From contig JADLBD010000117.1 in NCBI GenBank assembly GCA_020847975.1, forward strand, positions 1 to 64,000: a stretch of DNA of 64,000 nucleotides, written 5' to 3'. A model generated the notes under the pieces. It made no database searches, had not been told where the DNA came from, and worked only from the letters and a program-made list of their open reading frames with translations. The number at the start of each line of letters is the position of its first letter. The stretch's first letter is position 1. Shown one piece after another: positions 1-64,000 of this stretch. This stretch comes from Bryobacterales bacterium (GTDB taxonomy: Bacteria > Acidobacteriota > Terriglobia > Bryobacterales > Bryobacteraceae). Position numbers and translations under genes: made by a program.

Positions 1-120
1 AAGATTCGAGTGGTTACCAGACGATCCTATGGTTTCCGCACGTATAAGGCCATGGAACTCGCCCTGTATCACAACTTGGGGCGACTGCCGGAGCCCGAAT
101 CTACCCACAAATTCTGCTGA
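1..120 (+). pseudogene. ISL3-like transposase, C-terminal fragment (5' end outside window)
   Basis: Frame 1 is open from the first base to a TGA at 118-120 and encodes 39 residues. It contains the stretch RRSYGFRTYKAMELALYH followed by LGRLPEPE. From memory this matches the extreme C-terminus of ISL3-family DDE transposases, which end in a GFR-F-x-ALYH-LG-LPEP-type motif. No catalytic residue lies in this fragment, so activity cannot be judged. The rest of the gene lies left of the window. The call rests on a short motif and needs a protein search. No inverted repeat was recognised in the following bases. Confidence 0.55.
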
Positions 121-393
121 GGGGGCGCGATGACAAAGGCAGTAACACCCGGCCAGTCGGGAAGTGGGAATTCGCAGGCTCGCCTACAACATCCAGCCCA
201 GCCAGCGGCTCCTCGAACCTGACTCAATCGATCATCGCCTTCTATGACAGCGGACGCACGACCTTCACCCATGCGGATCTCATGAGAGCATCACCGGCTT
301 GATGCCTGCAATTCCATCAAGGAATGCCTACGCGGCGCACGGGATCGATGAAGCGTGGATCGGAACGCGGTGGATCCCACCATTCGTTCGCCT
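121..393. other. Intergenic stretch between transposase remnant and glycosyltransferase
   Basis: No convincing gene is visible. One frame on the plus strand near 225-301 gives a short protein-like run (SIIAFYDSGRTTF) that could be a coding remnant, but it is not recognised. A weakly coding ORF covers 69-272 on the minus strand. The right end of the IS element should fall somewhere here. Confidence 0.3.
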
Positions 394-1743
394 TCAGAAG
401 GACCAGCAGGCACTCGGAATCGATTCCGCACACATGAGGTCTAGAGCATTTTGCATTGCGGAGATGAAGTTCCGCGATCTCATGACTTCCTGCGCGAAAC
501 GCCTCTGCCGCAGGCCCGTGGCGGCTAGGTCCTGCCGCTCAATGAGGGACTTCAGCCGCCCCATCAAGCCCTCGAGAGTCGGAGGATAGCGGAATTCAGA
601 AGGCGCATAGTCGACGATGCCGATGCGTGCAGCGTCATCCGGGACAACCGTCACCATCCCGGCCAGCATGGCCTCCAATGGGGTTATGCCGAAGGTCTCG
701 TACGCCGAAGTGCAGACAAAGATACTCGTTGCGCGGTGCGCGGTCAAGTACTGCATCAGACGCTCGTGGCTCAGGCCTACGGAAATAGTCGTGTTGGGCT
801 TGAGCCGCGCCGAAACCATGTGGAACAACTCCGTCCGGGAGCGCTCATCTTGTTCCCTTCCGGCGAAAATCGCGAGCCGCACTAGCATTCCGCTCTCGAC
901 TAGACCATTGGCCGAGGCGACAAGCTGTGAGAGGTTCTTGAAGGAATCGGCCCGAGCCACGGCGCTGACAAGCCGCACGCACTTATCACGATGCCCATCG
1001 TCCGCTTGGCCTTCGATTTCGGCGCGACCGTTGCCATCGCCGGCGTCATGGAATGGCGGCGAGATCCGAAAGACCCTGGATCGTTGTACGCCCAGCGTAA
1101 GAAGGCATTTTTCCTGCACCGCTGACAGCTCCAAGGCCGCAGCGTGGGATGCACACCGTAATACCCTGAGGCCGGCCGCCTGACTCCTGATGAGATGTTC
1201 GAGCTTGCTCTCGCCGCCCCGAAACGCCTCGACCGCAAACTTTCTCCCGAAAATCCGGCAGACCTCGCTCGCAAACGGCCCGTGATGCGTCACCAGAAAT
1301 GGCCAAGAATGCGGTTGAAACGGAAGCAGCGTATTGGATTGGTGATAAACAATCGGAACGGCCCGACAAAACCTTGGCGACTGCCTGCGGCCAGATCTGC
1401 TCAATACACCGACCGCCGACGCAAGAGCATCCTGCATCACCTCTCTAGGCATGCGGAAATGGAACCGCAGTTGCACTGCGGGAAAGCCAAATGCACGGGT
1501 ATGCACCATTGAAGGACAGGAGGCGCCTTCATCCCGCGCGTATACCAGGAATCCGTCGAACCGGTCGAGCTCCGCTAATCGCCTTGCAGCGGACCGCACA
1601 AAGCCAATGGCCCCTACCGCATGGGAGGCATCCTCCGAGTCCGAAACAAACTTCCGGTTGATGGTGAGCACCATGCTCGAGGGCGAGCAGGCCAACGCGC
1701 CGCCGACCCGCGAAGATCCGGCTCTTTTGGTCTTGGCTGACAT
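394..1743 (-). CDS. GT4-family glycosyltransferase beside the lasso precursor
   Basis: About 449 residues from the ATG at 1743. The frame stays open to an ATG at 1995 that overlaps the PqqD-like gene, but those extra 84 residues look non-coding, so I chose the shorter start; the ATG at 1674 is another option. The C-terminal half has the GT-B/GT4 signature: a loop ending in SVGLSHERLMQYL, then YETFGITPLEAMLAG with the paired glutamates that bind the nucleotide-sugar. The N-terminal half has the VTHHGPFASE stretch common in GT4 acceptor domains. It is the last gene of the leftward precursor / PqqD-like / GT set. It could glycosylate the lasso peptide or belong to unrelated surface-sugar synthesis. 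Family is fairly sure; substrate is unknown. Confidence 0.7.
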   Translation of the reverse strand: MSAKTKRAGSSRVGGALACSPSSMVLTINRKFVSDSEDASHAVGAIGFVRSAARRLAELDRFDGFLVYARDEGASCPSMVHTRAFGFPAVQLRFHFRMPREVMQDALASAVGVLSRSGRRQSPRFCRAVPIVYHQSNTLLPFQPHSWPFLVTHHGPFASEVCRIFGRKFAVEAFRGGESKLEHLIRSQAAGLRVLRCASHAAALELSAVQEKCLLTLGVQRSRVFRISPPFHDAGDGNGRAEIEGQADDGHRDKCVRLVSAVARADSFKNLSQLVASANGLVESGMLVRLAIFAGREQDERSRTELFHMVSARLKPNTTISVGLSHERLMQYLTAHRATSIFVCTSAYETFGITPLEAMLAGMVTVVPDDAARIGIVDYAPSEFRYPPTLEGLMGRLKSLIERQDLAATGLRQRRFAQEVMRSRNFISAMQNALDLMCAESIPSACWSF

Positions 1744-1985
1744 TGATCTCTGCGCGGGCAAACCGATAATTCCGACCAGCGGTCGTGTATGACCAAAAAT
1801 TGCCCACGATAGTGTCTCACGTTTCACACCCCGGCCTGCGTCCGTCGCCCCCGCTGTTTCCGCCGTCCGGCATGATGACCGCGTCTGCCAGACCGATCCA
1901 CCCGACGACCCGATGAAGGGTCCGCGACTTTCATCCAAGCCGCGGATTTCCCGGCCCTCCTGCGCGTCGCCACGGCGTTGGATAA

Positions 1986-2282
1986 CTACTCGCACGCCCC
2001 AAAGGGCTCGACCAGACGCAGCTGTACCAATTGCTCTAGGAAGAACGATAAGTCTCGGCGCAGCCGACTATCGGAAACCGCATGCGTTTTCTTCACCGAC
2101 GCTTCGATCTCACACGTCGAACGGCCCTCTGCCAAGACCAGCCAAATAGAGCTGCCGACTTCGTTGAAGCTGTAGTATCGCCCTGACTCCAGGCTCAAAA
2201 CGACGACTCCCGTGCTGGAAACAAACCACCGGACGGCGGAGGATACCTTCAATCGCGAGATCTCAATCTGATCTGATCGCAC
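1986..2282 (-). CDS. PqqD-like RiPP recognition protein (lasso B1-type), minus-strand copy
   Basis: About 98 residues from a GTG at 2282. The frame is open to an ATG at 2435, but that extension has no family-like sequence. The recognisable body shows the PqqD/RRE fold pattern: a beta hairpin with VVVLSLESGRYYSFNEVG, the conserved hydrophobic IW helix (SSIWLVLAEG), then a helical end with a leucine-rich heptad. In lasso systems the B1 protein binds the leader YxxP region and delivers the precursor to the B2 protease. It lies downstream of the precursor gene on the same strand, which fits that role. A second copy lies on the plus strand at 3035-3289, so either could be the true B1. Start is uncertain; family call is firm. 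Confidence 0.75.
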   Translation of the reverse strand: MRSDQIEISRLKVSSAVRWFVSSTGVVVLSLESGRYYSFNEVGSSIWLVLAEGRSTCEIEASVKKTHAVSDSRLRRDLSFFLEQLVQLRLVEPFGACE

Positions 2283-2502
2283 CCGAGACCCGCTGTCGCG
2301 CTCCAAACACCTACTTGCGGCGTTCGCAAGGAAGCCGGACACCACGCCCCGCCTGCCATTCGGAAGCATCTGAGATGGTAGTTCCGCCCGCAACCCTACC
2401 CATTGCGCGAGACAACACCATTCCCCCGCCACCAAAATGGCGAAGTTTCAAAGCGAGGTGCCCTTGCTCCTCGATGAAATCCCGGATAAGCCGGCGTTCC
2501 GG

Positions 2503-2649
2503 CTATTCCAGAAACGTCTCCTCGTCAGCATCGTGCTTCCAAGCACCGGTGCCGAGTATCAGCTTTTCCGCATCTCCTACTTCTGTAATGGTTGGCGTTT
2601 CATACTCCGGAGGACCTGTCCGGGCGTCTTTCTCGTCGCCGTTTGACAT
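2503..2649 (-). CDS. Lasso peptide precursor (A), 48 residues
   Basis: The ATG at 2649 has a good ribosome site, AAAGGAG, 8 bases upstream, so it is preferred over the in-frame start at 2715. The protein has a leader of 32 residues and a 16-residue predicted core. The leader carries the lasso pattern Y-x-x-P-x-I-x-x-x-G: Tyr16, Pro19, Gly25. The spacing Tyr(-17), Pro(-14), Gly(-8) to the core start matches lariatin-type leaders. This sets the core as GTGAWKHDADEETFLE, residues 33-48, with Gly1 and Asp8 placed for an 8-residue macrolactam and an acidic ADEETFLE tail. Position -2 is Ile rather than the usual Thr. An alternative core starting at Ala36 would put Thr at -2 but breaks the leader spacing. 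It is flanked by two PqqD-like genes and by B2 and C, which makes the identification strong. Confidence 0.85.
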   Translation of the reverse strand: MSNGDEKDARTGPPEYETPTITEVGDAEKLILGTGAWKHDADEETFLE

Positions 2650-2657
2650 GTGCAATT

Positions 2658-2664
2658 CTCCTTT
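2658..2664 (-). promoter_or_regulatory. Ribosome binding site of the lasso precursor
   Basis: AAAGGAG on the minus strand, 8 bases before the ATG at 2649. It decides the start of the precursor and implies strong translation, as expected for a RiPP substrate made in excess. Confidence 0.75.
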
Positions 2665-2693
2665 CGGTGCTGAATTGGATTCCCTGGGATGGA

Positions 2694-2722
2694 AACCTAT
2701 CACAGCCTCCGCCAAATTTCAA
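2694..2722 (-). promoter_or_regulatory. Putative sigma70-like promoter for the lasso precursor
   Basis: On the minus strand TTGAAA (2717-2722) is followed after 17 bases by TAGGTT (2694-2699), preceded by TGA as a possible extended -10. The expected start point gives a leader of roughly 40 bases before the ATG. The -10 match is only partial, so this is a motif-level guess. Confidence 0.35.
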
Positions 2723-3034
2723 GAGCAATGGACAAGAAAATCGCAAAAGAATCGCGTTTTTATTGCCCCGCCGTCGCAGACTGTGGTAGTGTTCGGATGT
2801 TGTCATGGGCAGCGAGGACGCTGTCCACTTGGTTCGACAAAGGTTCGCCCGGCGGAAAACGAAGAAAACATGGCTAACCACGGCTGAATGTCAGGGCCGC
2901 CAAGTAGGGGATGGCTCGTAGACAAGCTGGCGGCGCTCGGGTCGGCAAGCATGGTTCTGTGAAAAGCGCTTCAGATGCGACTGCTGGCAGACCCTTCCAA
3001 CCTGGGCCGTCAGGAGCGTGGAAAGGGTATCTGC

Positions 3035-3289
3035 ATGAAGATCGCGAGTCATATTCGTGTCTCGATGTGCGGCGGCGGTGCCGTTTTGTTTGATATTCAT
3101 CGAGGCAAGATGTTCGACCTGAACTACGCGGCCGCCCAGATTTGGCGCACGCTCGAGAGTGGCGGTTCCGAGGATCAGGCGCTGACGGCGCTCATTGAGA
3201 AATTCCCCGCTGTCGAGCGGGACACTCTGCGGAAGGACGCGAGGGCACTCGTCGCAGAGTTATCGTCAAAAGGGCTACTGGTGGAATGA
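3035..3289 (+). CDS. PqqD-like leader-binding protein (lasso B1)
   Basis: 84 residues from the ATG at 3035, which has a purine-rich GGAAAGGG 8 bases upstream; the in-frame ATG at 2975 lacks one. The sequence is a standalone PqqD/RRE domain: AVLFDIHRGKMFDLNYAAAQIW in two halves (strand-turn-strand, then the helix ending in the conserved Ile-Trp), followed by a helical C-terminus (ARALVAELSSKGLL). In lasso pathways B1 binds the leader and partners the B2 protease. Its stop overlaps the B2 start (ATGA at 3286), so the two are translationally coupled, as B1 and B2 usually are. That makes this copy the more likely true B1, with the minus-strand copy a second recognition element. Confidence 0.85.
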   Translation: MKIASHIRVSMCGGGAVLFDIHRGKMFDLNYAAAQIWRTLESGGSEDQALTALIEKFPAVERDTLRKDARALVAELSSKGLLVE

Positions 3290-3735
3290 TCGACGTCCGT
3301 TGGCGTTTCTCGCGCAGGGGTGCTGAAAGTGGGCCGGAAGACGGCGGAGTGTCTCGGACGCTTTCATATAGCACACTAGCGGCACTCGTGCAGCTTGCTG
3401 TGTTCGCCTCGCTACGCTGGTTCTCGGGATTCGCAGGCGTCCGGCGCTGGGTCACCAGTTGCCCTATCAGGAGCTGCAGACGGCACCCGGACGCCATTAC
3501 GGCAACCTTGCGGGCGGTTGATCGCGCATGTGCCTACTTCCCGGCCAACATGCAATGTTTGGGGCGTGCCGCAATCGCGACCCGCCTGTTGCGACGGCAG
3601 GGCTTCCGTGCTAGGATGGTCGTCGGCGTACAACGGATGCCTTTCGGCGCACACGCCTGGGTGGAGTTGGATGGAGAGCCGGTGTACGGGCTACCCGAAA
3701 GGTATAGTTGCTATGAGGTGATCGATAGGAGCTGA
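3286..3735 (+). CDS. Lasso peptide B2 protein, transglutaminase-like leader protease
   Basis: 149 residues, the usual size for B2. The protein cuts the leader from the lasso precursor together with B1. The papain/transglutaminase-like catalytic triad can be read directly: Cys91 in NMQCLGRA, His123 in GAHAWVEL, and Asp129 a few residues later. The N-terminal third is hydrophobic (YSTLAALVQLAVFASLRW) as in other B2 proteins. It is coupled to B1 by an ATGA overlap, and the cyclase follows after 31 bases. All catalytic residues are present, so it is probably active. Confidence 0.88.
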   Translation: MIDVRWRFSRRGAESGPEDGGVSRTLSYSTLAALVQLAVFASLRWFSGFAGVRRWVTSCPIRSCRRHPDAITATLRAVDRACAYFPANMQCLGRAAIATRLLRRQGFRARMVVGVQRMPFGAHAWVELDGEPVYGLPERYSCYEVIDRS

Positions 3736-3766
3736 GCTACGGTATGTCAGTTACAGGGGAACCCCG

Positions 3767-5734
3767 ATGAGCCCGCATGCTGGCACATACTGTCTCGATT
3801 CAAGCCCGAACGGTACCGCAGGTGAGGGGATCCTGCCGTGGTTGAGCGCCTTGCTCGGTGCCCGGGACCCGGACGAGTGCGTCGGCTATGCTCATGGGCC
3901 TTTTGCGGTCGTCTGCCGTGCTCCTCAACCTCCGTCGCTGATCCGAGACCGGTTGGCTGTCTCTCCAACCCGAGCAATGGTTCTCTGGGATGGCCGTCTC
4001 GATAACCGGGTCTGCCTCGGGGCGCAGCTTCGGGACTCTCTCGGAGATGGGCGCTGCAGCAGCCCTGATATCGTTCTCGCTGCCTACTCGAAGTGGGGGC
4101 GAGACGCGCTTGCGCGACTGGTTGGGGATTTTGCCTTCGTGCTGTGGGGTCCTGATGAGCGCACCGTGCTGCTGGCGCGAGTTTTCACCGGAGTTCGTCC
4201 CCTCTATTACCGTGTTTGTGACGGCCAAGTGCTGTGGTCCTCCGAGTTAGAGGCGTTCTTACGGGCTGGCGAGCACGGATCGGCTTTGGCCATCGATGAC
4301 GAGTATGCGCGAGCCTTTCTCACCGCGAATCCCGACGCTGAACGGACGCCGTACTCGGGCGTGATCGCGGTACCTCCAGGGAAAGGCGTAGTTATTCGAT
4401 TCGGGCGTGTGTTCCACTGTGCCGGCTGGCAGCCGGACGCCGGTGCCACGATCCACTTTAGCAGAGATACAGAGTATCAAGAACAGTTCTTTCTTATATT
4501 CCGCCAGGCGGTGGAGGACCGCTTGCGGGTTGCCGGCGGGGTGTGGTCGGAACTGAGTGGCGGCCTCGATTCGTCCTCGATTGTGTGCATGGCCGACGAT
4601 ATTCTGAGACGTCAATCCGGCTATGCGGACTTCAACACGATTTCGTATCTGTCCGAGCCGATGTCGCCGGGCGATGAAATCGTCTACATGGATGCCGTCG
4701 CAGATCGAATCGGGAATCGCGGTTACCGGCTCTCCGAACGGGACTATCCGGCGTTCTTCCCTGCGGACCCAGTCCCCTTCCTGAGCCGGCCCGTTTCTGT
4801 CGTCGGACGTCACCTAAGAGTCGCTCAAGCGCTCGAAGAGCACGGCGCGAAGATCCTTCTGAGCGGTCATGGCGGTGACGCCATTATGTGGAGTACCACC
4901 CGAATCTGTCCATACTTTGCGGACTTACTTGCGGAGTTTCGCCTGGGCTCGCTCCACAAGGCTCTTGCCGCATACAGTACGTATGGTGCCCGCAGCTATT
5001 GGAACCTGCTCTGGCACGATGCCATCGGTCCGCTCATTTCCGGGCTTCGCCGCCCGCGACTCGCGCCCTGGATCTGCATGCCGCACAGCATGCCTGCGCC
5101 CGCCTCGCCGACGGATACCACACTGCCAAGAGGAAATCGCCCAAGCCAGCAGGCGGCTTATGCACTGCTTCGCGATGCAATCAACGTATGTTGCTTGCAC
5201 CGGGTACGGACTTGCGGACCGGCGGACGCATCCTATCCGTTCCTGGACCGGAGGCTGGTGCAGTTCATGCTCGCAGTTCCGTTCGACCAGAAGTTCAGGC
5301 CCGGCGCGACGAGATGGCTTCACCGCGCGGCGTTGGCGGGTGTGCTGCCAGAGGCCATACGGACCCGAAAGTCGAAGGCCAGCGGTCAAGGATTTGCCTG
5401 CCGATCGATCAATCGTGAGTGGGCTCAACTCCGTGCTCTCTTCGGTGATGAGCCTCGTGCCACCCTGCGCGGCTATGTCAGGGCTTCGCCACTCAATGAG
5501 GCGCTGGAACGCGCCCGCCGCGGCCTTGCCGTGGACAGCCTAGCTTTGATTCGGACGATCGCGATTGAGACGTGGCTGCGGAACGTGGAAACCGGCGCTC
5601 CACGGGTGGTCAGGAATACCGCAAGTGATTCGGTGTGGGCGCGGCTCGGGCCAAGAGTATTGATCGGCAAGGGGTGGGAGAACAGCGGGGAAGCAACGGC
5701 TGGGCCGCAGAGAACGTGGCGATATGTCGAGTGA
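3767..5734 (+). CDS. Lasso cyclase (C), asparagine-synthetase-like macrolactam synthetase
   Basis: 655 residues. It would adenylate the Asp8 side chain of the cleaved core and close the ring onto the Gly1 amine. The N-terminal part resembles the glutaminase domain of class B asparagine synthetases (WDGRLDNR, ALARLVGDFAFVLWG, RPLYYR) but starts MSPHAG with no Cys2. It therefore cannot release ammonia from glutamine, as is normal for lasso cyclases. The synthetase domain has the PP-loop SGGLDSSS near residues 263-270 and the downstream LLSGHGGD motif, then SYPFLDRRLVQF near the C-terminus. Both ATP-binding motifs are intact. It follows B2 and overlaps the methyltransferase by 11 bases. Confidence 0.9.
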   Translation: MSPHAGTYCLDSSPNGTAGEGILPWLSALLGARDPDECVGYAHGPFAVVCRAPQPPSLIRDRLAVSPTRAMVLWDGRLDNRVCLGAQLRDSLGDGRCSSPDIVLAAYSKWGRDALARLVGDFAFVLWGPDERTVLLARVFTGVRPLYYRVCDGQVLWSSELEAFLRAGEHGSALAIDDEYARAFLTANPDAERTPYSGVIAVPPGKGVVIRFGRVFHCAGWQPDAGATIHFSRDTEYQEQFFLIFRQAVEDRLRVAGGVWSELSGGLDSSSIVCMADDILRRQSGYADFNTISYLSEPMSPGDEIVYMDAVADRIGNRGYRLSERDYPAFFPADPVPFLSRPVSVVGRHLRVAQALEEHGAKILLSGHGGDAIMWSTTRICPYFADLLAEFRLGSLHKALAAYSTYGARSYWNLLWHDAIGPLISGLRRPRLAPWICMPHSMPAPASPTDTTLPRGNRPSQQAAYALLRDAINVCCLHRVRTCGPADASYPFLDRRLVQFMLAVPFDQKFRPGATRWLHRAALAGVLPEAIRTRKSKASGQGFACRSINREWAQLRALFGDEPRATLRGYVRASPLNEALERARRGLAVDSLALIRTIAIETWLRNVETGAPRVVRNTASDSVWARLGPRVLIGKGWENSGEATAGPQRTWRYVE

Positions 5735-6590
5735 ACTGAGGGAGTACAATGGTGCATCGTACTATGCCCGCAAGGCGAGCGAGTATCCGGAGTGCCTATG
5801 GGACTATATCGCATCCAAAGCGGCACTCGCGGAGCAACGGATCGCGATTGACCTCGGATGCGGTACCGGCCAACTGGCGATCCCGCTTGCTGCTCGCGGA
5901 ATGAAGGTGATTGCGATCGATCCCTCGGCCGAAATGCTCAAGGAAGGCATCAATCAGGCGTCACAGGATTCCTCGGCCCGGAATGTCAGGTGGCTCCGCG
6001 GGCGGGGAGAAGACCTGTTGACCCTGATACACGATCCTGTGGACTTGGTCCTTTTCGGAAGGTCCTTCCACCTAACAGACAGGCTGTTAATGATTCGCGT
6101 TTGCGAGCAAGTTACCGCTGGGTCGGGCGCAGTCGTCGTGATCACCGGGCGATGGCAGGACGGCAGGCCGACATGGCACGCGGCGCTCGGACAAGTAATT
6201 TCCAGTTTCGAACAACGTCCCCGTTTTATGGACAACCAAAGACCCTCGCCGGTATCGGACGAGGCGATTCTGTCGCAGTCCGAATTCTGTGCGGTCGAAA
6301 AGACCTCCTTTCGGTTTACGATCACGCGGACTCTGGAGGACGTGCTGACATTATCGCTCAGCATCCCGTCCTGTTCGCCGGCTGATTTGGGCGACCGGTG
6401 TGCGGCATTCCAGGCTGCCCTCAGGCGCCGTCTACTCGACGAGTTCCGGGATGGGCCATTTCTGGAGCATCGCATCCTGGACGTGTTATGGGCGCGGAAA
6501 AGCAATCGCCCGTTGTTGCCGGATCAGGCAGCACTTGGGAGAGGAAGGCGATCGTGTTCCAGGATGTGCGCTACGCATTTCGCGCATTGA
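5724..6590 (+). CDS. Class I SAM-dependent methyltransferase in the lasso operon
   Basis: 288 residues. Motif I is clear (IDLGCGTGQLA, near residues 42-52), followed by the acidic end of strand 2 (VIAIDPSAEML) and motif IV-like DLVLFGRSFH. It resembles small-molecule methyltransferases of the UbiE/SmtA type rather than the PIMT-like enzymes known from aspartimide-containing lasso peptides. It overlaps the cyclase gene by 11 bases, so it belongs to the same transcript and may methylate the lasso peptide, for example its C-terminus or a side chain. That role is an inference from position. Its last 37 bases overlap the permease start. Confidence 0.75.
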   Translation: MSSELREYNGASYYARKASEYPECLWDYIASKAALAEQRIAIDLGCGTGQLAIPLAARGMKVIAIDPSAEMLKEGINQASQDSSARNVRWLRGRGEDLLTLIHDPVDLVLFGRSFHLTDRLLMIRVCEQVTAGSGAVVVITGRWQDGRPTWHAALGQVISSFEQRPRFMDNQRPSPVSDEAILSQSEFCAVEKTSFRFTITRTLEDVLTLSLSIPSCSPADLGDRCAAFQAALRRRLLDEFRDGPFLEHRILDVLWARKSNRPLLPDQAALGRGRRSCSRMCATHFAH

Positions 6591-8986
6591 GACGAAGTTG
6601 GGTGTTTGCGACTGCTGCGGTGCTCTCGTTGGCATTGGGAATCGGCGCCACCACTGCAGCCTTCAGTCTTCTGGACGCCGTCCTTCTTCGGCAGTTACCG
6701 GTTCCGGAACCAGAACAGCTCGTGCAGATCGGACCGGCATCAGCTCAAGGGCGTCCGGGACCTGTTTCGACGCTGCTGTTGGATGCGCTGCGTGATGATC
6801 CGACGGTCGCGGGCGTCTGTGGTTTCTGGACCCCGCTGACGACCGTCCAATATGGCGAGGCACCCGTCCCGGTTTCAACGCTAGTATTTACCGAGGACTG
6901 TTTCCGCACGCTGGGGATTGTGCCGGCACTGGGCCGGTTCTTCGGATCGAATGAGAGCCAGAACGAGTTCCCGAATGTCGCGGTCATCAGCTACGACGTC
7001 TGGCAGCGCGAATACGCCGGCAGCCTGGACGTACTTGGAAAGACCCTGCGGATTGAAGGCGTGCCGTGCACCATTATCGGCGTCACCGAGCCGCGCTTCT
7101 CCGGATTGCTGTTGGGATTCCCCGCCAAGGTTATTTTTCCCATGGCCTTGCACAGGCGAACGGCAGCCGATGGCCAGCCATTCTCATGGGTGACCGGATT
7201 TCTGAGGAGGCGCCCGACGGCGACGGCAGGCGACATGCGGGCCCATCTATCGGTGCTGTGGCCCAAGCTTCTGGAAACCACCGTGCCGACGAACTATGCG
7301 GGCGAACAGCGCGAACAGTACCGCCGGCAAAAACTAGTCGTGGTGCCTGCATCCGGCGGCGTGGATTACACCTTGCGCGCGCGGTTCGGAGGGCCGTTGT
7401 ACATTCTCCTTGGGATTAGTGCGCTGGTGCTCCTTTTCTGTTGCGTGAATGTGGCTAATCTGATGCTGGCGCGGGGTGTTGCCCGCGAACGCGAGATCGC
7501 CGTCCGGCTGGCACTCGGCGCCAGGCGCGCGGTAGTGATTCGCCAATTGACGGCAGAAAGCTCGATTTTGGTGATTGCCGGTCTGGCCGCCGGTGTGGCT
7601 GCCGCTCACGCGGGAATCCAACTGCTGTTAGGGGTTTTCCGGGCGAACTACAGCGCATTCGACCTCAAAGCGACTCCAGACGGAAGGGTACTCCTCCTGA
7701 GCAGCGCTGCCGCCACGCTTGCGCTGCTGATTGCGGGCCTTGTACCGGCCATGCGCACCAGCGCCGTCGACAACAGCACCGTCGTGCGTGGGGCCGGCCG
7801 CTCCGTGGCGGGTGGCGGCAGAGGACGTCGGTGGCTCGTCAGCACACAAGTAGCCCTGACCATCATTCTGTTATCTGGCGCGGGCCTGTATGCAGCGGTT
7901 CTCAGGGACCTGCGGACTATGGACCTCGGGTTTCAGGTGTCGCGGCTGCTCACGGTCCAGCTCGCGCTATTGCCAGGTGGAAATCTGCGAGGCAACCCCC
8001 TCGACAGTTACCACCGGGACCTCCTGCGCCGGGTGCGGTTGATGCCTGGCGTGGCCAGTGCCTGCTTGAGCAACACGGCCCCGCTGTTCACGCGAGGCAT
8101 CCCAGGCTCGGTGGAGCGGCCCGGCGGGGAACGCGCGCCTGTCGCCGTAAGCCAGGTGGTCGTGAGTGACAGCTTCTTTGATAGCATGGGGATTCCCCTG
8201 CTCAGCGGTCACGACTTCTGGTCTGGCGCGCGCCCCGGCGACATGGCTGATGTGATTATTAGCAAGCCGCTTGCAGAGAATCTCTTTCCGGACGGCACGG
8301 CTCTGGGCGGCTATTTGCGAGTTCGCAGCGGCGAGCGCTCCCGTAACGCGCGAATCATCGGCGTAGCCGCCGATGCTCGGCTCTTTGGGCCCAAGGCGGA
8401 ACCAGTCCTCGTCGCTTACCTCAACTACTGGCAGGCGCCCGAGTACCAGATGATGCCGGCCCTGCTCGTGCGGACCACAGGGCATGTCGAATCACTCGCT
8501 GACCAGTTGCGGCGGCAGATATTCAGCGAAGGTCGTGAATACATAACATATGCGCGGACGATGGAGATGCAGCGAGACCTGCAATTGGTGCAGGAACGGC
8601 TGCTTGCCGCACTGGCTTCAACCTTCGCCCTGATTGCGCTGGTCCTTGCGGCTGTGGGGTTGTTCGGTTTGCTCACATACTTAGTTAGCAACCGCGCGCC
8701 CGAAATTGGTATCCGTATTGCGCTGGGAGCACGACCAAAGACAGTCATATGGCTCATACTGCGGGAAGCCCTCGTTCTCACGGGGATGGGAATTGCTGCT
8801 GGAATCCCCGTGACGATTGCGCTCCTCCGCGGTAGCTCGCATTTCATCTCGGCGAGCTTTGTACCGGGATTGGTGTTTCTGGGTGGCGCCCTCGTGTCAG
8901 TTGTTGTCGTAACCGTACTTGCGGCGCTGATTCCCGCTCATATTGCGTCACGCCTCAGCGCGATGGAGGCCTTACGACAGCAGTGA
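6554..8986 (+). CDS. Orphan MacB/FtsX-type ABC permease (acidobacterial duplicated type)
   Basis: About 810 residues from a GTG at 6554 preceded by GAGGAAGG with a 5-base gap. The longer reading from 6398 is antisense-like and overlaps the methyltransferase deeply. The protein begins QDVRYAFRALRRS, the typical start of these permeases, then a transmembrane helix, a MacB-type periplasmic domain, FtsX-like helices (LLFCCVNVANLMLARG, REREIAVRLALGARR), a second periplasmic domain, and a final FtsX block with EIGIRIALGARP. Two FtsX modules in one chain mark the duplicated orphan permeases abundant in Acidobacteriota. No ATPase gene is adjacent. It may export or confer immunity to the lasso peptide, since no classical D exporter is present, or be an unrelated insertion. 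Confidence 0.82.
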   Translation: MFQDVRYAFRALRRSWVFATAAVLSLALGIGATTAAFSLLDAVLLRQLPVPEPEQLVQIGPASAQGRPGPVSTLLLDALRDDPTVAGVCGFWTPLTTVQYGEAPVPVSTLVFTEDCFRTLGIVPALGRFFGSNESQNEFPNVAVISYDVWQREYAGSLDVLGKTLRIEGVPCTIIGVTEPRFSGLLLGFPAKVIFPMALHRRTAADGQPFSWVTGFLRRRPTATAGDMRAHLSVLWPKLLETTVPTNYAGEQREQYRRQKLVVVPASGGVDYTLRARFGGPLYILLGISALVLLFCCVNVANLMLARGVAREREIAVRLALGARRAVVIRQLTAESSILVIAGLAAGVAAAHAGIQLLLGVFRANYSAFDLKATPDGRVLLLSSAAATLALLIAGLVPAMRTSAVDNSTVVRGAGRSVAGGGRGRRWLVSTQVALTIILLSGAGLYAAVLRDLRTMDLGFQVSRLLTVQLALLPGGNLRGNPLDSYHRDLLRRVRLMPGVASACLSNTAPLFTRGIPGSVERPGGERAPVAVSQVVVSDSFFDSMGIPLLSGHDFWSGARPGDMADVIISKPLAENLFPDGTALGGYLRVRSGERSRNARIIGVAADARLFGPKAEPVLVAYLNYWQAPEYQMMPALLVRTTGHVESLADQLRRQIFSEGREYITYARTMEMQRDLQLVQERLLAALASTFALIALVLAAVGLFGLLTYLVSNRAPEIGIRIALGARPKTVIWLILREALVLTGMGIAAGIPVTIALLRGSSHFISASFVPGLVFLGGALVSVVVVTVLAALIPAHIASRLSAMEALRQQ

Positions 8987-9038
8987 AACCCCTTAGTTGG
9001 GCCCCGCGGCGGGCAAGCTACCAGAAATGGTCCGGAGT

Positions 9039-9806
9039 ATGCCACATACCTCTTGCATCTTAGCAACAAAGGATAGGCCGCAGTTCCTGGGACAGGCCCT
9101 GAAATACTACCTGAGCCAGACCTATACCGACAGTGAACTCATCATCGTGGATGACAGCGCAACCAGTTGTGCGGCACTCGTTCCACACCTGCCGTCCATC
9201 ACCTACATCTACCTTCCCCAGCCAACGTCTCTCGGAACGAAACTGAACATTGGAATCGAGCGGGCGTCGGGCACCGTGATCCAGAAGCTGGACGACGACG
9301 ATTACTATCATTCGTCGTTTCTCATGAGGACGGTCTCGCGGCTGGACCGGGAGATCTCCGACGATGCCGTCGTGGCAGTGGATCCCCTCCTGGTGCTCAT
9401 CGCCGGCCACGATGCTCTATTTGATGCGGGCGGCGGTTGGTTTGCGGGCGGCACGCTGTGCTTCTATCGAAGTGCGTGGCGCCGGATGCCCTTTCGGGAC
9501 GTGCCCCGGCGCGTGGACGTCTTCTTTCTGGAAGACCATCCGGAGTTCCGCCGGCTCGCTTTGACCACGCCGGAGATCTATATCCTGGTGAGACACGGAC
9601 GTCACACGTGGAACTCCGTCGTGCCGGAGACCGTTGTCCCAGTTGCCAACCCTGGCGGGATCGACGTTACGGAATACTTCCTGACGTGTCCCCGGTACCC
9701 CAGGACCATCGAACAGGTTGTTGGTGTCGAGCACGGTGCATTCTACCGGAGCCTAGCTCAGCACCAGGCCGGGCTGGCAGGTCGCGAGGTCGGCTGTGGC
9801 AGCTAG
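9039..9806 (+). CDS. GT2-family glycosyltransferase
   Basis: 255 residues from the ATG at 9039; the frame opens earlier (8997) but the first 14 residues are not family-like. The GT-A fold is readable: ATKDRPQFLGQAL, LSQTYTDSELIIVDDS, then a DDDDYYHSSF metal-binding DxD-type motif near residue 85. The C-terminal half has the acidic FFLEDHPEF stretch that may hold the catalytic base. It sits between the permease and the ATP-grasp gene, overlapping the latter by 11 bases, so it is probably in the lasso transcript. With the GT4 gene at the other end this gives the cluster two glycosyltransferases. Acceptor and sugar cannot be read. Confidence 0.78.
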   Translation: MPHTSCILATKDRPQFLGQALKYYLSQTYTDSELIIVDDSATSCAALVPHLPSITYIYLPQPTSLGTKLNIGIERASGTVIQKLDDDDYYHSSFLMRTVSRLDREISDDAVVAVDPLLVLIAGHDALFDAGGGWFAGGTLCFYRSAWRRMPFRDVPRRVDVFFLEDHPEFRRLALTTPEIYILVRHGRHTWNSVVPETVVPVANPGGIDVTEYFLTCPRYPRTIEQVVGVEHGAFYRSLAQHQAGLAGREVGCGS

Positions 9807-10959
9807 CGCGAGATCACCGGACGAATTTCGGCATGGCGAATGGGGCGGCCTCATGATGCGCTGGAATTCCGAAGAATTGGCATCGGTCAGTCCATTGATT
9901 GGCGAACTGGACAGCGACCGCAGCCCACGATCCTCCGAACTCGGGCAGCCCGGCATCGTGCTGCGGGCGTCGGAGGCGCAAGCACTGAACGCAGGGTGCT
10001 GCGGACCGAAGGCGCTGATTATCCGGCAATTATACCGGATCATGCAGTTCGATGAATGTCGCCTGTTTCGGCATCGGCTGGAACATAAGTTGGTGCAGGC
10101 CTTAGTCTTACACCACTACTGCGGAGCTGCGGTTCCAGTCACGAGAGGACTGCGACGGGAGCTGTCGGGAAGGGATCCTGCGGCCGCACGCGATTACCTC
10201 GCAACACTGGCCAGCGTGCCGGACGGAATGCTGATCAAAAGGACGCTGGGAAACGGCTCGGGCGAGAGAAAAAGCTTCGCTCTACCGGCTGCGGCATTGG
10301 AGGAACTGGTCCGCACACTGCCGCCTACTGCGCCGGATAGCTCGCTCGACATCCTGCAAGAGCGCGTAGCCATCGCCCAGGAGTACAGGGTGCACACTCT
10401 GGAGGATCGGGTGGTCCCGGATCTTACGTTCAGGCGCTATGGCCAAGGCACCTCTCCGGCGGAGCAGGAGTTGGCAGGCGCCTTTGTCCAGGAGTTACTC
10501 GACAAACTGCCTGCGGGACTGGTTCGGGGCGCCATGTACGCGTGGGATGTGGCCCAGACCGGCGACAAAAAGTTTGCGCTGATCGAGGCCAATCTGGCTG
10601 GCTTTCACCCCGTCTTTCAAGCCGGATTTCAGTGCAGCGGCTTTTTCCTGGGGCCCTGGGGGGCGCCTCTGGTCGTGAGATTGCTGCGGTTCATCGAGCG
10701 CAGATACCACGTGAAGATTGAAATTCAGGTTGACGTAGCCCAGGAGACACCAGAGTGGGAGGTGTATTGGTGGGTTGCTCGCTGGTACGATCTGTTTCGG
10801 CTCGCTGATCGCATTGACGAGATGGCTGCCCTGAGCGGCCAGGTAGGGTCCTTGCGCAAGGGCGGCGCAGAAGTGCGCACACCGGCGGACCACTGTGCCT
10901 ACACGACCCTCCTCGGCAGGTTGCGGAGCATCTCGGAAACCCTGGTGGCACTGGCGTGA
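9796..10959 (+). CDS. ATP-grasp-like protein in the lasso operon
   Basis: Up to 387 residues from a GTG at 9796 that overlaps the GT2 stop; the ATG at 9853 is an alternative start. The middle has the ATP-grasp pattern: a lysine strand MLIKRTLGNGSGERK (glycine-rich loop), the hinge strand DILQERVAIAQEYRVH, and the metal-binding end YAWDVAQTG followed by FALIEANLAG with the conserved Glu and Asn. Enzymes of this fold join a carboxylate to an amine or thiol through an acyl-phosphate. In a RiPP cluster this could add an amino acid or crosslink side chains; in other settings they build small ligands. The next methyltransferase starts in a GTGA overlap. Fold is fairly sure, role unknown. Confidence 0.65.
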   Translation: MAASARSPDEFRHGEWGGLMMRWNSEELASVSPLIGELDSDRSPRSSELGQPGIVLRASEAQALNAGCCGPKALIIRQLYRIMQFDECRLFRHRLEHKLVQALVLHHYCGAAVPVTRGLRRELSGRDPAAARDYLATLASVPDGMLIKRTLGNGSGERKSFALPAAALEELVRTLPPTAPDSSLDILQERVAIAQEYRVHTLEDRVVPDLTFRRYGQGTSPAEQELAGAFVQELLDKLPAGLVRGAMYAWDVAQTGDKKFALIEANLAGFHPVFQAGFQCSGFFLGPWGAPLVVRLLRFIERRYHVKIEIQVDVAQETPEWEVYWWVARWYDLFRLADRIDEMAALSGQVGSLRKGGAEVRTPADHCAYTTLLGRLRSISETLVALA

Positions 10960-11783
10960 GTGGCGATCTCTCAGGGGCCGCGCGGTCGGCTCTGGCGAGC
11001 GCGAGCGCCCCCTGTCAGGTGAAGAACATGGCCGTTAGCACTTCTGACCCGTCGATGGTAGCGCGCACCGGATTGTTGACGTGCGTGTTCTGCGGGTTCG
11101 AAGCCTACCGCTTTTGTTCGTATGGTCTCGACACTGCCGTGTTTGCCGAAAAGCACGTGGTCGGGGGCGGTCGGCGCCCGAACGGGTTATGCCCAGGCTG
11201 TGGCTCGGTCGACCGAGAGCGGCTGGTGTTCCTGTTCCTGGTACGATGCACGCGCGTCTTTCACCAAAGCGGCCTAGCTCTGTTGCATGTGGCTCCGGAG
11301 CCGCTATTGGGATGTGCCCTGCGTTGCTTTGTCGGACGCGGGTACCGGGCCATTGATCTGCAGCCGTCACCTGGTGTGGAAGCCATGGACCTGACGGCGC
11401 TCCAGATGAGTGAAACCTCAATCGACGTCGCGATTTGCAACCACGTGTTCGAGCACATCGAAGAGGACCGCCTGGCGATGCGCGAATTGTTCCGGATCTT
11501 GCGCCCCGGCGGCTGGGCGGTCGTTCAGGTTCCCATCGCCTATGGCATGCGCTGCACCTATGAGGACCGATCTATCCGAAGCCCGGAGGCGCGCACGGTG
11601 GCTTTCGGCCAGCACGATCATGTGCGCATCTACGGCCTTGATTACTTCGAGCGCCTTCGAAGCGTGGAATTCGATGTACGCGTGCTGGAACCTGCGAGGT
11701 TGTTCGGCAACGATGCCATCGAGAGCTTCGCATTGTTGCCGAACGAGAAGTTGATCGTCGTTCAAAAGAGGAAAGCTCCATAG
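10956..11783 (+). CDS. SAM-dependent methyltransferase with N-terminal zinc ribbon
   Basis: Up to 275 residues from a GTG coupled to the ATP-grasp stop (GTGA); the ATG at 11028 gives a shorter form. Two cysteine pairs, CVFC and CPGC, form a likely zinc ribbon in the first 90 residues. The class I methyltransferase fold follows: LLHVAPEPLL as motif I, DVAICNHVFEHIEEDRLAM, and the LFRILRPGGWAVVQVP strand that marks this superfamily. It closes the row B1-B2-C-MT-permease-GT2-ATP-grasp-MT. The target is unknown; a sugar or the peptide are both possible. Confidence 0.72.
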   Translation: MSGDLSGAARSALASASAPCQVKNMAVSTSDPSMVARTGLLTCVFCGFEAYRFCSYGLDTAVFAEKHVVGGGRRPNGLCPGCGSVDRERLVFLFLVRCTRVFHQSGLALLHVAPEPLLGCALRCFVGRGYRAIDLQPSPGVEAMDLTALQMSETSIDVAICNHVFEHIEEDRLAMRELFRILRPGGWAVVQVPIAYGMRCTYEDRSIRSPEARTVAFGQHDHVRIYGLDYFERLRSVEFDVRVLEPARLFGNDAIESFALLPNEKLIVVQKRKAP

Positions 11784-11793
11784 GTACACGAAC

Positions 11794-13410
11794 GTGACTG
11801 TCGTTTCCCGGACCGCAACTCTGGCCTGCGCTGCGGTCCTAACCTTCGCCAGCGAGGTTCCGCAGGCCCCGCAAGTCGCCCCGGCGGTCGAACAGCCATC
11901 GGTGGTCTTTTCTACCACGGCCCGCCTTGTTCATGTGAACGTAGTCGTGGAAGACAAGCAAGGCCGCCCGATCGCGGACCTGCGGAAGGAGGATTTCGAG
12001 GTTCTGGACAACGGCGTCCCCCAGAGCATCGCTTTCTTCACGGCAGAGCACGCCATCAACCCTGGCAGGCGAGCGGCGGCAGAAAGCGTATTCACAAATC
12101 AACTGCCGGTTGCCACGGGATGGCGGAGTGGTTACTCGGCCATTCTTCTGGATTGGCTAAATACACCCTGGGGAGACAAAGTCTACGCGCGAAGCCAGGC
12201 GCTTCGAATGCTCACTTCGGTTGGAGTGCACGATCAGGTAGCTCTGTATGTCTTGGGCAATGGGCTTCGTGTGGTCCAGGAATTCACTGCTGATACGGTC
12301 GCTCTAGCACAGAAGATTGCTGCCGAGCAGGGTCAAGTGGTAAACGCTCCCGATCCGGAAGTGAACCCCCTGACGGATGCGAGCGTGGGCTTCCTGCCTT
12401 TTCCGGATTTCGGGCCCAGCGGTTACTCTGCGACCCGGCGGGAGGACCACTTCCTTACCGAACGCCGCGTTACCGACACGTTGAAGGCGTTCGAGATGAT
12501 AGCGGCACACCTCGCCGCCATACCCGGCAGGAAGAGCCTGATCTGGGTTTCCGCCGGTTTTCCCCAATCCATTGGCTTCGATATCCCTCCGGCCGGCAAA
12601 CGCCCCGAAGGCTTCGCGGATGCTCGAACATTCAGTCCGGAGTTGAACCGTGCGCTCTCCCGCCTGAACGAAGCCGATGTTTCCGTCTATCCGGTCGACG
12701 CCAGAGGGTTGAGTCCCAACCCTGGCGTCTGGAAAAACATCTCTACCATGCAGGAACTTGCCGGGCGTACCGGCGGAAAGGCATACTACAACCGCAACGA
12801 TCTCGCCCAGGCGATGCGGAGCGCGCTGGATGACGTCCGGGTGAGTTACACGCTCGCATACTATCTGCCGGCGGCCGCCACCCGCAGGGACACTCTTCAC
12901 CACATCCGAATTCGGGTCCACAGGCCGGGAGTAACCGTCCGCCACCGGAGCGAGTATCTGGAGCGTGCGGATGGTGCGACCGTTGCTCCGGCTGAGGCTA
13001 AATCTGAGGTCCGGCAGGCCTGGAGCAACCCCTTGGACTCCACGGCACTGGGCATCAATGCGGAGGCCGTGCGGAGCGGAAATACGTTGGTCATTCAAAT
13101 TGCTTTGGAGGCCAACGCGATTTCACTGACTCGCAAAGATGGCCGGCTGGTTGGCAAACTATCGATAGTTGCGGGGTTCAGAAAAGATGACGGAACTCCG
13201 TTGGGGATAGCCGATTCGAAGTCCCTCGCACTCGCCCTGCGGGAGCATACTTACCAAAAGGTGCTGCAGGAAGGTTTGAAAGCAATGGTGCGGCTCCCCG
13301 TACCGGGGAACGCAGCTTCTGTTCGGCTGCTCGTCCGGGATACGGCCACGAACAAAGTGGGGACTCTCACGATTCCCCTGCAGGCCATTCCGAAACGTGG
13401 TGGAGATTAG
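11794..13410 (+). CDS. VWFA-related acidobacterial secreted protein
   Basis: 538 residues from a GTG at 11794. The N-terminus looks like a signal peptide (ATLACAAVLTFASEV). Next comes the hallmark VHVNVVVEDKQGRPIADLRKEDFEVLDNG block of VWFA-related acidobacterial proteins (two adjacent pieces), then a VWA-like domain with AILLDWLNTPWGD in place of a classic MIDAS DxSxS, IPGRKSLIWVSAGFP, and the DVSVYPVDARGL strand. These proteins are exported and very numerous in Acidobacteriota; their function is not established. It starts 10 bases after the methyltransferase but is probably not part of lasso synthesis. It helps place the organism. Confidence 0.85.
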   Translation: MTVVSRTATLACAAVLTFASEVPQAPQVAPAVEQPSVVFSTTARLVHVNVVVEDKQGRPIADLRKEDFEVLDNGVPQSIAFFTAEHAINPGRRAAAESVFTNQLPVATGWRSGYSAILLDWLNTPWGDKVYARSQALRMLTSVGVHDQVALYVLGNGLRVVQEFTADTVALAQKIAAEQGQVVNAPDPEVNPLTDASVGFLPFPDFGPSGYSATRREDHFLTERRVTDTLKAFEMIAAHLAAIPGRKSLIWVSAGFPQSIGFDIPPAGKRPEGFADARTFSPELNRALSRLNEADVSVYPVDARGLSPNPGVWKNISTMQELAGRTGGKAYYNRNDLAQAMRSALDDVRVSYTLAYYLPAAATRRDTLHHIRIRVHRPGVTVRHRSEYLERADGATVAPAEAKSEVRQAWSNPLDSTALGINAEAVRSGNTLVIQIALEANAISLTRKDGRLVGKLSIVAGFRKDDGTPLGIADSKSLALALREHTYQKVLQEGLKAMVRLPVPGNAASVRLLVRDTATNKVGTLTIPLQAIPKRGGD

Positions 13411-13641
13411 ACGGTCGAACTTGGAACCGCGCAGGCTTCTGTGCACTGGCGTGTGCAATTGTGCAATCTGCCCCGGAGTCGGGACAGCGGCCGCCACCTG
13501 CGTATTCCGGCGAAGCCGTGTCGCTGACCGCCGCTGGCCGCCGGCTACGCATGCGCAAGTAGAGCTATCTTTAGACGCCTGAAATGAGGAGGATAGACGC
13601 AGTAATGGCTCCAGCAATGCGGTGGTTAATGAGTTATTGAC

Positions 13642-13992
13642 CTACTGACCCGCCTCTGTCGAGAACAAGGACTCCACCAGCGGCTGCAGCCATCGGCGAT
13701 CGGCGTTGGCGCCGTACGAGTTCCAGGTCTGGAGCGCGGCCTTGATGCGCGCGAGCTCCGCGTCCGTGAACTCGAACTCTTTTGCCGGGATAGAGAGCGC
13801 GGGATTCCACACCACGCGCTCCTGGCCCGCCACCATCTCGCGCTTCAACTGGACGGCTTTCTCCTCGTCGGCATCGAGCGCGATGCGATCCTGAACTGCC
13901 CAGATCGCACGAATTGAACCCACGTCTGCCCGCTGCGCGCCTAAGAGCGCGTGCAGGTTCAGACGCTGGGTGTGATCCAGCGTCAGCTTCAT
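13642..13992 (-). CDS. Phage hypothetical protein, last gene of the tail-fibre end
   Basis: 116 residues, soluble, no signal peptide or membrane segment, rich in charged and helical stretches (DEEKAVQLKREMVAGQE). I do not recognise the family. It lies downstream of the fibre gene on the same strand and reads like a real gene (ATG, normal composition). Tail-fibre assembly or a small virion protein are both possible. Nothing recognisable as phage lies to its left. Confidence 0.6.
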   Translation of the reverse strand: MKLTLDHTQRLNLHALLGAQRADVGSIRAIWAVQDRIALDADEEKAVQLKREMVAGQERVVWNPALSIPAKEFEFTDAELARIKAALQTWNSYGANADRRWLQPLVESLFSTEAGQ

Positions 13993-14008
13993 AGGTTTGC
14001 CTTTCGAA

Positions 14009-14107
14009 CTACGGGTTGGAATAGAGCAGGATGTAGCCTGCGGTCACGCCTGCGGGGTTCTTCACCTTGATCACGCCAGACCATCCGGAGGGATTGCTGG
14101 CGCCCAT
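14009..14107 (-). CDS. Tiny phage ORF (32 residues) after the tail fibre
   Basis: ATG at 14107, 13 bases after the fibre gene's stop, to a TAG at 14009. The protein reads MGASNPSGWSGVIKVKNPAG and continues with a TAGYILLYSNP end, which looks like a single beta-rich capping motif rather than noise. A possible ribosome site (GCGGAG) precedes it. Similar very small proteins occur after tail-fibre genes in other phages. Moderate to low confidence because of its length. Confidence 0.4.
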   Translation of the reverse strand: MGASNPSGWSGVIKVKNPAGVTAGYILLYSNP

Positions 14108-14122
14108 CAGCTCCGCGAGGCG

Positions 14123-16150
14123 TTATCCGTTGCCGCTGCCACCCGCGATCAGAAGTTCGCCTGCCGGCGTGACCTGCAGGAGCGTGTGGTCCGCGAGGTT
14201 CGACCCAGGGCCCGCGACGCGGAACGGTGTTTCCACATTGTCCTTCGCCGCGACCAGCAGCGGGCCGCATGCAACTCCGGCCGAGACCGGACCCGCTTGG
14301 TATCCCCACGTGCGCGCGTAAGCCTTCTTCGGATCGTTGCCCTGCTGGAGGCACGCGCCCCACGCGTGGAACGTCTGGCCGGAGGTCCAGCCATCCGTGT
14401 AATGGCCGGCGATCCAGAGCGAAGTCGCGCCGCCGGTCATGGTGCCCGTGACCTTGAACCGCTGCCAAGACGTGGTGAGCGTTACGGGCGTCGGCCCGAC
14501 GAGCCACGTCGTCCATCCGTTATCGAGGATGCCGAGCGAGACGGTCATCGTTCCGGAGGGGACCTTCAGCCAAACGTAGAACGTGTACTGGCCGTTGGCG
14601 ACGAGGCCCGCGATGTTCTGCCGGATGAGACCCGCCGCGCCACTCGCAGTAACGGCGTCGGCGGTCTGGTTGCCATCCGGCGCGACCACGCTGTTCGTGC
14701 TCACCGTGCAGGTACCGCCGTTCTTGTCCCACGTCCCGACGCTCAAGTCTTCGGAGTACTTCGCCATGTTCTCGTACGGCCCGCCGGCCGATTGGAACGG
14801 GCCGCACTCGATGGAATTCAGGTGAGAGTCAAGGTACGCCCACATATTGTTCGCGGCGGCGTACGCGAACGATGCGCCGCCCGACACGTCGCGCAGGACC
14901 ACCGTGCCAGCCGTCGCGTTGGCCGTGGCATCGCTGATCTGCGAGGACGTGTGCGTGTGAACGGACGTCGCCTTGCCCGCGAGGTCCGCTACCAGGCCGG
15001 TGATATCGGCCTCCGCATGCGTGTGGAAGGTCGGAGCCTTGCCCGCCAGAGCGGTGACGAGACCGGTCACGTCGGCCTGCGCGTGCGTGTGTGAGAGCGG
15101 AGCCTTGCCAGCCAGATCCGTGGCGAGGCCGGTCACGTCGGCCTCCGCATGGGTGTGGCCGGGAACCGACGCGAACGCGATGGTGACGTTCACCCGGTCG
15201 CTGGCGGGCACGTCGAGAAACGTAAGCCCGATGTTGGCGCCCTGGATCAGGTTTAACGCGCGGCGCGTTCCGACCGCCGCGCCGTTGTTCTGGATCGTGA
15301 ACGGGAGCGCGCCGGAGACGATATCGGCGGCAACGTGCGTATGCGCCGGGAGATCGCCCGCCGCCAGTTGCGCGCCAGCCGTCGCGCGGCCCCAGGAGTC
15401 CACGGTGACCTTGGTGTAGGTGGCGGGCCCGACGCCCGAGGCCGACAGCGAGATCACACCGTTGTTGACCGCAATGCCGCCGACCGGATCGATCTGCACG
15501 ATGCCCTTGGAGAGCGTCGTCGCGTCCGGAACCGTGGTCGCGCCGAACGTCTGGCCCGCAGCGAAGTCGATGACGGCGTCCATCGCCAGATGGTTGTTCG
15601 CGTTCAATGCGATGCCGAGGTCGCCGGAGTTGTCGGCCTTGCGCCACTTCACCGCGCCACCGTTGGGCAGGCGTACCAGGCCGGTGCTCGACTTCGCGCC
15701 CGCGCCAAACTCCGCGCCGTCCTGGAACGTCTTGAGTCCGGTGACCGTGACCGCGCCGTCTTTCCGGATGTAGTTCCGTGCGGCGGCGGTGCCCAACTCG
15801 TTCTCGATTGCCAACACTGCCGACTGAAGGGCCGTGATGAATCCCGCGACCATGTTGGCCTTCACAGCAACGCCGTTGTTGTGGCCGGAAGCTGTCGTCC
15901 CGAAGGCTCCACGCTGGCATCCGGTGAAGGACGTGGCCGCCTTGCCCGAGTACACGATCAACTCGTCGCCAATCGAAACGATGCCGTAGCTCGCGGCAAA
16001 GCCTCCGGACGTAGATGCCACGTTGATCGTGGAGTCGCCAGCCTGCACCGCGCCCGTGGTCGTCGTCTCCAGGGGCTTGCCGGAGAACGCATCGACCGGC
16101 GAGAACAGGCTGGCCGCGTTGTCGATTGCGCCGGGATAGTTACTCGCCAT
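14123..16150 (-). CDS. Phage tail fibre protein with HTH(A) repeats and a C-terminal binding domain
   Basis: 675 residues. The N-terminal part begins ASNYPGAIDNAASLFSPV, a typical fibre attachment start. The middle carries at least three 22-residue repeats starting HTHAEADVTGL, HTHAQADVTGL and HTHAEADITGL, plus a degenerate HTHTSSQI. Such histidine-rich repeats form trimeric metal-coordinating shafts in long tail fibres. The C-terminal third contains carbohydrate-binding-like text (YTFYVWLKVPSGT, SWQRFKVTGTM), suggesting a receptor-binding jelly-roll. It follows the 1395-residue tail protein and overlaps its start region by 11 bases. Likely the host-recognition fibre. Confidence 0.85.
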   Translation of the reverse strand: MASNYPGAIDNAASLFSPVDAFSGKPLETTTTGAVQAGDSTINVASTSGGFAASYGIVSIGDELIVYSGKAATSFTGCQRGAFGTTASGHNNGVAVKANMVAGFITALQSAVLAIENELGTAAARNYIRKDGAVTVTGLKTFQDGAEFGAGAKSSTGLVRLPNGGAVKWRKADNSGDLGIALNANNHLAMDAVIDFAAGQTFGATTVPDATTLSKGIVQIDPVGGIAVNNGVISLSASGVGPATYTKVTVDSWGRATAGAQLAAGDLPAHTHVAADIVSGALPFTIQNNGAAVGTRRALNLIQGANIGLTFLDVPASDRVNVTIAFASVPGHTHAEADVTGLATDLAGKAPLSHTHAQADVTGLVTALAGKAPTFHTHAEADITGLVADLAGKATSVHTHTSSQISDATANATAGTVVLRDVSGGASFAYAAANNMWAYLDSHLNSIECGPFQSAGGPYENMAKYSEDLSVGTWDKNGGTCTVSTNSVVAPDGNQTADAVTASGAAGLIRQNIAGLVANGQYTFYVWLKVPSGTMTVSLGILDNGWTTWLVGPTPVTLTTSWQRFKVTGTMTGGATSLWIAGHYTDGWTSGQTFHAWGACLQQGNDPKKAYARTWGYQAGPVSAGVACGPLLVAAKDNVETPFRVAGPGSNLADHTLLQVTPAGELLIAGGSGNG
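14951..15158 (-). repeat. 66-bp coding repeats of the tail-fibre shaft
   Basis: The codons for His-Thr-His recur at 66-base spacing (around 14951, 15017, 15083 and 15149). Each unit encodes HTHA-ADxTGLxxxLAGKA. This is an in-frame protein repeat, not an intergenic array. It could mediate length change of the fibre by recombination. Confidence 0.7.
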
Positions 16151-19100
16151 TGAGCTTCCTCTCGTTCAATTTGAAGCGATTGAGCGCGCCGCCAGTGGGC
16201 GCCACTACCTCGACGGCCCGCGCCACCTCCACAGCACGCGCGGCGCGCGGCTTGTGGTACATCGTCGCCGTCGCGGAGGATTGGACCCACTTCTCCAGCG
16301 GGTTCGGCCTGCTGTTGAGGCAATACTGGTCGAAGGCCCAGAAGCACATCGAGTAATACGGGGCCTGCTGCCACATCCCGAACGCCTGCGCCATCGGCGG
16401 GTCGGGAGGACCGTAGAGGCCCGCCAGATACATGCACTCCGCTGCGGGCCGTCCCAGCGTCTGCGCGCCGTACATCATCGTCTGGCGCATTAGGTTCGCG
16501 TTCTTCTGCCACACGTCGTAGTCGAATCCCTCGCAGCGGAAGTACTTGATCCCGTACGATGACGACTTCCATTGCTCCGGCAGGTTGACGTGCATCAGAA
16601 GTTGCCGGTACTTGCTCTTGGGAGACGGCCTCCCCTGGTTCGCATCGAGAGGCCACAGGCACTCGAAGACTGCGGACGGATGCGAGGCCCGCACGTACGC
16701 GATCACCTCCTGGCAGTACGACCAGATCCGGTCCCGCAGGAAATCGGCAGTTTCCTTCGGGTGCGCCGGATCGCCAGCAGGATCATCCGTATTGGCAAGG
16801 AACGGCCAAATCTGGTGACCCTTCGCCGCCGCGAACGCATCGATCGTCTCCTGGTCATAAAAGGGCATCCCGCCCATCGGGTCTCGGGCGCGGTTATCGA
16901 AGTACCACCACTGCGTCTCACCGAACTGGAGCACCACGGGCAGGCCCGCCGCCGCGATCTGGTCGGCGCACTCCCGGTACATCTGCTTGAGATAGTTCCG
17001 GACGCGCGTGCCGAAGTGCATCTGGTACGACGGCACGTCGAGATACACGTCCGCTCCGGGAGCCACGGCGCCGCCGCTCAATCGGAGATACCTGGCGCGC
17101 ATCTCCGCAGGCGGGTTGTAGATTTCCATCGAGAACGCGAATGATGCCGGGATGCCCGCCGCACTGAACTCCGCGGCAAGGTTCCGAATCCACCGCCGCG
17201 CACCCTCGGTCATCACCGGCGATACGGAGTCGATCAACTCCCAATCGCCCTGCGTGCCCGCATCGTCCAGGTGGTCCTCCGTGACGGTGGCCTGAACCGA
17301 CGTCGGCAGGGCGTACCCGTCCAGTCCCAACGTGAGGCACGCGCTTTCCTCCACGTCGATCCGCATTGCCGACTCGATCCACTGCTGGCCGTAGCTTACG
17401 GCCCGCGCGGTCGCTGGAGCATTATTCGCGCTGAACGCAGCCTGAATATCGGCTGCAACCTGCTCGCCGGTCCTGACGTCGCCCGCCGTAAGCGTTACGC
17501 TCACCTGCTGGCCACCCTCACCGCCGAACGTGAACAGGAGCGCGTCGTTCACTCCCGCCTCGATTGCGAACGGTTCGTCAATGTACCCGCCGAGAGTGGC
17601 CAGCCCGTTGAGGACATAGATGCTGGGGAAGGACCAGGAGGGTGCTTTGGACTGGATGCGAAGCGTGGTGCTCGCGCCGTAGTTGTTGTCGGCCCACACG
17701 CCGGAGAACTGGTTGATCAGCACGCGCATCCAGTTGACGACATCCTCCAGGGACTCGCCCTCGATGACCGTGTGGCGCATGTCGCTTCCGGACAACTGAA
17801 TCACCACCACGTCTCCGGCGCGCGGCGCGGCGGCGCCCGGAGCCAGCGTGTAATCGATGGTGGCGTACGGATAGCTCGCGCCCACCCGCCGCCGCTTGTT
17901 GTTCCAGAAGACCCCCATATACACGTCGGCATGGCCCTTGAACCCGAGTCGCTGGAGATGCCACAGGTGCCACGCCGGGGGCTTCTTGTAGCCGTGGTCG
18001 GTGTCGAAGTCGATGGCCAGCGACACGTCCTGGTACTGCTCCTGCGGGTCCGGAACGTCCTGCGGCACCAACGGCCAGAGGTAATCGAAGTAGAAGTAGT
18101 ACCCGCTGCTGCCAGCGTTCTTGTCGAACAGAGCGGTGATGACGACCGTGTGGTTTCCGGCCGCAACGCCAGAGGCGATCTTCACGTTGGCCGTGGTCCC
18201 GCCGTACTCCACGAGGTAGAGATCGACGGGCGATTCGGCCGTCGCCAGACCGTCCACCTCAACGCTGATCTTGCCGCAGTCGGTGTAGAGGAAGGTCCCG
18301 AGGTAGAGATCGTGCTGCTCCGTGGCCGAGTATCTGATCGTGACCTGCCGGAGATCGCCAGCGTCTGTCGGGCCGGTGCGCTTCGCGCGACCCATGCTCC
18401 ACCACTGCGAAGGCCACGCAGGAGTTAAGCCGTACTTGTAATCCTCCCAAAAGCCGGTGTACTGGCAGCGCTTGTCGGACTCCTCGATGCGCTCCGAATC
18501 GCCGCCCACCTTGAGACTCGTGTCTCCGGTAATGGCGATGTTGGAGATGGTCGCGCCCCACTCCACGTCGGACCGGAAGCCTGAGATCGGCGGAAGCTTC
18601 TTGAGGCGCGTGCCCGCAGGCCAGGAGTGGGGCGTCGATGCTTCGTATCCACGCTGGACCCGGATGCTGGTTGCGCCGCCAGCCAGGAGCAGGACGCGCT
18701 CTTCGTTTTGTGCGTCTCCAATGAAGTACCGGCCACCCGTAAGGCTGGCCCCGCTGTCCACGCTCCAGGTGGTGTCGCCCGGACCAACCGGCGCGGTGAG
18801 GAAGCACCCGTCCTCCAACGCCTCCTCCACGATCTCGAATCGCGGCGCGAAGACCATGTACATCTTCCGGCAGTCCTCGGTCGGCACTGGCTGGCTGTTC
18901 TTGTCGTTCAACGCGCCCAGCGGGAGGCTGATGTGGTACTTGGTATCGTTGTCGCCGCCACGGAACCGGATCGTGCGGTTCTCGCCCCACGTGATACCTT
19001 GCGCCCCGTCGCCCTCGTGGTACGACCGCACGGCCAGCACCTCGCCGTTGCCGAGCTTCCCGAACACCGGTGCCGGCGGCGCGCTCGTTTTGAACGCGAC

Positions 19101-20327
19101 GGTCAGCGTCGTCCCGTCTGCCGTAGCCTCGATCACGCTGGACTGGTCCGGGCCAGTGACCGAGACGTTCTGCCCGCCGCCGTTGATGGTGTCCGCGAGA
19201 TCCTTGATCGCGGACGCCGCACCCTGGAGTTTGTGGACGTGCCACTGAGGACCGGCGCCAGCGTAGAAACCCGGAGGGATGCCAATCGTGGACATTCCGG
19301 TCCCGCCGAACATCACGATCTCGCCCTCGCCAATCGGCTTCGTGGAAGTGACGCGCACGCATCCGTCGTCGGTCACGTCGGCGGTCGCATCGAGGCCCGC
19401 AGCGAGGAACGCCGCGCTGATATTGCCCGCGACCTGCGACGAGGTGACAGCCAGGCCCGCAGCGAGGCCGACGTAAATGCTGATCCCGTCGATGAGGAAC
19501 GTCAACGTGTCGTTGATGGTCGCGTCGATCTTGAACGGCCCCGGATTGTACGTCCGGCAGGTCGCCAACCCGCCGTGCGGCTGGGTGTTGTCGAACGTCA
19601 CCCGGTTCCTGTAAACCGGATCGATTGCGGTGACGTGGCAGACCTCCTCCAGAGTGTACGGCGGGTCTGCGGGATAGAGCGGGTCATACGTGAAGTACAC
19701 CGTGTCGCCCACCTTGAGATCCAACTCGCCGGTCACCGGGTCGAGATCGGTCGCATAGAGATCGACGGTCCCGTTAGGCGCCGACAGGGAGCGCGGCAAC
19801 TGGTGCAGCGCACCCCACGGGATGCAATCGTAGATCGTGTCGCGGAAGATCACGATCAGGTGATCGAAGCCGGAGTCGGCCTGCGTGCCCGACGCCTGGA
19901 CGGTCACGCTGGCGGGCGTCTCCCCTCCGGAGACCACGGTCGCGTACGAGAGGAACTTCACCTCGTGGATCTCGCCCTCACCGCCCTTGCCGCAGACGAA
20001 GGTCATCGAGTCCCACGAGACGGACGGGTACTTGGCGGCATCGAGGCGCATGGCGCCGTCGAGCGCGTGGTCGTACTCGATATCGAACTCCAGCGTCAGG
20101 CCGGAGAGGTCCGTCCGCGGCAGATGCTTCTGGCGCAGGTGGTTGAAGTAATCGTACGCGTTGTAGAACCCGAGCACCGCGAAGTCCTCTGCGGCTTGGA
20201 AGATGCCGGAGATGGTCACACCAGTGGCGGTCGCATCGTGGAGCGTGGTGGTCGCGCCACGCCCCGTGAAGCCCTGCAACTGGAAGTTACGGCGGGGGTC
20301 GAAAATGTGGAGCGGTTCGCCAGCCAT
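16140..20327 (-). CDS. Large phage tail/baseplate protein with TIM-barrel-like C-terminal region
   Basis: 1395 residues, larger than usual central fibre proteins. The start MAGEPLHIFDPRRNFQLQGF and long beta-rich regions suggest a virion protein. About residues 1050-1370 differ in character: PASFAFSMEIYNPPAEMRARY, VVLQFGETQWWYFDN, IWPFLANTDDPAGD and VFECLWPLDANQG. These strand-helix units with Glu and Trp clusters resemble a glycoside-hydrolase TIM barrel, and such a domain could cut surface polysaccharide during adsorption. It lies between the L/J-like hub gene and the fibre. Tail role is supported by position; hydrolase activity is inferred and no catalytic pair is proven. Confidence 0.7.
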   Translation of the reverse strand: MAGEPLHIFDPRRNFQLQGFTGRGATTTLHDATATGVTISGIFQAAEDFAVLGFYNAYDYFNHLRQKHLPRTDLSGLTLEFDIEYDHALDGAMRLDAAKYPSVSWDSMTFVCGKGGEGEIHEVKFLSYATVVSGGETPASVTVQASGTQADSGFDHLIVIFRDTIYDCIPWGALHQLPRSLSAPNGTVDLYATDLDPVTGELDLKVGDTVYFTYDPLYPADPPYTLEEVCHVTAIDPVYRNRVTFDNTQPHGGLATCRTYNPGPFKIDATINDTLTFLIDGISIYVGLAAGLAVTSSQVAGNISAAFLAAGLDATADVTDDGCVRVTSTKPIGEGEIVMFGGTGMSTIGIPPGFYAGAGPQWHVHKLQGAASAIKDLADTINGGGQNVSVTGPDQSSVIEATADGTTLTVAFKTSAPPAPVFGKLGNGEVLAVRSYHEGDGAQGITWGENRTIRFRGGDNDTKYHISLPLGALNDKNSQPVPTEDCRKMYMVFAPRFEIVEEALEDGCFLTAPVGPGDTTWSVDSGASLTGGRYFIGDAQNEERVLLLAGGATSIRVQRGYEASTPHSWPAGTRLKKLPPISGFRSDVEWGATISNIAITGDTSLKVGGDSERIEESDKRCQYTGFWEDYKYGLTPAWPSQWWSMGRAKRTGPTDAGDLRQVTIRYSATEQHDLYLGTFLYTDCGKISVEVDGLATAESPVDLYLVEYGGTTANVKIASGVAAGNHTVVITALFDKNAGSSGYYFYFDYLWPLVPQDVPDPQEQYQDVSLAIDFDTDHGYKKPPAWHLWHLQRLGFKGHADVYMGVFWNNKRRRVGASYPYATIDYTLAPGAAAPRAGDVVVIQLSGSDMRHTVIEGESLEDVVNWMRVLINQFSGVWADNNYGASTTLRIQSKAPSWSFPSIYVLNGLATLGGYIDEPFAIEAGVNDALLFTFGGEGGQQVSVTLTAGDVRTGEQVAADIQAAFSANNAPATARAVSYGQQWIESAMRIDVEESACLTLGLDGYALPTSVQATVTEDHLDDAGTQGDWELIDSVSPVMTEGARRWIRNLAAEFSAAGIPASFAFSMEIYNPPAEMRARYLRLSGGAVAPGADVYLDVPSYQMHFGTRVRNYLKQMYRECADQIAAAGLPVVLQFGETQWWYFDNRARDPMGGMPFYDQETIDAFAAAKGHQIWPFLANTDDPAGDPAHPKETADFLRDRIWSYCQEVIAYVRASHPSAVFECLWPLDANQGRPSPKSKYRQLLMHVNLPEQWKSSSYGIKYFRCEGFDYDVWQKNANLMRQTMMYGAQTLGRPAAECMYLAGLYGPPDPPMAQAFGMWQQAPYYSMCFWAFDQYCLNSRPNPLEKWVQSSATATMYHKPRAARAVEVARAVEVVAPTGGALNRFKLNERKLNGE

Positions 20328-20328
20328 C

Positions 20329-23300
20329 TCAGGTCTGGATTACGACGGTCAAATCGGAGCCGGGGTCCGGACTGGCAACCGCCAGGATGTCGAACGCAAG
20401 GCTGTCGCCCTCGTTGAGAATCGCGGTCGGCCAGATCGTGGGGCGCACCGTCGCCCCGAGCGCGTGGTCCTTGGTGAAGACGGCGTTGAACGTCTGGTTG
20501 TCTGGATCGGCCGCGAGCACCTGCACGTACTCTTCGTCGGCTTTGCCGAGATTGATGTGAACGAACTCGCCCACATCGAACCCGAGTCTGTTCGCGCCGT
20601 ACGATGCCGTATTCACCGTCTGCGGATTCGGGTCGGCGGGAACGTCCTGGTAGAGCACTACGCCGAAGTCGTTGTACGGGAGGCGGCGCGTGGCGGGCTT
20701 GCCGTACCCATCCTCGACCACGAAGTCGTAGGTGTTCTTCGCGCCGTTGGGGAGCATCTGCGCGATGCCCATGTACTCAAGGGGTTGCCACGTCGCGCCA
20801 TCATCGCGCGAGTACTTCACCAGGAACGCGCTCTGGCCGTCCGTGGTCGGCGTCTGTACGTACGCGAAGATGCACCGGATCGAGGCGCTATCGTGGACGC
20901 GCATGGGGATGACCACGGTGTCCGCGACCGCCAGAGGACCGGGGATCTGGAACGAGTAAGCGCCGCCGTTGCACGTCCGATCTCCCGGCATGAACGGTTC
21001 GCTGTGGTGCGACAACGGCCAGACGGTGAACGGGCTGTAGCCGAAGTTATTTGCCACGCCGACAAGCATGGCGACCACGCTGGCTGTGGGGAGCTTCGCC
21101 TCAATCCGCGCCGGGATGCCAGGCGTCCGGAAGAATCCCTTCTTCACCGAGTAGGTGAAGATCCGGTAATCGAGCTTGAAGAACCGGATGCCCTTCGCGT
21201 GCGCGCACCGGAGCGTCCCAAAAGTGGCGAAGCCAGGATCGACTCCGGGCCACGCGCGTTGAAGCACGAAGTTGCCGGTCGGAACAATGTCGCCCGTGTT
21301 GCCAGGCCCAACGATCTGCGCGCACTCGTACGAGCGCAGGTATCCCACGTCCGGATTCTTCGTCTCGTCATTGAACACCACGAAGTCGCCCACTGCGAAC
21401 GTGCGGTTGGTGTTCGGGTTGACGGTGCAGGGGACGGTCACCGGATCGGTGTTCTTGTCGATGGCGGCATCGAGGTTGGCCCACAGGTCCGTTGCCAGTT
21501 CGTCCACGTAGTACAGTGCCATCGCGACCTCGTGCGCCGAGACGAGATTCATGTTGCCCGCCTCGTCCGGCGCGATCTGAATATCGTCGAGAGCGATGGT
21601 CCCGTAATCCCCGAGCTTCGGCGTGCCGGTAACGATCCCCGGAACCCCGGTGTCGTACATGATCTCCTCCGGAACCGGCTCCGGCACCACGTCGGCGGGC
21701 TTGGGACCGGCCACCAGGTCGTACATCGAGTCAGTGGTCGTGCGGCCCTGCACGTCGATGGAGAAGTCCTTGTTGAGCTTCCAGGACACGACACGGAACT
21801 CGCCCGCGCCTCCGGGCATGTCCGCATGGGTCATCGAGCAGACCATTCCCGGTTCCGTGTTGAGCGCGAGCACCGTCGTTTTGAAGCCGATCTGCCGCGC
21901 CGCCCTCCACTCCGCTGCGCTGGTGCCGCCCAACTCCTCGCGCAGCCGGGTGCTCACGATCCGGGCCGCTTGGCTCTTGGTGGACGTGCCGGACAGGTTG
22001 ACGCTCGACTTGAGGTACGTCGGTCCCGCGCCGACGCCCACGAGCGTGGCGTGATCAATGTCGTACACCGAGACGCTGTTAGTGACGAACGCGAAGTCCT
22101 GGTCCGCGAAGTTGGCCGTCAGGTGGTTGAACGTCGGCTTCACCGGGGCGAGGTGGAGGCTGGCGAAGATGATGTTGCCTTCCGTGAAGGGCTCGACCAC
22201 GCTGCTATTCTCGCGGATGCCGATCCGGAGCTTCCCGAACGCGAACGTGTAATAGCCGAGGCAGTTCATCAGGACTTCTTGAATCCAGTCCCGAAGTGGC
22301 TTCTCCTCCTGCAGCGTGCCGCGGAACGCGAACTGCGTCTCCGTGCCCGCGCCGACCATTGCGGACACCTGATCGTTGCAGATCGTCGCGGCGTCGATCG
22401 CCGCCTGCACGTCGAACAGGGCTTCGGCGGCGTTCAACTGCGCGACCGTCGCGTCCGCGCCGAGCCTGAGTCCGCGCGCACGGAACAGCATGTTGACCGC
22501 GATCCAGACCGGATTCACCATGCACGGGCCGTACACCCGGACGCCGGGACTGGTCCACACCCACCCGCTCAAACCCTGCTGGACCGTGGCGATCATCGCG
22601 TGATCGCCGGGTTTGGAGAGTTGCAGGCCCTTCGAATCCGACCTGCGGATCACCACGAACGCCGTGCCCGCCGCGAAGTTGTCCTTAAACGTCGAGTTGC
22701 CGGAGTAAACCTTCCGGAAGTCGCCGCCCGTCTGGTTGCCGGATTGGTCGAGGGAGAAGAAGTCGGTTGCTCCGGCCGGATCGGTACCGAGCACCGTCCG
22801 CAGGCCGAGGTTGTCCTTGGGAAAGCCGTGATGCGCCTGCCCATCGAGCGTGTGGCCCACCAGCGTCTCCGCATTGCCGTCGCCGTCTTTGTCCTCGTAG
22901 TGGGTCGGCGTATAGGCGACCAGCGGGCCTTCGCCCACGATCCCCAACGCCTCGTAGAAGTCGCTCTCGTCCCGGCCCGCCGCGGCCTTGCAGTTGACCG
23001 GCATCTCCGTGTCGGTGTACACCTCCGGCAGCACTTGGTCATAGATCGAATCCGCGACGATGGACGTGCTGGTAAGCGTGCTCCTGCCGAAGCCCCACAC
23101 GCCGGTCGAGTTGTCCTTGATCCGGACGCCCTGCGGTTCGGCCACGATGCCGCCGTAGTAACGTTTCATCCCGTGCGCGAGGCACCCGTTCGGCGTGTCG
23201 TAATTCTTGTCGCAGGAGTTAGCGGCGGCGTCCGGAAAGTGAACCAGATCGAGCGCGCCGTGATCGGCGTAGGGGCAGGCCTGCGCGTTGAACGCCTTCC

Positions 23301-24183
23301 AGCACGTGCGGGAAATCTTGCGCGTCGGGTACGGCAGGTTCAACTCGTAGAGGCCATCGGACGCCGTAACCTTGAACTCCGGGCCAGCATCGAGCGACCA
23401 GTTGACGATATCGCCCTTCCACAGGTCGAGCTTGATGCCGGTGCCAACGTGGAACAGCGAGAAGGAGATCGACGCGCGATAGAGATCCACGTCGTTGGCC
23501 AGGTCGCGCATCACGCGATCCGCGTTGCCGAAGATGAACGTGGCGTCGTCGGACTCGTTGCCCATCCCCTGCGTGATGCCGTCGAAGTCGAGTAGCCGTG
23601 CCTGGTAGAGCTGCGCGCCCACCGTGCAACGGCGATCAGACAGATAGATCGCTGGATACCCCGCTTGGAGCGGGACCACCTTGATCAGCGGGATAACCTG
23701 CTGGACCTGCGAGAGGAGAGCCGTCGCCAAAGCTCCGGACGGGAAGCGGGTCACCGTGGAGTTGAGCGTGTACGTCGGCGGGTTGGACGGGATCTCGATC
23801 AGGTTCACGCCGACCGAGCACACCCAATCCGCGACCATCTGCCATGAGAGCGGCTCGTTGGCGAATCGGCAGGTGTAAGGGGTGGTGCCGTTGCCGTCAT
23901 CGTTGGGCGCGTTATAAGTGAACGCGCCGTACGGCCCGTACTTCGACTCCCAGAAGTTGCGCAGAACGATGCGATCGCCGTCGCGCAGCCAGTTCTTGCG
24001 GATGGTGAAGCGCCGCGCGCCGGTGCCGAGCAGGAATCGCTGGGTGATCTTCGCATTGCCGCTGCCGAACTGGTGTTCCACGATCTGTGGACCGTAGCTG
24101 ACACCGGACGGGTAATCCGGCACAAGAGGAAACACGCCAGACGGAACGATTTCCGGAACGACGATGTTGCCGATATGATCCAT
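20329..24183 (-). CDS. Tail hub/tip protein: gpL-like and gpJ-like fusion
   Basis: 1284 residues. The first 250 residues resemble a DUF2460/gpM-like start (PQIVEHQFGSGNAKITQRF, WESKYGPYGAFTYN). A gpL-like segment follows, with the strand WSLDAGPEFKVTASDGLYEL and a four-cysteine cluster (CWKAFNAQACPY, later SCDKNYDTPNGC, then RYYGGIV), as in the iron-sulfur site of lambda gpL. The remaining 800 residues look like the J-type hub (AVNMLFRARGLRLG, then FNHLTANFADQDFAF, then a long beta-rich end). Three lambda tail-tip functions thus seem fused in one chain. It follows the HNH gene and ends 1 base before the next start. A structural role in the tail tip is well supported. Confidence 0.75.
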   Translation of the reverse strand: MDHIGNIVVPEIVPSGVFPLVPDYPSGVSYGPQIVEHQFGSGNAKITQRFLLGTGARRFTIRKNWLRDGDRIVLRNFWESKYGPYGAFTYNAPNDDGNGTTPYTCRFANEPLSWQMVADWVCSVGVNLIEIPSNPPTYTLNSTVTRFPSGALATALLSQVQQVIPLIKVVPLQAGYPAIYLSDRRCTVGAQLYQARLLDFDGITQGMGNESDDATFIFGNADRVMRDLANDVDLYRASISFSLFHVGTGIKLDLWKGDIVNWSLDAGPEFKVTASDGLYELNLPYPTRKISRTCWKAFNAQACPYADHGALDLVHFPDAAANSCDKNYDTPNGCLAHGMKRYYGGIVAEPQGVRIKDNSTGVWGFGRSTLTSTSIVADSIYDQVLPEVYTDTEMPVNCKAAAGRDESDFYEALGIVGEGPLVAYTPTHYEDKDGDGNAETLVGHTLDGQAHHGFPKDNLGLRTVLGTDPAGATDFFSLDQSGNQTGGDFRKVYSGNSTFKDNFAAGTAFVVIRRSDSKGLQLSKPGDHAMIATVQQGLSGWVWTSPGVRVYGPCMVNPVWIAVNMLFRARGLRLGADATVAQLNAAEALFDVQAAIDAATICNDQVSAMVGAGTETQFAFRGTLQEEKPLRDWIQEVLMNCLGYYTFAFGKLRIGIRENSSVVEPFTEGNIIFASLHLAPVKPTFNHLTANFADQDFAFVTNSVSVYDIDHATLVGVGAGPTYLKSSVNLSGTSTKSQAARIVSTRLREELGGTSAAEWRAARQIGFKTTVLALNTEPGMVCSMTHADMPGGAGEFRVVSWKLNKDFSIDVQGRTTTDSMYDLVAGPKPADVVPEPVPEEIMYDTGVPGIVTGTPKLGDYGTIALDDIQIAPDEAGNMNLVSAHEVAMALYYVDELATDLWANLDAAIDKNTDPVTVPCTVNPNTNRTFAVGDFVVFNDETKNPDVGYLRSYECAQIVGPGNTGDIVPTGNFVLQRAWPGVDPGFATFGTLRCAHAKGIRFFKLDYRIFTYSVKKGFFRTPGIPARIEAKLPTASVVAMLVGVANNFGYSPFTVWPLSHHSEPFMPGDRTCNGGAYSFQIPGPLAVADTVVIPMRVHDSASIRCIFAYVQTPTTDGQSAFLVKYSRDDGATWQPLEYMGIAQMLPNGAKNTYDFVVEDGYGKPATRRLPYNDFGVVLYQDVPADPNPQTVNTASYGANRLGFDVGEFVHINLGKADEEYVQVLAADPDNQTFNAVFTKDHALGATVRPTIWPTAILNEGDSLAFDILAVASPDPGSDLTVVIQT

Positions 24184-24187
24184 CTGC

Positions 24188-24808
24188 CTACCTCACCCCG
24201 CCCGGGCGGAAATCCATCACGCGTCCGTTCTTGCGTCGATTGCACTTCAGACAAAGAGGCTGAATGTTATCGATGGTGCTCGGGCCAGACAGACAAACCG
24301 GGATCACATGGTCCGGTGTCAGGAAGCCCTCCGGGGTGCATCGTGCCTCCACTCCGCAAGCGACACACCGGTACCCGTACACGGCGAGAAGCGCCTGCCA
24401 CTCGGCTTCCGAGTAGTGCGGACCCTGGCGGATCTTCGCCCGACGCTGTTTGTGCCACTGCGCGAGCCTGCCGGGATTCGCCTCCGTCCACAAGGCCTGA
24501 TTCGCCCGGCACCTGTCACGATTGGCCGCATTCCACTCACGGCACAGCTCCAGGTGCCGCTCCCGATTCCTAAGTCGCCACTTACGGGAATGCGCATTCG
24601 ACCTCTGACGATTCGCCGCGCGCCAGAGGCGGTCGGTCGCCCGAGATCGTTCCCGGTTTTCGGCTTTCCATTTGCGCGAAGCCGCTTTGCGGCATTCCTT
24701 GCATTTCTTATCGAGCCCATCCGAGTTCGTGAGATGCCGGTAGTACTCGGACGGGAGCTTGGTTTGCCCACAATCGGAGCAGTCTTTGCCTACGGTGATC
24801 ATCATCAT
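24188..24808 (-). CDS. HNH endonuclease inserted among tail genes
   Basis: 206 residues, starting with three Met codons at 24808, any of which could be used. An N-terminal zinc-ribbon (CSDCGQTK, then CKECRKAA) is followed by basic repeats of about 14 residues built on ENRERSRA/AANRQRSNA, common in homing endonucleases as DNA-contact helices. The C-terminus holds the HNH core: CVACGVEARC, then PDHVIPVCLSG, DNIQPLCLKCNRRK. All metal-binding residues are visible. It sits between two tail genes on the same strand, where structural modules normally have no enzyme, so it is probably a free-standing homing endonuclease. Confidence 0.88.
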   Translation of the reverse strand: MMMITVGKDCSDCGQTKLPSEYYRHLTNSDGLDKKCKECRKAASRKWKAENRERSRATDRLWRAANRQRSNAHSRKWRLRNRERHLELCREWNAANRDRCRANQALWTEANPGRLAQWHKQRRAKIRQGPHYSEAEWQALLAVYGYRCVACGVEARCTPEGFLTPDHVIPVCLSGPSTIDNIQPLCLKCNRRKNGRVMDFRPGGVR

Positions 24809-24882
24809 GAAGGGCCTGGAGTGGTGCTTGACGGGCTAATGCCCACGCACTGGTGAGCTACATCCGGATCTTGTGCGGGTCC

Positions 24883-25146
24883 TCAGCGTTCCTCGACCCG
24901 GACTGTGAAGGAGCGGTCCTCAGTCCGTCCCGCAGACGTCGTGATGCGGTTGGTGACGATGTACGACTGGCCCGCCGTGCCACCCGAGAGCCAGACCGTG
25001 GCCGAAGTGGCAGTCTTCGAGTCGGCCATCTTGGTGAGCCCGGATGCGACGATCCACTCGCTCGCCGCGATCTGGTCCCCTGCGAGCCAGCGCGTCCAGT
25101 CGATGCTGTAGTCGAGGACCGCGTTGGGATCCTTCGTGAAGGTCAT
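24883..25146 (-). CDS. Small phage fibre/tail adaptor protein
   Basis: 87 residues from the ATG at 25146 (a longer frame to 25473 is antisense noise). The sequence TFTKDPNAVLDYSIDWTRWL followed by AGDQIAASEW matches the small beta-sandwich adaptor proteins that open with FxKDPDAVLDYxxDWxxWL in many siphophages. It overlaps the LamG-domain gene by 4 bases and is followed by the HNH gene. Probably a one-domain virion protein linking tail and fibre. Confidence 0.7.
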   Translation of the reverse strand: MTFTKDPNAVLDYSIDWTRWLAGDQIAASEWIVASGLTKMADSKTATSATVWLSGGTAGQSYIVTNRITTSAGRTEDRSFTVRVEER

Positions 25147-26234
25147 GCTTCCATGCCCCGATCCTCGTGCGGCACAAAGTAGGACCGCGATTCCGCCGCC
25201 GGACAAACAGAACGGTCTTCCGGCCGGATCGAGAGAGTGCGCTCCGGAGCCGCAGGCGGCCTGCGGTACGCCACCATGCGCGCCGTCCCACTGATCACCG
25301 CAGTCCTCGGCGTGCCTCGGAAGTCCACTGCCGCCAGAGTGGAGCCTCCGGCGATCTCCGCCGAGCGATAGGCCATGAGCGGCGCGTACCAGAAGCGGTG
25401 GTGCTTTGCGAGCAGCACACATGGTCCGGATGCGAGCTCGCGAGCCTCCTCCGGATACAGCGCCCGGGTCCACGAGGCGAATCCGAAGATCTCAACGAAC
25501 ATGCCCGGCGTCGCCGACGACAAGGCGTAAACGTCGACATTGCCCGCAACCCCGCTGGCGTTCGGCATCGTGCCCTGCACAGCCAAAACGCCGTTGTGGT
25601 ACACGCTCGCCGTCTTGTTGGCGTCAAAAGGCAGCGTGAACGCCACGCAGGTGACCTTCCGAAGATCCGCACCGTAGGAACCCCACTCGAACGCTCCATA
25701 CGGGGCCGAAGTGTTCCGAAAGATGGCCTTGTAGGCGCCGGTAGAAGTGCGTATGCCCAGCCACCAAGTGGTCGAGTAGCTGTTGCCGATCATCGTGGGG
25801 TACCCGGAGCCGTTGACGCGATTGATCCGGAACCACACGCACATCGAGAGGACCTTGCCGGTCCCATCACCGCTGTAGACCGGGCAGTAGCCCAGTCCTC
25901 CGACTGACAAGCCGGCCTGCTCATTGCTGTAGGCGAACGCATGGCCGAACGGCGTCCCGACGTTGCCGCCGGATCCTGGCGCAACCGTCAAACCGGAAAG
26001 CGCGGCGCCCGTCTGGAAGCGGCGGCGGAAGTATCCGACAGAGAACTCGCCGCCTGTAATGTCGCGCTTGCCGTTCAGGTGGAACGCATTCGCGGAGCTT
26101 CGAGGATCGAGTCCGCTCGGCAGCCAGAGCGAATGCAGACCCGCCGCAAGCGGTGACGCGAAATCAGGAATTGTCTCGTACGGGTCGCTGGGGAAGCACG
26201 TCTGCAGCTCGGCATTGAGGAGGAGATGACGCAT
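25143..26234 (-). CDS. Phage LamG/concanavalin-like domain protein
   Basis: 363 residues. The central part is a LamG-like jelly-roll: VLSMCVWFRINRVNGSG, WWLGIRTSTGAYKAIFRN, VAFTLPFDANKTASVYHNGV, and VEIFGFASWTRALYPEEARELA, which closes the domain. Such domains bind carbohydrates and occur as phage adhesins. The last 70 residues (RPPAAPERTLSIRPEDRS) are a basic tail of unknown use. It touches the preceding gene and overlaps the adaptor gene by 4 bases, so it belongs to the tail operon. Likely a surface-binding virion protein. Confidence 0.75.
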   Translation of the reverse strand: MRHLLLNAELQTCFPSDPYETIPDFASPLAAGLHSLWLPSGLDPRSSANAFHLNGKRDITGGEFSVGYFRRRFQTGAALSGLTVAPGSGGNVGTPFGHAFAYSNEQAGLSVGGLGYCPVYSGDGTGKVLSMCVWFRINRVNGSGYPTMIGNSYSTTWWLGIRTSTGAYKAIFRNTSAPYGAFEWGSYGADLRKVTCVAFTLPFDANKTASVYHNGVLAVQGTMPNASGVAGNVDVYALSSATPGMFVEIFGFASWTRALYPEEARELASGPCVLLAKHHRFWYAPLMAYRSAEIAGGSTLAAVDFRGTPRTAVISGTARMVAYRRPPAAPERTLSIRPEDRSVCPAAESRSYFVPHEDRGMEA

Positions 26235-26710
26235 CAGGCCACCTCGAACTCCACGCCGCGCCAGAAGCCAAGATTGTCCGACACGTCGAGCGCCATCCCG
26301 CAGCGATTGATGACCAGCACACCCCAGACCGGCGGCAGCACGTTGCCGAACGCGGGCGCGACGGAAAACGGCGGACTGATCAGCGTGCCGGCACCCGCCA
26401 CGTAAAGCGAGCCGATCTGCCGAATGGAGAGCGTTTCGAGCGTCACCGAAACGGATTCATCGACGCCGGTCACGCCAGCCGGAAAGATGGGCGAGGCGTC
26501 GTCGGCCGCGCCCCAGGCGAAGAAGTACACCGAATAGCGGTCGCCGGCAGAACCCGACGCCGGCTTGATCTTGAATTGGCAGATCGCGTCAATGTAGCGG
26601 CTGTTCTGGTTATCGACCTTCGCGGAGCTGCGCGCGGCGGACGTGGCGAGGCCGTTCAGGGTGATGCCGAAGTTGGTGACGGGACCGAACTGGGTGCGGA
26701 TCGTGGACAC
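26234..26710 (-). CDS. Phage tail-region structural protein, unrecognised
   Basis: 158 residues, beta-rich, no membrane segment. Motifs such as VDNQNSRYIDAICQFKIK and WGVLVINRCGMALD suggest a small virion domain. It lies in the run of short genes between tape measure and LamG protein, with its stop touching the next start. I cannot name the family; position suggests a baseplate or fibre-base component. Confidence 0.65.
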   Translation of the reverse strand: MSTIRTQFGPVTNFGITLNGLATSAARSSAKVDNQNSRYIDAICQFKIKPASGSAGDRYSVYFFAWGAADDASPIFPAGVTGVDESVSVTLETLSIRQIGSLYVAGAGTLISPPFSVAPAFGNVLPPVWGVLVINRCGMALDVSDNLGFWRGVEFEVA

Positions 26711-26719
26711 GTGCGGCTC

Positions 26720-27103
26720 CTAATCCTGGAGGATCGACAAGTCGTTCTCGCGGACGATGACGAAGTCGCCGTCGTTGACGGTGGCTGGTGACGACAGCGC
26801 GCCGCCGCCGAGGAAGTTTCCGCCTACGGCGGCATCCCACATGCCGATGTGGGTGTAAGTGCTGCCGGGAACCTGGAAGAAAAGCGGCGGCACGTTGCGG
26901 ATTCGCTTCGCGACGCCGTCACTATCGACGGCGGTGAACTGGGCGAGGGACAGCCGCGCGTATGGGCCTCCTGAGGCCTCGCTCTGGCCGGTCTTGCCCG
27001 GGTCGGCGGTGTGCAGGCTGCACCAGTGCTCGGCGACCTGGAAGTCCTGCCCGAGGAATGCCTTTTCGAGAATCTTCTGGTCGAGGTATGCAGAAAACGC
27101 CAT
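26720..27103 (-). CDS. Phage tail fibre-type structural protein (gp80-like)
   Basis: 127 residues from the ATG at 27103; the frame opens 10 codons earlier without a better start. The opening SAYLDQKILEKAFLGQDF and the phrase VWCSLHTADPGKTGQSE-like (here HWCSLHTADPG) are typical of a small tail-fibre family where LHTADPG and the later TYTHIGMWDA are conserved. It belongs to the tail operon. Function as a virion component is inferred from the family. Confidence 0.65.
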   Translation of the reverse strand: MAFSAYLDQKILEKAFLGQDFQVAEHWCSLHTADPGKTGQSEASGGPYARLSLAQFTAVDSDGVAKRIRNVPPLFFQVPGSTYTHIGMWDAAVGGNFLGGGALSSPATVNDGDFVIVRENDLSILQD

Positions 27104-27119
27104 CGTGGTCTCCCCGAGG

Positions 27120-27521
27120 TCAGGCCAACTCAATCAACTCGATGTTCACGTCTGCGCGGCCGAGGTCGACCGACTGGCTCCAATCGCCGGCGAAGCGCAC
27201 GGTGCAGCGGCCCGCGACCGCCTGGCCGGTTGGGTCGGACGAGAACTTGGGGCTCGTCTCATACGGGTCGTAGAAGTAGAACGGCTCGGTCGGGCCCTTG
27301 CGGGTGTCGTAGAAGTCGCGAAGCGTCCCGAGCTGGGTCGGCGCGAGCCGCTTCGCCAGACGCCAGCGTTTGCGGCTGTTCGTGGCCTGAACGGACCGTT
27401 GCGACTCGCCGTTTCGATATTCGCTTTCGACGACCGGGTAAGCGCGCTCGTGTGCGAACGATCGCGAGAGGCTCGCCGGCATCACCGTCAGCGGCGCGGC
27501 ATTCTGAACGGAACCCGGCAT
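27120..27521 (-). CDS. Minor tail protein (gpM/DUF2460-like)
   Basis: 133 residues. It contains the pattern of short minor tail proteins that cap the tape measure: SRKRWRLAKRLAP, LRDFYDTRKGPTEPFYFYDP, then a beta-rich end with WSQSVDLGRADVNIELIE. The FYFYDP element is typical of lambda gpM-like and DUF2460-like folds. It begins on the last base of the upstream stop codon. Lambda places gpM right after the tape measure; here a lysozyme-like gene intervenes. Confidence 0.6.
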   Translation of the reverse strand: MPGSVQNAAPLTVMPASLSRSFAHERAYPVVESEYRNGESQRSVQATNSRKRWRLAKRLAPTQLGTLRDFYDTRKGPTEPFYFYDPYETSPKFSSDPTGQAVAGRCTVRFAGDWSQSVDLGRADVNIELIELA

Positions 27522-27991
27522 CAGGCCGTCACCAAGTCAACTAATCGCTGGTCCGGTTGCGCGCCGAGCCTGCCGGCGACAAAGCGCGCGTAGCCGACAG
27601 GATCGTTCCCATCGGATGTCGGCGCGTAGGTGCAAAACATCTCTTTCACCGTCGGCGGCTTGCCGCCCGTGTATCGCCCGTCGATGTACTGGCCGGCGAG
27701 CACGCGCAGTATCCGCCAGCCTTCCTCCAGTGCGCGGCGGCTCATCTCCTCGCGCGCAGCCCCGGGGAAACGCTCTGAAGCCCAGGCGACGAAGTCTGCG
27801 TATCCGCCGCTGGTCGAGTAGGGTCGGCCCTTCGCGTCCCGCCAGGCGCGAAGGTTGCCAGGATTGGCATTGATCTGGGCACGCGTGGGGAAGCAGATCT
27901 TGCGAGCCTTGGCCTGGGCTTCTGTGACGAAGAAGCCCTCGTTCTCCGCGATCGCACGCGCAAGTCTATCGAGTAGTTCCTGACGGGTCAT
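27521..27991 (-). CDS. Tail-associated lysozyme-like protein (P5-like)
   Basis: 156 residues. The arrangement matches a family of phage lysozyme-like proteins: an N-terminal helix (LARAIAENEGFF), NPGNLRAWRDAKGRPY, GGYADFVAWAS, GWRILRVLAGQYIDG, then YAPTSDGNDPVGYARFVAGRLG. Glu18 in AENEGF is in the position of a catalytic acid. It starts in an ATGA overlap with the tape measure and is probably a tail-borne peptidoglycan hydrolase acting at DNA entry rather than a lysis enzyme. No holin lies next to it. Family recognition is from memory of the pattern. Confidence 0.6.
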   Translation of the reverse strand: MTRQELLDRLARAIAENEGFFVTEAQAKARKICFPTRAQINANPGNLRAWRDAKGRPYSTSGGYADFVAWASERFPGAAREEMSRRALEEGWRILRVLAGQYIDGRYTGGKPPTVKEMFCTYAPTSDGNDPVGYARFVAGRLGAQPDQRLVDLVTA

Positions 27992-30900
27992 GACACGATC
28001 AATCCTGGACTGAGTTGCAGCCCCGTCATCTCACGCCGCCCCGCATTGGCCTTGGTCGCTGTCATTGCGGCGGACTGGACCGCGCGCGGATTCTCCACCA
28101 CCACGCGAACGGTCTCTTTCTCGAAGAACTCCTTCGCCCCCGGCACGGTGATGTTGATGATCGTGGGACCCGCGGCGGACGGCGTCCCGCCGCCGATCTT
28201 GTCGAGCGAAGGCAGGCCGCTTATTCCCGGCAGCGGGCTGCCATTGCTGTAGGACGGCGACTGGAACAGCGAACCACCGGTCTCCACAAGCGACATCAGC
28301 GTCACCGTGCCCGGCATACCCGTGGGCTTCTGGCCGGTGGTCATCGCGTACAACTGGATCAGGTCGCGGATTTGTGGCGAGCGTATGGCCAGGTCGAGGT
28401 TGCCGCCGAAGGCCGATTTCGCGGTATCGACGATCTGCTTCAGAACGCCTTTGTCGGAGATATCGACCCCGTAGAGGGCCTTGATCTTCGCCCTGGCCTT
28501 CTCCTCGGCACCTTTGACAAACAGGCGCACGATGCCGGCGACCAGTCCAGCCGCCGCGCCGATCGCCGCTCCCAGAGGCCCGCCGAACTTGAAACCGATC
28601 ATCGCGCCGCCCGCCGTGGTTTCCGCCATCCCGGTGAAACCGCCGCGTCGCAAGCCGTCGAACGCCAGCATCGCGCCCGCCATCAGCGCGGCGTTCGACT
28701 TGCCGATGGACGAGAGCTTCTGGCCCAGGGTGGCTGCTTCCCAGGTGGTGGCGACGCCGGGCGCGAGCTGTACGCTACCGCCGATCCCAAGGAATGACTT
28801 CAAACCGGGCAGGAATCCTGCCCATCCCGCCTTCGAGAAGATGCCGCCCGTTCCGGCCGCGCCGCCCGCTGAGGGAATGAAGGGAGGCGTAGCACCAGTT
28901 GGAGTCCCGAACACCGAGGGAATGATCGACGGCGCACCGCCACCGGACGGCGCAAACGGCGGCGTCCCGCCCGGCGCGCCGCCGGCAAACACCGGCACGG
29001 CCCCGACACCGAGGATGCCGCCCAACTTGCCGAGCATTCCGCCGCCACCCATCCCGCCCTGCTGGAACGTCACCTTCTGCCCGGTGAACAACTGCATCAG
29101 CATCGCGGCCACGCGCGACGACACCACGTCCTTGATTGCGGTGAGCAGGGCGGTCTTCAGCGAGTTGCCAATCGCGGACCAGATGGACTGCGACTTCGTC
29201 AGCAGCGCATCGAAGACGCCTTCGGCCTGGCGCTTGAAGGAATCGAAGATCCGCCGGTTCTCATCACGGATGAGTTGGCCCTGCCGGATCGCAGCGTTCT
29301 CCCGCGCTGCCTGGATAGCGGCGTCGGTGGCTTCCTGCTGCTGGCCGCGCAGGTCCTGGCGTTGCTGCGTCACCTCCGCGATTTGCGCACGGATCTCATC
29401 CGCCTTGTAGCCGAGCCGCTTCAGGTTGGCTTCTTCCTCGATCAGCGTCCGCGTGGTTTCGAGGTCGAACAACCGTAGCTTGATGTCATTGACGCGCTGA
29501 AGATAGGCGACCTCGATCTCCATCTTGCGCTGCTCGACCCAGAGCTTCTGCCGGAGCGTCTGCGCGTCCAGCGCCTCGACGGACCGCAACTGGGCGTCAC
29601 GTCCGTAGCCCGCGCGCTGCTCTTCGAACTTGTACACGTCGGCGAGGTGATCGAGGTTCTTTCGCGCGATTTCCTCATTGTTGGCGAGACGCTTCTGGTA
29701 GAAGTCCGACTCCCAGGCTAGGCGCTGCTGATACGCCTCCTGCTGCTCCTTCAGGTAGTCGGCCATCTCCTCCTTCTGCATCTGGCGAACCTTGGCGCGC
29801 AGCTCCCGCTCGAGGTTCTCGCGCGTCTTCGCGGTGAGCCGCATCTGGTGCGTGACGCCTCGGTCATCGATGAAGGAGGTGTACTTCGTCACCTCCTTCT
29901 GCATTTCGAGCAGGACTTTCGCGGGACCGGTGACGGCATGAGCCTCGGCCGCCAACGCTGCCTCCAGCGAATCCCGCTCCGCCTGCGCCTGACGCTTCCG
30001 GATCTCCTGCGCACGCTTCAACGCGTCGATATCCGGCTCGTTCGAAGTTTTGACCTTGATCTTCGGGCCGCCGAATTCAAAGGTCTCCCCGGGCAGCATC
30101 TTCTTGCCTGAAATCAACTCCCGGATCTGGTCATCGGTCATGCCCTTCTTGCGCAGGTCATCCACCTTGACCTTGCCCTTGAACAAGTCGTCGCGGAGGG
30201 CTTGCCGCTCCATCTCGTCGTAGCGCGCCTGGAGTTGTTCCTGGGTGTTCTTCCAGTTCGAGTAGACGATGGCGCCCGCCGCGATGACGCCGCCGGCGAG
30301 CAGGGCATACGGGTTCAGGCTGGCCAGGTTGAGGGCGGCAATCGCCTTGGCCAGTTCCATTATCTTCGTGGCGAGCCCATACGTCGCCAGGATCCCGGCC
30401 ACCCACAACGCTGTCTCGCCGAACTTCACCAGCAGATCGGTGTTGTCCTTGAGCCAGCCCACCAGTTCGCGGAAACCGTGGACGATCGCTTTGAATTGCT
30501 CCTGGAACCGCGCGCCGACCGCCTCCTTCAACTCATCCACCTCGCGCGAGAGCGCCTTCATCTGCGATTCCGCCTCGCCGGACGCGGCCGCGGCGGCACC
30601 CTGGATCTTCGCGGCCTCGCGGATGACGGCGTTGTAGCGGAGTTGGACCTTCTCGTTTTCCGACAGCGTCCGGCCGAGTGTCAGTTCCGCAACCTGGATC
30701 TCCTTTTCGAGGTCCACTCGCAGTCCGGCCGCACGCAGAGCGCGAGCGTTTCCGAACTCGATGGCCTGCAGGATCTTCTCCAGCGCCTCCGGTGCGGAGA
30801 TGTTCTCAATCGCGGCTGCGTCCTTCGCGATCTTTGCCAGACCCTGGGCCTTCGAAAGGTCCAGGTCGGCGATGATCATCCGATCGATTGTGTGCAGGGC

Positions 30901-31275
30901 GTCCTCACCGTGGAAGCCAACCTTGCGGACGGCCTCAACCGACCGCTCCATAGCCTCGGCGCTGATTCCGTGGGCTTTGGCCAGCGCGCGCGTGGAAGCC
31001 TCCATCCGAGCCTCATGCGCGGCGAGTTTCGCGGCTTCGATGGTCCATTCCTTGGCCCACTCTATCGCCTTCTTGATGCCCTCGGCGAGGAGGTTCTCGG
31101 CAGTTGCGCCCTTCACCATGGCAGCCGTCATGCCGTCGATGCTGGACGACGCGCCGTGCGCGGCCTTGGCGGCGGTCTGCTCGATGCTCGACAGGCCCGA
31201 GTTGACGGTCTTGATGGACGCATTGGCCTTGTTGACATCGACTTCAACAACGAGTTCGAGCTTATTGTCGGCCAC
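27988..31275 (-). CDS. Phage tail tape measure protein
   Basis: 1095 residues from a GTG at 31275. It starts with the ELVVEVDVNKANASIKTVN repeat-type opening of tape measures, continues with long coiled-coil helices, a hydrophobic centre (TALWVAGILATYGLATKIM and LLAGGVIAAGAIV), charged alanine-rich helices, a glycine-rich segment, and a membrane-like FGGPLGAAIGAAAGLVAGIV stretch near residue 960. At about 0.15 nm per residue it would span roughly 160 nm, a rough estimate. Its start overlaps the frameshifted chaperone gene by 14 bases, the standard order G/GT-H of siphophages. Confidence 0.92.
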   Translation of the reverse strand: MADNKLELVVEVDVNKANASIKTVNSGLSSIEQTAAKAAHGASSSIDGMTAAMVKGATAENLLAEGIKKAIEWAKEWTIEAAKLAAHEARMEASTRALAKAHGISAEAMERSVEAVRKVGFHGEDALHTIDRMIIADLDLSKAQGLAKIAKDAAAIENISAPEALEKILQAIEFGNARALRAAGLRVDLEKEIQVAELTLGRTLSENEKVQLRYNAVIREAAKIQGAAAAASGEAESQMKALSREVDELKEAVGARFQEQFKAIVHGFRELVGWLKDNTDLLVKFGETALWVAGILATYGLATKIMELAKAIAALNLASLNPYALLAGGVIAAGAIVYSNWKNTQEQLQARYDEMERQALRDDLFKGKVKVDDLRKKGMTDDQIRELISGKKMLPGETFEFGGPKIKVKTSNEPDIDALKRAQEIRKRQAQAERDSLEAALAAEAHAVTGPAKVLLEMQKEVTKYTSFIDDRGVTHQMRLTAKTRENLERELRAKVRQMQKEEMADYLKEQQEAYQQRLAWESDFYQKRLANNEEIARKNLDHLADVYKFEEQRAGYGRDAQLRSVEALDAQTLRQKLWVEQRKMEIEVAYLQRVNDIKLRLFDLETTRTLIEEEANLKRLGYKADEIRAQIAEVTQQRQDLRGQQQEATDAAIQAARENAAIRQGQLIRDENRRIFDSFKRQAEGVFDALLTKSQSIWSAIGNSLKTALLTAIKDVVSSRVAAMLMQLFTGQKVTFQQGGMGGGGMLGKLGGILGVGAVPVFAGGAPGGTPPFAPSGGGAPSIIPSVFGTPTGATPPFIPSAGGAAGTGGIFSKAGWAGFLPGLKSFLGIGGSVQLAPGVATTWEAATLGQKLSSIGKSNAALMAGAMLAFDGLRRGGFTGMAETTAGGAMIGFKFGGPLGAAIGAAAGLVAGIVRLFVKGAEEKARAKIKALYGVDISDKGVLKQIVDTAKSAFGGNLDLAIRSPQIRDLIQLYAMTTGQKPTGMPGTVTLMSLVETGGSLFQSPSYSNGSPLPGISGLPSLDKIGGGTPSAAGPTIINITVPGAKEFFEKETVRVVVENPRAVQSAAMTATKANAGRREMTGLQLSPGLIVS

Positions 31276-31600
31276 GGTTGTTCAACTGTTCACGGTCCAA
31301 ACGGTCATGTTCCTCTTCGAGGACGAGCATGGCGAGGAACTCATCGGCCCGGATCTCGTCGAGGCCAATCCGGACGCCCAGCTTCAATGCTGTCCGGAGA
31401 TCGATCGCACGACGGATGAGCAGACCGGTCTCGGAAGATTGGGCAGCATCCAGGCGGTCAAGCGGGCAGTGATCACAGCGGCCGCCGTCCGGCGCATCCG
31501 GGCACAGCCCCGGATCGCAGAGCTCATTGCGCCGGAGGGCCCAGTGGACGAGGTAGCGAAGGGATGGCTGCTCCGGCCACTCCCCGGTCAGCAGTTTGGG
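31262..31600 (-). CDS. Tail assembly chaperone T part, made by -1 frameshift
   Basis: This frame has no good start codon of its own. It is open through the end of the upstream chaperone gene and stops with TAA at 31262-31264. It encodes about 110 residues: a start LTGEWPEQPSLRYLVHW, a cysteine cluster CDPGLCPDAPDGGRCDHCPL, and the end DRLDREQLNNRGRQ. The cysteines suggest a metal site. It fits lambda gpT, fused to gpG by ribosomal frameshifting and needed with tape measure assembly. The joint is the CCCAAAC site at 31594-31600, giving a fusion of about 314 residues. It overlaps the tape measure start by 14 bases. Confidence 0.8.
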   Translation of the reverse strand, partial: PKLLTGEWPEQPSLRYLVHWALRRNELCDPGLCPDAPDGGRCDHCPLDRLDAAQSSETGLLIRRAIDLRTALKLGVRIGLDEIRADEFLAMLVLEEEHDRLDREQLNNRGRQ

Positions 31601-32205
31601 TCCCGGTCGTCCTGGAAGCCCGCCTCGAGCGCGTCGATCGCCGCCTTTACCGCGACGGCCTGGTGGATGACGGGCACCTCGCCGGCGTATCCTTCCGCGC
31701 CCTGCGACAACCTTTTATAGAGCGCACCCGCGGCGGTGAGGTTGATGGTGAGTTCCTGGCGGTTGAAGGGGAGATCGAGGATCCGGGCGAAGCTGCGCCG
31801 GTACTCAAAGACGTCCTTCGCCGATGGCATCTTCAGGATGTGACTGGTGACGCCGCCCAGAACCCGGGTGGAGACACGGAACGTATCGCCGGTTTGGGCC
31901 ACGTCATCAACGTCGGCCTGGCTGAGTTGGTCGATGATCCGGCTCGCCTCGAAAGGATCGACCGCCGGTTCTTCGCCGTCACGGATCTTGGCCAGCAGCG
32001 CGGCATCGCCGTCCTCTGCGTTGGCGACAGTCGTCTCGGAGACACCGCGGCCGAGTTGCTTGATGATCACCTTCCGGCGCCGCTGGCGTTCCGTCCACTC
32101 CGCATCGGTCGGGAAGCGGACTCGGATGGTCTTCAGACCTTCAGGCGTGCGCAGGTTGATAGCGACCGGGCGGGTCGCGTCGAAAACAGGAGTTATGGTT
32201 TCCAT
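31588..32205 (-). CDS. Tail assembly chaperone (gpG-like)
   Basis: 205 residues from the ATG at 32205; the frame opens 13 codons earlier without support. The protein is soluble and acidic, begins METITPVFDATRPVAINL, and has the mixed alpha-beta body common for chaperones located between tail tube and tape measure. Its last codons read gac cca aac tgc TGA, placing a perfect slippery heptamer C-CCA-AAC two codons before the stop. Most ribosomes make this protein; a fraction shift to -1 and make the longer fusion with the following frame. Position and slip site together make the role clear. Confidence 0.85.
   Translation of the reverse strand: METITPVFDATRPVAINLRTPEGLKTIRVRFPTDAEWTERQRRRKVIIKQLGRGVSETTVANAEDGDAALLAKIRDGEEPAVDPFEASRIIDQLSQADVDDVAQTGDTFRVSTRVLGGVTSHILKMPSAKDVFEYRRSFARILDLPFNRQELTINLTAAGALYKRLSQGAEGYAGEVPVIHQAVAVKAAIDALEAGFQDDRDPNC
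31594..31600 (-). promoter_or_regulatory. Programmed -1 ribosomal frameshift site CCCAAAC
   Basis: On the minus strand CCCAAAC is in frame as C-CCA-AAC in the gpG-like gene, fits X-XXY-YYZ, and is followed by TGC then the TGA stop. After a -1 slip the reading continues as CCC-AAA-CTG into the T-like frame for about 110 residues. Lambda uses GGGAAAG at the same point. Confidence 0.85.
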
Positions 32206-32216
32206 GTAGTCGTTCC

Positions 32217-33260
32217 TTACTGGCAGATCTGATCCACATTGCACTTGGCCACGGCGGTGATGATGCCGTTGGTCGAGTCGTAGAGCGGCGTGCAGTCGAC
32301 GGCCACCGTGAGGATGCCGTCCGTCTCGGCGAGCTCCGTGGTGGCGTAGGCGATCTTCTGCCAGGTGATCTGCAGGGAGTTGTTCGTGTCGAACGAGAGA
32401 TTGATGACCGCCGTGCCCGTAGTCTGGGCCTTCAGCTTCGTGTACTCCGTCGAACCGTTCTCAAACCGGGCGACGAACTTGAGGTTGCCCTGGCGGCTGC
32501 CGAACTCGAGGCGGCCTCGGATTGCGCCGGAAGACCCGTCACCGACGGACTGGAAGCCGGAGCCGGGGAAGAAGCCCGCGTCCATCCGAAGGTTGTTCTT
32601 CCACCCGGTTTCGAGCGAGACGATGTTCTTGTTGGTGACGTAGTCGACGCCGTTGATGGTCAGCGTCAGGGACGCCGACGGCAGCAGCTTCTCCGCCGTA
32701 GCCGCCGGCATGGCGATGCCCGTGGCCGAATCGATGACCTTGCCGGAGCCGACGAACTCGACGTTGATCTTCGAGTTGGCTCGGCCAGGACCGGAGCCGA
32801 CGGTGAGTTGCCAGGACTCCGCCGCGCAACCCACGGCCATTCGGTCGAGCACAACGCCCGCGCCCGGGCGGATTTGTTCGACGAAGGAGAAGTACGGCAG
32901 TTCGGCGGCATCGCCGTTCGCGGGAAACAGCGGCGTGCACGTGTACGTGAAATTCGGCGTCGTGCCGGACTTCACCACCTTACCCAGCCCGAACGACACG
33001 GCCCAGGCCGCGATCTCAGCGCTGAGGTATTTCTCCAAGGTGCCGCTGACTTCCCATGACGTCTTGAAGGTCTGAGTCGGAAACTCGTGGCCCTTGCCGT
33101 ACTCCTCGGCGTCATTCTCAGTGTTGAGTTTCGGGTTGGCCAGCGCGGCGTTGAGCTTCCGCAACTGCCACATGTTGGCGGCAGTTTGAGCGGTCGCAAT
33201 GTCGGTCTGCTTGCCCTTACCGAAGCAGATCAGGACTTCCTGCAGTCTAGTCGTGGACAT
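32217..33260 (-). CDS. Major tail (tube) protein
   Basis: 347 residues, beta-rich, no membrane segment. It begins STTRLQEVLICFGKGKQTDI and has a KTSWEVSGTLEKYLS element, then the long central tube-like strands with SLTLTINGVDYVTNKNIVSLE, a common signature of siphophage tail-tube proteins (gpV family with extra domain). The gene comes after the small connector genes and before the chaperone pair, exactly where the tube is found. A likely additional C-terminal Ig-like part explains the length above the 246 residues of lambda gpV. Confidence 0.8.
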   Translation of the reverse strand: MSTTRLQEVLICFGKGKQTDIATAQTAANMWQLRKLNAALANPKLNTENDAEEYGKGHEFPTQTFKTSWEVSGTLEKYLSAEIAAWAVSFGLGKVVKSGTTPNFTYTCTPLFPANGDAAELPYFSFVEQIRPGAGVVLDRMAVGCAAESWQLTVGSGPGRANSKINVEFVGSGKVIDSATGIAMPAATAEKLLPSASLTLTINGVDYVTNKNIVSLETGWKNNLRMDAGFFPGSGFQSVGDGSSGAIRGRLEFGSRQGNLKFVARFENGSTEYTKLKAQTTGTAVINLSFDTNNSLQITWQKIAYATTELAETDGILTVAVDCTPLYDSTNGIITAVAKCNVDQICQ

Positions 33261-33408
33261 TCTCGGTCACCTCCTCGCGCTTGGCCGGCGGATCGCATTG
33301 CACCCAGCCCGCAACCATCAACGGCGTGAGGACCTCGGGCGTTGCCTCCACCTCTTTCGGATCGCCCTCCCCATAGGGCGGGCGCAACCAGACCTTTTCC
33401 TGGGGCAT
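33247..33408 (-). CDS. Small phage protein (53 residues) between tail terminator and tail tube
   Basis: ATG at 33408 to TAG at 33247. The sequence begins MPQEKVWLRPPYGEGDPKEV, continues with TPEVLTPLMVAGWVQCDPP and ends in an acidic tail. The proline-rich opening plus MVAGW(V/x)QC is common in small uncharacterised head-tail genes. The start lies next to the upstream stop, and the end overlaps the tail-tube start by 14 bases, as expected for a packed phage operon. Function unknown. Confidence 0.65.
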   Translation of the reverse strand: MPQEKVWLRPPYGEGDPKEVEATPEVLTPLMVAGWVQCDPPAKREEVTENVHD

Positions 33409-33882
33409 TTAGTCGTCTCCCATCTCCGTGAATGTGAGCGGGACCTCGAAGTAATCAAGGCCCTCAGCGTCCGCCTGGCGCTCGATCGGCGGTGGGTCCA
33501 TCGGATAGCAGGAAGGATGTACCGTAGCGTTGAGCATCGAAACGCCAACCAATGCTGGTACACCCTTCACGATCAGCCGGTGAAGGCGAGAGTAGGGGTT
33601 GGGAGGGTCGCCGTCATACGTCTCGCGGGCGCGCAGGTACAGAACCACTTGATATTTCCAGACATCGTTCCCTCCGAAACTCCCCAGCTTGGTGCCCTTC
33701 CATGCCGCCATGATGGACGGCGCCGGCATCTGGTGGATGGCGTAGGCGAGGCTCGATCGCTTCGGGTACTGATCGTGATAGGCGTAGATCCGCTCCGGGT
33801 CGCCGCCCATCTCCATCACCAACTCCGGGATGTCCCGGAGCATGGTCACGAGTGCATCCACCAGTTGCGACGTGTCGATCAT
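33409..33882 (-). CDS. Tail terminator-like protein (gpU-like)
   Basis: 157 residues. It opens MIDTSQLVDALVTMLRDIPE, a helix typical of tail-terminator proteins, followed by beta strands (WKYQVVLYLRARETY, YFEVPLTFTEMGDD). In lambda the matching position between gpZ and gpV is the tail terminator gpU. It overlaps the upstream gene by 4 bases. Identity is based on order and overall pattern, not on a specific motif. Confidence 0.6.
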   Translation of the reverse strand: MIDTSQLVDALVTMLRDIPELVMEMGGDPERIYAYHDQYPKRSSLAYAIHQMPAPSIMAAWKGTKLGSFGGNDVWKYQVVLYLRARETYDGDPPNPYSRLHRLIVKGVPALVGVSMLNATVHPSCYPMDPPPIERQADAEGLDYFEVPLTFTEMGDD

Positions 33883-34334
33883 CGTTGTTTCCCGCCCAGT
33901 ATGCGCTCCAGGGTGAGCCGCTTCGCGCCTTCTGCAAACACCCGCCGCGCCGCCTCGGTCACCGCCGCTCTATTACGCTCCGAGAAGACCACCCATGCCT
34001 CGATCTTCTGGTTGGCCCACGCCTTGATCCGGTCCTTGCGCGTCGATAGGCCGGAGCGTGCTTTGTTCTCGCTCACGGTACGCACCTGGAAGTTGCGTAG
34101 CATGTCGCCGGTGAAAGTCAGATTGCGACGATTGCCCAGACCCCGCTTCGTCTTCCAGATGGCATAGCGCTTGGTGAGCGGCTTGGCCGCGGAATCCGTC
34201 GGGCCCTGCGCGGCCGCGAGACGATTCTTCACCACCGCCACACCGACGTTCGCGATCTTGAACATCTGGTGCTGGGGGAAGTTCAGCCGGTCGAGCCGGA
34301 TTTGCTTCTTCTCCCAAATGCGAACCGAAGGCAT
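33879..34334 (-). CDS. Tail completion / head-tail protein (gpZ-like)
   Basis: 151 residues from the ATG at 34334; the frame extends to 34514 but that part overlaps the preceding gene and looks like noise. It is basic and rich in Lys/Arg (KPLTKRYAIWKTKRGLGNRR, FTGDMLRNFQV). The PLxxRYAxWKxK and LTFTGDML elements recur in phage minor tail (Z-like) proteins. It lies between the connector and the tail terminator. Likely involved in joining tail to head. Confidence 0.6.
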   Translation of the reverse strand: MPSVRIWEKKQIRLDRLNFPQHQMFKIANVGVAVVKNRLAAAQGPTDSAAKPLTKRYAIWKTKRGLGNRRNLTFTGDMLRNFQVRTVSENKARSGLSTRKDRIKAWANQKIEAWVVFSERNRAAVTEAARRVFAEGAKRLTLERILGGKQR

Positions 34335-34336
34335 CG

Positions 34337-34639
34337 CTACACCTGCCGCAGCCGGAGCACCGCAGTTCCGCCCGTGTCCGCCTCGATGTCGAAGATCTTG
34401 TAGGTCTGACTGTCCACCGCTACCTCGTCCCCTCGCTCCGGCGGCTGTGGGAGATCTGCCAACCGCACAAATAGAACCGCATACACGCCAGGTGAGTTCT
34501 CTTGGGACTCGCAAGTGTTCTCGAAGATCCCCCGGACACTTACCTGGCTACCTGTCTGCCTCAGATACCGGACCTCCCTGCCGAATGCGCTGAGCGCAGC
34601 GCTATTCAATGCGCCCAGCAGGGAGGCCCAGTCCGGCAT
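34337..34639 (-). CDS. Head-tail joining protein (gpFII-like)
   Basis: 100 residues. The fold pattern is an N-terminal helix (WASLLGALNSAALSAFG), then beta strands with VRGIFENTCESQ, VYAVLFVRLADL, the PERGDEVAVDSQTYKIFDIE element and AVLRLRQV at the end. The RGDxVxVxxxxYxI pattern is characteristic of gpFII-like joining proteins (lambda 117 residues). It comes right after the capsid gene, as in lambda. Confidence 0.72.
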   Translation of the reverse strand: MPDWASLLGALNSAALSAFGREVRYLRQTGSQVSVRGIFENTCESQENSPGVYAVLFVRLADLPQPPERGDEVAVDSQTYKIFDIEADTGGTAVLRLRQV

Positions 34640-34642
34640 GGT

Positions 34643-35647
34643 CTACGCCTTCGTGCCTTTGACCAACACCTCCGGCCGCAGGCAGATCGGCAGAGGGTTC
34701 GATTGCGTGTGCACGTCGGTCCCGCGCTCAAACTTCCGCGGCGCCTGCTTGGCATAAAGCGGCAGCCCCAGGGTGTTCGCCGTCTCGTTGAAGTCGGCCG
34801 GCGCGAAGTAGGTTCGGAACGTCGAGGCCGTGCCCAGCGGGAAGAAGTGCGCTTCGTCGTCGGCAATGAACTTGCGCACCGTTCCGGCCGCGTCGGTGGC
34901 CTGCCCGCGGTATTCCTCAAACGTGATGCCACCGAAGGTGAAGCCTGCCCGGTAGTCGTTGCCGAGTTGCTGGCTGCGCTGGAAGTACTGGAAGGCCTCC
35001 TTGACCTTCGAGTGCGTCGTCAAAGCATCGAAGAAGCCCTGCGAGCAGAGGCAGTAAATGCCCGTCATGAACTCCCCGCGCAGGTTGTCCTCGATGTGGC
35101 GCTTCACCTCGAGGATCTTCAGCAACACCTCCGTGGTGTTGGTGCCGAGAGCGAAGTTCACCGTCTTGGCGGTGATGCCGAATTCGCTGTAGAGATCGTA
35201 CAGCGTCGAGCCGTCGGCATCGAGGATTACGCCTTTGAGAGCTCCCATGCGAAGGTGCTCGAGGGTGATCGCATGCTTGTTCCGTATGTTCTGGAGCTTT
35301 CTGGCGATCAAGTTCGACAGCGTCTCCAGATCGTTTTCCGAGCCGAAGGCTCGCAGTCCCTGCACCTCTTCCGGAAGCACGACATCGTCGTGGGGGATGT
35401 GCGGGATCACGAAGGAGCGCACCTTTCGCTTGGCCTGTGTGCCCAGCGTGCCTGGCGCTCCCACAGGCATCGTGGGCAGCAGGTTGAGCACGCCGCTCAT
35501 TTCTTCGATCAAGATGGTGCGGGTGCGCACGCCCTCGGGCGGCATCAGCCCGAGCTGCTCGACACGGCCGTAGTTGTTGGGGATTTTGTTGATGGCGGCC
35601 GTCAAGGCCACCATGTTGAAGGCGTCATTCGAGAAAGGATTCAACAT
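34643..35647 (-). CDS. Major capsid protein (lambda gpE family)
   Basis: 334 residues against 341 in lambda gpE. It starts LNPFSNDAFNMVALTAAINK and has the gpE-type hinge (RTRTILIEEMSGVLNLLPT), the FVIPHIPHDDVVLPEEVQG strand, and the long helix LSNLIARKLQNIRNKHAIT; the end reads QSNPLPICLRPEVLVK. These belong to the HK97-fold capsid of GpE phages. It follows the decoration gene by a few bases and precedes the joining protein, which completes the head gene order. Confidence 0.9.
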   Translation of the reverse strand: MLNPFSNDAFNMVALTAAINKIPNNYGRVEQLGLMPPEGVRTRTILIEEMSGVLNLLPTMPVGAPGTLGTQAKRKVRSFVIPHIPHDDVVLPEEVQGLRAFGSENDLETLSNLIARKLQNIRNKHAITLEHLRMGALKGVILDADGSTLYDLYSEFGITAKTVNFALGTNTTEVLLKILEVKRHIEDNLRGEFMTGIYCLCSQGFFDALTTHSKVKEAFQYFQRSQQLGNDYRAGFTFGGITFEEYRGQATDAAGTVRKFIADDEAHFFPLGTASTFRTYFAPADFNETANTLGLPLYAKQAPRKFERGTDVHTQSNPLPICLRPEVLVKGTKA

Positions 35648-35650
35648 GGA

Positions 35651-36319
35651 CTACGCTCCTTGGCGGACCAGAATGCCCAAAGACTTCAGTTGGGCGATGG
35701 CCGCGTTCTTCTGGTTGGTGGTCGCGCCGGCAGGCCAGGTGATGCCGTTGTCCGAGACGATCGCGTTGCGCACAACAGCGACCGCCGACCGGTCGGTACC
35801 ATCGGGCGCCGTCGTGTCGTCGGTTAGGATGCCGCACGCGATGTCCGATCCGTCGGTGGCGGCGAAGTCGATCTGCTTCAACTTGCTGGAACCCGCAGCG
35901 ACCGTGATGGTGAAGGCGTCTCCGGCGACGAAGTCCGTGGCGCCGTCAGCGATGGTGAAGGTGAGATGGATGGCGAACTGTGCGCCTACCGTGGCAATGC
36001 CGATCAGGATTCCGTCGGGATCCTCGACCGAAAACTTGCCGCTGTTGGCCGCGGGTTCGATGCAGGCGACCTGGTAGATGCCGGGTTTGGCGGCTTGCCC
36101 GACGGTTGGATTTGTGGTGATCGTGCCATTGCCAGTGTTGCCGGCGACAGCCGCAGCCGTGGCCGTTCCTTTGGTGACGCGGCCCAGCACCATCCCGCTC
36201 GTGAGCGCGCGCACTGCGCCGCTGCCGGCCAGCACGGTCACAATGTCCCGGCTGTACTGGTTCTCCTCTTCCCACTTGAGCCAGTCGCCCAAGCGCTTCG
36301 ACTCGGTCTGAACGGACAT
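35651..36319 (-). CDS. Head decoration protein (gpD/HDPD-like)
   Basis: 222 residues, about twice lambda gpD. The start LGDWLKWEEENQYSRDIVTV and the phrase TSGMVLGRVTKGTA are characteristic of the larger decoration proteins that stabilise capsids; the last part LTDDTTAPDGTDRSAVAVVRN and the tail NQKNAAIAQLKSLGI match their C-terminal domain. An internal beta repeat could explain the size. It lies between the scaffold/protease and the capsid gene. Confidence 0.85.
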   Translation of the reverse strand: MSVQTESKRLGDWLKWEEENQYSRDIVTVLAGSGAVRALTSGMVLGRVTKGTATAAAVAGNTGNGTITTNPTVGQAAKPGIYQVACIEPAANSGKFSVEDPDGILIGIATVGAQFAIHLTFTIADGATDFVAGDAFTITVAAGSSKLKQIDFAATDGSDIACGILTDDTTAPDGTDRSAVAVVRNAIVSDNGITWPAGATTNQKNAAIAQLKSLGILVRQGA

Positions 36320-36322
36320 GGG

Positions 36323-36679
36323 TTACTTGCCTCCTTTAGCAGCGGTCATTAGCCGCTCGACGGCTTTGACCACCGGGTTGTTCTCGGGCAACCCGGTCGC
36401 ACTGGCACCGGTCTCGGGCATGACGTGCGAGCGGATCTCCACGGAGTCCTCGGCGGCGCGCGCCTCGATCAACTGTCGGCGAGCCTCACTGGGAGTGGCA
36501 TGCCGGGCCAGCAGAGCCGGGGCGCGTCCGGGCATTCCGGCGAGCGCACAGAGTTCCACAATCTCCCGCGCGTCCGCATAGCCTTGGCGTCCAGCCTCGG
36601 TGCGGACGACTTCGATATCGATGGTGGGCTCGGGCGTGGCGGCGTGAACCGCTTCGGCCTGCCCCGTTTCCTGTTGCAT
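36323..36679 (-). CDS. Nested scaffold protein (Nu3-like), internal start in the protease gene
   Basis: 118 residues in the same frame as the protease, from ATG at 36679. CAGGAGG lies at 36687-36693, 7 bases upstream, a near-perfect ribosome site inside a coding sequence and hard to explain by chance. The protein opens MQQETGQAEAVHAATPEPTI, is charged and alanine-rich and has no fold signature, as expected of a scaffold. Lambda makes Nu3 from the 3' end of gene C in the same way. Confidence 0.7.
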   Translation of the reverse strand: MQQETGQAEAVHAATPEPTIDIEVVRTEAGRQGYADAREIVELCALAGMPGRAPALLARHATPSEARRQLIEARAAEDSVEIRSHVMPETGASATGLPENNPVVKAVERLMTAAKGGK

Positions 36680-37507
36680 GGTATTGCCTCCTGGGTGAGT
36701 TGAGATCATGGGACCCGCGAACGCGCCGGACTTTCTGGTGGCGGCGATCAATCCCGCCAACGCGTCGCGGAAGGTTCCTGTGCGATCGGCGAGGCCTGCC
36801 GCGAGAGCCTCGGGACCATACTTGAGGGCCGCGCCGAACTCGCGGACGGAATCCTCCGTGAGACCCCGTCCACGGGCGACGGCACTCGCGAAGAGTCCAT
36901 AGAGTCGGGAAACCTCTGCGCCAAGTGCCGTTCGCGCGGCGTCCGACAGTGGCTCGTTGGGATTACCGTCGGTTTTGCCTTCGCCCTCGGCGATGTAGGT
37001 CACCTTCACGCCGAGCTTGCGGTTGTACTCGCTCCAGTCGACGTGCTCGGCGTAGACGCCGACACTGCCGACTCCGCCGGTGAACTCGGGAACGTAGATC
37101 TTCGCGGCTGAGGTCGCGAGCAGATACGCCGCACTGAAGACGCTGTTGTCGGCGACGACCCAGATGGGCTTCTCCTTGGCGAGCCGGTTGATTGCAGCCG
37201 CAGTCTCAAATGCGTTGTCCGAGTCACCCCCAGGTGAGTTGATGCGAAGCAGGATGCCGCGCACCTCCGGATCAGTGACTGCCTGCTCCACCTCATCGAG
37301 GATCTGCCCATAGGCTGTCGCGCCGAGAAAGACGGCCTCGAACAGGGACGGCTCGTTGGCAAGGACACCGGCGATATCGACGACCGCAACGCCGTCCTGG
37401 AAGACGTAGGGCCGCCGCGCGGCGTAGGCGGTGTCGAGTTTCGACGCCTCGATCAGCAGAGGCTTCGCGCCAAACAGGCGCAGGAGTTGATCTCGTCGGG
37501 TGATCAT
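36323..37507 (-). CDS. Capsid maturation protease, S49/SppA family (gpC-like), with scaffold part
   Basis: 394 residues. The serine protease fold is clear: GILLRINSPGGDSDNAF, Ser125 in NSVFSAAYLLATS as nucleophile, and Lys178 in YIAEGEGKTDGN as base, the Ser-Lys dyad of S49. The enzyme trims scaffold and portal proteins during prohead maturation. After about residue 265 the chain becomes a charged, low-complexity scaffold domain. An internal ATG (codon 277) with a strong ribosome site makes this part separately. The gene overlaps the portal gene by 4 bases. Confidence 0.88.
   Translation of the reverse strand: MITRRDQLLRLFGAKPLLIEASKLDTAYAARRPYVFQDGVAVVDIAGVLANEPSLFEAVFLGATAYGQILDEVEQAVTDPEVRGILLRINSPGGDSDNAFETAAAINRLAKEKPIWVVADNSVFSAAYLLATSAAKIYVPEFTGGVGSVGVYAEHVDWSEYNRKLGVKVTYIAEGEGKTDGNPNEPLSDAARTALGAEVSRLYGLFASAVARGRGLTEDSVREFGAALKYGPEALAAGLADRTGTFRDALAGLIAATRKSGAFAGPMISTHPGGNTMQQETGQAEAVHAATPEPTIDIEVVRTEAGRQGYADAREIVELCALAGMPGRAPALLARHATPSEARRQLIEARAAEDSVEIRSHVMPETGASATGLPENNPVVKAVERLMTAAKGGK
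36687..36693 (-). promoter_or_regulatory. Internal ribosome binding site for the nested scaffold
   Basis: CAGGAGG on the minus strand, 7 bases before the internal ATG at 36679 in the S49 protease gene. It decides the start of the nested gene. Confidence 0.7.
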
Positions 37508-38949
37508 ACGTTGCTCTCGTCTGCGGGCAGGGGCTCCTCAGGCCGCGGATCGGTGTCGTAATTCAGGCCCAGATTGTCGGCTCGCCGGTTGTCGGCGGCA
37601 ATCTCCCGATCAATCGCCTCGGCGTCGTAGCCCTGCTCGGAGACGACCTCGGAGCGGCTCTTGAAACCAGCGCGCACGGCCATCATCTGGGCCTTGATGT
37701 CCTTCAACGGGTCGACCCAGGCGAAGCCCGGTGGAATCCACTTCACCTCGGAATAGGCTTCGGGATCGCCGGTGTAGGGCAACGCCTCCGCCTCGAGCGA
37801 AGCCTGGATCCATCGCCGCCAGATGGGCTGGCACATCTGGAACGCCAGGACCTGATGCTGAAACTGCTCGCAGCGGCGACGGAACTCCAGCAATCCCGCC
37901 CGGATCGAGGAGTAGTTGACACCGGTCAGATCCCCGGTGAGTTGCTCATAGGTGATCCCAATGCCCGCTGCGATGGAACGCAGTTGCACACGCATGAACG
38001 TCTCGTAGCTGGCTCCGACGTCAGCCGGGTTGGAGAACTTCACGTCCTCGCCTGGCAGGAGAACCTGTAGGGTGCCAGGCTCTAAGCCGGTCAGCGCGGC
38101 AGCACCCGAGTCGGCCTCACCCTCACCGAGAATTTGATCCTCCGGCGCGTTCTTGATCACGAAACCGGCAAACATCGCCGCTGTCTTCTTTCGGACCAGT
38201 TCAGCGTCGTCATACTGATCGAGCTCGTGGAGTTTCACGAGAACCTGCGTCAGCCAGGGTTGCCCACGGAGTTGTCCTGGGCGAATTGGCCGGAACAGGT
38301 GCAGCACGGACTCTGCCGGCACGCGAACCAACTCCGTCGAGGCCATCGGGTTCGACGAGTCACCCGGGTGCTCCCGATACAGGTGGTAGGCGACCCTCTT
38401 ACCGATCGCGTTGAACTCGATGCCGGCCCGGATATAGTTCCCGTTCTCCCGCATCCGGTTCTCGTTCGTCGGAAGGTGCTCGCCTTCGAGAATCTGAAGT
38501 TGGAGCGGGACACTCAGTCCATCCTTGGGCAGACGCGAACGCATCCGGATGATGCACTCGCCGCCCTCTGCTGTCGACCGGCACGCCAACGACTGCAGCC
38601 CATAGAAGTCAGTCAATCCATTGGCGTCGGCCTCGTCGGTCCACCGTAGCCACAGCTTCTGAATGCTTTCTCGAATTGCCGGGTCGGCGTGCAAGGACTG
38701 TGGCTTGATGCCTGTTCCTACACAGTTGCCGACGAAGGCATCGAGCGCATTCGTTGCCCAGGGATTCCGTCGAACCATCTCGCGCGAGCGGGACCGCAGG
38801 GTGTCGAGCCCGCCGAAGACCAGGGTGTTGATGTCGCTGGTCGCCGGCCACCAGCCAGTCGTCCGGCGCGTGTTGGCGGCGGCTTCGTATCCAGACGCCA
38901 TGCGAGAGCGCGACGACCAGGCGGCTTTCAGTCGACCCAGCAGTGTCAT
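37504..38949 (-). CDS. Phage portal protein (lambda gpB family)
   Basis: 481 residues from the ATG at 38949 (the frame runs on to 39039 through the gpW gene, but that part is not family-like). It begins MTLLGRLKAAWSSRSRM, then RSRSREMVRRNPWATNALDAF, NCVGTGIKPQ, the KLWLRWTDEADANGLTDFYGLQ segment, VLHLFRPIRPGQLRGQPWL, and YEQLTGDLTGVNYSSIRAGLLEF in two parts. These are the landmarks of lambda-type portals. It follows gpW by four bases and overlaps the protease gene. Confidence 0.92.
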   Translation of the reverse strand: MTLLGRLKAAWSSRSRMASGYEAAANTRRTTGWWPATSDINTLVFGGLDTLRSRSREMVRRNPWATNALDAFVGNCVGTGIKPQSLHADPAIRESIQKLWLRWTDEADANGLTDFYGLQSLACRSTAEGGECIIRMRSRLPKDGLSVPLQLQILEGEHLPTNENRMRENGNYIRAGIEFNAIGKRVAYHLYREHPGDSSNPMASTELVRVPAESVLHLFRPIRPGQLRGQPWLTQVLVKLHELDQYDDAELVRKKTAAMFAGFVIKNAPEDQILGEGEADSGAAALTGLEPGTLQVLLPGEDVKFSNPADVGASYETFMRVQLRSIAAGIGITYEQLTGDLTGVNYSSIRAGLLEFRRRCEQFQHQVLAFQMCQPIWRRWIQASLEAEALPYTGDPEAYSEVKWIPPGFAWVDPLKDIKAQMMAVRAGFKSRSEVVSEQGYDAEAIDREIAADNRRADNLGLNYDTDPRPEEPLPADESNV

Positions 38950-38953
38950 CGCT

Positions 38954-39160
38954 TCAGAAACCCTTCTCCGTGGAAATCCGGATCTGCCGGACCACCGGAG
39001 CTCCGGCGGCTTTGGCGATCTCGGCTTCGGCGGTGGCAATGGCCTGCTTCAGTTCAGCCACGTCCCGGAACTCCATTTCGCGATCGGCGAACCGCAAACG
39101 TCGCACACCGCTGGCGAGCGCGTCTCGCAGCGCCTGGAGTTGCTGTTCGGTGTAGGGCAT
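38954..39160 (-). CDS. Head-tail joining protein gpW
   Basis: 68 residues, same size as lambda gpW. It starts YTEQQLQALRDALASGVRRL and ends with the gpW-type VAELKQAIATAEAEIAKAAG helix. The conserved F-x-D-R-E-M-E-F-R strand is intact. gpW closes the portal channel in virions. It lies between TerL and portal, the canonical position, with a 1-base gap from terminase. Confidence 0.85.
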   Translation of the reverse strand: MPYTEQQLQALRDALASGVRRLRFADREMEFRDVAELKQAIATAEAEIAKAAGAPVVRQIRISTEKGF

Positions 39161-39161
39161 G

Positions 39162-41102
39162 TCAGTTGTGCAGAAAGCGAGAGCGAACCACCCGGCGAGT
39201 TGCCGCCGGGCGCAGGGTTGGTGGCACGCTGCGCGGCGCCTCCGCCGGCGGTTCCACCGTGCCTACGGGCGCTCGCGCACCCAGCATTCCCACTTGTTCT
39301 TCGAGCACGCGCCAGTGCCGCTCTGTGAAGCGGTCCATTCCAAACTGGGCGGCTGCCGCGCGCCCAAGTACGAAGGTGTCGAGAGCCTCATTCCGCTCCC
39401 GCGTCTTCACCCATTCGAGCTTCCTGTACCCTTTAACGACCTTCGGGACCAACTGCTCGGCGGTGAGTTGCCGGAAGAACTCTTCTTGAAGTTCGGGGAA
39501 ATGGCAGTACGCCGGTGGGAACGGCTGCCCACTTTCCACTGTCGGCCGCTCCAGCTTCAGCCAGCCGTAGAATTCGCTCTTCAGCATCCCGCTCGCTACT
39601 GGCCACACCTTGATGCCGCGCTTGCTGCGCTTACCCGTGACCATCACATCAACGGCCGTCGGCTGTCCAATCGGAGCGGTCCCCGTCTCGTATCCCTTCG
39701 TCGCCAGCACACGTCCGGGGCCCTGTCGCCGGACCCACGAATAGACCTGCTGTGTGGCATATCCCGAGTCGACGGCCATCTTGACGATTCCGAGTTCTAC
39801 TCCAGCCTGGTGCGGGTAGACCCTGTTCAGCACGTCGGTTAGCCGGTCCCACACTTCTGGCAGCGAAGTATCGCCATCGATGACAACGTAGTCGACCAGC
39901 CAGTTCTCGCGGCCTCGACCGTAGGCGGTCACTTGCACCTCAAGACGATCGCGCTGCACGTCACAGCCGGCTACCAGAAAGAGAGCACCAAGAGGCACCA
40001 CGCCCAAGCGGTAGTCTTCGCGCCGGTCATAGAGCCGCTGCCAGTCAGGAGCCTCGGCCATCTGCGTCCACGTTTCACCGAGGACCGTATTGACGAAGAC
40101 CTGCAGCAGCGTCGGATTGGTCTGCGCCTTCTCAAACATGACCGCGGCCTCTGGCCAGCCGAACCACCCCACTGGGCTGTACAGGCTCGACAGGTGGAAA
40201 CCAGCGGTCTTCCCATCGCCGGTTGCGCCCGGGCGCCACTCGCCCCGCTCGAGCATCCAGTGCTTCTGGTGATTCTCGATGCGCGCGCGGCAGTGCTCGC
40301 AGGCGTAGACGGCTTCCTCCGGCCTCCCTTTAGGCCATGTGACCTGTGCAAACTTCAATATCTGCATCGCGTCGCAGGCCGGGCACGGCACCCAGTAGCT
40401 GCGCTGGTCACTCGTTTCAAAAGCGGCCTCAATGCGGCTCAGGCCGGCGATCTTGGGCGTCGACGCCAGGAAGAGCTTTCGTCGCGCGAAGGTTCGCGTG
40501 CGCGCCGTCGCCAACTGGATCGGATCGCCTTCCCCGTCGACGTCGCCCGGATAGGCATCCACTTCATCCAGAAACAGGTACCGCGCGGCCATCGAACGAA
40601 GACCCACCGCGCTGTTGGCGCCTGTCATCACGAGCACGCCGCCCGGAAACTCCTTCGCCAGGACCGTGTTGCCCGAGTCTCGCGACCGCGGATCGCACAC
40701 CAGCTTGCGGAGCACCTCACACTCTTCAATCAGCGGATCGATTCGCTGCTTCGAGTTGCGCTTGGCCATCTCCACCGTAGGCTGGACGGCCATGATTGGA
40801 CCTGGTGCCTGGTGGATCACGTAGCCGATCCAGTTGTTACCGGCTTCCGTGGCTCCGATCTGAGCCCCCTTCATGAAGACGACCCGCTCGACCGGCGACG
40901 ACGGGGAGAGGCAGTCCATGATCTCCTTCAGATAGGGCGTCCGATCCGTGCGCCATGGGCCCGGTTCGGCGGACGCCCGCGTTGATAGAGTCCGGTACTG
41001 ATCTGCCCATTCCGACACAGTGAGCAGCGGGTCCGGCCGCGCGCCGGCTGCAGCCGATGCCCCATAGATCTCGTCAGCGGTTTCTGCCGTCAGCAAACTC
41101 AT
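39162..41102 (-). CDS. Terminase large subunit, GpA family
   Basis: 646 residues (lambda gpA 641). The ATPase domain has VVFMKGAQIGATEAGNN as Walker A, without the classical Gly-Lys, as is usual for GpA proteins, and YLFLDEVDAYP as Walker B. A zinc-binding pair follows (CPACDAMQ and CEHCRARI), then the nuclease domain with VAGCDVQRDRLEV and the later MAVDSGYATQQVY acidic residues. The enzyme cuts concatemeric DNA and pumps it into proheads. It overlaps the small subunit gene by 29 bases. Confidence 0.93.
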   Translation of the reverse strand: MSLLTAETADEIYGASAAAGARPDPLLTVSEWADQYRTLSTRASAEPGPWRTDRTPYLKEIMDCLSPSSPVERVVFMKGAQIGATEAGNNWIGYVIHQAPGPIMAVQPTVEMAKRNSKQRIDPLIEECEVLRKLVCDPRSRDSGNTVLAKEFPGGVLVMTGANSAVGLRSMAARYLFLDEVDAYPGDVDGEGDPIQLATARTRTFARRKLFLASTPKIAGLSRIEAAFETSDQRSYWVPCPACDAMQILKFAQVTWPKGRPEEAVYACEHCRARIENHQKHWMLERGEWRPGATGDGKTAGFHLSSLYSPVGWFGWPEAAVMFEKAQTNPTLLQVFVNTVLGETWTQMAEAPDWQRLYDRREDYRLGVVPLGALFLVAGCDVQRDRLEVQVTAYGRGRENWLVDYVVIDGDTSLPEVWDRLTDVLNRVYPHQAGVELGIVKMAVDSGYATQQVYSWVRRQGPGRVLATKGYETGTAPIGQPTAVDVMVTGKRSKRGIKVWPVASGMLKSEFYGWLKLERPTVESGQPFPPAYCHFPELQEEFFRQLTAEQLVPKVVKGYRKLEWVKTRERNEALDTFVLGRAAAAQFGMDRFTERHWRVLEEQVGMLGARAPVGTVEPPAEAPRSVPPTLRPAATRRVVRSRFLHN

Positions 41103-41544
41103 TCAGCGCTTTCCGAATCTCCACCGAGAGCAGCTCGTGCACCTTTCGGGTGTCGGTCTCGGCCGCCAGGACCGCCGCCACCCGGTCAGGGATGTTCAGC
41201 ATGCCGTCCCGGAACATCCGGAACTTGTTGAATGCCGCCACCTGCACTTCATCGCGGTTGATCAGTTTACCGAGCCGCTCTTCGTACTCGATTTTGGCCA
41301 GCCGCGCCAGATAGGCCTCGCGGATCGCGCGGGACTGCGCATAGCTGGGCCCGGACACCGAGGCCTCGCCCGTAGCAGGTGACGCTCCATAGTTGGTGTT
41401 CCGCTCCCATTCCTGGTCTGCGATCTCGACATCGATCTTACCGTCGGCGTTGGTGCGGATGCGCCCAGCTTTGATCGCCTTCTGCACGGCGGCAAGGCTG
41501 ATGCCGCGATGCCGAGCATAAGCGCGCTGGCTTACCGTCGCCAT
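41074..41544 (-). CDS. Terminase small subunit (Nu1-like)
   Basis: 156 residues. The N-terminal winged helix-turn-helix reads TVSQRAYARHRGISLAAVQK, as in lambda Nu1 and related DNA recognition subunits, followed by a linker and the helical LARLAKIEYEERLGKLI and VAAFNKFRMFRDGMLNIPDR regions for self-assembly and large-subunit binding. It comes directly upstream of TerL and faces the plus-strand genes, with a 61-base divergent gap that should hold promoters. Confidence 0.85.
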   Translation of the reverse strand: MATVSQRAYARHRGISLAAVQKAIKAGRIRTNADGKIDVEIADQEWERNTNYGASPATGEASVSGPSYAQSRAIREAYLARLAKIEYEERLGKLINRDEVQVAAFNKFRMFRDGMLNIPDRVAAVLAAETDTRKVHELLSVEIRKALNEFADGRNR

Positions 41545-41605
41545 GAATCTTTCTTCCAGAGAATCGCGATTCTTGCCTTGCTATCACGGGCGTTCAAAGT
41601 GATGA

Positions 41606-41860
41606 ATGTCATCGATGCAGCGCACCAACAAGCAAACCAAACAGACCGCCGCGGAATGCTATGCCGCACGGCACGCCGAATGTGCCGACCTGCTGAAGCG
41701 CATCGCCGCCCGCCTCGATCAACACCAGAAGGATCAGACCCAGGAACCCGCCAACTGGGGGTACGCAGGCGACCTCGGCCGCGTCACCGAAGAACTCGCC
41801 TACGTCCTGGCCGGCCTCGGCGACCACAGCGCCGTCGACGCCAAGGGGCTGGAGTACTGA
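41606..41860 (+). CDS. Small hypothetical protein, first of a plus-strand phage trio
   Basis: 84 residues, soluble, opening QRTNKQTKQTAAECYAARHA, with helices ADLLKRIAARLDQHQ and VTEELAYVLAGLGDHSA. No family recognised. It lies 2 bases before the next small gene and on the strand opposite to the terminase, so the three plus genes 41606-42681 form their own unit. Possibly regulatory or accessory phage genes. Confidence 0.6.
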   Translation: MSSMQRTNKQTKQTAAECYAARHAECADLLKRIAARLDQHQKDQTQEPANWGYAGDLGRVTEELAYVLAGLGDHSAVDAKGLEY

Positions 41861-41862
41861 AC

Positions 41863-42090
41863 ATGACCCGCGAGGAACTGATCGCCTGGGCCACCCGCAA
41901 CGGTTGGAAACTCGACCGCTGGGGCCACCTCAAGAAGGAGTTCGACAACGGCACGCATCGGCTGAAGTTGAGCCGCATCGCAGCACGCCACGAAATCTCG
42001 ACGCCGTTTGGCTGGGCACGCCTGGCCAGCGGCTATCTCAAAAACCTCAACATCACCGACGACGGCAAGCTCGCCGGCATGAACCGATAG
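41863..42090 (+). CDS. Small hypothetical phage protein (75 residues)
   Basis: From the ATG at 41863 with upstream context GGAGTACTGAAC; the longer frame from 41509 is noise. It begins TREELIAWATRNGWKLDRWG, then HLKKEFDNGTHRLKLSRIA, a basic compact domain that resembles small DNA-binding or inhibitor-like phage proteins, and ends NITDDGKLAGMNR. It is 2 bases after the preceding gene and 15 before the DUF3489 gene. Function unknown. Confidence 0.65.
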   Translation: MTREELIAWATRNGWKLDRWGHLKKEFDNGTHRLKLSRIAARHEISTPFGWARLASGYLKNLNITDDGKLAGMNR

Positions 42091-42105
42091 GACAGGAGAA
42101 CAACC

Positions 42106-42681
42106 ATGACTACGTTTACGATCGACACCGAGAACAACATCACGGCGTTTGCCGAGTACGAGGATGCCCTGAACCACCGCATCGGAAGCATCGAAGGGAC
42201 CTTCGCCAGCGAGAAAGAACTGGCCAAGCTGACCAGCCAGTGGCCGATCGGCCGCTTCGTCGACGTCTGGAACACCTTCGCCGGCGTGGTCCCCTTCGAC
42301 ACGCTGAAGCCGGTCAAGAAGTTCACGGACCGCAAGACGGCGGTCGCCCGCATCTGGAAGGCGGTCCAAGCCCTGACGCCCACCCCCGCGCAACACGCGG
42401 CCCCCGCCGCGCCGAAGAAGGCTAAGGCGACCAAGGAGGCCAAGCCCAAGGACGACGCCGCAGTGCCCAAAGAGGCGCGCGAGGGCAGCAAGAAGGCCAT
42501 CGTTCTCGACATGCTGAAACGCCCGGCTGGCGCGACTCTCGCCGACATCATGTCCGCCACTGGCTGGCAGGCGCACAGCGTCCGCGGCTTCATCTCCGGC
42601 AGCCTCTCCAAGAAGATGGGCATCAAGGTCGAGTCCTTCAAATCCGAGAGCGGCGACCGCGCCTACCGCGTAGCCCAGTAG
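42106..42681 (+). CDS. DUF3489 domain protein
   Basis: 191 residues. The C-terminal half is the DUF3489 winged-helix: SKKAIVLDMLKRPAGATLAD, IMSATGWQAHSVRGFISG, KMGIKVESFKSESGDRAY. The N-terminal 90 residues have a separate domain with LNHRIGSIEGTFASEKELAK and an alanine/lysine-rich linker. Such proteins are common in proteobacterial and acidobacterial phages and islands, and the winged-helix suggests DNA binding or regulation. A strong hairpin terminator follows its stop. Confidence 0.82.
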   Translation: MTTFTIDTENNITAFAEYEDALNHRIGSIEGTFASEKELAKLTSQWPIGRFVDVWNTFAGVVPFDTLKPVKKFTDRKTAVARIWKAVQALTPTPAQHAAPAAPKKAKATKEAKPKDDAAVPKEAREGSKKAIVLDMLKRPAGATLADIMSATGWQAHSVRGFISGSLSKKMGIKVESFKSESGDRAYRVAQ

Positions 42682-42696
42682 CCACTCCCTCCTCCT

Positions 42697-42736
42697 ACCG
42701 CCGCCGGCCTCACAAGCCGGCGGCGGTTCTGTTCTT
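42697..42736 (+). terminator. Rho-independent terminator after the DUF3489 gene
   Basis: A perfect 12-base-pair stem, ACCGCCGCCGGC / GCCGGCGGCGGT, with a 7-base loop (CTCACAA), is followed by TCTGTTCTT. It starts 15 bases after the DUF3489 stop. On the minus strand the hairpin covers the last codons of the small membrane protein gene, so it may also act on that transcript. Confidence 0.85.
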
Positions 42737-42970
42737 CAGTTCCTCGGACAACGCATCCAACCGTTCGCGCAGATGGTCCTCTCTTAGATGACACTCGCTG
42801 GTGCGTACAAAGGTCCCGTTAATCCGGGTGATGATCCGGTTCTCCAGTTCGGCCAACTCCTTTCGCACCTCGGCCAACAGTGCACGGTTCTGCAAACCGA
42901 CAAAAGTCCCGATCAGACCGGAGATCAGCCCGCTGGCCGGAATCAGTATTTGAATGAAGTGCTCGTTCAC
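42710..42970 (-). CDS. Small membrane-anchored coiled-coil protein (holin/spanin-like candidate)
   Basis: 86 residues from a GTG at 42970, which follows GAGAGGG by three bases; TTG at 42982 is an alternative start. A single hydrophobic segment ILIPASGLISGLIGTFVGL near the N-terminus is followed by a charged coiled coil (LLAEVRKELAELENRI and ERLDALSEELKNR). This layout resembles hemolysin-XhlA-like proteins or inner-membrane spanins, but neither can be shown. It overlaps the preceding small gene by about 150 bases in another frame. It is the only candidate lysis-related gene in the phage block. Confidence 0.5.
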   Translation of the reverse strand: MNEHFIQILIPASGLISGLIGTFVGLQNRALLAEVRKELAELENRIITRINGTFVRTSECHLREDHLRERLDALSEELKNRTAAGL

Positions 42971-43157
42971 GTTCCCTCTCAAGAATGCGCAGCTCAGCAG
43001 ACCAATCCATCAACGCCAGGCACAGCCCCTCGACGTCCGGATGCCCGTCGAGCAACAAGCGTTCGATTCCGGCAATCTCGGCGTGACATCGCTCGACCTC
43101 GCGCTGCCACTGGGCGTCGCTCTCTGGTGATCTCGTACCGTCCGGCAAACAGATCAC
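42819..43157 (-). CDS. Small hypothetical phage protein, overlapping the membrane protein gene
   Basis: 112 residues in the longest reading. The first 65 residues look real (SDAQWQREVERCHAEIAGIE, GLCLALMDWSAELRILERER); the last 45 overlap the membrane protein gene in a different frame and may be only apparent. It starts in an ATGA overlap with the PD-(D/E)XK gene, so it is translationally coupled. No family recognised. Confidence 0.5.
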   Translation of the reverse strand: MICLPDGTRSPESDAQWQREVERCHAEIAGIERLLLDGHPDVEGLCLALMDWSAELRILERERERALHSNTDSGQRADLRSDRDFCRFAEPCTVGRGAKGVGRTGEPDHHPD

Positions 43158-43690
43158 GCAATCTCAAACAGGCGCCCCTGGTCTTTGAGCACAACCCGAA
43201 CATCCTCCGTTCTTGGAGACAGTGTTGGGCGCCTGCCTGTAAGTGCCGCCATCGCAGCTTCGATTGGGAATTGGTCTATAGTGCGTGTCCGCTCCGTGCG
43301 CGCCGACCCTACGTGCCCTGGTGGACGCAGATAGATCGTCTGCAGAATTCGCCCTTTGAACGGCAAATAGGCGACAATCCGCACGTCCATGGCAACCAAA
43401 GCAACCACATCGAACTCATCATCTGCATACTGGCGTCTACCAGCCTTACCGGCCCTCCGCACGTTGTACAAGTAGCCTGGTGTTACCGTTGCACGCTGCG
43501 GCATTCTCTTTGCACAACGGCTTGCCTTCACTTGAACCCGATACAAGCTCCCTTCGTGATCAATCACGACGTCGTACGGCAATCCCTGCTCGGTGAGATA
43601 AGCTCGGTATCCAGAAAGGATCAGGTCGGCCACCACCAAATGCTCGGCAGCCTTTCCGAGCTCAAGATCGGGGATGCCCTCAACTGTCAC
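43154..43690 (-). CDS. PD-(D/E)XK nuclease-like protein (group I intron endonuclease type)
   Basis: 178 residues. The N-terminus has the pattern of the PDDEXK_5 family: GKAAEHLVVADLILSGYRAY with its Glu, LPYDVVIDHEGSLYRVQVKA with Asp and the QVK motif, and a beta-rich end. It contains the three acidic/basic positions of an active site, so a nuclease role such as resolvase or defence is plausible. The gene starts in a 4-base overlap with the methyltransferase stop, pairing a nuclease with a DNA methyltransferase. Confidence 0.75.
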   Translation of the reverse strand: MTVEGIPDLELGKAAEHLVVADLILSGYRAYLTEQGLPYDVVIDHEGSLYRVQVKASRCAKRMPQRATVTPGYLYNVRRAGKAGRRQYADDEFDVVALVAMDVRIVAYLPFKGRILQTIYLRPPGHVGSARTERTRTIDQFPIEAAMAALTGRRPTLSPRTEDVRVVLKDQGRLFEIA

Positions 43691-44190
43691 GCCGCGACAA
43701 CGCCTCGAGATTCTGCGACCTGGTCAAACGTTTGGCCTCCGGACTCGAGCGTGGCGACGTTGTCCGTGAACGCTCCGTACCTTCGGCAAATTACATCGCA
43801 ATACTTCGGGTCGAGTTCAATTACCCGTGCCTGCCTACCAGTCTTCTCGCAGGCGATCAGCGTCGAGCCAGATCCGGCAAACGGATCGAACACCGTGTCG
43901 CGTGTTTTCGAGGAATTGCGGATCGCTCGCTCAATCAACTCCACCGGCTTCATAGTCGGGTGCAGATCGTTCTTCACCGGCTTCTTCACAAGCCACACGT
44001 CGCCCTGGTCGCGAGCGCCGCACCAGAAGTGATCCGTGCCATCCCGCCAGCCGTAGAGCATCGGCTCGTATTGACGCTGGTAGTCGGCTCGGCCCATGGT
44101 GAAGGTGTTCTTCGCCCAAATGATGAAAGTTGACCAGTGGCCGCCCGCCTCTGTGAAGGCGCGGTACAGCGTGTGCAACTCCGAGCAGGA
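43687..44190 (-). pseudogene. Phage DNA adenine/cytosine-N4 methyltransferase, 5'-truncated
   Basis: The frame runs from about 44190 down to 43687. It encodes the C-terminal half of an N6/N4 methyltransferase of the ParB-linked phage type: SELHTLYRAFTEAGGHWSTF, FIIWAKNTFTMGRADYQRQY, DLHPTMKPVELIERAIRNSS and the SAM-binding FDPFAGSGSTLIACE. The DPPY-type catalytic motif and the N-terminal half are missing. Upstream of about 44190 the frame continues into the antisense of the DUF1998 helicase gene, so the gene was cut there. It cannot be functional in this form unless completed elsewhere. Confidence 0.75.
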
Positions 44191-44191
44191 C

Positions 44192-46096
44192 ATGCAGATA
44201 TTCTGCAAGCGCTGCGGCAAAGTACAGAAGAAAGGCAAGATCGACCACGCGCTGTTCTGTAGCTACCGCGGGCAGGAAGAGAAGGAGCAGGTCGAAAGCG
44301 CCTGCTATCTGTATCGCGAGTTCAATTCCGAAGCGATCCGCATGTTGCTGCCGGTGGCCACGCAGGAAGTGGACCTGAACACGCACTCCTTCCTGGCCGC
44401 TTTGGATCTGGGCCTGCGCAAGTACTTCCATGGAGATCCCGGTCACCTGCTGACCACCACCTACGACGAGCCGATTCCCGGCAGCGACGCGCGCAAGCGC
44501 TACCTGGTGTTGTACGACGGGGTTCCCGGCGGGACCGGCTATCTTAAGGAGTTGATGCGGGAACCGGAGAACCTGATGAAGGTCTTCGAACTCGCGCACG
44601 GTGTCCTGACGAACTGCGAGTGCCGAAACGATCCGGAGAAGGACGGCTGCTATCGCTGCCTGCTGGCGTACCGGGGGCGGCACGATCAGGAGAATACGTC
44701 GCGGTCGGCGGCCATGCGCTTGCTGTCGCAAATCCTGGCGCATCGAGGCGAGCTGAAGAGCACCGAACGGCTCAGCCAGATAAGGCTGAACCGCCTGCTC
44801 GAAAGCGAACTGGAGGCCCGTTTCATCGAGGCATTGCGCAGGACCAGGCCAGGCGAGCCGGAACGGCAGCTTACGAATCAGGTGGTGAACGGCAAACAGG
44901 GCTGGTACCTGCGAACGCCCGGGGGGAGCTACCTCGTGGAGCCGCAGGTTGCCCTGGGGCCCGAGGATGGCGTCAGCGTGCCCTCGATTGCTGACTTCGT
45001 CATCCGGCCGGAACGGCCCGGCGAAGGCGAGTTACCGATTGCAGTTTTCACCGATGGGTTCGAGTATCATGCCGATCCGCAATCCGGCAACATGCGCGTG
45101 GGAATCGACACGGCGCAGCGAATGGCAATTGCGCGGTCTGGCCGCTTCCACGTCTGGTCGCTGACCTGGGACGACGTGGAAAGTCAGTTCCGCGAGCAGC
45201 CCGACAATATGGCCCTACCGGTACCCGGGCACGCCGGCAAGCTGGATCGCGCACTCGGTGTGATAGACCCGGCGAACCGAACGGCTTGGTCGCGTGTTTA
45301 CGAGAAAGGCTCTTTCGAGTGGCTGGTGTTCCGGCTGGATGCGGGACGGTCCTTGAACTGGGGGCAGCATGGGCGGTTATGGCTCGCCGCCATGCTGGAC
45401 GGGCAGAATTGCGATAGCACGGCGCTAGACGCGACGCGTGGTGCTTTGCTCGATGCCCAAAACGCAGAGTGGGCTGAATCCGCGAGCATTCCGCCAGGCA
45501 CCGGCTGGAAGTGCGGCGTGCTGCGCACTGGCTCGCCATTGCTCGCCGCGGGGCTGGTCCGGGCGGATGCCCAGAGACTCCGGCAGATGGAAGGCTTGAG
45601 CGCCACCTTGCGACTCTTCGACGAAGCGGCCTCAGCTGACCGGACGGCCTGGAAGCGGACATGGCGTGAATGGCTGCGGCTGTTCAATATCGTGCAATTC
45701 GCCAACGCTACAGAGTTCGTTGCCACCACCGGGCTGCGTGAGGGACTCTATGGAAGCCTGTTGGGCGTCGAGGTTGCCGGGGTCCGCGAACGGGCGGCTG
45801 GTGGTCTCGCCGCACTGGTCGCCGATGTGGACATAAGTCTACGCCCGCTGGTACAAGCGGTGGCGGCGGCCGGGCGCACGTCGCCTACGCCGGGCTTCGA
45901 GCTCGTCGGCGGCGACGGGGCGATAGCCGGGACGGCCGAGCTGGCGTGGGAAGGCGCCAAGATCGCGGTCCTCATGGACCATGAGGTCGAGTATCTGGAG
46001 CGGTTTGTCGGGCAGGGCTGGACCGTGTACGTAGCGGCTGCGATGGCCGAGTGGCAAGACAGCCTGATCGGTAGCCTGCCTGGAGGAGACCTATGA
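44192..46096 (+). pseudogene. DUF1998 DEAD/DEAH helicase of a candidate defence locus, 5'-truncated
   Basis: About 634 residues remain, from the ATG at 44192 to the stop coupled with the UvrD gene. This is only the C-terminal part. It has a zinc-like CKRCGKVQ...C element, the phrase CYLYREFNSEAIRMLLPV, and the DUF1998 cysteine cluster CECRNDPEKDGCYRCLLAYR near residues 142-161. A C-terminal module with SIADFVIRPERPGEGELPIA followed by VFTDGFEYHA looks like a Vsr or DUF559-type nuclease fold. The helicase motor domains are absent because phage sequence starts at 44190. DUF1998 helicases occur in DISARM, Druantia and Dpd systems, but this neighbourhood is not one of those. Confidence 0.72.
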
Positions 46097-48222
46097 CCGT
46101 AGCGCTTTCGAACGATTTTCTGCTGGCCTATTCCAGCGTCCAGAAGAGCCACCAGAAGAAGGTGCGCGAGTTCATCGAGCTTTTCCGCGAACGGCCGGAT
46201 TCACCGGGCATCCACTATGAGCCCATAGAGAGCGCGAAAGGCAAGGGCCTTTACTCGGTCCGGGTAGACCAAGCCTATCGTGCGGTGGTGTTCCACCCGG
46301 CATCCACGGTGTACGTCCTGACGTGGGTAGATCACCATGACGCAGCCTATGATTGGGCCGCATCGAAGACGTTCCAGATCAACCCGCTCACGGGCGCGTT
46401 GCAGGTGCTGAACACGGAAGTGGTTGAATCGGCGCCAGTGGCGGCCGAACTTCGTGGACCGCGAGTTGCCGGATTGTTCGATGACGTCAAAGACAAGCAC
46501 CTGCTGCGGCTGGGCCTGCCCGAGACCCTGCTTCCTCTGGTGCGAGACCTCCGTACGGACGCGGACCTCGAAAAAGCGGAGAAACAGATTCCCCAGGAGG
46601 CCTACGAGGCCCTGTTCCTGTTGGCGTCGGGCTACTCCTTGGACGAGGTTTTCCAAGAGGTGGACAAGCGGGACGACGAGGTCCCGGTCAACACCGGCGA
46701 TTTCGTGGCTGCCCTACAAAACGAGGACTCCCGGCGGCGGTTCTACGTGGTGGACGAGGCCAAGGAACTCACCGAAATCCTGAGCGCGCCCCTGGAACAG
46801 TGGCGAGTTTTCCTGCACCCGAAGCAGCGCAAGCTGATCTCGATGCGGGCAAGCGGCCCGGTCCGCGTGCTGGGCGGCGCAGGCACGGGCAAGACCGTTG
46901 TGGCCATGCACCGTGCTCAGCACCTCGCCGAGCAGGTCTTCACGGGTAAAGAAGATCGCATCCTGGTCACCACGTTCACCAAGAACCTGGCCACGGACAT
47001 ATTCGAGAACTTGCGCAAGATCTGCGCCGCCGAAGCCATGGCGCGGGTCGAGGTCGTGAATCTTGACGCTTGGGTGTCCAACTTCCTCCGAACGCAAGGC
47101 TATCGGCACCAAGTGGTCTTCGATGACGAAGGCAACGAATGCTGGCGCAACGCGCTCAACCTCGTTCCAGGCGAACTGGCTCTGCCCGAGAGCTTCTACC
47201 GGACAGAGTGGGAAGATGTCATCCAGGCCCAGAACATCACGAGCGTCGAACAGTACGTGAAGGCTGCTCGGTTGGGACGCGGTACACGACTAGGCCGTGA
47301 CGCGAAGAAACGGATCTGGCCAGTTTTTCAGGAATACCGGGCCCAGATGAACGAACAGGGCAAGAAGGAGTACATCGATCTCATCCGCGATGCCCGCTCG
47401 TTGCTGGAGACGCGGAAGATTACGCTACCGTATCGGTCGGTGGTCATCGATGAAGCGCAGGACATGAGTGCGGAGGCTTTCCGGCTGTTGCGGGCCATCG
47501 TGCCGGCGGGCGAGAACGACATCTTCCTGGTGGGTGATGCCCATCAGCGCATCTATCACCACCGCGTGACCCTCGGCCAGTGCGGAATCAACATCAAGGG
47601 CCGTGGAAAGAAACTCAAAGTCAACTACCGGACCACGGAGGAAACTCGCCGGTTTGCAGTCGCGCTGCTAGAAGGCCGCGACATCGACGACTTGGACGGC
47701 GGCCAGGACCAGCAGAAGGGCTACATGTCTCTGACTCACGGCGAACCGCCGATCGTGCGCCGGTTCCGGAACTTTGGTGAGGAAGCCGCTTTCGTGAAAG
47801 CCCGCATTCAGGAGTTGGCTTCTCACGGCGCATCACCGGAAGCCATCTGCGTCGTTGGCCGAACCCGGAAAGTTCTGGAGGCGTACACCGCGTATCTGCG
47901 CGGCGAAGGCATGGAGACGTACGAGATACGGCGCGACGCCGCCGAGCAGCGCGACAAGCCCGGCGTGCGAATCGCCACCATGCACCGCGTAAAGGGCCTG
48001 GAGTTCGAGCACATGCTCGTCGTTTCCGCGAACAAAGGGATGGTGCCCCTCGACCAAGCCATCTGGGACGGCGAGGATGCAGTCGCCAAACGGAATGCTG
48101 AAACGGCTGAAAGGGCGCTGCTTTACGTAGCCTTGACCAGGGCGAAAAAGTCGGCGTCGATCACCGGCTTTGGCGAGTTCAGTCCGTTCTTGTCCGGAGG
48201 CGCTACCGTAACAGGAGTTTGA
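46093..48222 (+). CDS. RelE-like / UvrD superfamily I helicase fusion
   Basis: 709 residues. The first 90 (FLLAYSSVQKSHQKKVREFI, GLYSVRVDQAYRAVVFH, VYVLTWVDHHDAAYDWA) fit a RelE/ParE-type toxin fold. The remainder is a UvrD/PcrA-like helicase: Walker A GGAGTGKTVVAMH near residue 258, VVIDEAQDMSAEAF near 450, FLVGDAHQRIYHH, LKVNYRTTEETRR, IATMHRVKGLEFEHMLVV and ALLYVALTRAKK. All SF1 motifs are present, so it should be an active DNA motor. It overlaps the DUF1998 gene (ATGA) and ends 1 base before the SNF2 gene. The RelE-UvrD fusion is known from defence-type loci; here the toxin domain may bind RNA or only act as a recognition module. Confidence 0.85.
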   Translation: MTVALSNDFLLAYSSVQKSHQKKVREFIELFRERPDSPGIHYEPIESAKGKGLYSVRVDQAYRAVVFHPASTVYVLTWVDHHDAAYDWAASKTFQINPLTGALQVLNTEVVESAPVAAELRGPRVAGLFDDVKDKHLLRLGLPETLLPLVRDLRTDADLEKAEKQIPQEAYEALFLLASGYSLDEVFQEVDKRDDEVPVNTGDFVAALQNEDSRRRFYVVDEAKELTEILSAPLEQWRVFLHPKQRKLISMRASGPVRVLGGAGTGKTVVAMHRAQHLAEQVFTGKEDRILVTTFTKNLATDIFENLRKICAAEAMARVEVVNLDAWVSNFLRTQGYRHQVVFDDEGNECWRNALNLVPGELALPESFYRTEWEDVIQAQNITSVEQYVKAARLGRGTRLGRDAKKRIWPVFQEYRAQMNEQGKKEYIDLIRDARSLLETRKITLPYRSVVIDEAQDMSAEAFRLLRAIVPAGENDIFLVGDAHQRIYHHRVTLGQCGINIKGRGKKLKVNYRTTEETRRFAVALLEGRDIDDLDGGQDQQKGYMSLTHGEPPIVRRFRNFGEEAAFVKARIQELASHGASPEAICVVGRTRKVLEAYTAYLRGEGMETYEIRRDAAEQRDKPGVRIATMHRVKGLEFEHMLVVSANKGMVPLDQAIWDGEDAVAKRNAETAERALLYVALTRAKKSASITGFGEFSPFLSGGATVTGV

Positions 48223-48223
48223 G

Positions 48224-50890
48224 ATGGAAGGACGCAAGCCCGAGTGGTCTGAGGGAACTCACGTTTATCATGCCCGATTCGGCTTGGGCGAAGTTGAGAT
48301 CGATCGTGGCGCCACTGTCCTGGTCCGTTTCGGCACCCAATACCAAAGCTGCGAGCCTACAACGCTCGAGGCGCGCCAGAGCCCTCGAGATGCGATATCC
48401 GCGTTGGCCTGGAGCGAACCCATCGAAGTCATCAGCAAGGCGCAGGCGGCCGCCATTACGTCCTTGAACGATTCCTGGGGGGTGTTCTCCCGGTCGCGGA
48501 TCGCACTGTTGCCGCACCAACTCTGGGTCTGCCACCGCGTCCTGCGCCGCTGGCCTATCCGCTGGCTCATTGCCGATGACGTGGGCCTTGGAAAAACGAT
48601 TGAAGCCGGGCTCATTCTCTGGCCGCTGCTCTCCAAACGCATTGTGGAAAGGCTGCTCGTGCTGTGTCCCGCCAAACTCGTTGACCAGTGGCAGGAGCGC
48701 CTGCGCGAGATGTTCGACATCCGCCTGTACCGATACCTCCCTGAGTTGGACACCCCCCGCTCGGACTTCTTCAATACTCACCAACAGGTGGTCGCCTCGC
48801 TGCACACTCTGCGCGCCGACCGCAATGGCCGGCACGATAGGTTGCTATCCGCCGAACCGTGGGACTTGGTGATCGTGGACGAAGCGCACCACCTCAACGC
48901 CGACGAGAAGAGCGGGAAGACTCTTGGCTACGAACTCCTGGAGCAACTCATGACGAATGACCGGGTGGTGTCGTGCCTGTTCTTCACGGGTACGCCCCAT
49001 CGCGGCAAGCAGTACGGCTTCTGGTCGCTACTCCGATTGTTGCGCGAGGACCTGTTCGATCCTGAGCGCCCGGACCGCGAGCAGTACGAGCGCCTCGGCG
49101 AGGCGCTCATCCGCAACAACAAGCAGAGCGTTACCGACATGCACGGCAACAAGCTGTTTCAACCCGTCGAGCAGCATCCTGAAACTTACCGCTACAGCCC
49201 CGAGGAGGAGTTCTTCTACCGCACGCTCACGGACTTCATCGAAACCGGGCGAGCCTACGCTTCATCGCTTTCATTGCAGGGCGGGCAGCAGGTCATGTTG
49301 GTCCTCATCGCGATGCAGAAGTTGGCGTCGAGTTCAGTAGCCGCCATTCGGAGGGCAATTGAGCGCCGCCTGGACAGGCTGCGCAAGGGCAGCGCGGCCG
49401 CTGTGGAAAAGCCCGACACCGAAATTCTCAAAGCGACGGACGCTGACCTGCTTGACGAGCAGCAGCCCGCAGTTGAGCAGGTGGCGTCGGTGCCCGATTT
49501 CTCCGTGGCGCTGATGCGCAACGAGATCCGGCACCTGGAGGTGCTTCTCGATGCGGCGCGGGCCGTTACGCGCGAAACCAAGATAGAACGTCTAGTTGAG
49601 ATCGTGGAGTCTCGTTTTCCGCAGGACCAGGTCCTTTTCTTCACCGAGTACAAGGCAACTCAGGCTGCGGTGATGTCCGCCCTTCAGAAGAAATACGGCG
49701 ACGGCTGTGTCTCCTTCATCAACGGAGACGAACAGATCGACGCGGTGATCAGCCAGTCCGGAAAGCTGGAACAACTCCGGGAGCCGCGCACAGCTGCCGC
49801 GGAGAACTTCAACGCCGGTAGGGTGCGCTTTCTGGTTTCCACTGAAGCGGGAGGCGAGGGCATCGACCTCCAACACCGATGCCACTCGCTCGTCCACGTG
49901 GACCTGCCATGGAACCCCATGCGTCTCCACCAGCGGGTGGGGCGTCTAAACCGGTATGGCCAGCAGCAAACGGTCCAGGTGGTAACGCTCCGCAATCCGG
50001 ACACAGTGGAAAGCCTGATCTGGGACAAGCTGAACGAGAAGCTGCACCTGATCATGCTCGCCCTCGGTAACGCCATGGACGACCCCGAAGACCTACTGCA
50101 ACTCGTTCTTGGAATGGCCGGTGGCGCGGTTTTCGATGAGCTATTTTCCGAGGGAACACGCATCCGCAGGGAGCATCTGGCCGACTGGTTCGACAGCAAA
50201 ACCGGGACCTTTGGCGGCCAGGCGGCGATAGAAACCGTCCGCTCGCTTGTGGGACATGCGACAAAGTTCGACTACCAGGGTCTGTGCGACATCCCAAAGA
50301 CAGACCTGCCCGCGCTTGCTACCTTCTTTGAGAATGCACTGCGCCGGAACAGCCGCAAGCCGATGTGGAAAGACGGCAAGCTCGCGTTTATCACGCCGGA
50401 TCCGTGGATTGCCGATCGGGGCGTGAGGCGCAAGTACGAGAACCTCGTCTTTTCGCGTTCCGGGCGCGGTGAGGACGTGATCGGAGTCGGGCACCGCGCC
50501 TTTGACCAGGCATTGCGCCAGGCCCTCGCTTCAGCCTCTAGCATGGCTGGGGTGAAGGGTCTGCCTCAGCCCATCGTGGTGTTCCAGATCTTCGACGAGG
50601 TCACCGAACACGCCGCTGCGCTTCAGACCTCGGCGATCGGGGTGGCAGTGGAGGGTACAAGTGGCGATTGCCGCCTCCTCAACGACCTGGAACTGCTGGA
50701 ACTGCTAAACGGCATGAGCACCGGCAAGGTGAATCCGTGTGCGAAGCAAGAAGAAGTCGGCAGGGCATGCGAGGTGGCCGAGCGCAACCTTCGAAGTCGG
50801 CTGCGCGACCTGCGCTTACCCTTCGTTGAGCCGGCCCCACGGCTGCATGCAATATTGTGGCCTGGGGAGGCAACACAGCAATTGCCGTAG
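48224..50890 (+). CDS. SNF2-family helicase (RapA/DrmD/DpdE-like)
   Basis: 888 residues. An N-terminal barrel-like part (GTHVYHARFGLGEVEI) precedes the motor: LIADDVGLGKTIEAGL near residue 117, VIVDEAHHLNAD near 216, LFFTGTPHRGKQYGF, and the C-terminal RecA domain with STEAGGEGIDLQHRC and LPWNPMRLHQRVGRLNRYGQ. It resembles RapA and the SNF2 proteins of DISARM (DrmD) and Dpd systems, which move on or remodel DNA. The last 250 residues are unrecognised. It is the third gene of the rightward row and converges with the sacsin-like pair 34 bases away. Confidence 0.88.
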   Translation: MEGRKPEWSEGTHVYHARFGLGEVEIDRGATVLVRFGTQYQSCEPTTLEARQSPRDAISALAWSEPIEVISKAQAAAITSLNDSWGVFSRSRIALLPHQLWVCHRVLRRWPIRWLIADDVGLGKTIEAGLILWPLLSKRIVERLLVLCPAKLVDQWQERLREMFDIRLYRYLPELDTPRSDFFNTHQQVVASLHTLRADRNGRHDRLLSAEPWDLVIVDEAHHLNADEKSGKTLGYELLEQLMTNDRVVSCLFFTGTPHRGKQYGFWSLLRLLREDLFDPERPDREQYERLGEALIRNNKQSVTDMHGNKLFQPVEQHPETYRYSPEEEFFYRTLTDFIETGRAYASSLSLQGGQQVMLVLIAMQKLASSSVAAIRRAIERRLDRLRKGSAAAVEKPDTEILKATDADLLDEQQPAVEQVASVPDFSVALMRNEIRHLEVLLDAARAVTRETKIERLVEIVESRFPQDQVLFFTEYKATQAAVMSALQKKYGDGCVSFINGDEQIDAVISQSGKLEQLREPRTAAAENFNAGRVRFLVSTEAGGEGIDLQHRCHSLVHVDLPWNPMRLHQRVGRLNRYGQQQTVQVVTLRNPDTVESLIWDKLNEKLHLIMLALGNAMDDPEDLLQLVLGMAGGAVFDELFSEGTRIRREHLADWFDSKTGTFGGQAAIETVRSLVGHATKFDYQGLCDIPKTDLPALATFFENALRRNSRKPMWKDGKLAFITPDPWIADRGVRRKYENLVFSRSGRGEDVIGVGHRAFDQALRQALASASSMAGVKGLPQPIVVFQIFDEVTEHAAALQTSAIGVAVEGTSGDCRLLNDLELLELLNGMSTGKVNPCAKQEEVGRACEVAERNLRSRLRDLRLPFVEPAPRLHAILWPGEATQQLP

Positions 50891-50924
50891 CAGGCTACTC
50901 TTGGATGCGGCATAGTCGCTCAAT

Positions 50925-53900
50925 TCAGGCGCGCGACGAACTCGCGTCCCAGACGAGCCTGTGTTCCAAATCCGGGTTTGCGGCAATGATCTGCAAAGGG
51001 ATATCGAACGCCATACCGAAGGCGGCGCGATCCTCATCCAGATATCGGGCGATCTCTTCATGAATTTGGCAGGAGACGGCAGGATCCGGGAGTGGATCAA
51101 GCTGCAGCCCCATGCGGATCAACAACTCCCTGACGCCACCCGTCGGAACGAAGGCGTGCCGATGAGCGAACCGGTTGTTCAAGTGACCGAGACGCAGAAG
51201 CTCGCGTACGACAAAACATGCGCCGATCCCCAGGCTTGGTGGCGGTACGTTGATCCCTCCTCCTTGTTGGGTGTGGTCCGCCCTGGGAGCCAAGACTTCG
51301 TTCAGTTCGAAGTCGTTGGTTTCTGCCTCAAGGTTCAGAAACAGTTCGGCGTACTCGTTCAGCCGGCGTGAGAGCTTGTAGAGGTGGGGGAAGAACCGCA
51401 TCCAGTGCGCCCAGGTATCGGTATCCACTTGGTCCTCGCAAAAACGCTCCAGCACTCCCATCCACTCGTCGGCCCGCTCTCTCGGATCTTCGGCGGAGTA
51501 GACCGCCCAAAACCCATGTTGCCTGGACATCTCAATGAAACTGCGATGCTGCTCGTCGGTCGATCTACCTGCCCGGTAGAAAGCGGCGCGCGCGAACAGC
51601 GTGAGCCATTCACTCCGATCGCTTCGGTCGAAATCTTCTGCCCACGGCGCTTTCAGCCGCGGAGCCCTACCGTTCGGATACACTCGTCGGTTGTACTCGG
51701 CTGTTTGCGTCTCTCCATTGCGCAGCCACCATCGCTCTATCCGTTCCAGCGCGGGACGCGGATCAGTGACTCTCACCACAACCGGTGCGGTTGCTCGCAC
51801 CTGTACAGCCGGCGTCAGCAAGTCGCTCCGCAGTTCTTCCGGGAGTTCGTCCGCTGAGAGTTCGGCAAGCCACGTGCCGTCCCTACCCAGCGCCGTGATC
51901 TGCCGTTGCACCTGGAGGCCCAGGTCGCCCCGTACAAGGTAGGTCAGCGCAGCGCGGCGCGCACGGCTATCGGCGGCTTGTCTAATCCACTGCGCGAGTT
52001 CAGGGGCATTTATAGCCATCTTCCTGCGGCAGAAGCGGAAGAACTCGCGTGCAGCCTCGCCGTATTCGGGCGCAAGGCGGCGATTCTCCGGGGAGAAAGC
52101 TTCCCGGCGGACTTCTTCATCCTCGCCGCCCGTCGCCAAGAGATCTCTTGCTCGTTCGCTGGTTCTGCCCGCCGAGCGGAATTGCACGTTCTCGAGCGTC
52201 TGCTCCGCCCGCCTGAGGTCGTCCATGACTTCTTGCGAACGGTCGTCTCTTTTGGGCAGTGCTCGTAAGACCTCACCGAGGGCCGCGGCATCGTCCGGCG
52301 AGGCCGTCTTCCCGTCCAACCAGGATGCGACAGAAGCCATGCCGATCGAGGCCAGACGGTCGAAACCAAGTTTCTGGAGGCCTTCGGACGCCGCGCCGGA
52401 AATCACCGCATCCGGGGCGTATTGCCGACTCTTCCATTCCGCCCAGCCAAACAGCGGTCCCACCGCGCCGTCGATGCCAAGCACGCCTACCAGCTTATGC
52501 TTCAACTTGGGGCCGGTGGTCAGCGCCTTGGCGCTGCCGGATAGGCCGTTAGGAACGACGGGTAAGTCGGCAGCCACGGCCTTCATGGCCACGATGAACA
52601 TGGGCTTCAGGATAGCGGCAACCGCGGAGTCGGGCTGCCCGACCGTCCGCTGGAAGAGCCTCCATAGCGACGCCCAGAAATCGTATTCAATGGCTTCTTG
52701 ACGCAACCCGAGGTCACGTCTGACCGTGTCCCACTGAGCTAGCCGTAGTTCGCGGAGCCGTTGGCCAAGGAGCGCTCCAATGCTGACGGCCAATTCTCCG
52801 TTCTCGGCGTTGTTCGACAGGCGGGCGCGTCCGGGATCAACATTGAACCTTCCGCACACGGCGAATCCGAAGTGCTGGGGCTCCCTTGTGGGACACGTTA
52901 CCCAAACGGCGGGAGTATCTTTCGGAAGATCAACAATGCCGTCCGGTCCGAGCCCGAACAGTGCGACTGCTTCATCCAGTTGGATGCGGAGCACGTTCAT
53001 GGCGTCGTCGCCAAACTGCAGCCTTCCAACTTCTAACGAGGCTTTGCCCGCGACCTTGCGACCTTCCCAAGCGGCCTTATGCGGTCGGTTCGCATCCTCA
53101 ACCGAGATTTCTCGGATTGATGATGAGAAAGCACATAGGCATCCGGCATTCCGACGAAAGTCCTCCAGAATCGCGGTTCGATCTTGCGCGCCGGGAAGGC
53201 GGAGGATTGTGCCGGGAACCATCTCCGGCCCAGACCACTGCTGCATTCGTGCGCGCAAGTGCGCTGCCCGGCTGGCCTCCAATGCGTGCGGGAGAACCCC
53301 TGCTCGAATTTCGAATTCCAACCCGGCGCTGGCCACTTCCGGTCTCTCGCACGCGAGCAAAACGCTCTTAAAGCCCAGGCCAAACTTGCCTGTCACCAAG
53401 TGGCCCGCCTCCAGCGGCTCCTGCTTGTCTGAGCCCGCCAGGGTGAGCATCCGCTCAAGGTCGCGGTGGTATCCGCGTTCACGCCCGTTGAAGCCTGTGG
53501 GCCCGACGTCGTTGATGGGCCGTCCCCAATGCAGAAAGGACAGTGCTTCGTCCTCGATTAGGACCACGAAGCGGCTCCTCGTGTGTGTCGGCCGCATCTC
53601 GCGAGCTTGTACATAGGCGTCGTCAGCGTTCTGGAATAGCTCAAAGGCAATGCTCGATTCCTGGTACTCCAGGTCGCGCAACCGTGCGCGCAAACCGCCC
53701 AGGACCGCAGTCTGAACCTCACCGCTCTCTTTCAGCAGTCTGCCCAATACGAGCCGTTGGGCCTGGTACTCGCTGGCCTTGGACGGGTCATCGGAATATT
53801 CGATGCGAAGACGCCTGAGATCTTCGATCTTGCGAAGCTGTGCCGTCAGGGCTGGCACACCTCTCGGCCGGACCTGCCCGAGATAGAAGGGCAAATACTC

Positions 53901-55187
53901 GAGTATCAGCTTCTCGGCCGTTTCCAGATGTAGCTGCTCGGTTTGGTCGAGCCTGGCCCACAATGGGCCGAGGTCCGTGATGCCCCGCAGATAGACCCAA
54001 CGGAGCAAGCCCTCCGCCGTCGCCCGCAAGATTGCACTCAATTCGCTGTTGCCAACTCCGCTTATGTCGATCTTGCGAAAGGTCACGTCATATGAAACCT
54101 TTCTTTCGTCGACTTGCGACCATCGGAGCCCCGGCTGGCCGGCCAACAGACTCGCTGGCTTCTTTTCCGCCGGGACAGTAAGCGGGTCGCCCGTGATCGA
54201 AGTGCAGGAGATCTCGGTGATCTCTTCAGCCCTGAAATGGACCGTACACGAGGCAATTGCTCTGTCGATGGTCATCGCGTCTAGGGGTTGGCCCGCCCAT
54301 TCGTTCTTCCACGGTATTTGGCTCAACGCCCATTCCCGCGTGTGCGGCGCGAGCATCTCATCCGCATGAACTTTCAACCGAGTCGATCCGGCCATCAAGG
54401 CCACCAAAACTCCTGTCTGTGCGCGGATGCCGCTGCTTCTTCGGAGCCATGGCGTAAAGTACTCGACTATTTTCTCAACGGACGGCGCGAGCGAATCCGG
54501 AGTGGTGTGTGCGGTCCGCAGGGACGGCTTGCTGCGCACCAACTCCCGCAAGATCTCACGGTGTTCCCTGCAAAGAACCGAGCCCCTCTCGGCGCCGGGT
54601 ACATCAATGCAGATCTTTTGCGCCGACTTCCAGGTCCCGGACGCGGTTCGCAGCTTCATTCCGCGCAGCACGCCGGGCCCCTGTGCCGTCTGCGAAAACG
54701 CAGCTAGGTAGGCGCTGAAGAGCCCATCGGATCCAGGCCGCTCCACGAGCCAATCGAGAATGCCTCTCACACGCCCTGCTGGCAGGGCTTTCGTCATGCA
54801 GTGAAACGCGCGCTGTCCTTCCTCATCGCCGTAAGCCGTGCAAACACGGGCGACCAGCCGCCAGCCACGGCTCGACTCATCCGGACAGGACTGCATCGTC
54901 TCGGCGCTGGACCGCAGGAACTCTGCTTTGATCTCGATCTTGCCTAATGCCGCGCCGGCCTCGTCGCGGAGCATGGAATGGAGTGTGCCGACACTGGCGG
55001 ACCGGTCGCACAGAATGTCGAGTGTCGGATTCCCACCTAGGCCGTCGGCCAGCATTGATGGGGTGACGTAGGTGTTCGAGAGTTCCGCGATATCAGTGAT
55101 CTCGCTCTCGGCCTCGCGCAGGACGATGAGCTTATCGGGGCCTAGGGCGGCGCCGGAGCGCAGCCTGAGCCAAGGCGTGCTATGCAA
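50925..55187 (-). CDS. Sacsin/HSP90-like ATPase, C-terminal ORF of a split pair
   Basis: 1420 residues from a TTG at 55187 that lacks a clear ribosome site; the frame is open to 55250. A GHKL ATPase domain sits in the middle, near residues 510-630: IAFELFQNADDAYVQA, EDEALSFLHWGRPIND, GHLVTGKFGLGFKSVLL. The long C-terminal region has alternating helical and strand parts, ending LRLGHLNNRFAHRHAFVP and a short tail. Proteins of this type appear in defence islands as chaperone-like ATPases. It overlaps the 1034-residue ORF by 46 bases and the joint reading looks like a continuous protein, so a single gene split by a frameshift is likely. Confidence 0.8.
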   Translation of the reverse strand: MHSTPWLRLRSGAALGPDKLIVLREAESEITDIAELSNTYVTPSMLADGLGGNPTLDILCDRSASVGTLHSMLRDEAGAALGKIEIKAEFLRSSAETMQSCPDESSRGWRLVARVCTAYGDEEGQRAFHCMTKALPAGRVRGILDWLVERPGSDGLFSAYLAAFSQTAQGPGVLRGMKLRTASGTWKSAQKICIDVPGAERGSVLCREHREILRELVRSKPSLRTAHTTPDSLAPSVEKIVEYFTPWLRRSSGIRAQTGVLVALMAGSTRLKVHADEMLAPHTREWALSQIPWKNEWAGQPLDAMTIDRAIASCTVHFRAEEITEISCTSITGDPLTVPAEKKPASLLAGQPGLRWSQVDERKVSYDVTFRKIDISGVGNSELSAILRATAEGLLRWVYLRGITDLGPLWARLDQTEQLHLETAEKLILEYLPFYLGQVRPRGVPALTAQLRKIEDLRRLRIEYSDDPSKASEYQAQRLVLGRLLKESGEVQTAVLGGLRARLRDLEYQESSIAFELFQNADDAYVQAREMRPTHTRSRFVVLIEDEALSFLHWGRPINDVGPTGFNGRERGYHRDLERMLTLAGSDKQEPLEAGHLVTGKFGLGFKSVLLACERPEVASAGLEFEIRAGVLPHALEASRAAHLRARMQQWSGPEMVPGTILRLPGAQDRTAILEDFRRNAGCLCAFSSSIREISVEDANRPHKAAWEGRKVAGKASLEVGRLQFGDDAMNVLRIQLDEAVALFGLGPDGIVDLPKDTPAVWVTCPTREPQHFGFAVCGRFNVDPGRARLSNNAENGELAVSIGALLGQRLRELRLAQWDTVRRDLGLRQEAIEYDFWASLWRLFQRTVGQPDSAVAAILKPMFIVAMKAVAADLPVVPNGLSGSAKALTTGPKLKHKLVGVLGIDGAVGPLFGWAEWKSRQYAPDAVISGAASEGLQKLGFDRLASIGMASVASWLDGKTASPDDAAALGEVLRALPKRDDRSQEVMDDLRRAEQTLENVQFRSAGRTSERARDLLATGGEDEEVRREAFSPENRRLAPEYGEAAREFFRFCRRKMAINAPELAQWIRQAADSRARRAALTYLVRGDLGLQVQRQITALGRDGTWLAELSADELPEELRSDLLTPAVQVRATAPVVVRVTDPRPALERIERWWLRNGETQTAEYNRRVYPNGRAPRLKAPWAEDFDRSDRSEWLTLFARAAFYRAGRSTDEQHRSFIEMSRQHGFWAVYSAEDPRERADEWMGVLERFCEDQVDTDTWAHWMRFFPHLYKLSRRLNEYAELFLNLEAETNDFELNEVLAPRADHTQQGGGINVPPPSLGIGACFVVRELLRLGHLNNRFAHRHAFVPTGGVRELLIRMGLQLDPLPDPAVSCQIHEEIARYLDEDRAAFGMAFDIPLQIIAANPDLEHRLVWDASSSRA

Positions 55188-58100
55188 ACCTGGGGGCGGG
55201 TCCGCCCGCCCGGCTTCTTCCTTCTGCCGTGCGAGCCATGGAGAATCTGTTTACCCCATACCTCGGGCTGGTTCGTTTTGAGTGCGAGAACTATAGCCGC
55301 GCGCAGATCGAGCCGAGGAATCCATCGTGACTGAAGGTCGCGGACCTCAGGCCTCGTGCTCTGCTGAATGATCGTGGCACCCAACAAGAGCTCGGCCGGC
55401 AGTTGCACACCGCCCCCGGCGAGATACGTCGTTTCGCCAATGGCAACTCGCTCGCCACGAGCCGTCAGGTGCGCGGGCAGGCTCTTCCATGTCCCTTCCT
55501 CCCACTGCCCATATCCCAGTATCGCGTCGAATTCGCCTTCGTTCAGGTCCAACGCCGCAGGCGCGCCGCGTTCAGCGACGAGCTTGACGACGTGCTCTGG
55601 TTCGATGGCGTGCAAGTTCAATGCATCCTGGTCGGCGGGCGTCACGAGTTCCGCGAGACCCGGATCAATAACAGTCCACCGGAACTCCTCTTGGTTAGCC
55701 GCCTCCCACAGCTTGCGCCAGGCACCGCGACTCTCTCCACGACCCGTCCACAGCTGATCGCTGCGGTCGAAGCCATCAGGCGTACCATGGAGCAGGAATC
55801 GCATCCCCCGAACCGTCTGCGCGTCTGGATCGGGAAGCTTCAGTGAGCGCAGCAACTCGCGACGTGCCGCCATGCCACCCAAATCTCGCGAGCAATGGCC
55901 AAGGGAGCCCAGCACGCCCTTGGCGTTGCACGGCGGTATCCGGTCGGCTTCTTCCGCACCTAGGACCAACGCTGCGAGTTCCTTGTTCACGACGAGGATC
56001 GTCTCTTGTGGGAGCACGGCCTGGAGCAAACGGCCAAGCTCGGCCCTCTCGCGCTCTGTGGTCCCCTGCCCCGTGCGGAAAAGCGTCCGCCGCTGCCAGC
56101 ACCGGAGCATGAACTCTGCGCTTACCGATGTCCGCTGTTCGGTCCGGCACTCAAACGCACTCAGGATCGCCAAGTGACCGGCACGTTTCAGCAACGTGCG
56201 CCGAGTTTCGACGGTCGCCCGGTCGAGCAGTTCTTGGGCATAGAGACGGCACGCATCGGCATCGCCTGAATGTCCGGCGAGCGCTGTCAGGAGAGCTTCG
56301 AGCGTGTCGATAGCGGTTTCTGTAGAGGCCTCGCCGGCGTCCAGATCCTTCGGCCAGGCGAGCGTTTCCGTCTCTTGCCGGATGAGAAGCTCCGCTACAT
56401 TCGGGTTGCGCCACGCGATGCGCAGTTTTCGCTCGCGCTGGATCATCTCGGCGATGCGCGACACGCTCGCTGCCATGCTTCGCAGGCGCTCGAGGCCGAC
56501 CGCCTCCACTGCCCTGCGGAGTAACGCACTCAGTGCGCGCTGCACGGCATCCGAGCTGACAACCGTCAGCTGCTTTAGAAAGTCTGCAGCGTAGTCGGCG
56601 TCCACCGAGGAATTGAACGTCCGCGCGGCATCGATACCCGCGATTAGTTCGACGGCTTCATCTTCCTCCCACGATCCGAGGTCTCGATCACGGGCCACAA
56701 GATTATCTGCAATCGGGTCGAATAGGACTACGTGATTGCCCAGACTTGCCAGGCCCGGAAAGACTCGCCACGGTCGGCCAGGATCCTTTTTCGGCGCTGC
56801 TGGCAACGGGAGCGTCCGTTCATCGGAGATCAGCGCCCAGCGGAATCCCTCTGGCGTTATCAAACGGAGCCATTTGTAGTTGGCGGCGACGCTCGCCTTC
56901 CACTTCGCCCATGTTTTCGAACTTCTGAGAGCACCACTCAGTGCGGCGACACGATCCTCAGCCATCTTGAGGGTCTCGCAAAAGGAGCGAAGCGCGGGCA
57001 GGACCAGATCCAGCGTGGCCTCCTCGGCCAACCCGACGTTCCACTCCCGGCGAATGCGTGCTTCGTCGTTTGAGAAAGCCGACGGGTCGCCGAAGTCATC
57101 CAGCCCATAAAGCGCGTTTCGCCCGGCATCTGCGAAGAAATGCCCGTGCAGGGTGAGGCTGTAGCCCCCCATGCGTGGGTCAATCTCAATGCTCTCTCCA
57201 TGCTCATCGACTGGCAAGAAGACAGCCCATCGGATGGTGAATTTGCCCGGAACTGTGTCCCGCATGAACACGGCGGCCGCATGAGGCTGCGCCTTGTCCG
57301 GCACCTGTCGTTCCTGCAACCCCTCCCGGACCCAGCTCGCGGGCCACGCTACGGACGACCGCAGCCGAAGAAGCTTCTCTGTGAATTGAAAACGTTGCCA
57401 TCCGGCCGACAGCACCCTCCGTGGTCCCGCTTTGATCACGGCCCGCAGTTCGGAGTCACCTGGCCGATGTTCGCGGAGCGGTCGGACAAAGTCAGGGTCC
57501 ATTTCGCTGGCGTGGACGCAGCATGCGTTGCCGTCGTCGCTCGGGACGTATACCTGAATGGAGATGAGGTCTCTCAGCAGAGGAAGTAGCGCCGTCATAC
57601 GTCCCGATGTGTTTTCGTCATTGAGGAGCTTCAGGAGACCATGATCGTCGCCCGGATAGTTCTCGATGATTGCCCCAGCGGTTCGACCGTCCGGCAATCG
57701 GAGATGAGCCCTCCTGCGGAGCGGAATGTACAAGATGAAAGCCGCGGTTTCCCCCGGCCAGCACACGGCCTGCAACCAGTTTCGCCGCAAGGCCGGCAAC
57801 TCGCTCGACCATTGTTCGTCCGTCAAGTCCCAATCCGCGCGGATCGAGCCCCAGGGAGTCAGCAGTTCCTTGTACACACGTTCCGGCGACTCCGCAACAA
57901 AGAAGAACGCCTCGCCCAAATGGAAGACACTCTTCATCCCCAGCCCGTACTTGCCAATCGTCCCAGGGTCGCCGGCCTTGCTGTTCAGACCGAAGCTACA
58001 AATCGCGCGAAAATCGGAGTCGCTGAAAGGGCCGTCGTTGACGAGGACCAACCCCGGCCCGCGGAGGAGGGGGTGCGCGTGCTGCGCGTCGCCGCCTAAC

Positions 58101-58246
58101 AAGCCGAGCCGGAGATTCGTCGCGTGCGCATCATCCGCGTTCTGGACCAACTCCTTCAAAATCGAAAACTGATCCTTGTAGCGATCCCGCAGGTTGTCGG
58201 TTATTAGATTAACGTCAGCGAGTTCGTCATGTTGAAAGCCGCTCAT
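55142..58246 (-). CDS. Sacsin/HSP90-like ATPase, N-terminal ORF of a split pair
   Basis: 1034 residues. The N-terminus is a sacsin-type GHKL ATPase: ITDNLRDRYKDQFSILKELV, ending in ELVQNADDAHA (N box), LVNDGPFSDSDFRAI, and GKYGLGMKSVFHLG (G2 box). All nucleotide-contacting motifs are intact. The rest consists of long alpha/beta repeats of unknown fold. The ORF ends with an unnatural-looking tail (GRRKKPGGRTRPQVCIARLG). Together with the following ORF it forms a roughly 2450-residue protein if a frameshift at 55.14-55.25 kb is bridged. It runs toward the SNF2 gene and may form the chaperone-like arm of the defence locus. Confidence 0.85.
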   Translation of the reverse strand: MSGFQHDELADVNLITDNLRDRYKDQFSILKELVQNADDAHATNLRLGLLGGDAQHAHPLLRGPGLVLVNDGPFSDSDFRAICSFGLNSKAGDPGTIGKYGLGMKSVFHLGEAFFFVAESPERVYKELLTPWGSIRADWDLTDEQWSSELPALRRNWLQAVCWPGETAAFILYIPLRRRAHLRLPDGRTAGAIIENYPGDDHGLLKLLNDENTSGRMTALLPLLRDLISIQVYVPSDDGNACCVHASEMDPDFVRPLREHRPGDSELRAVIKAGPRRVLSAGWQRFQFTEKLLRLRSSVAWPASWVREGLQERQVPDKAQPHAAAVFMRDTVPGKFTIRWAVFLPVDEHGESIEIDPRMGGYSLTLHGHFFADAGRNALYGLDDFGDPSAFSNDEARIRREWNVGLAEEATLDLVLPALRSFCETLKMAEDRVAALSGALRSSKTWAKWKASVAANYKWLRLITPEGFRWALISDERTLPLPAAPKKDPGRPWRVFPGLASLGNHVVLFDPIADNLVARDRDLGSWEEDEAVELIAGIDAARTFNSSVDADYAADFLKQLTVVSSDAVQRALSALLRRAVEAVGLERLRSMAASVSRIAEMIQRERKLRIAWRNPNVAELLIRQETETLAWPKDLDAGEASTETAIDTLEALLTALAGHSGDADACRLYAQELLDRATVETRRTLLKRAGHLAILSAFECRTEQRTSVSAEFMLRCWQRRTLFRTGQGTTERERAELGRLLQAVLPQETILVVNKELAALVLGAEEADRIPPCNAKGVLGSLGHCSRDLGGMAARRELLRSLKLPDPDAQTVRGMRFLLHGTPDGFDRSDQLWTGRGESRGAWRKLWEAANQEEFRWTVIDPGLAELVTPADQDALNLHAIEPEHVVKLVAERGAPAALDLNEGEFDAILGYGQWEEGTWKSLPAHLTARGERVAIGETTYLAGGGVQLPAELLLGATIIQQSTRPEVRDLQSRWIPRLDLRAAIVLALKTNQPEVWGKQILHGSHGRRKKPGGRTRPQVCIARLGSGCAPAPP

Positions 58247-58712
58247 GGGATACTGGTCCCTAAGCTCTGAGCCGACAAACCGTCGATTGCCCAGAACACT
58301 TTGAAAATACTAGCGTAATTCGAAGCTGAAGATGGCGCAGCGAACCGGCCGCACGCCGACCAAAATGAAGGCTGCCAGGTCACCCATCGGAAAGCAGATC
58401 GCCGATACCCATCGGCTCTCATAATAATCCGCCGAGCGACCGAGTTGGAAATCGCCTCGGCGTGGTCCGACGCGTTGGACGGGGCCGTCAACAAAGGTCT
58501 CCTGTCAACAGGAGAAAGCCGAGAATTGGTACGCGGAAACTTGGGGTCCGGCCTCAACCCCGGGGGTTGAGTGCGCCACCCCGCGAATCGTGGTTTCCAA
58601 CGAGAGAGAACGCGCGGGCGCGAGAACCTGCGGAATGTGGCAGATACAGGCGAAAGCCGCAGCCAGCGCTGCCGTCAAGATAATGAGCCTTGGGGTTGGG
58701 ACGTAGACGGTA
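58247..58712. other. Intergenic region between sacsin-like gene and tRNA-Gln
   Basis: 466 bases. Only ORFs without family features cover it (for example minus strand 58243-58557), and these read as noise. It should contain the promoter of the sacsin-like genes. No att-like repeat or integrase remnant was seen, though the position beside a tRNA would suit an island edge. Confidence 0.35.
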
Positions 58713-58786
58713 TGGCTCCCCGGCATGGATTCGAACCACGATTCACGGCTCCAAAGGCCGCTGTCCTACCGTTAGACGACCGGGGA
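58713..58786 (-). tRNA. tRNA-Gln (UUG anticodon)
   Basis: 74 bases on the minus strand including an encoded CCA. The acceptor stem TCCCCGG/CCGGGGA, D stem GTCT/GGAC, anticodon stem GCGGC/GCCGT with loop CTTTGGA (anticodon TTG, reading CAA), and T stem CGTGG/CCATG with loop TTCGAAT all pair. The discriminator is G73. The gene sits 466 bases outside the defence locus and may have served as an integration site. Confidence 0.95.
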
Positions 58787-58898
58787 AAATAGCGCGAAAC
58801 CTTCAGTGTAGCCCGAACCTCAAACCCACCGCAATTTTTCTTCCAAAGCCCTTCTTCCGGGTGCAGAAGCCCTTCTTTCTTCTCACCCCAATCAACCC

Positions 58899-59714
58899 TT
58901 ACGGCTGGTCGTATCCCTTCACCCGCCGCACCCAGATGTTCCGGTACCGCACCGGCGTATCATGATCCTGCAAACCCAGTGGTTCCTCAGCCGCATGCGG
59001 GGCATAGGTGCCCACCACTCGATGGGCCATCCGCCCGATGATCTCCTTGCGGTTATGCAGCAGAACGCCATTCAGAAACACCGTGGCATATGCGGGCTTC
59101 ACTAATCTTCCCCCTTCGAACTTCGGCGCCTCGAACACGATGTCATAGGACTGCCATTCCCCGGGCTTTCTGGCCGCATTCACCAGTGGGGGCCACTGCC
59201 CGTAGATCGCCCCGGCCTGCCCGTCGGCATACGTCAGGTTGTGATAGGAGTCCAGCACCTGGATTTCGTAGCGGTTCATGATCAGTATGCCGCTGTTTCC
59301 GCGCCACTGGCTGTCGCCGGTAATTGCCGCCGGCGCGGCCCACTCGATGTGGAGTTGGATGTCGCTGAACTTCTCCTTAGACACCAGCGTTCCGCTTCCG
59401 GGCACGATTTCCATATAGCCCTTTTCCACTTTCCAGGCTGCCGCGGCGGGTCCGTGTTTCGTCTCGGCCGTCCAATGCGACAGGTCCTTTCCATCAAATA
59501 GGACAATGGCGTCCGATGGTGGATCGCCCGGCTTCGCCCCAGGAGTAACCACTGCCGGATGCGGGCGCGCGATGTCGTGTACGCGCCACTTCTGCCCCGG
59601 CAGCACCGGCGTATCCGAATATCCTACCGGCGAAGTGCGATACCCCTTCTTCTCCTGCCCGGGAACAACCACTGCGCACAACAGAAAAACTGCAACAAGC
59701 GTACGAACTTTCAT
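58899..59714 (-). CDS. DUF1080 / 3-keto-disaccharide hydrolase-type secreted protein
   Basis: 271 residues with a signal peptide (RTLVAVFLLCAVVVPG, cut before QEKK). The LamG-like fold of DUF1080 is readable: IVLFDGKDLSHWTAE, WKVEKGYMEIVPGSGTL, DIQLHIEWAAPA, NSGILIMNRYEIQVLDSY, and the closing HDTPVRYRNIWVRRV. Members are thought to cleave 3-keto-glycosides in the periplasm or outside. It follows the TIM-barrel gene with one base between, so the two form an operon. Well-conserved; the exact substrate is unknown. Confidence 0.88.
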   Translation of the reverse strand: MKVRTLVAVFLLCAVVVPGQEKKGYRTSPVGYSDTPVLPGQKWRVHDIARPHPAVVTPGAKPGDPPSDAIVLFDGKDLSHWTAETKHGPAAAAWKVEKGYMEIVPGSGTLVSKEKFSDIQLHIEWAAPAAITGDSQWRGNSGILIMNRYEIQVLDSYHNLTYADGQAGAIYGQWPPLVNAARKPGEWQSYDIVFEAPKFEGGRLVKPAYATVFLNGVLLHNRKEIIGRMAHRVVGTYAPHAAEEPLGLQDHDTPVRYRNIWVRRVKGYDQP

Positions 59715-59715
59715 G

Positions 59716-60816
59716 TCACGCCTTCTTCAAATCCTCATTAGCGTCCCGCAAGAGCGCGCGAATATATCCGATCGAGTAGGCCCATCCCACCATGCGGTGC
59801 CCCACCATCGCCGGCACGTGGTCCGCGATGAGATTTCCCCGAAAGTCCACCTCCACCAGCGTGCGCATCACCTTGCGCATATCCGTGTATCCGTTGTCCA
59901 CGAAGCTTTCCACAAAGTAAGGAATGGGACCGCTCACGTTCCGGAAGTGGATCTTCCACAGTTTCCCGATCTTTGCGAACTCACGGATTGCCCCGAACAC
60001 ATCCCTGCCCATATACTTGCCGCCTTCCATCCAGGTGCCGCAGCACAGGCACACACCGACGTTGGGACTGTTGGCGATCTCCAGCGCCTTCATGTATCCA
60101 TCGAAATTTCCAAAGATACATCGCGGCACTCCGCCCAATTCCGGTACCGGCGGGTCATCCGGATGAATGCCGATACGAATTCCCACTTCCTCCGCCACTG
60201 GAACCACCTGCTTGATGAAGTAGGTATAGTTCTCCCAGATCTCTTCCTTGCTGAACTTGCGGCCGTGTGTGAGTGGCGGTTCGAATACCTTCCCCGCCCA
60301 ATAGCCCTTTGCCGTGGACTGCCGGAAAGCGCGTGCGGGCGCGCCCCCTCTGGCGGTCTCCCGCTCCGAACTCCAGATGCCGTTGCCCATGTGCGCGTAG
60401 GTGGTATACGTCAGCCCCGCCTTCGCCAGATTGCGAAGAAACTGCTTGTACTCTTCGATCTTTTGATCGCGGCCCGGCAGGTTCAGTGTCACCTCGGGCA
60501 TATTGTGGACATTGCTGTTGCCGATGTTCCATACTTTCAACCCGGCGGCATCCACCTTCTTCACAATGCGGATGAAATTCTCCGCGGTGGCCTTGTCGCC
60601 GCCTGTCGGTACGTTGACCCACTCCACTCCAATCTGTTTGGCGAGCGTCAGGTCTTCGTCAGGAACATCCGTGGGAATCTGGAGGGAAACCTTGATTCCC
60701 GGCGCAAGTGGTTCCAGAGGTTTCCTGGCGCCCTTGGCGAGAAACGGAGCCGCGGCGGCGCCGGCGGCGGCAATCTTCGAAAAAGTGCGGCGTGTGGATG
60801 ACGGCATGTGTGGCAA
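59716..60816 (-). CDS. Mannonate dehydratase / xylose isomerase-like TIM-barrel protein with Tat signal
   Basis: 366 residues. The N-terminus carries a twin-arginine signal (SSTRRTFSKIAAAGAAAAPF), so the folded enzyme is exported. The barrel reads IGVEWVNVPTGGDKATAEN, AGLKVWNIGNSNVHNMPEVT, VGIRIGIHPDDPPVP (a UxuA-type metal-binding region), NVGVCLCCGTWMEGG, KIHFRNVSGPIPYFVESFVD, ADHVPAMVGHR. The HPDDPP element is diagnostic of mannonate dehydratase-like proteins. With DUF1080 it suggests handling of sugar acids or keto-sugars. Whether it is a true UxuA cannot be told; exported relatives are common in Acidobacteriota and Planctomycetes. Confidence 0.82.
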   Translation of the reverse strand: MPHMPSSTRRTFSKIAAAGAAAAPFLAKGARKPLEPLAPGIKVSLQIPTDVPDEDLTLAKQIGVEWVNVPTGGDKATAENFIRIVKKVDAAGLKVWNIGNSNVHNMPEVTLNLPGRDQKIEEYKQFLRNLAKAGLTYTTYAHMGNGIWSSERETARGGAPARAFRQSTAKGYWAGKVFEPPLTHGRKFSKEEIWENYTYFIKQVVPVAEEVGIRIGIHPDDPPVPELGGVPRCIFGNFDGYMKALEIANSPNVGVCLCCGTWMEGGKYMGRDVFGAIREFAKIGKLWKIHFRNVSGPIPYFVESFVDNGYTDMRKVMRTLVEVDFRGNLIADHVPAMVGHRMVGWAYSIGYIRALLRDANEDLKKA

Positions 60817-60927
60817 CCTCTCGAGTCGGTGTCGATATGGATTATGTCACGTCTGCCGCGCCGCAAACCACAGGGGGGAGGCTTCGCCGCCTCCCCACTC
60901 CCGGTTTGAGGTCGAATGCGCGGCCGA

Positions 60928-62037
60928 TTACTGCGTGCCGCCCGTTGCAATCTGCCCGATGGAGGTTCCCCAATTCGCCAGGATCGTTCGCGGCGCATTG
61001 GGAATGTACTCCGTGGCGAACCACACGTTTCCGTTCTCGTCCGTGGTTGCGGCCGAATAGTCGCCCCAGCGTCCGGTGTTTTCATTGGTGAACACCGGGT
61101 AGCCTGTGAACCCGTCGTCCGGAGCGGCGCCGCCCGCTGCCAGTCTCACCGTTGCTGGAGTGGATGTGGCTGTGAATGTCACATAGGCTGCGCTCGGATA
61201 GACATCCGGTCCCGCCATTGAGAAGCCCATTACGGCCTGCCCACCGCTGCCCACGCCAATCGCTGGAAACAGCAGGCTGTGCCGGTCGACGGACACGATG
61301 CCCTGGTTTACTACTGTGCCGCCCAGTTTCCCTCCGGACCAGTTCGGCTGCACGACAAAGTACGCTGCGCCCACACGAGTCGGTCCGTTGTCAGGTTTCA
61401 CCACGGTGTTCAAGGAGGACCAGAGATATCCGGCAGCGAACACCGTCTGCTGCATCCGGTCATCATTGCCGGCGATCAGCGGCAAGTGTTGCTTGCCTGT
61501 CTTCACCCCCAGTCCGCCCGCGAAGATGAAGTCCGCCAGAGGCAACGGTCCATCTTTCTGCTGCGCATCCGGGGGCTGCCCGTACACTTGACTATCCAGC
61601 ACGGCGCTGTGCAGGCTCAGCGCAGGCGCTGCCGATGCCAGCGAACTCGTGTTCGTGAGCGCCCACACCGCAATCCGGTTGTCCAATGTTCCCGTGAACT
61701 CGAGCGCGCTCAGGAAATATTCCGTTCCTCCATGCGCGGCTTCGAAAGCCTCACTTGGCGGTGTTGTGGCCGGTTGCACCGTGTACGCCAAGCCTTCGGC
61801 CAGAGGAATTCCACTGAATTGCACGGCTGTTGGTAATGTACCTCCAATGAGTGCGGCTTTCGAGAGCGCATAGATCTGCGCTCCATTGAAGCCCGCCACG
61901 AAGATGGGAAACTCATTCGTCGTGATGTAGAAGCCATTCGCGTCAGCTCCAATCAGCGGTGGTCCCCGAAGCACGGGCAGCCGGCGTGATCCGGCGTGCC
62001 GGTGTTGCTCGTCGTGTCCAGCTTGAATACCTTCCAC
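60928..62037 (-). pseudogene. Secreted beta-rich protein, C-terminal part after a frameshift
   Basis: The conserved reading begins near 61970 with PLIGADANGFYITTNEFP and continues to the stop at 60928; the start at 62037 is an artefact of the open frame. The protein is beta-rich with repeated strands typical of a propeller-like secreted protein (AQIYALSKAALIGG, EYFLSALEFTGTLDN, NRIAVWALTNTSSL). The end NTGRWGDYSAATTDENGNVW and WGTSIGQIA suggest a beta-propeller blade. It joins the upstream ORF at 61953-61972 with a one-frame shift. Confidence 0.65.
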
Positions 62038-62735
62038 CCTCCCGTTGGAATGCCGGTATCGCTCACGGCAATCATCACCGGCGACGCGGGCAGGAAGTCG
62101 CCGGTCGCGGGGTTCACATCAATTTCCACGATAGTCACGAACCACCGTTGCGACGGCTTATCATATAGGCACTTCGGGTCGCTGGTGAACGGACCGTACG
62201 CTACCGGGGACGTACGAACAATTCCGGGAGCCAGACCGAAAAACTGGTTCATTGGAATGGGATTGGTCAGATTTCCTCCCACAACACTCCGCACTCGAAA
62301 CGCGCTGTTTACGCCCTCCAGGACGGATCCGTTCCCTACCGCCAGGCATTGGTCCGGAGGCTCCGTGCTGAATTGCGTGTCCGCATAACTGCCAGAGCCT
62401 GCCAGCCGCTGGCCGGCGTGCGTGAGGCCCGGAAACCCGGTCAGCCCGGAGGCCGCCGATAAGGGAAGACTGGCCGGCCGCGGCACATGCGCTGCCGGTA
62501 CTCGAGCCCGGCTGGCATTGCCGCCGCGGATCAGTTTGTCGAATTTCGAGTCTTCTTCGGGGCTCCGGCGAGTCTCCAGCCCCGTCGCGGTTGTGGCGGA
62601 ACCGCCGCCGGCTGCGAGAGAAGTTCGGCCAACAAACTGTACTGGTCTTATGTTCACCCTCACTTGTGCGAAGGCGGAAGGAAGTTGCCACATTGCGACG
62701 GAAGTAAGCAGCGCGGCAACAAATTGTTGTGTCAT
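61953..62735 (-). pseudogene. Secreted beta-rich protein, N-terminal part before a frameshift
   Basis: 260 residues. The signal peptide is clear (FVAALLTSVAMWQLPSAFA, cut before QVRV). The body has strands DTQFSTEPPDQCLAVGNGSV, WFVTIVEIDVNPATGDFLP and VMIAVSDTGIPTGGWKVFKLD. The frame ends GTPDHAGCPCFGDHR-stop just where the other frame begins PLIGADANG, so both halves form one protein of about 600 residues. A small indel in ggggaccaccgctg (61953-61970 region, minus strand) would explain it. Function unknown; likely exported. Confidence 0.65.
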
Positions 62736-62805
62736 CGAGAACCCTCCTCTGGTCGGATTTCACAAAGGTAAGCAAATTTTCCACGCGACAAGCGTCTCAG
62801 TTCCA

Positions 62806-63414
62806 TTACCCCCTTTGCCTCGCGTTCCTCGCTACATGGAAAATAATCGCCAGGTGGATCCCAATCGCCAGTCCCAACCCCGCCAAGTGTTCCACCGCGC
62901 TCCCTTCGATCCTCCAAACAGAGTAAGTTCCCAACGGTAGAAACAGCGCCAGGCTCGTCCATAATCCCGGGTTGTAGACGCGCTTCCTCAGCGTCATCCC
63001 AACGTGACTCACCCCGTTTACCAGCGGCAGATACACGGCCAACAGACCCCATCCCGCTCCATAGTAGAACGCGGCGTACAAAGCCAGCAGGTCGACGCCC
63101 CACACTCCGCCGATATTGATCCACAGGATGGCACGGTCTCCCAGCACCTCCTTCCCGCGTCCGAACATTGCATTCGCAAAATGTTTGAATCTCCCCTCCG
63201 CGTGCTCCTCGTACTGATGGATCATGTAGACGGGCAGTTGAAGAAACACGAGGAACGCGGCAAAACCGAGACCCCGCAGCAGGAACGGACTGAGGGCAAG
63301 CAGCACGGCGGCCGCGGGCAACGTGGTTCGCGACCAGTAGCGGAGAAACCACGCTTCGAATCGGTATCCTTGGTCCATGGGTATTCGCAAGGGCTGGCGC
63401 AGCCCTCCCGACAT
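62806..63414 (-). CDS. HXXEE-type membrane protein
   Basis: Up to 202 residues from the ATG at 63414; the ATG at 63378 gives 190 and is also plausible. Five or six hydrophobic segments follow an N-terminal aromatic stretch. The HQYEEH motif after the second segment is the HXXEE family signature, and conserved polar residues lie in NGVSHVGMTLRKRVYNPG. The family is uncharacterised; His and Glu could form a metal site at the membrane. The gene overlaps the end of the neighbouring membrane protein ORF. Confidence 0.78.
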   Translation of the reverse strand: MSGGLRQPLRIPMDQGYRFEAWFLRYWSRTTLPAAAVLLALSPFLLRGLGFAAFLVFLQLPVYMIHQYEEHAEGRFKHFANAMFGRGKEVLGDRAILWINIGGVWGVDLLALYAAFYYGAGWGLLAVYLPLVNGVSHVGMTLRKRVYNPGLWTSLALFLPLGTYSVWRIEGSAVEHLAGLGLAIGIHLAIIFHVARNARQRG

Positions 63415-64000
63415 GACAGCACATCCGGCCTCACGGCCACCACAACGTCGCTTAACTGGCCGTGATAAACAACCTTCAACCCTTCCCGTTCGAGAAACTC
63501 CCGGTCCAGGACAGCATGAAGCACATAGGCCGCCTTTCCACGCGGCGGTGCAGTCGGAGCCGCACTGCTAAACTCTGTGAAACGTTCCCGGCCGGAGAGC
63601 GTCCGGTAAAAATTCAGCGCCGCCACATACATCCAGCTTGTTCCAACATCCTGAACTCCATAAGTGTGGTTGTAGTAAGAAAGCACCGGATATACCTGGT
63701 TTACTTCCGCATCCCATTTCCATTCCTTGAAATAACTCAGACGTAGACAGAACAGGAAGTAACTTGCGGTGAACCCCATCACCGCAATCAACCCCGCCCG
63801 TGTGCACCTTCCCGCAACCCCCGGCGTGGTCATCTCCACGGCGATGGCCGCCATCAGCGTAAATAGAGGGACAAAGAAGATCGCTGTGCGCTCTTTGGGC
63901 AACAGCAGGTGAAACAACCGGAAGGCGAGCCAGTGCATCGACAGCGCCGTCACGAAGATGGCTGCCGCCACTCCGCCGAATACCGCCAAACGACGGATGT
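63222..64000 (-). CDS. Polytopic membrane protein, 5' end beyond the window
   Basis: The frame is open to the window edge at 64000. The visible part has about three membrane segments (AAAIFVTALSMHWLAFRL, AIFFVPLFTLMAAIAVE, AGLIAVMGFTASYFLFC), then an outside domain with YYNHTYGVQDVGTSWMYVAA and EFLEREGLKVVYHGQLSDVV. This fits the C-terminus of GT39-like or other glycosyltransferase-related membrane proteins common in Acidobacteriota. The last 60 residues overlap the HXXEE gene and look unnatural, so the real stop may have been lost near 63410. Confidence 0.55.
   Translation of the reverse strand, partial: IRRLAVFGGVAAAIFVTALSMHWLAFRLFHLLLPKERTAIFFVPLFTLMAAIAVEMTTPGVAGRCTRAGLIAVMGFTASYFLFCLRLSYFKEWKWDAEVNQVYPVLSYYNHTYGVQDVGTSWMYVAALNFYRTLSGRERFTEFSSAAPTAPPRGKAAYVLHAVLDREFLEREGLKVVYHGQLSDVVVAVRPDVLSCREGCASPCEYPWTKDTDSKRGFSATGREPRCPRPPCCLPSVRSCCGVSVLPRSSCFFNCPST

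Follow-up and report, generated by a model that had tools for sequence, protein, structure and literature searches.

A divergent lasso-peptide gene cluster of the Ile(-2) kind in a Bryobacterales bacterium, with candidate genes for glycosylation and methylation

Several described lasso-peptide systems share features with the locus analysed here. The bsf cluster of Bradymonas sediminis encodes split B1 and B2 proteins and an Ile(-2) precursor with a YxxPx(L/I) leader and a Gly1-Asp8 core starting Gly-Thr, and its tailoring genes are separate; the cluster has a kinase and a nucleotidyltransferase together with an ABC exporter, and a B1 protein is reported to accelerate a tailoring kinase (PMC10368454). 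For sugar-bearing lasso peptides, a review describes at least one case, pseudomycoidin (psm), in which cluster enzymes provide a route for hexoses onto the peptide through a kinase and a nucleotidyltransferase-like protein acting on a C-terminal Ser; it also describes lassomycin-like clusters with the O-methyltransferase StspM (PMC9266682). RRE domains fused to glycosyltransferases have likewise been reported (PMC12710340). Within the Acidobacteriota, isopeptidase-type lasso loci encode B1, B2, C and I/V(-2) precursors, and the 36 loci compared from the class carry an Atxe2-type isopeptidase-like gene (29), a TonB-type outer-membrane protein gene (28), an anti-sigma-like gene (21) or a sigma factor gene (18). 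Other acidobacterial loci combine a lasso core with glycosyltransferases and place a PqqD gene next to a GT4. Among the matches listed in searches of the literature on lasso peptides, tailoring and Acidobacteria, covering titles and the starts of abstracts, there was no description of the gene set reported below.

The window, a stretch of 64 kb, holds a lasso-peptide gene cluster of the Ile(-2) kind in two divergent arms, as judged from open reading frames and profile matches. The inventory of the initial annotation (precursor, two PqqD-like proteins, B2, cyclase and tailoring genes) was confirmed by reading frames, family matches and motifs, each gene it named being an open frame with a family match. 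The minus-strand arm contains the precursor, PqqD2 and GT4, with PqqD2 in the middle, and the plus-strand arm runs B1, B2, C, MT1, ADOP, GT2, ATP-grasp and MT2:

394..1995, minus strand, GT4 glycosyltransferase, longest open reading frame (PF00534, E 1.5e-10; likelier start near 1743)
1986..2435, minus strand, PqqD2, second PqqD/RRE protein, longest open reading frame (PF05402, E 2e-11; likely GTG start 2282)
2503..2649, minus strand, lasso precursor gene, 48 aa (ATG at 2649)
2506..2553, minus strand, predicted core peptide GTGAWKHDADEETFLE, putative ring Gly1-Asp8, from leader/core spacing
2975..3289, plus strand, B1 (PqqD/RRE), longest open reading frame (PF05402, E 8.5e-16)
3286..3735, plus strand, B2 leader peptidase (NF033537, 72.4 bits, cut-off 33; Cys, His and Asp present)
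3767..5734, plus strand, C, lasso cyclase (PF00733, E 3.5e-33; PP-loop SGGLDSS)
5724..6590, plus strand, MT1, class I methyltransferase (PF13649, E 1.4e-12; DLGCGTG motif)
6554..8986, plus strand, ADOP permease (TIGR03434, 642.5 bits, cut-off 622.3)
9039..9806, plus strand, GT2 glycosyltransferase (PF00535, E 6.2e-14; longest open reading frame from 8997)
9853..10959, plus strand, R2K-clade ATP-grasp (R2K_2, PF18299; longest open reading frame from 9796)
11028..11783, plus strand, MT2 methyltransferase (PF08241, E 1.4e-10; longest open reading frame from 10956)
11794-13410, acidobacterial VWA gene, 10 nt after MT2

The lasso core genes are well supported, though divergent, and a threaded product is predicted from them. 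The precursor leader ends ...YETPTITEVGDAEKLIL, placing Y(-17), P(-14), I(-12) and I(-2) by position as in Ile/Val(-2) precursors (Ile or Val at -2; Y(-17), P(-14), L/I(-12)), and it combines a YxxPx(L/I) leader with a core that begins with Gly1 and has Asp/Glu at 7-9. The same leader spacing occurs in the Ile(-2) precursor BsfA, which was cut experimentally (PMC10368454). Against NF033521 the precursor scores 17.7 bits, just below the 19-bit cut-off, and a strong Shine-Dalgarno-like GAAAGGAG precedes its ATG. A pattern of leader spacing, Gly1 and Asp/Glu at 7-9, picked after the precursor had been seen, has one hit in the entire 64 kb, and it falls within the first 14 kb; shuffling those 14 kb with dinucleotide counts kept, 400 times over, never produced it. 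The leader spacing also appears in 42 of 78 related loci (the best 78 of 172 confirmed cyclase relatives), at least three of these occurrences (L087, L098 and L126) looking like chance.

The enzymes of the core agree with the lasso assignment made in the initial annotation. B1 provides the RRE and, in the PqqD tree, clusters with other B1 proteins at modest support values (0.70-0.72), and B2 is a transglutaminase-type Cys protease with its Cys, His and Asp. C is an asparagine-synthetase-like macrolactam synthetase that has LSGHGGD (motif search) besides its PP-loop; its best NCBIfam match is the lasso cyclase NF033535 (E 3.7e-67), yet its 227 bits fall below the 525-bit cut-off, and its best-scoring relative in the class is 35% identical. 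Relatives of the cyclase were not found in viral contigs. The core peptide has no cysteine, an acid-rich tail, and Thr2 and Thr13 as its sole hydroxyl residues, with no Ser. The product would be a class II lasso: B1 would bind the leader at YxxPxI, B2 would cleave behind Leu(-1), Ile being the -2 residue, and C would link the amine of Gly1 with the side chain of Asp8. The resulting lasso would have 16 residues and a calculated [M+H]+ of 1787.787.

How far the cluster extends beyond these genes is less sharply marked. The window opens at the first base of its contig (80,687 bp), GT4 ends 393 bp from the contig end, and the left arm is therefore cut. On the right, since the VWA gene follows MT2 so closely, intergene spacing is no marker of the edge; a promoter and terminator scan for operon edges gave no excess over chance (4 versus 3.9; 14 versus 10.9), and Rfam had no match at gathering score in window positions 1-16 kb. 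The initial annotation described overlapping or closely spaced genes. Overlaps of 4 nt between B1 and B2 and of 11 nt between C and MT1 survived a re-check of starts, whereas several others stem from choosing the longest reading frame: likelier ATG starts leave 52 nt before GT2, 46 nt before ATP-grasp and 68 nt before MT2. The ADOP gene plausibly starts within MT1. PqqD2 and GT4 overlap in the longest GT4 frame alone; if GT4 starts near 1743, some 240 nt would separate the two. The precursor stop lies about 220 nt from the likely PqqD2 start. Should the likelier starts be right, these gaps make co-transcription of precursor, PqqD2 and GT4 less than certain.

PqqD2 and GT4 are central to our preferred reading, in which GT4, guided by an RRE, glycosylates the lasso peptide and MT1 methylates it; GT2, ATP-grasp and MT2 may contribute, though this is unproven. 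We hold this reading tentatively, as close to an even call. PqqD2 would present the precursor or peptide to GT4, which would attach a sugar at Thr2 or Thr13, and MT1 would add a methyl group. GT4 carries the E-x7-E motif ETFGITPLE and, at E<=1e-15, was found among 299 class genomes in its own alone. The assembled genome has two PqqD matches at E<=0.001, one on each arm of this locus, and its sole B2 match is here as well, so that this assembly offers PqqD2 no second PqqD/B2 pathway; with completeness at 89% and contamination at 7%, statements that a gene occurs only in this genome are limited accordingly. The PqqD and B2 counts, together with the precursor gene, which shares the strand of PqqD2 and precedes it, make it very unlikely that PqqD2 and GT4 are part of a different peptide pathway with its other genes past the end of the contig, an explanation that draws on the contig's beginning at window base 1 and on the tree, where PqqD2 is not grouped with B1 proteins. 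In that tree (FastTree, midpoint-rooted) PqqD2 falls outside both the B1 group and the glycosyltransferase-linked group with weak support: the 16-member group that it forms with the glycosyltransferase-linked PqqDs and fused B proteins has 0.865, the 14 members without L075 and L077 have 0.097, and PqqD2 pairs with the fused B of L083 at 0.745. PqqD2 as an orthologue of the glycosyltransferase-linked PqqDs is not supported, as it falls near them but not inside the glycosyltransferase-linked group.

The comparison with related loci drew on the best 78 of 172 confirmed cyclase relatives and on the 36 class loci, two sets that share contigs. No tblastn relative of GT4, MT1, GT2, ATP-grasp or MT2 was found in any of the 78 or the 36. 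The set is thus unusual, as the initial annotation had held, in that no relative with it was found; the same counts also agree with the first half of what that annotation had named as contrary evidence, homologous clusters without the later genes, and the three closest GT2 relatives and five MT2 relatives that were read lie away from lasso genes. As neither GT4 nor MT1 is shared by any relative, proof from a conserved neighbourhood is absent. These data speak for a core-only explanation, unlikely on balance but deserving serious weight, in which A-B1-B2-C, perhaps with MT1, makes a plain lasso, ADOP, GT2, ATP-grasp, MT2 and VWA form an unrelated envelope or housekeeping run that comes next on that strand by chance, and GT4 is unrelated too. 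It gains from the dependence of the GT4-PqqD2 distance on the GT4 start and from ADOP, whose family has 54 TIGR03434 matches in this genome, 22 of them above cut-off. Telling against it are the overlap of MT1 with C and the position of PqqD2, one of the genome's two PqqD matches, beside GT4. Moreover, lasso cyclases are commoner in the sampled class genomes than either GT4 (E<=1e-15) or ATP-grasp, which suits joint acquisition better than chance neighbours.

Other glycosyltransferases do recur in this setting. At least seven of the best 78 of 172 loci (L084, L087, L089, L094, L096, L104 and L105) carry other GT4s, all seven with a PqqD beside a GT4, a count that is a lower bound because the queries were taken from the window and the class loci instead of spanning all glycosyltransferase families. 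Five of the seven also encode GT8, and two have GH92/GH127. Two or more PqqD matches occur in five of the seven GT4-bearing loci versus three of the other 42 that reach 15 kb (Fisher p 5.5e-4, the loci not being independent; 49 of the best 78 of 172 entered the test, the 29 shorter than 15 kb being left out). L084 and L096 have a single PqqD beside GT4 even in an extended reading, which shows that loci of this sort do not always come with a second RRE. The GT4 loci also differ from the window in having two cyclases in most cases, unrelated GT4s, and precursors of the form MKYETPEL...GYADWE. Of the earlier proposal of a glycosylated, methylated or ligated lasso, the first two modifications are plausible, given the GT4/PqqD pairing in these loci, PqqD2 between precursor and GT4, and MT1 overlapping C; ligation to another unit is possible, as suggested by the ATP-grasp clade of predicted peptide ligases (PMC4431377) and by gene position.

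The membership of ADOP in the cluster is doubtful. Its role as the lasso exporter is not supported, the gene occurring in one of the best 78 of 172 related loci and its family being abundant in the genome. Extending L084 and L096 also brought ADOP relatives into view close to these loci (L192 and L193).

For GT2, ATP-grasp and MT2, membership in the lasso cluster is unproven. Matches to GT2 at E<=1e-10 occur in 14 of the 298 other genomes of the class; the nearest three, from three genomes and with 47-50% identity, lie beside another GT2-like gene and distant from lasso genes. MT2, with two CxxC pairs and HVAPE and without the classical first methyltransferase motif, has relatives at E<=1e-10 in seven of 298, and the five of these stretches that were read had no lasso gene match; its putative zinc-ribbon type is one associated with surface-sugar clusters. 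The ATP-grasp matches R2K_2 (PF18299) over a short stretch at 27.6 bits (cut-off 26.2) and carries the ExR and ExN motifs and the lysine pair of the RAGNYA part that mark the R2K clade: IKR, GNGSGERK, EYR and EAN were found by regular expression and matched by eye to the motifs of PMC4431377. A single-sequence structure model (pLDDT 37.9, pTM 0.27) was too poor to confirm the fold. At E<=1e-5 the R2K_2 family was present in one of 200 class genomes, the source genome itself. No convincing relative was found in 298 other class genomes; matches in two of them (three of 299 positive including its own; E 1.6e-4 and 5.2e-4, under 85 residues) were treated as chance. Pattern scans of genome contigs and viral contigs, which detect close relatives only, gave no confirmed relative, and those of plasmids, with the same reach, gave none. 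Against PDB sequences there were only chance matches (E 0.85 and above).

That the full set acts, GT4 and GT2 glycosylating, MT1 and MT2 methylating and ATP-grasp ligating an amino acid or peptide, is distinctly unlikely in our estimate. The single-strand run with short gaps, the acid-rich core tail and the restriction of R2K_2 to the source genome among the 200 speak for it, as does the prediction that R2K ATP-grasps are peptide ligases (PMC4431377), the motifs being kept here. However, the synteny was not found in the best 78 of 172 or the 36 class loci, ADOP breaks the run, the VWA gene is equally close, relatives of GT2 and MT2 occur in other class genomes at a distance from lasso genes, and the presumed surface-sugar type of MT2 points the same way. 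Under our preferred reading these three genes may still extend the product by a sugar, an amino acid on the acidic tail or C-terminus, and a methyl group. A more elaborate form, in which B1 serves cutting and cyclisation, PqqD2 the glycosyltransferase, and the R2K ATP-grasp then ligates amino acids to the acidic tail before methyltransferases cap it, seems to us quite improbable, and no precedent for its ligase was found among the matches listed in literature searches.

The window differs from bsf by a second PqqD, GT4 and MT1, to which GT2, ATP-grasp and MT2 may, as unproven members, be added. No kinase or nucleotidyltransferase of the psm and bsf kind was found among ten proteins scanned on this contig, cut on its left. 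The window would resemble psm in a cluster enzyme route to a sugar but would use GT4 on a core without Ser; with the StspM-bearing clusters it shares the presence of a methyltransferase gene. Neither the isopeptidase-like or outer-membrane protein of related loci nor their ABC exporter had a match in the window or at 60-80 kb of the contig, so the pairing of isopeptidase and TonB-type genes beside the core is not seen on this left-cut contig. The genome has no lasso isopeptidase over cut-off, though 81 weak matches, and no sigma/anti-sigma cluster members lie in the window's first 13.5 kb. The unmatched exporter and isopeptidase-like protein could suggest a decayed or silent cluster with no product, as could the bsf cluster itself, which yielded no lasso peptide in several hosts (PMC10368454). 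Since frames are open, motifs present and the precursor preceded by its strong Shine-Dalgarno-like sequence, we give this hardly any credence.

If PqqD2 guides GT4, as in our preferred reading, the locus would show that lasso biosynthesis can have an RRE dedicated to tailoring, and would open a way to lasso peptides that bear sugars. RRE-guided glycosylation is directly testable because PqqD genes are linked with glycosyltransferases in other Acidobacteriota lasso loci. If the core alone acts, the locus remains a divergent Ile(-2) lasso cluster. If the ATP-grasp acts too, it would offer a substrate for the R2K.2 family, whose targets are called elusive in PMC4431377, and if the reading with two RREs and a ligase is true, the product would be a glycosylated, peptide-extended lasso.

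The cluster occupies the window's first 11.8 kb. The initial annotation had described a lasso peptide cluster with an unusual tailoring set, and every gene it listed is confirmed. The motifs sought are present in B2, C, GT4, GT2, MT1 and the ATP-grasp protein. The gene order is:

Ends at 394, minus strand: GT4 glycosyltransferase (ETFGITPLE)
Ends at 1986, minus strand: PqqD protein, PqqD2
2649-2503, minus strand: precursor, 48 residues
Plus strand, in this order: B1 (PqqD/RRE protein), B2 leader peptidase (CLGRA, HAWVELDG), cyclase C (SGGLDSS, LSGHGGD), methyltransferase MT1 (DLGCGTG), ADOP permease, glycosyltransferase GT2 (DDDD), ATP-grasp protein, methyltransferase MT2
Directly after MT2: acidobacterial VWA protein

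Because the contig (80,687 bp) starts at window base 1, the left arm of the cluster is truncated. On the other side, a prophage (14123-41102, minus strand) adjoins the VWA gene; strong PHROG matches identify its portal, its major head protein and the large subunit of its terminase, and weaker ones its tail or fibre proteins. Further on lies a defence-like island (44096-58246) encoding two helicases, one DrmD-like (947.6 bits to a PADLOC DrmD model) and one of UvrD type. Of three further proteins there, one weakly matches DruE and two, both large, weakly match TmtA.

The precursor, with GAAAGGAG upstream of its ATG, consists of a leader, MSNGDEKDARTGPPEYETPTITEVGDAEKLIL, and a core, GTGAWKHDADEETFLE, separated at the proposed cut. 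Counted backwards from the cut, the leader has Y(-17), P(-14), I(-12), G(-8) and I(-2); counted forwards, the core has Gly1 and Asp8, and the calculated [M+H]+ of the lasso is 1787.787. The same leader spacing is found in BsfA, for which in vitro work demonstrated cutting after an Ile(-2) leader; Ile/Val(-2) is also reported from Acidobacteriaceae (PMC10368454). This spacing combined with Gly1 and Asp/Glu at 7-9, a pattern picked after the precursor had been seen, has a single occurrence in the window; 400 dinucleotide shuffles of its first 14 kb yielded none. A perfect 6-bp hairpin without a T tract (AGCCGG-AACG-CCGGCT, 2489-2504, minus strand) lies at the precursor stop codon; it might be an attenuator placed between the precursor and PqqD2 genes.

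Cyclase relatives (E <= 1e-30) are encoded in 50 of 299 class genomes, the window's own included; two of the other positive genomes belong to the same family, and the top-scoring class relative is 35% identical. When species genomes were scanned with 11 aligned cyclases, 172 relatives were confirmed, and the analysis continued with the best 78 loci. Three of these (L083, L143, L148) are labelled as coming from outside Acidobacteriota; the others we take to be acidobacterial, as the window's genome presumably is too. The leader spacing is matched in 42 of these best 78 of 172 loci, at least three of which (L087, L098, L126) read as chance. The leaders most alike by eye are on Bryobacterales-labelled contigs (L123, L135), and only L123 has a precursor match by tblastn (E 0.002) among the 78.

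Thirty-six class loci, which have contigs in common with the 78, were read at length. Many encode an isopeptidase-like S9 protein (29/36; the one scanned scored 186.7 bits with the Atxe2 model, below the 400-bit cut-off), a TonB-type outer-membrane protein (28/36), an anti-sigma-like protein (21/36; 36 bits against a cut-off of 100), a sigma factor (18/36) or a second S9 peptidase (13/36). Neither the window nor 60-80 kb of the contig has a match to the isopeptidase-like, outer-membrane, S9 or ABC proteins, and the sigma and anti-sigma clusters have no member within the first 13.5 kb of the window. The window's genome has 81 weak isopeptidase matches, none over the cut-off.

Among the loci searched, none shares the tailoring set. 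By tblastn (E < 0.01), the best 78 of 172 loci matched C in 78, B2 in 75, B1 in 37, PqqD2 in 31 and ADOP in one (L146). GT4, MT1, GT2, ATP-grasp and MT2 matched in none of the 78, absences that are weak in 29 loci since those are shorter than 15 kb, and at E < 0.05 these five and ADOP were likewise missing from all 36 class loci. Elsewhere in the class, 14 of 298 other genomes matched GT2 (E <= 1e-10), seven matched MT2, and four held MT1 relatives of 28-31% (E <= 1e-15); in the window's genome, 22 ADOP matches exceed the cut-off. GT2, MT2 and ADOP therefore look like families used more widely in this lineage; the ADOP permease is probably incidental to the cluster. GT4 (no relatives in 298 other class genomes at E <= 1e-15) and ATP-grasp (none convincing in the same genomes) are rarer than the lasso cyclases.

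The initial annotation had named, as evidence that would refute its reading, homologous clusters that end after the cyclase, with the later genes elsewhere in surface-sugar operons. The first part was borne out, as the relatives lack the later genes; GT2 and MT2 relatives do lie elsewhere, but no clear surface-sugar operons were seen on the stretches read. Each of the three closest GT2 relatives (47-50%, same family) has another GT2-like gene on its stretch, identified by scanning in L179 and by eye in L180 and L181. None of these stretches has a lasso gene match; a BNR/sortilin-type protein is present in L179 and, by eye, L180. Five MT2-relative stretches, one of only 3.5 kb, contained no other window gene except one ADOP fragment match.

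The ATP-grasp protein has an R2K_2 match over a short stretch, just above the cut-off, and retains both lysine positions, ExR and ExN; R2K_2 was found in none of 199 other class genomes. R2K is reported to belong to an assemblage forming peptide-like bonds; peptide ligation is predicted for it, and the targets of R2K.2 are given as unknown (PMC4431377). As the core tail ADEETFLE offers carboxylates, ligation onto this acidic tail would be conceivable. A single-sequence fold model gave no usable fold.

For PqqD2, GT4 and MT1 the case for membership is better. The only two PqqD matches and the only B2 match in the window's genome (89% complete, 7% contamination) are in this cluster, so in the assembled genome PqqD2 has no other PqqD/B2-based pathway to serve. 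Its gene is flanked on the same strand by those of the precursor and GT4. In the PqqD tree, B1 groups with B1 proteins and PqqD2 does not; support for this is weak. The MT1 and C genes share 11 nt.

A similar arrangement recurs in relatives. GT4 genes occur in seven of the best 78 of 172 loci, from six MAGs, a lower bound as the glycosyltransferase queries came from class loci and the window. B2 is present, most have two cyclases, five also have GT8 and two GH92 plus GH127. A PqqD adjoins a GT4 in all seven, and at least two PqqD matches are found in five; among 42 other loci that are 15 kb or longer, three have as many (Fisher p 5.5e-4, which overstates the case because the GT4 loci are related to one another); two GT4 loci read further out (L192, L193) still have one PqqD. 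As the window GT4 has no recognisable kinship to these GT4s at E 1e-4, the likeness is one of gene arrangement rather than of common descent.

The class loci L038, L040, L043, L045, L049, L050 and L053 share contigs with L084, L087, L089, L094, L096, L104 and L105. They are lasso-type, mostly with two cyclases, with GT4, GT8 (five) and GH92 plus GH127 (two), and their precursor, present in several copies, reads MKYETPEL-TALTA...AIQ...GYADWE. If cleavage falls where it usually does, most of the cores would lack Asp/Glu at 7-9 (an exception is one L053 copy, with Asp9), and their first acidic residue would often be at 11-16; the loci possibly encode glycosylated lasso-like peptides of another ring type. 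In L087 (1679-5588) there are three PqqD proteins, 413-443 aa long, and a second, partial PqqD match occurs in two of them; a related protein (L053 1377-2663), when scanned, had no Pfam match except PqqD. In L053 a 165-aa frame (833-1327) was clustered with a family of AraC-type regulators; its start, YSRPELLYLGHAMELIR, resembles a lasso leader.

Alternatively, the cluster may make only a core lasso, with GT4 and the later genes outside the pathway. PqqD2 and GT4 overlap only with the longest GT4 frame; a start near 1743 leaves a gap of about 240 nt. The precursor stop and the likely PqqD2 start are some 220 nt apart. These gaps weaken the tailored reading slightly and lend a little more weight to a core-only product, which we still judge unlikely. 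From the PqqD and B2 uniqueness, the MT1-C overlap and the GT4/PqqD parallel, we think that part of the set belongs to the cluster. The best explanation, which we hold at slightly under an even chance, is a lasso peptide glycosylated by an RRE-guided GT4 and methylated by MT1, with GT2, ATP-grasp and MT2 as possible additions. The earlier proposal of a peptide "glycosylated, methylated or ligated" is partly supported, with glycosylation by GT4 and methylation by MT1 as the best-supported of the proposed tailoring steps.
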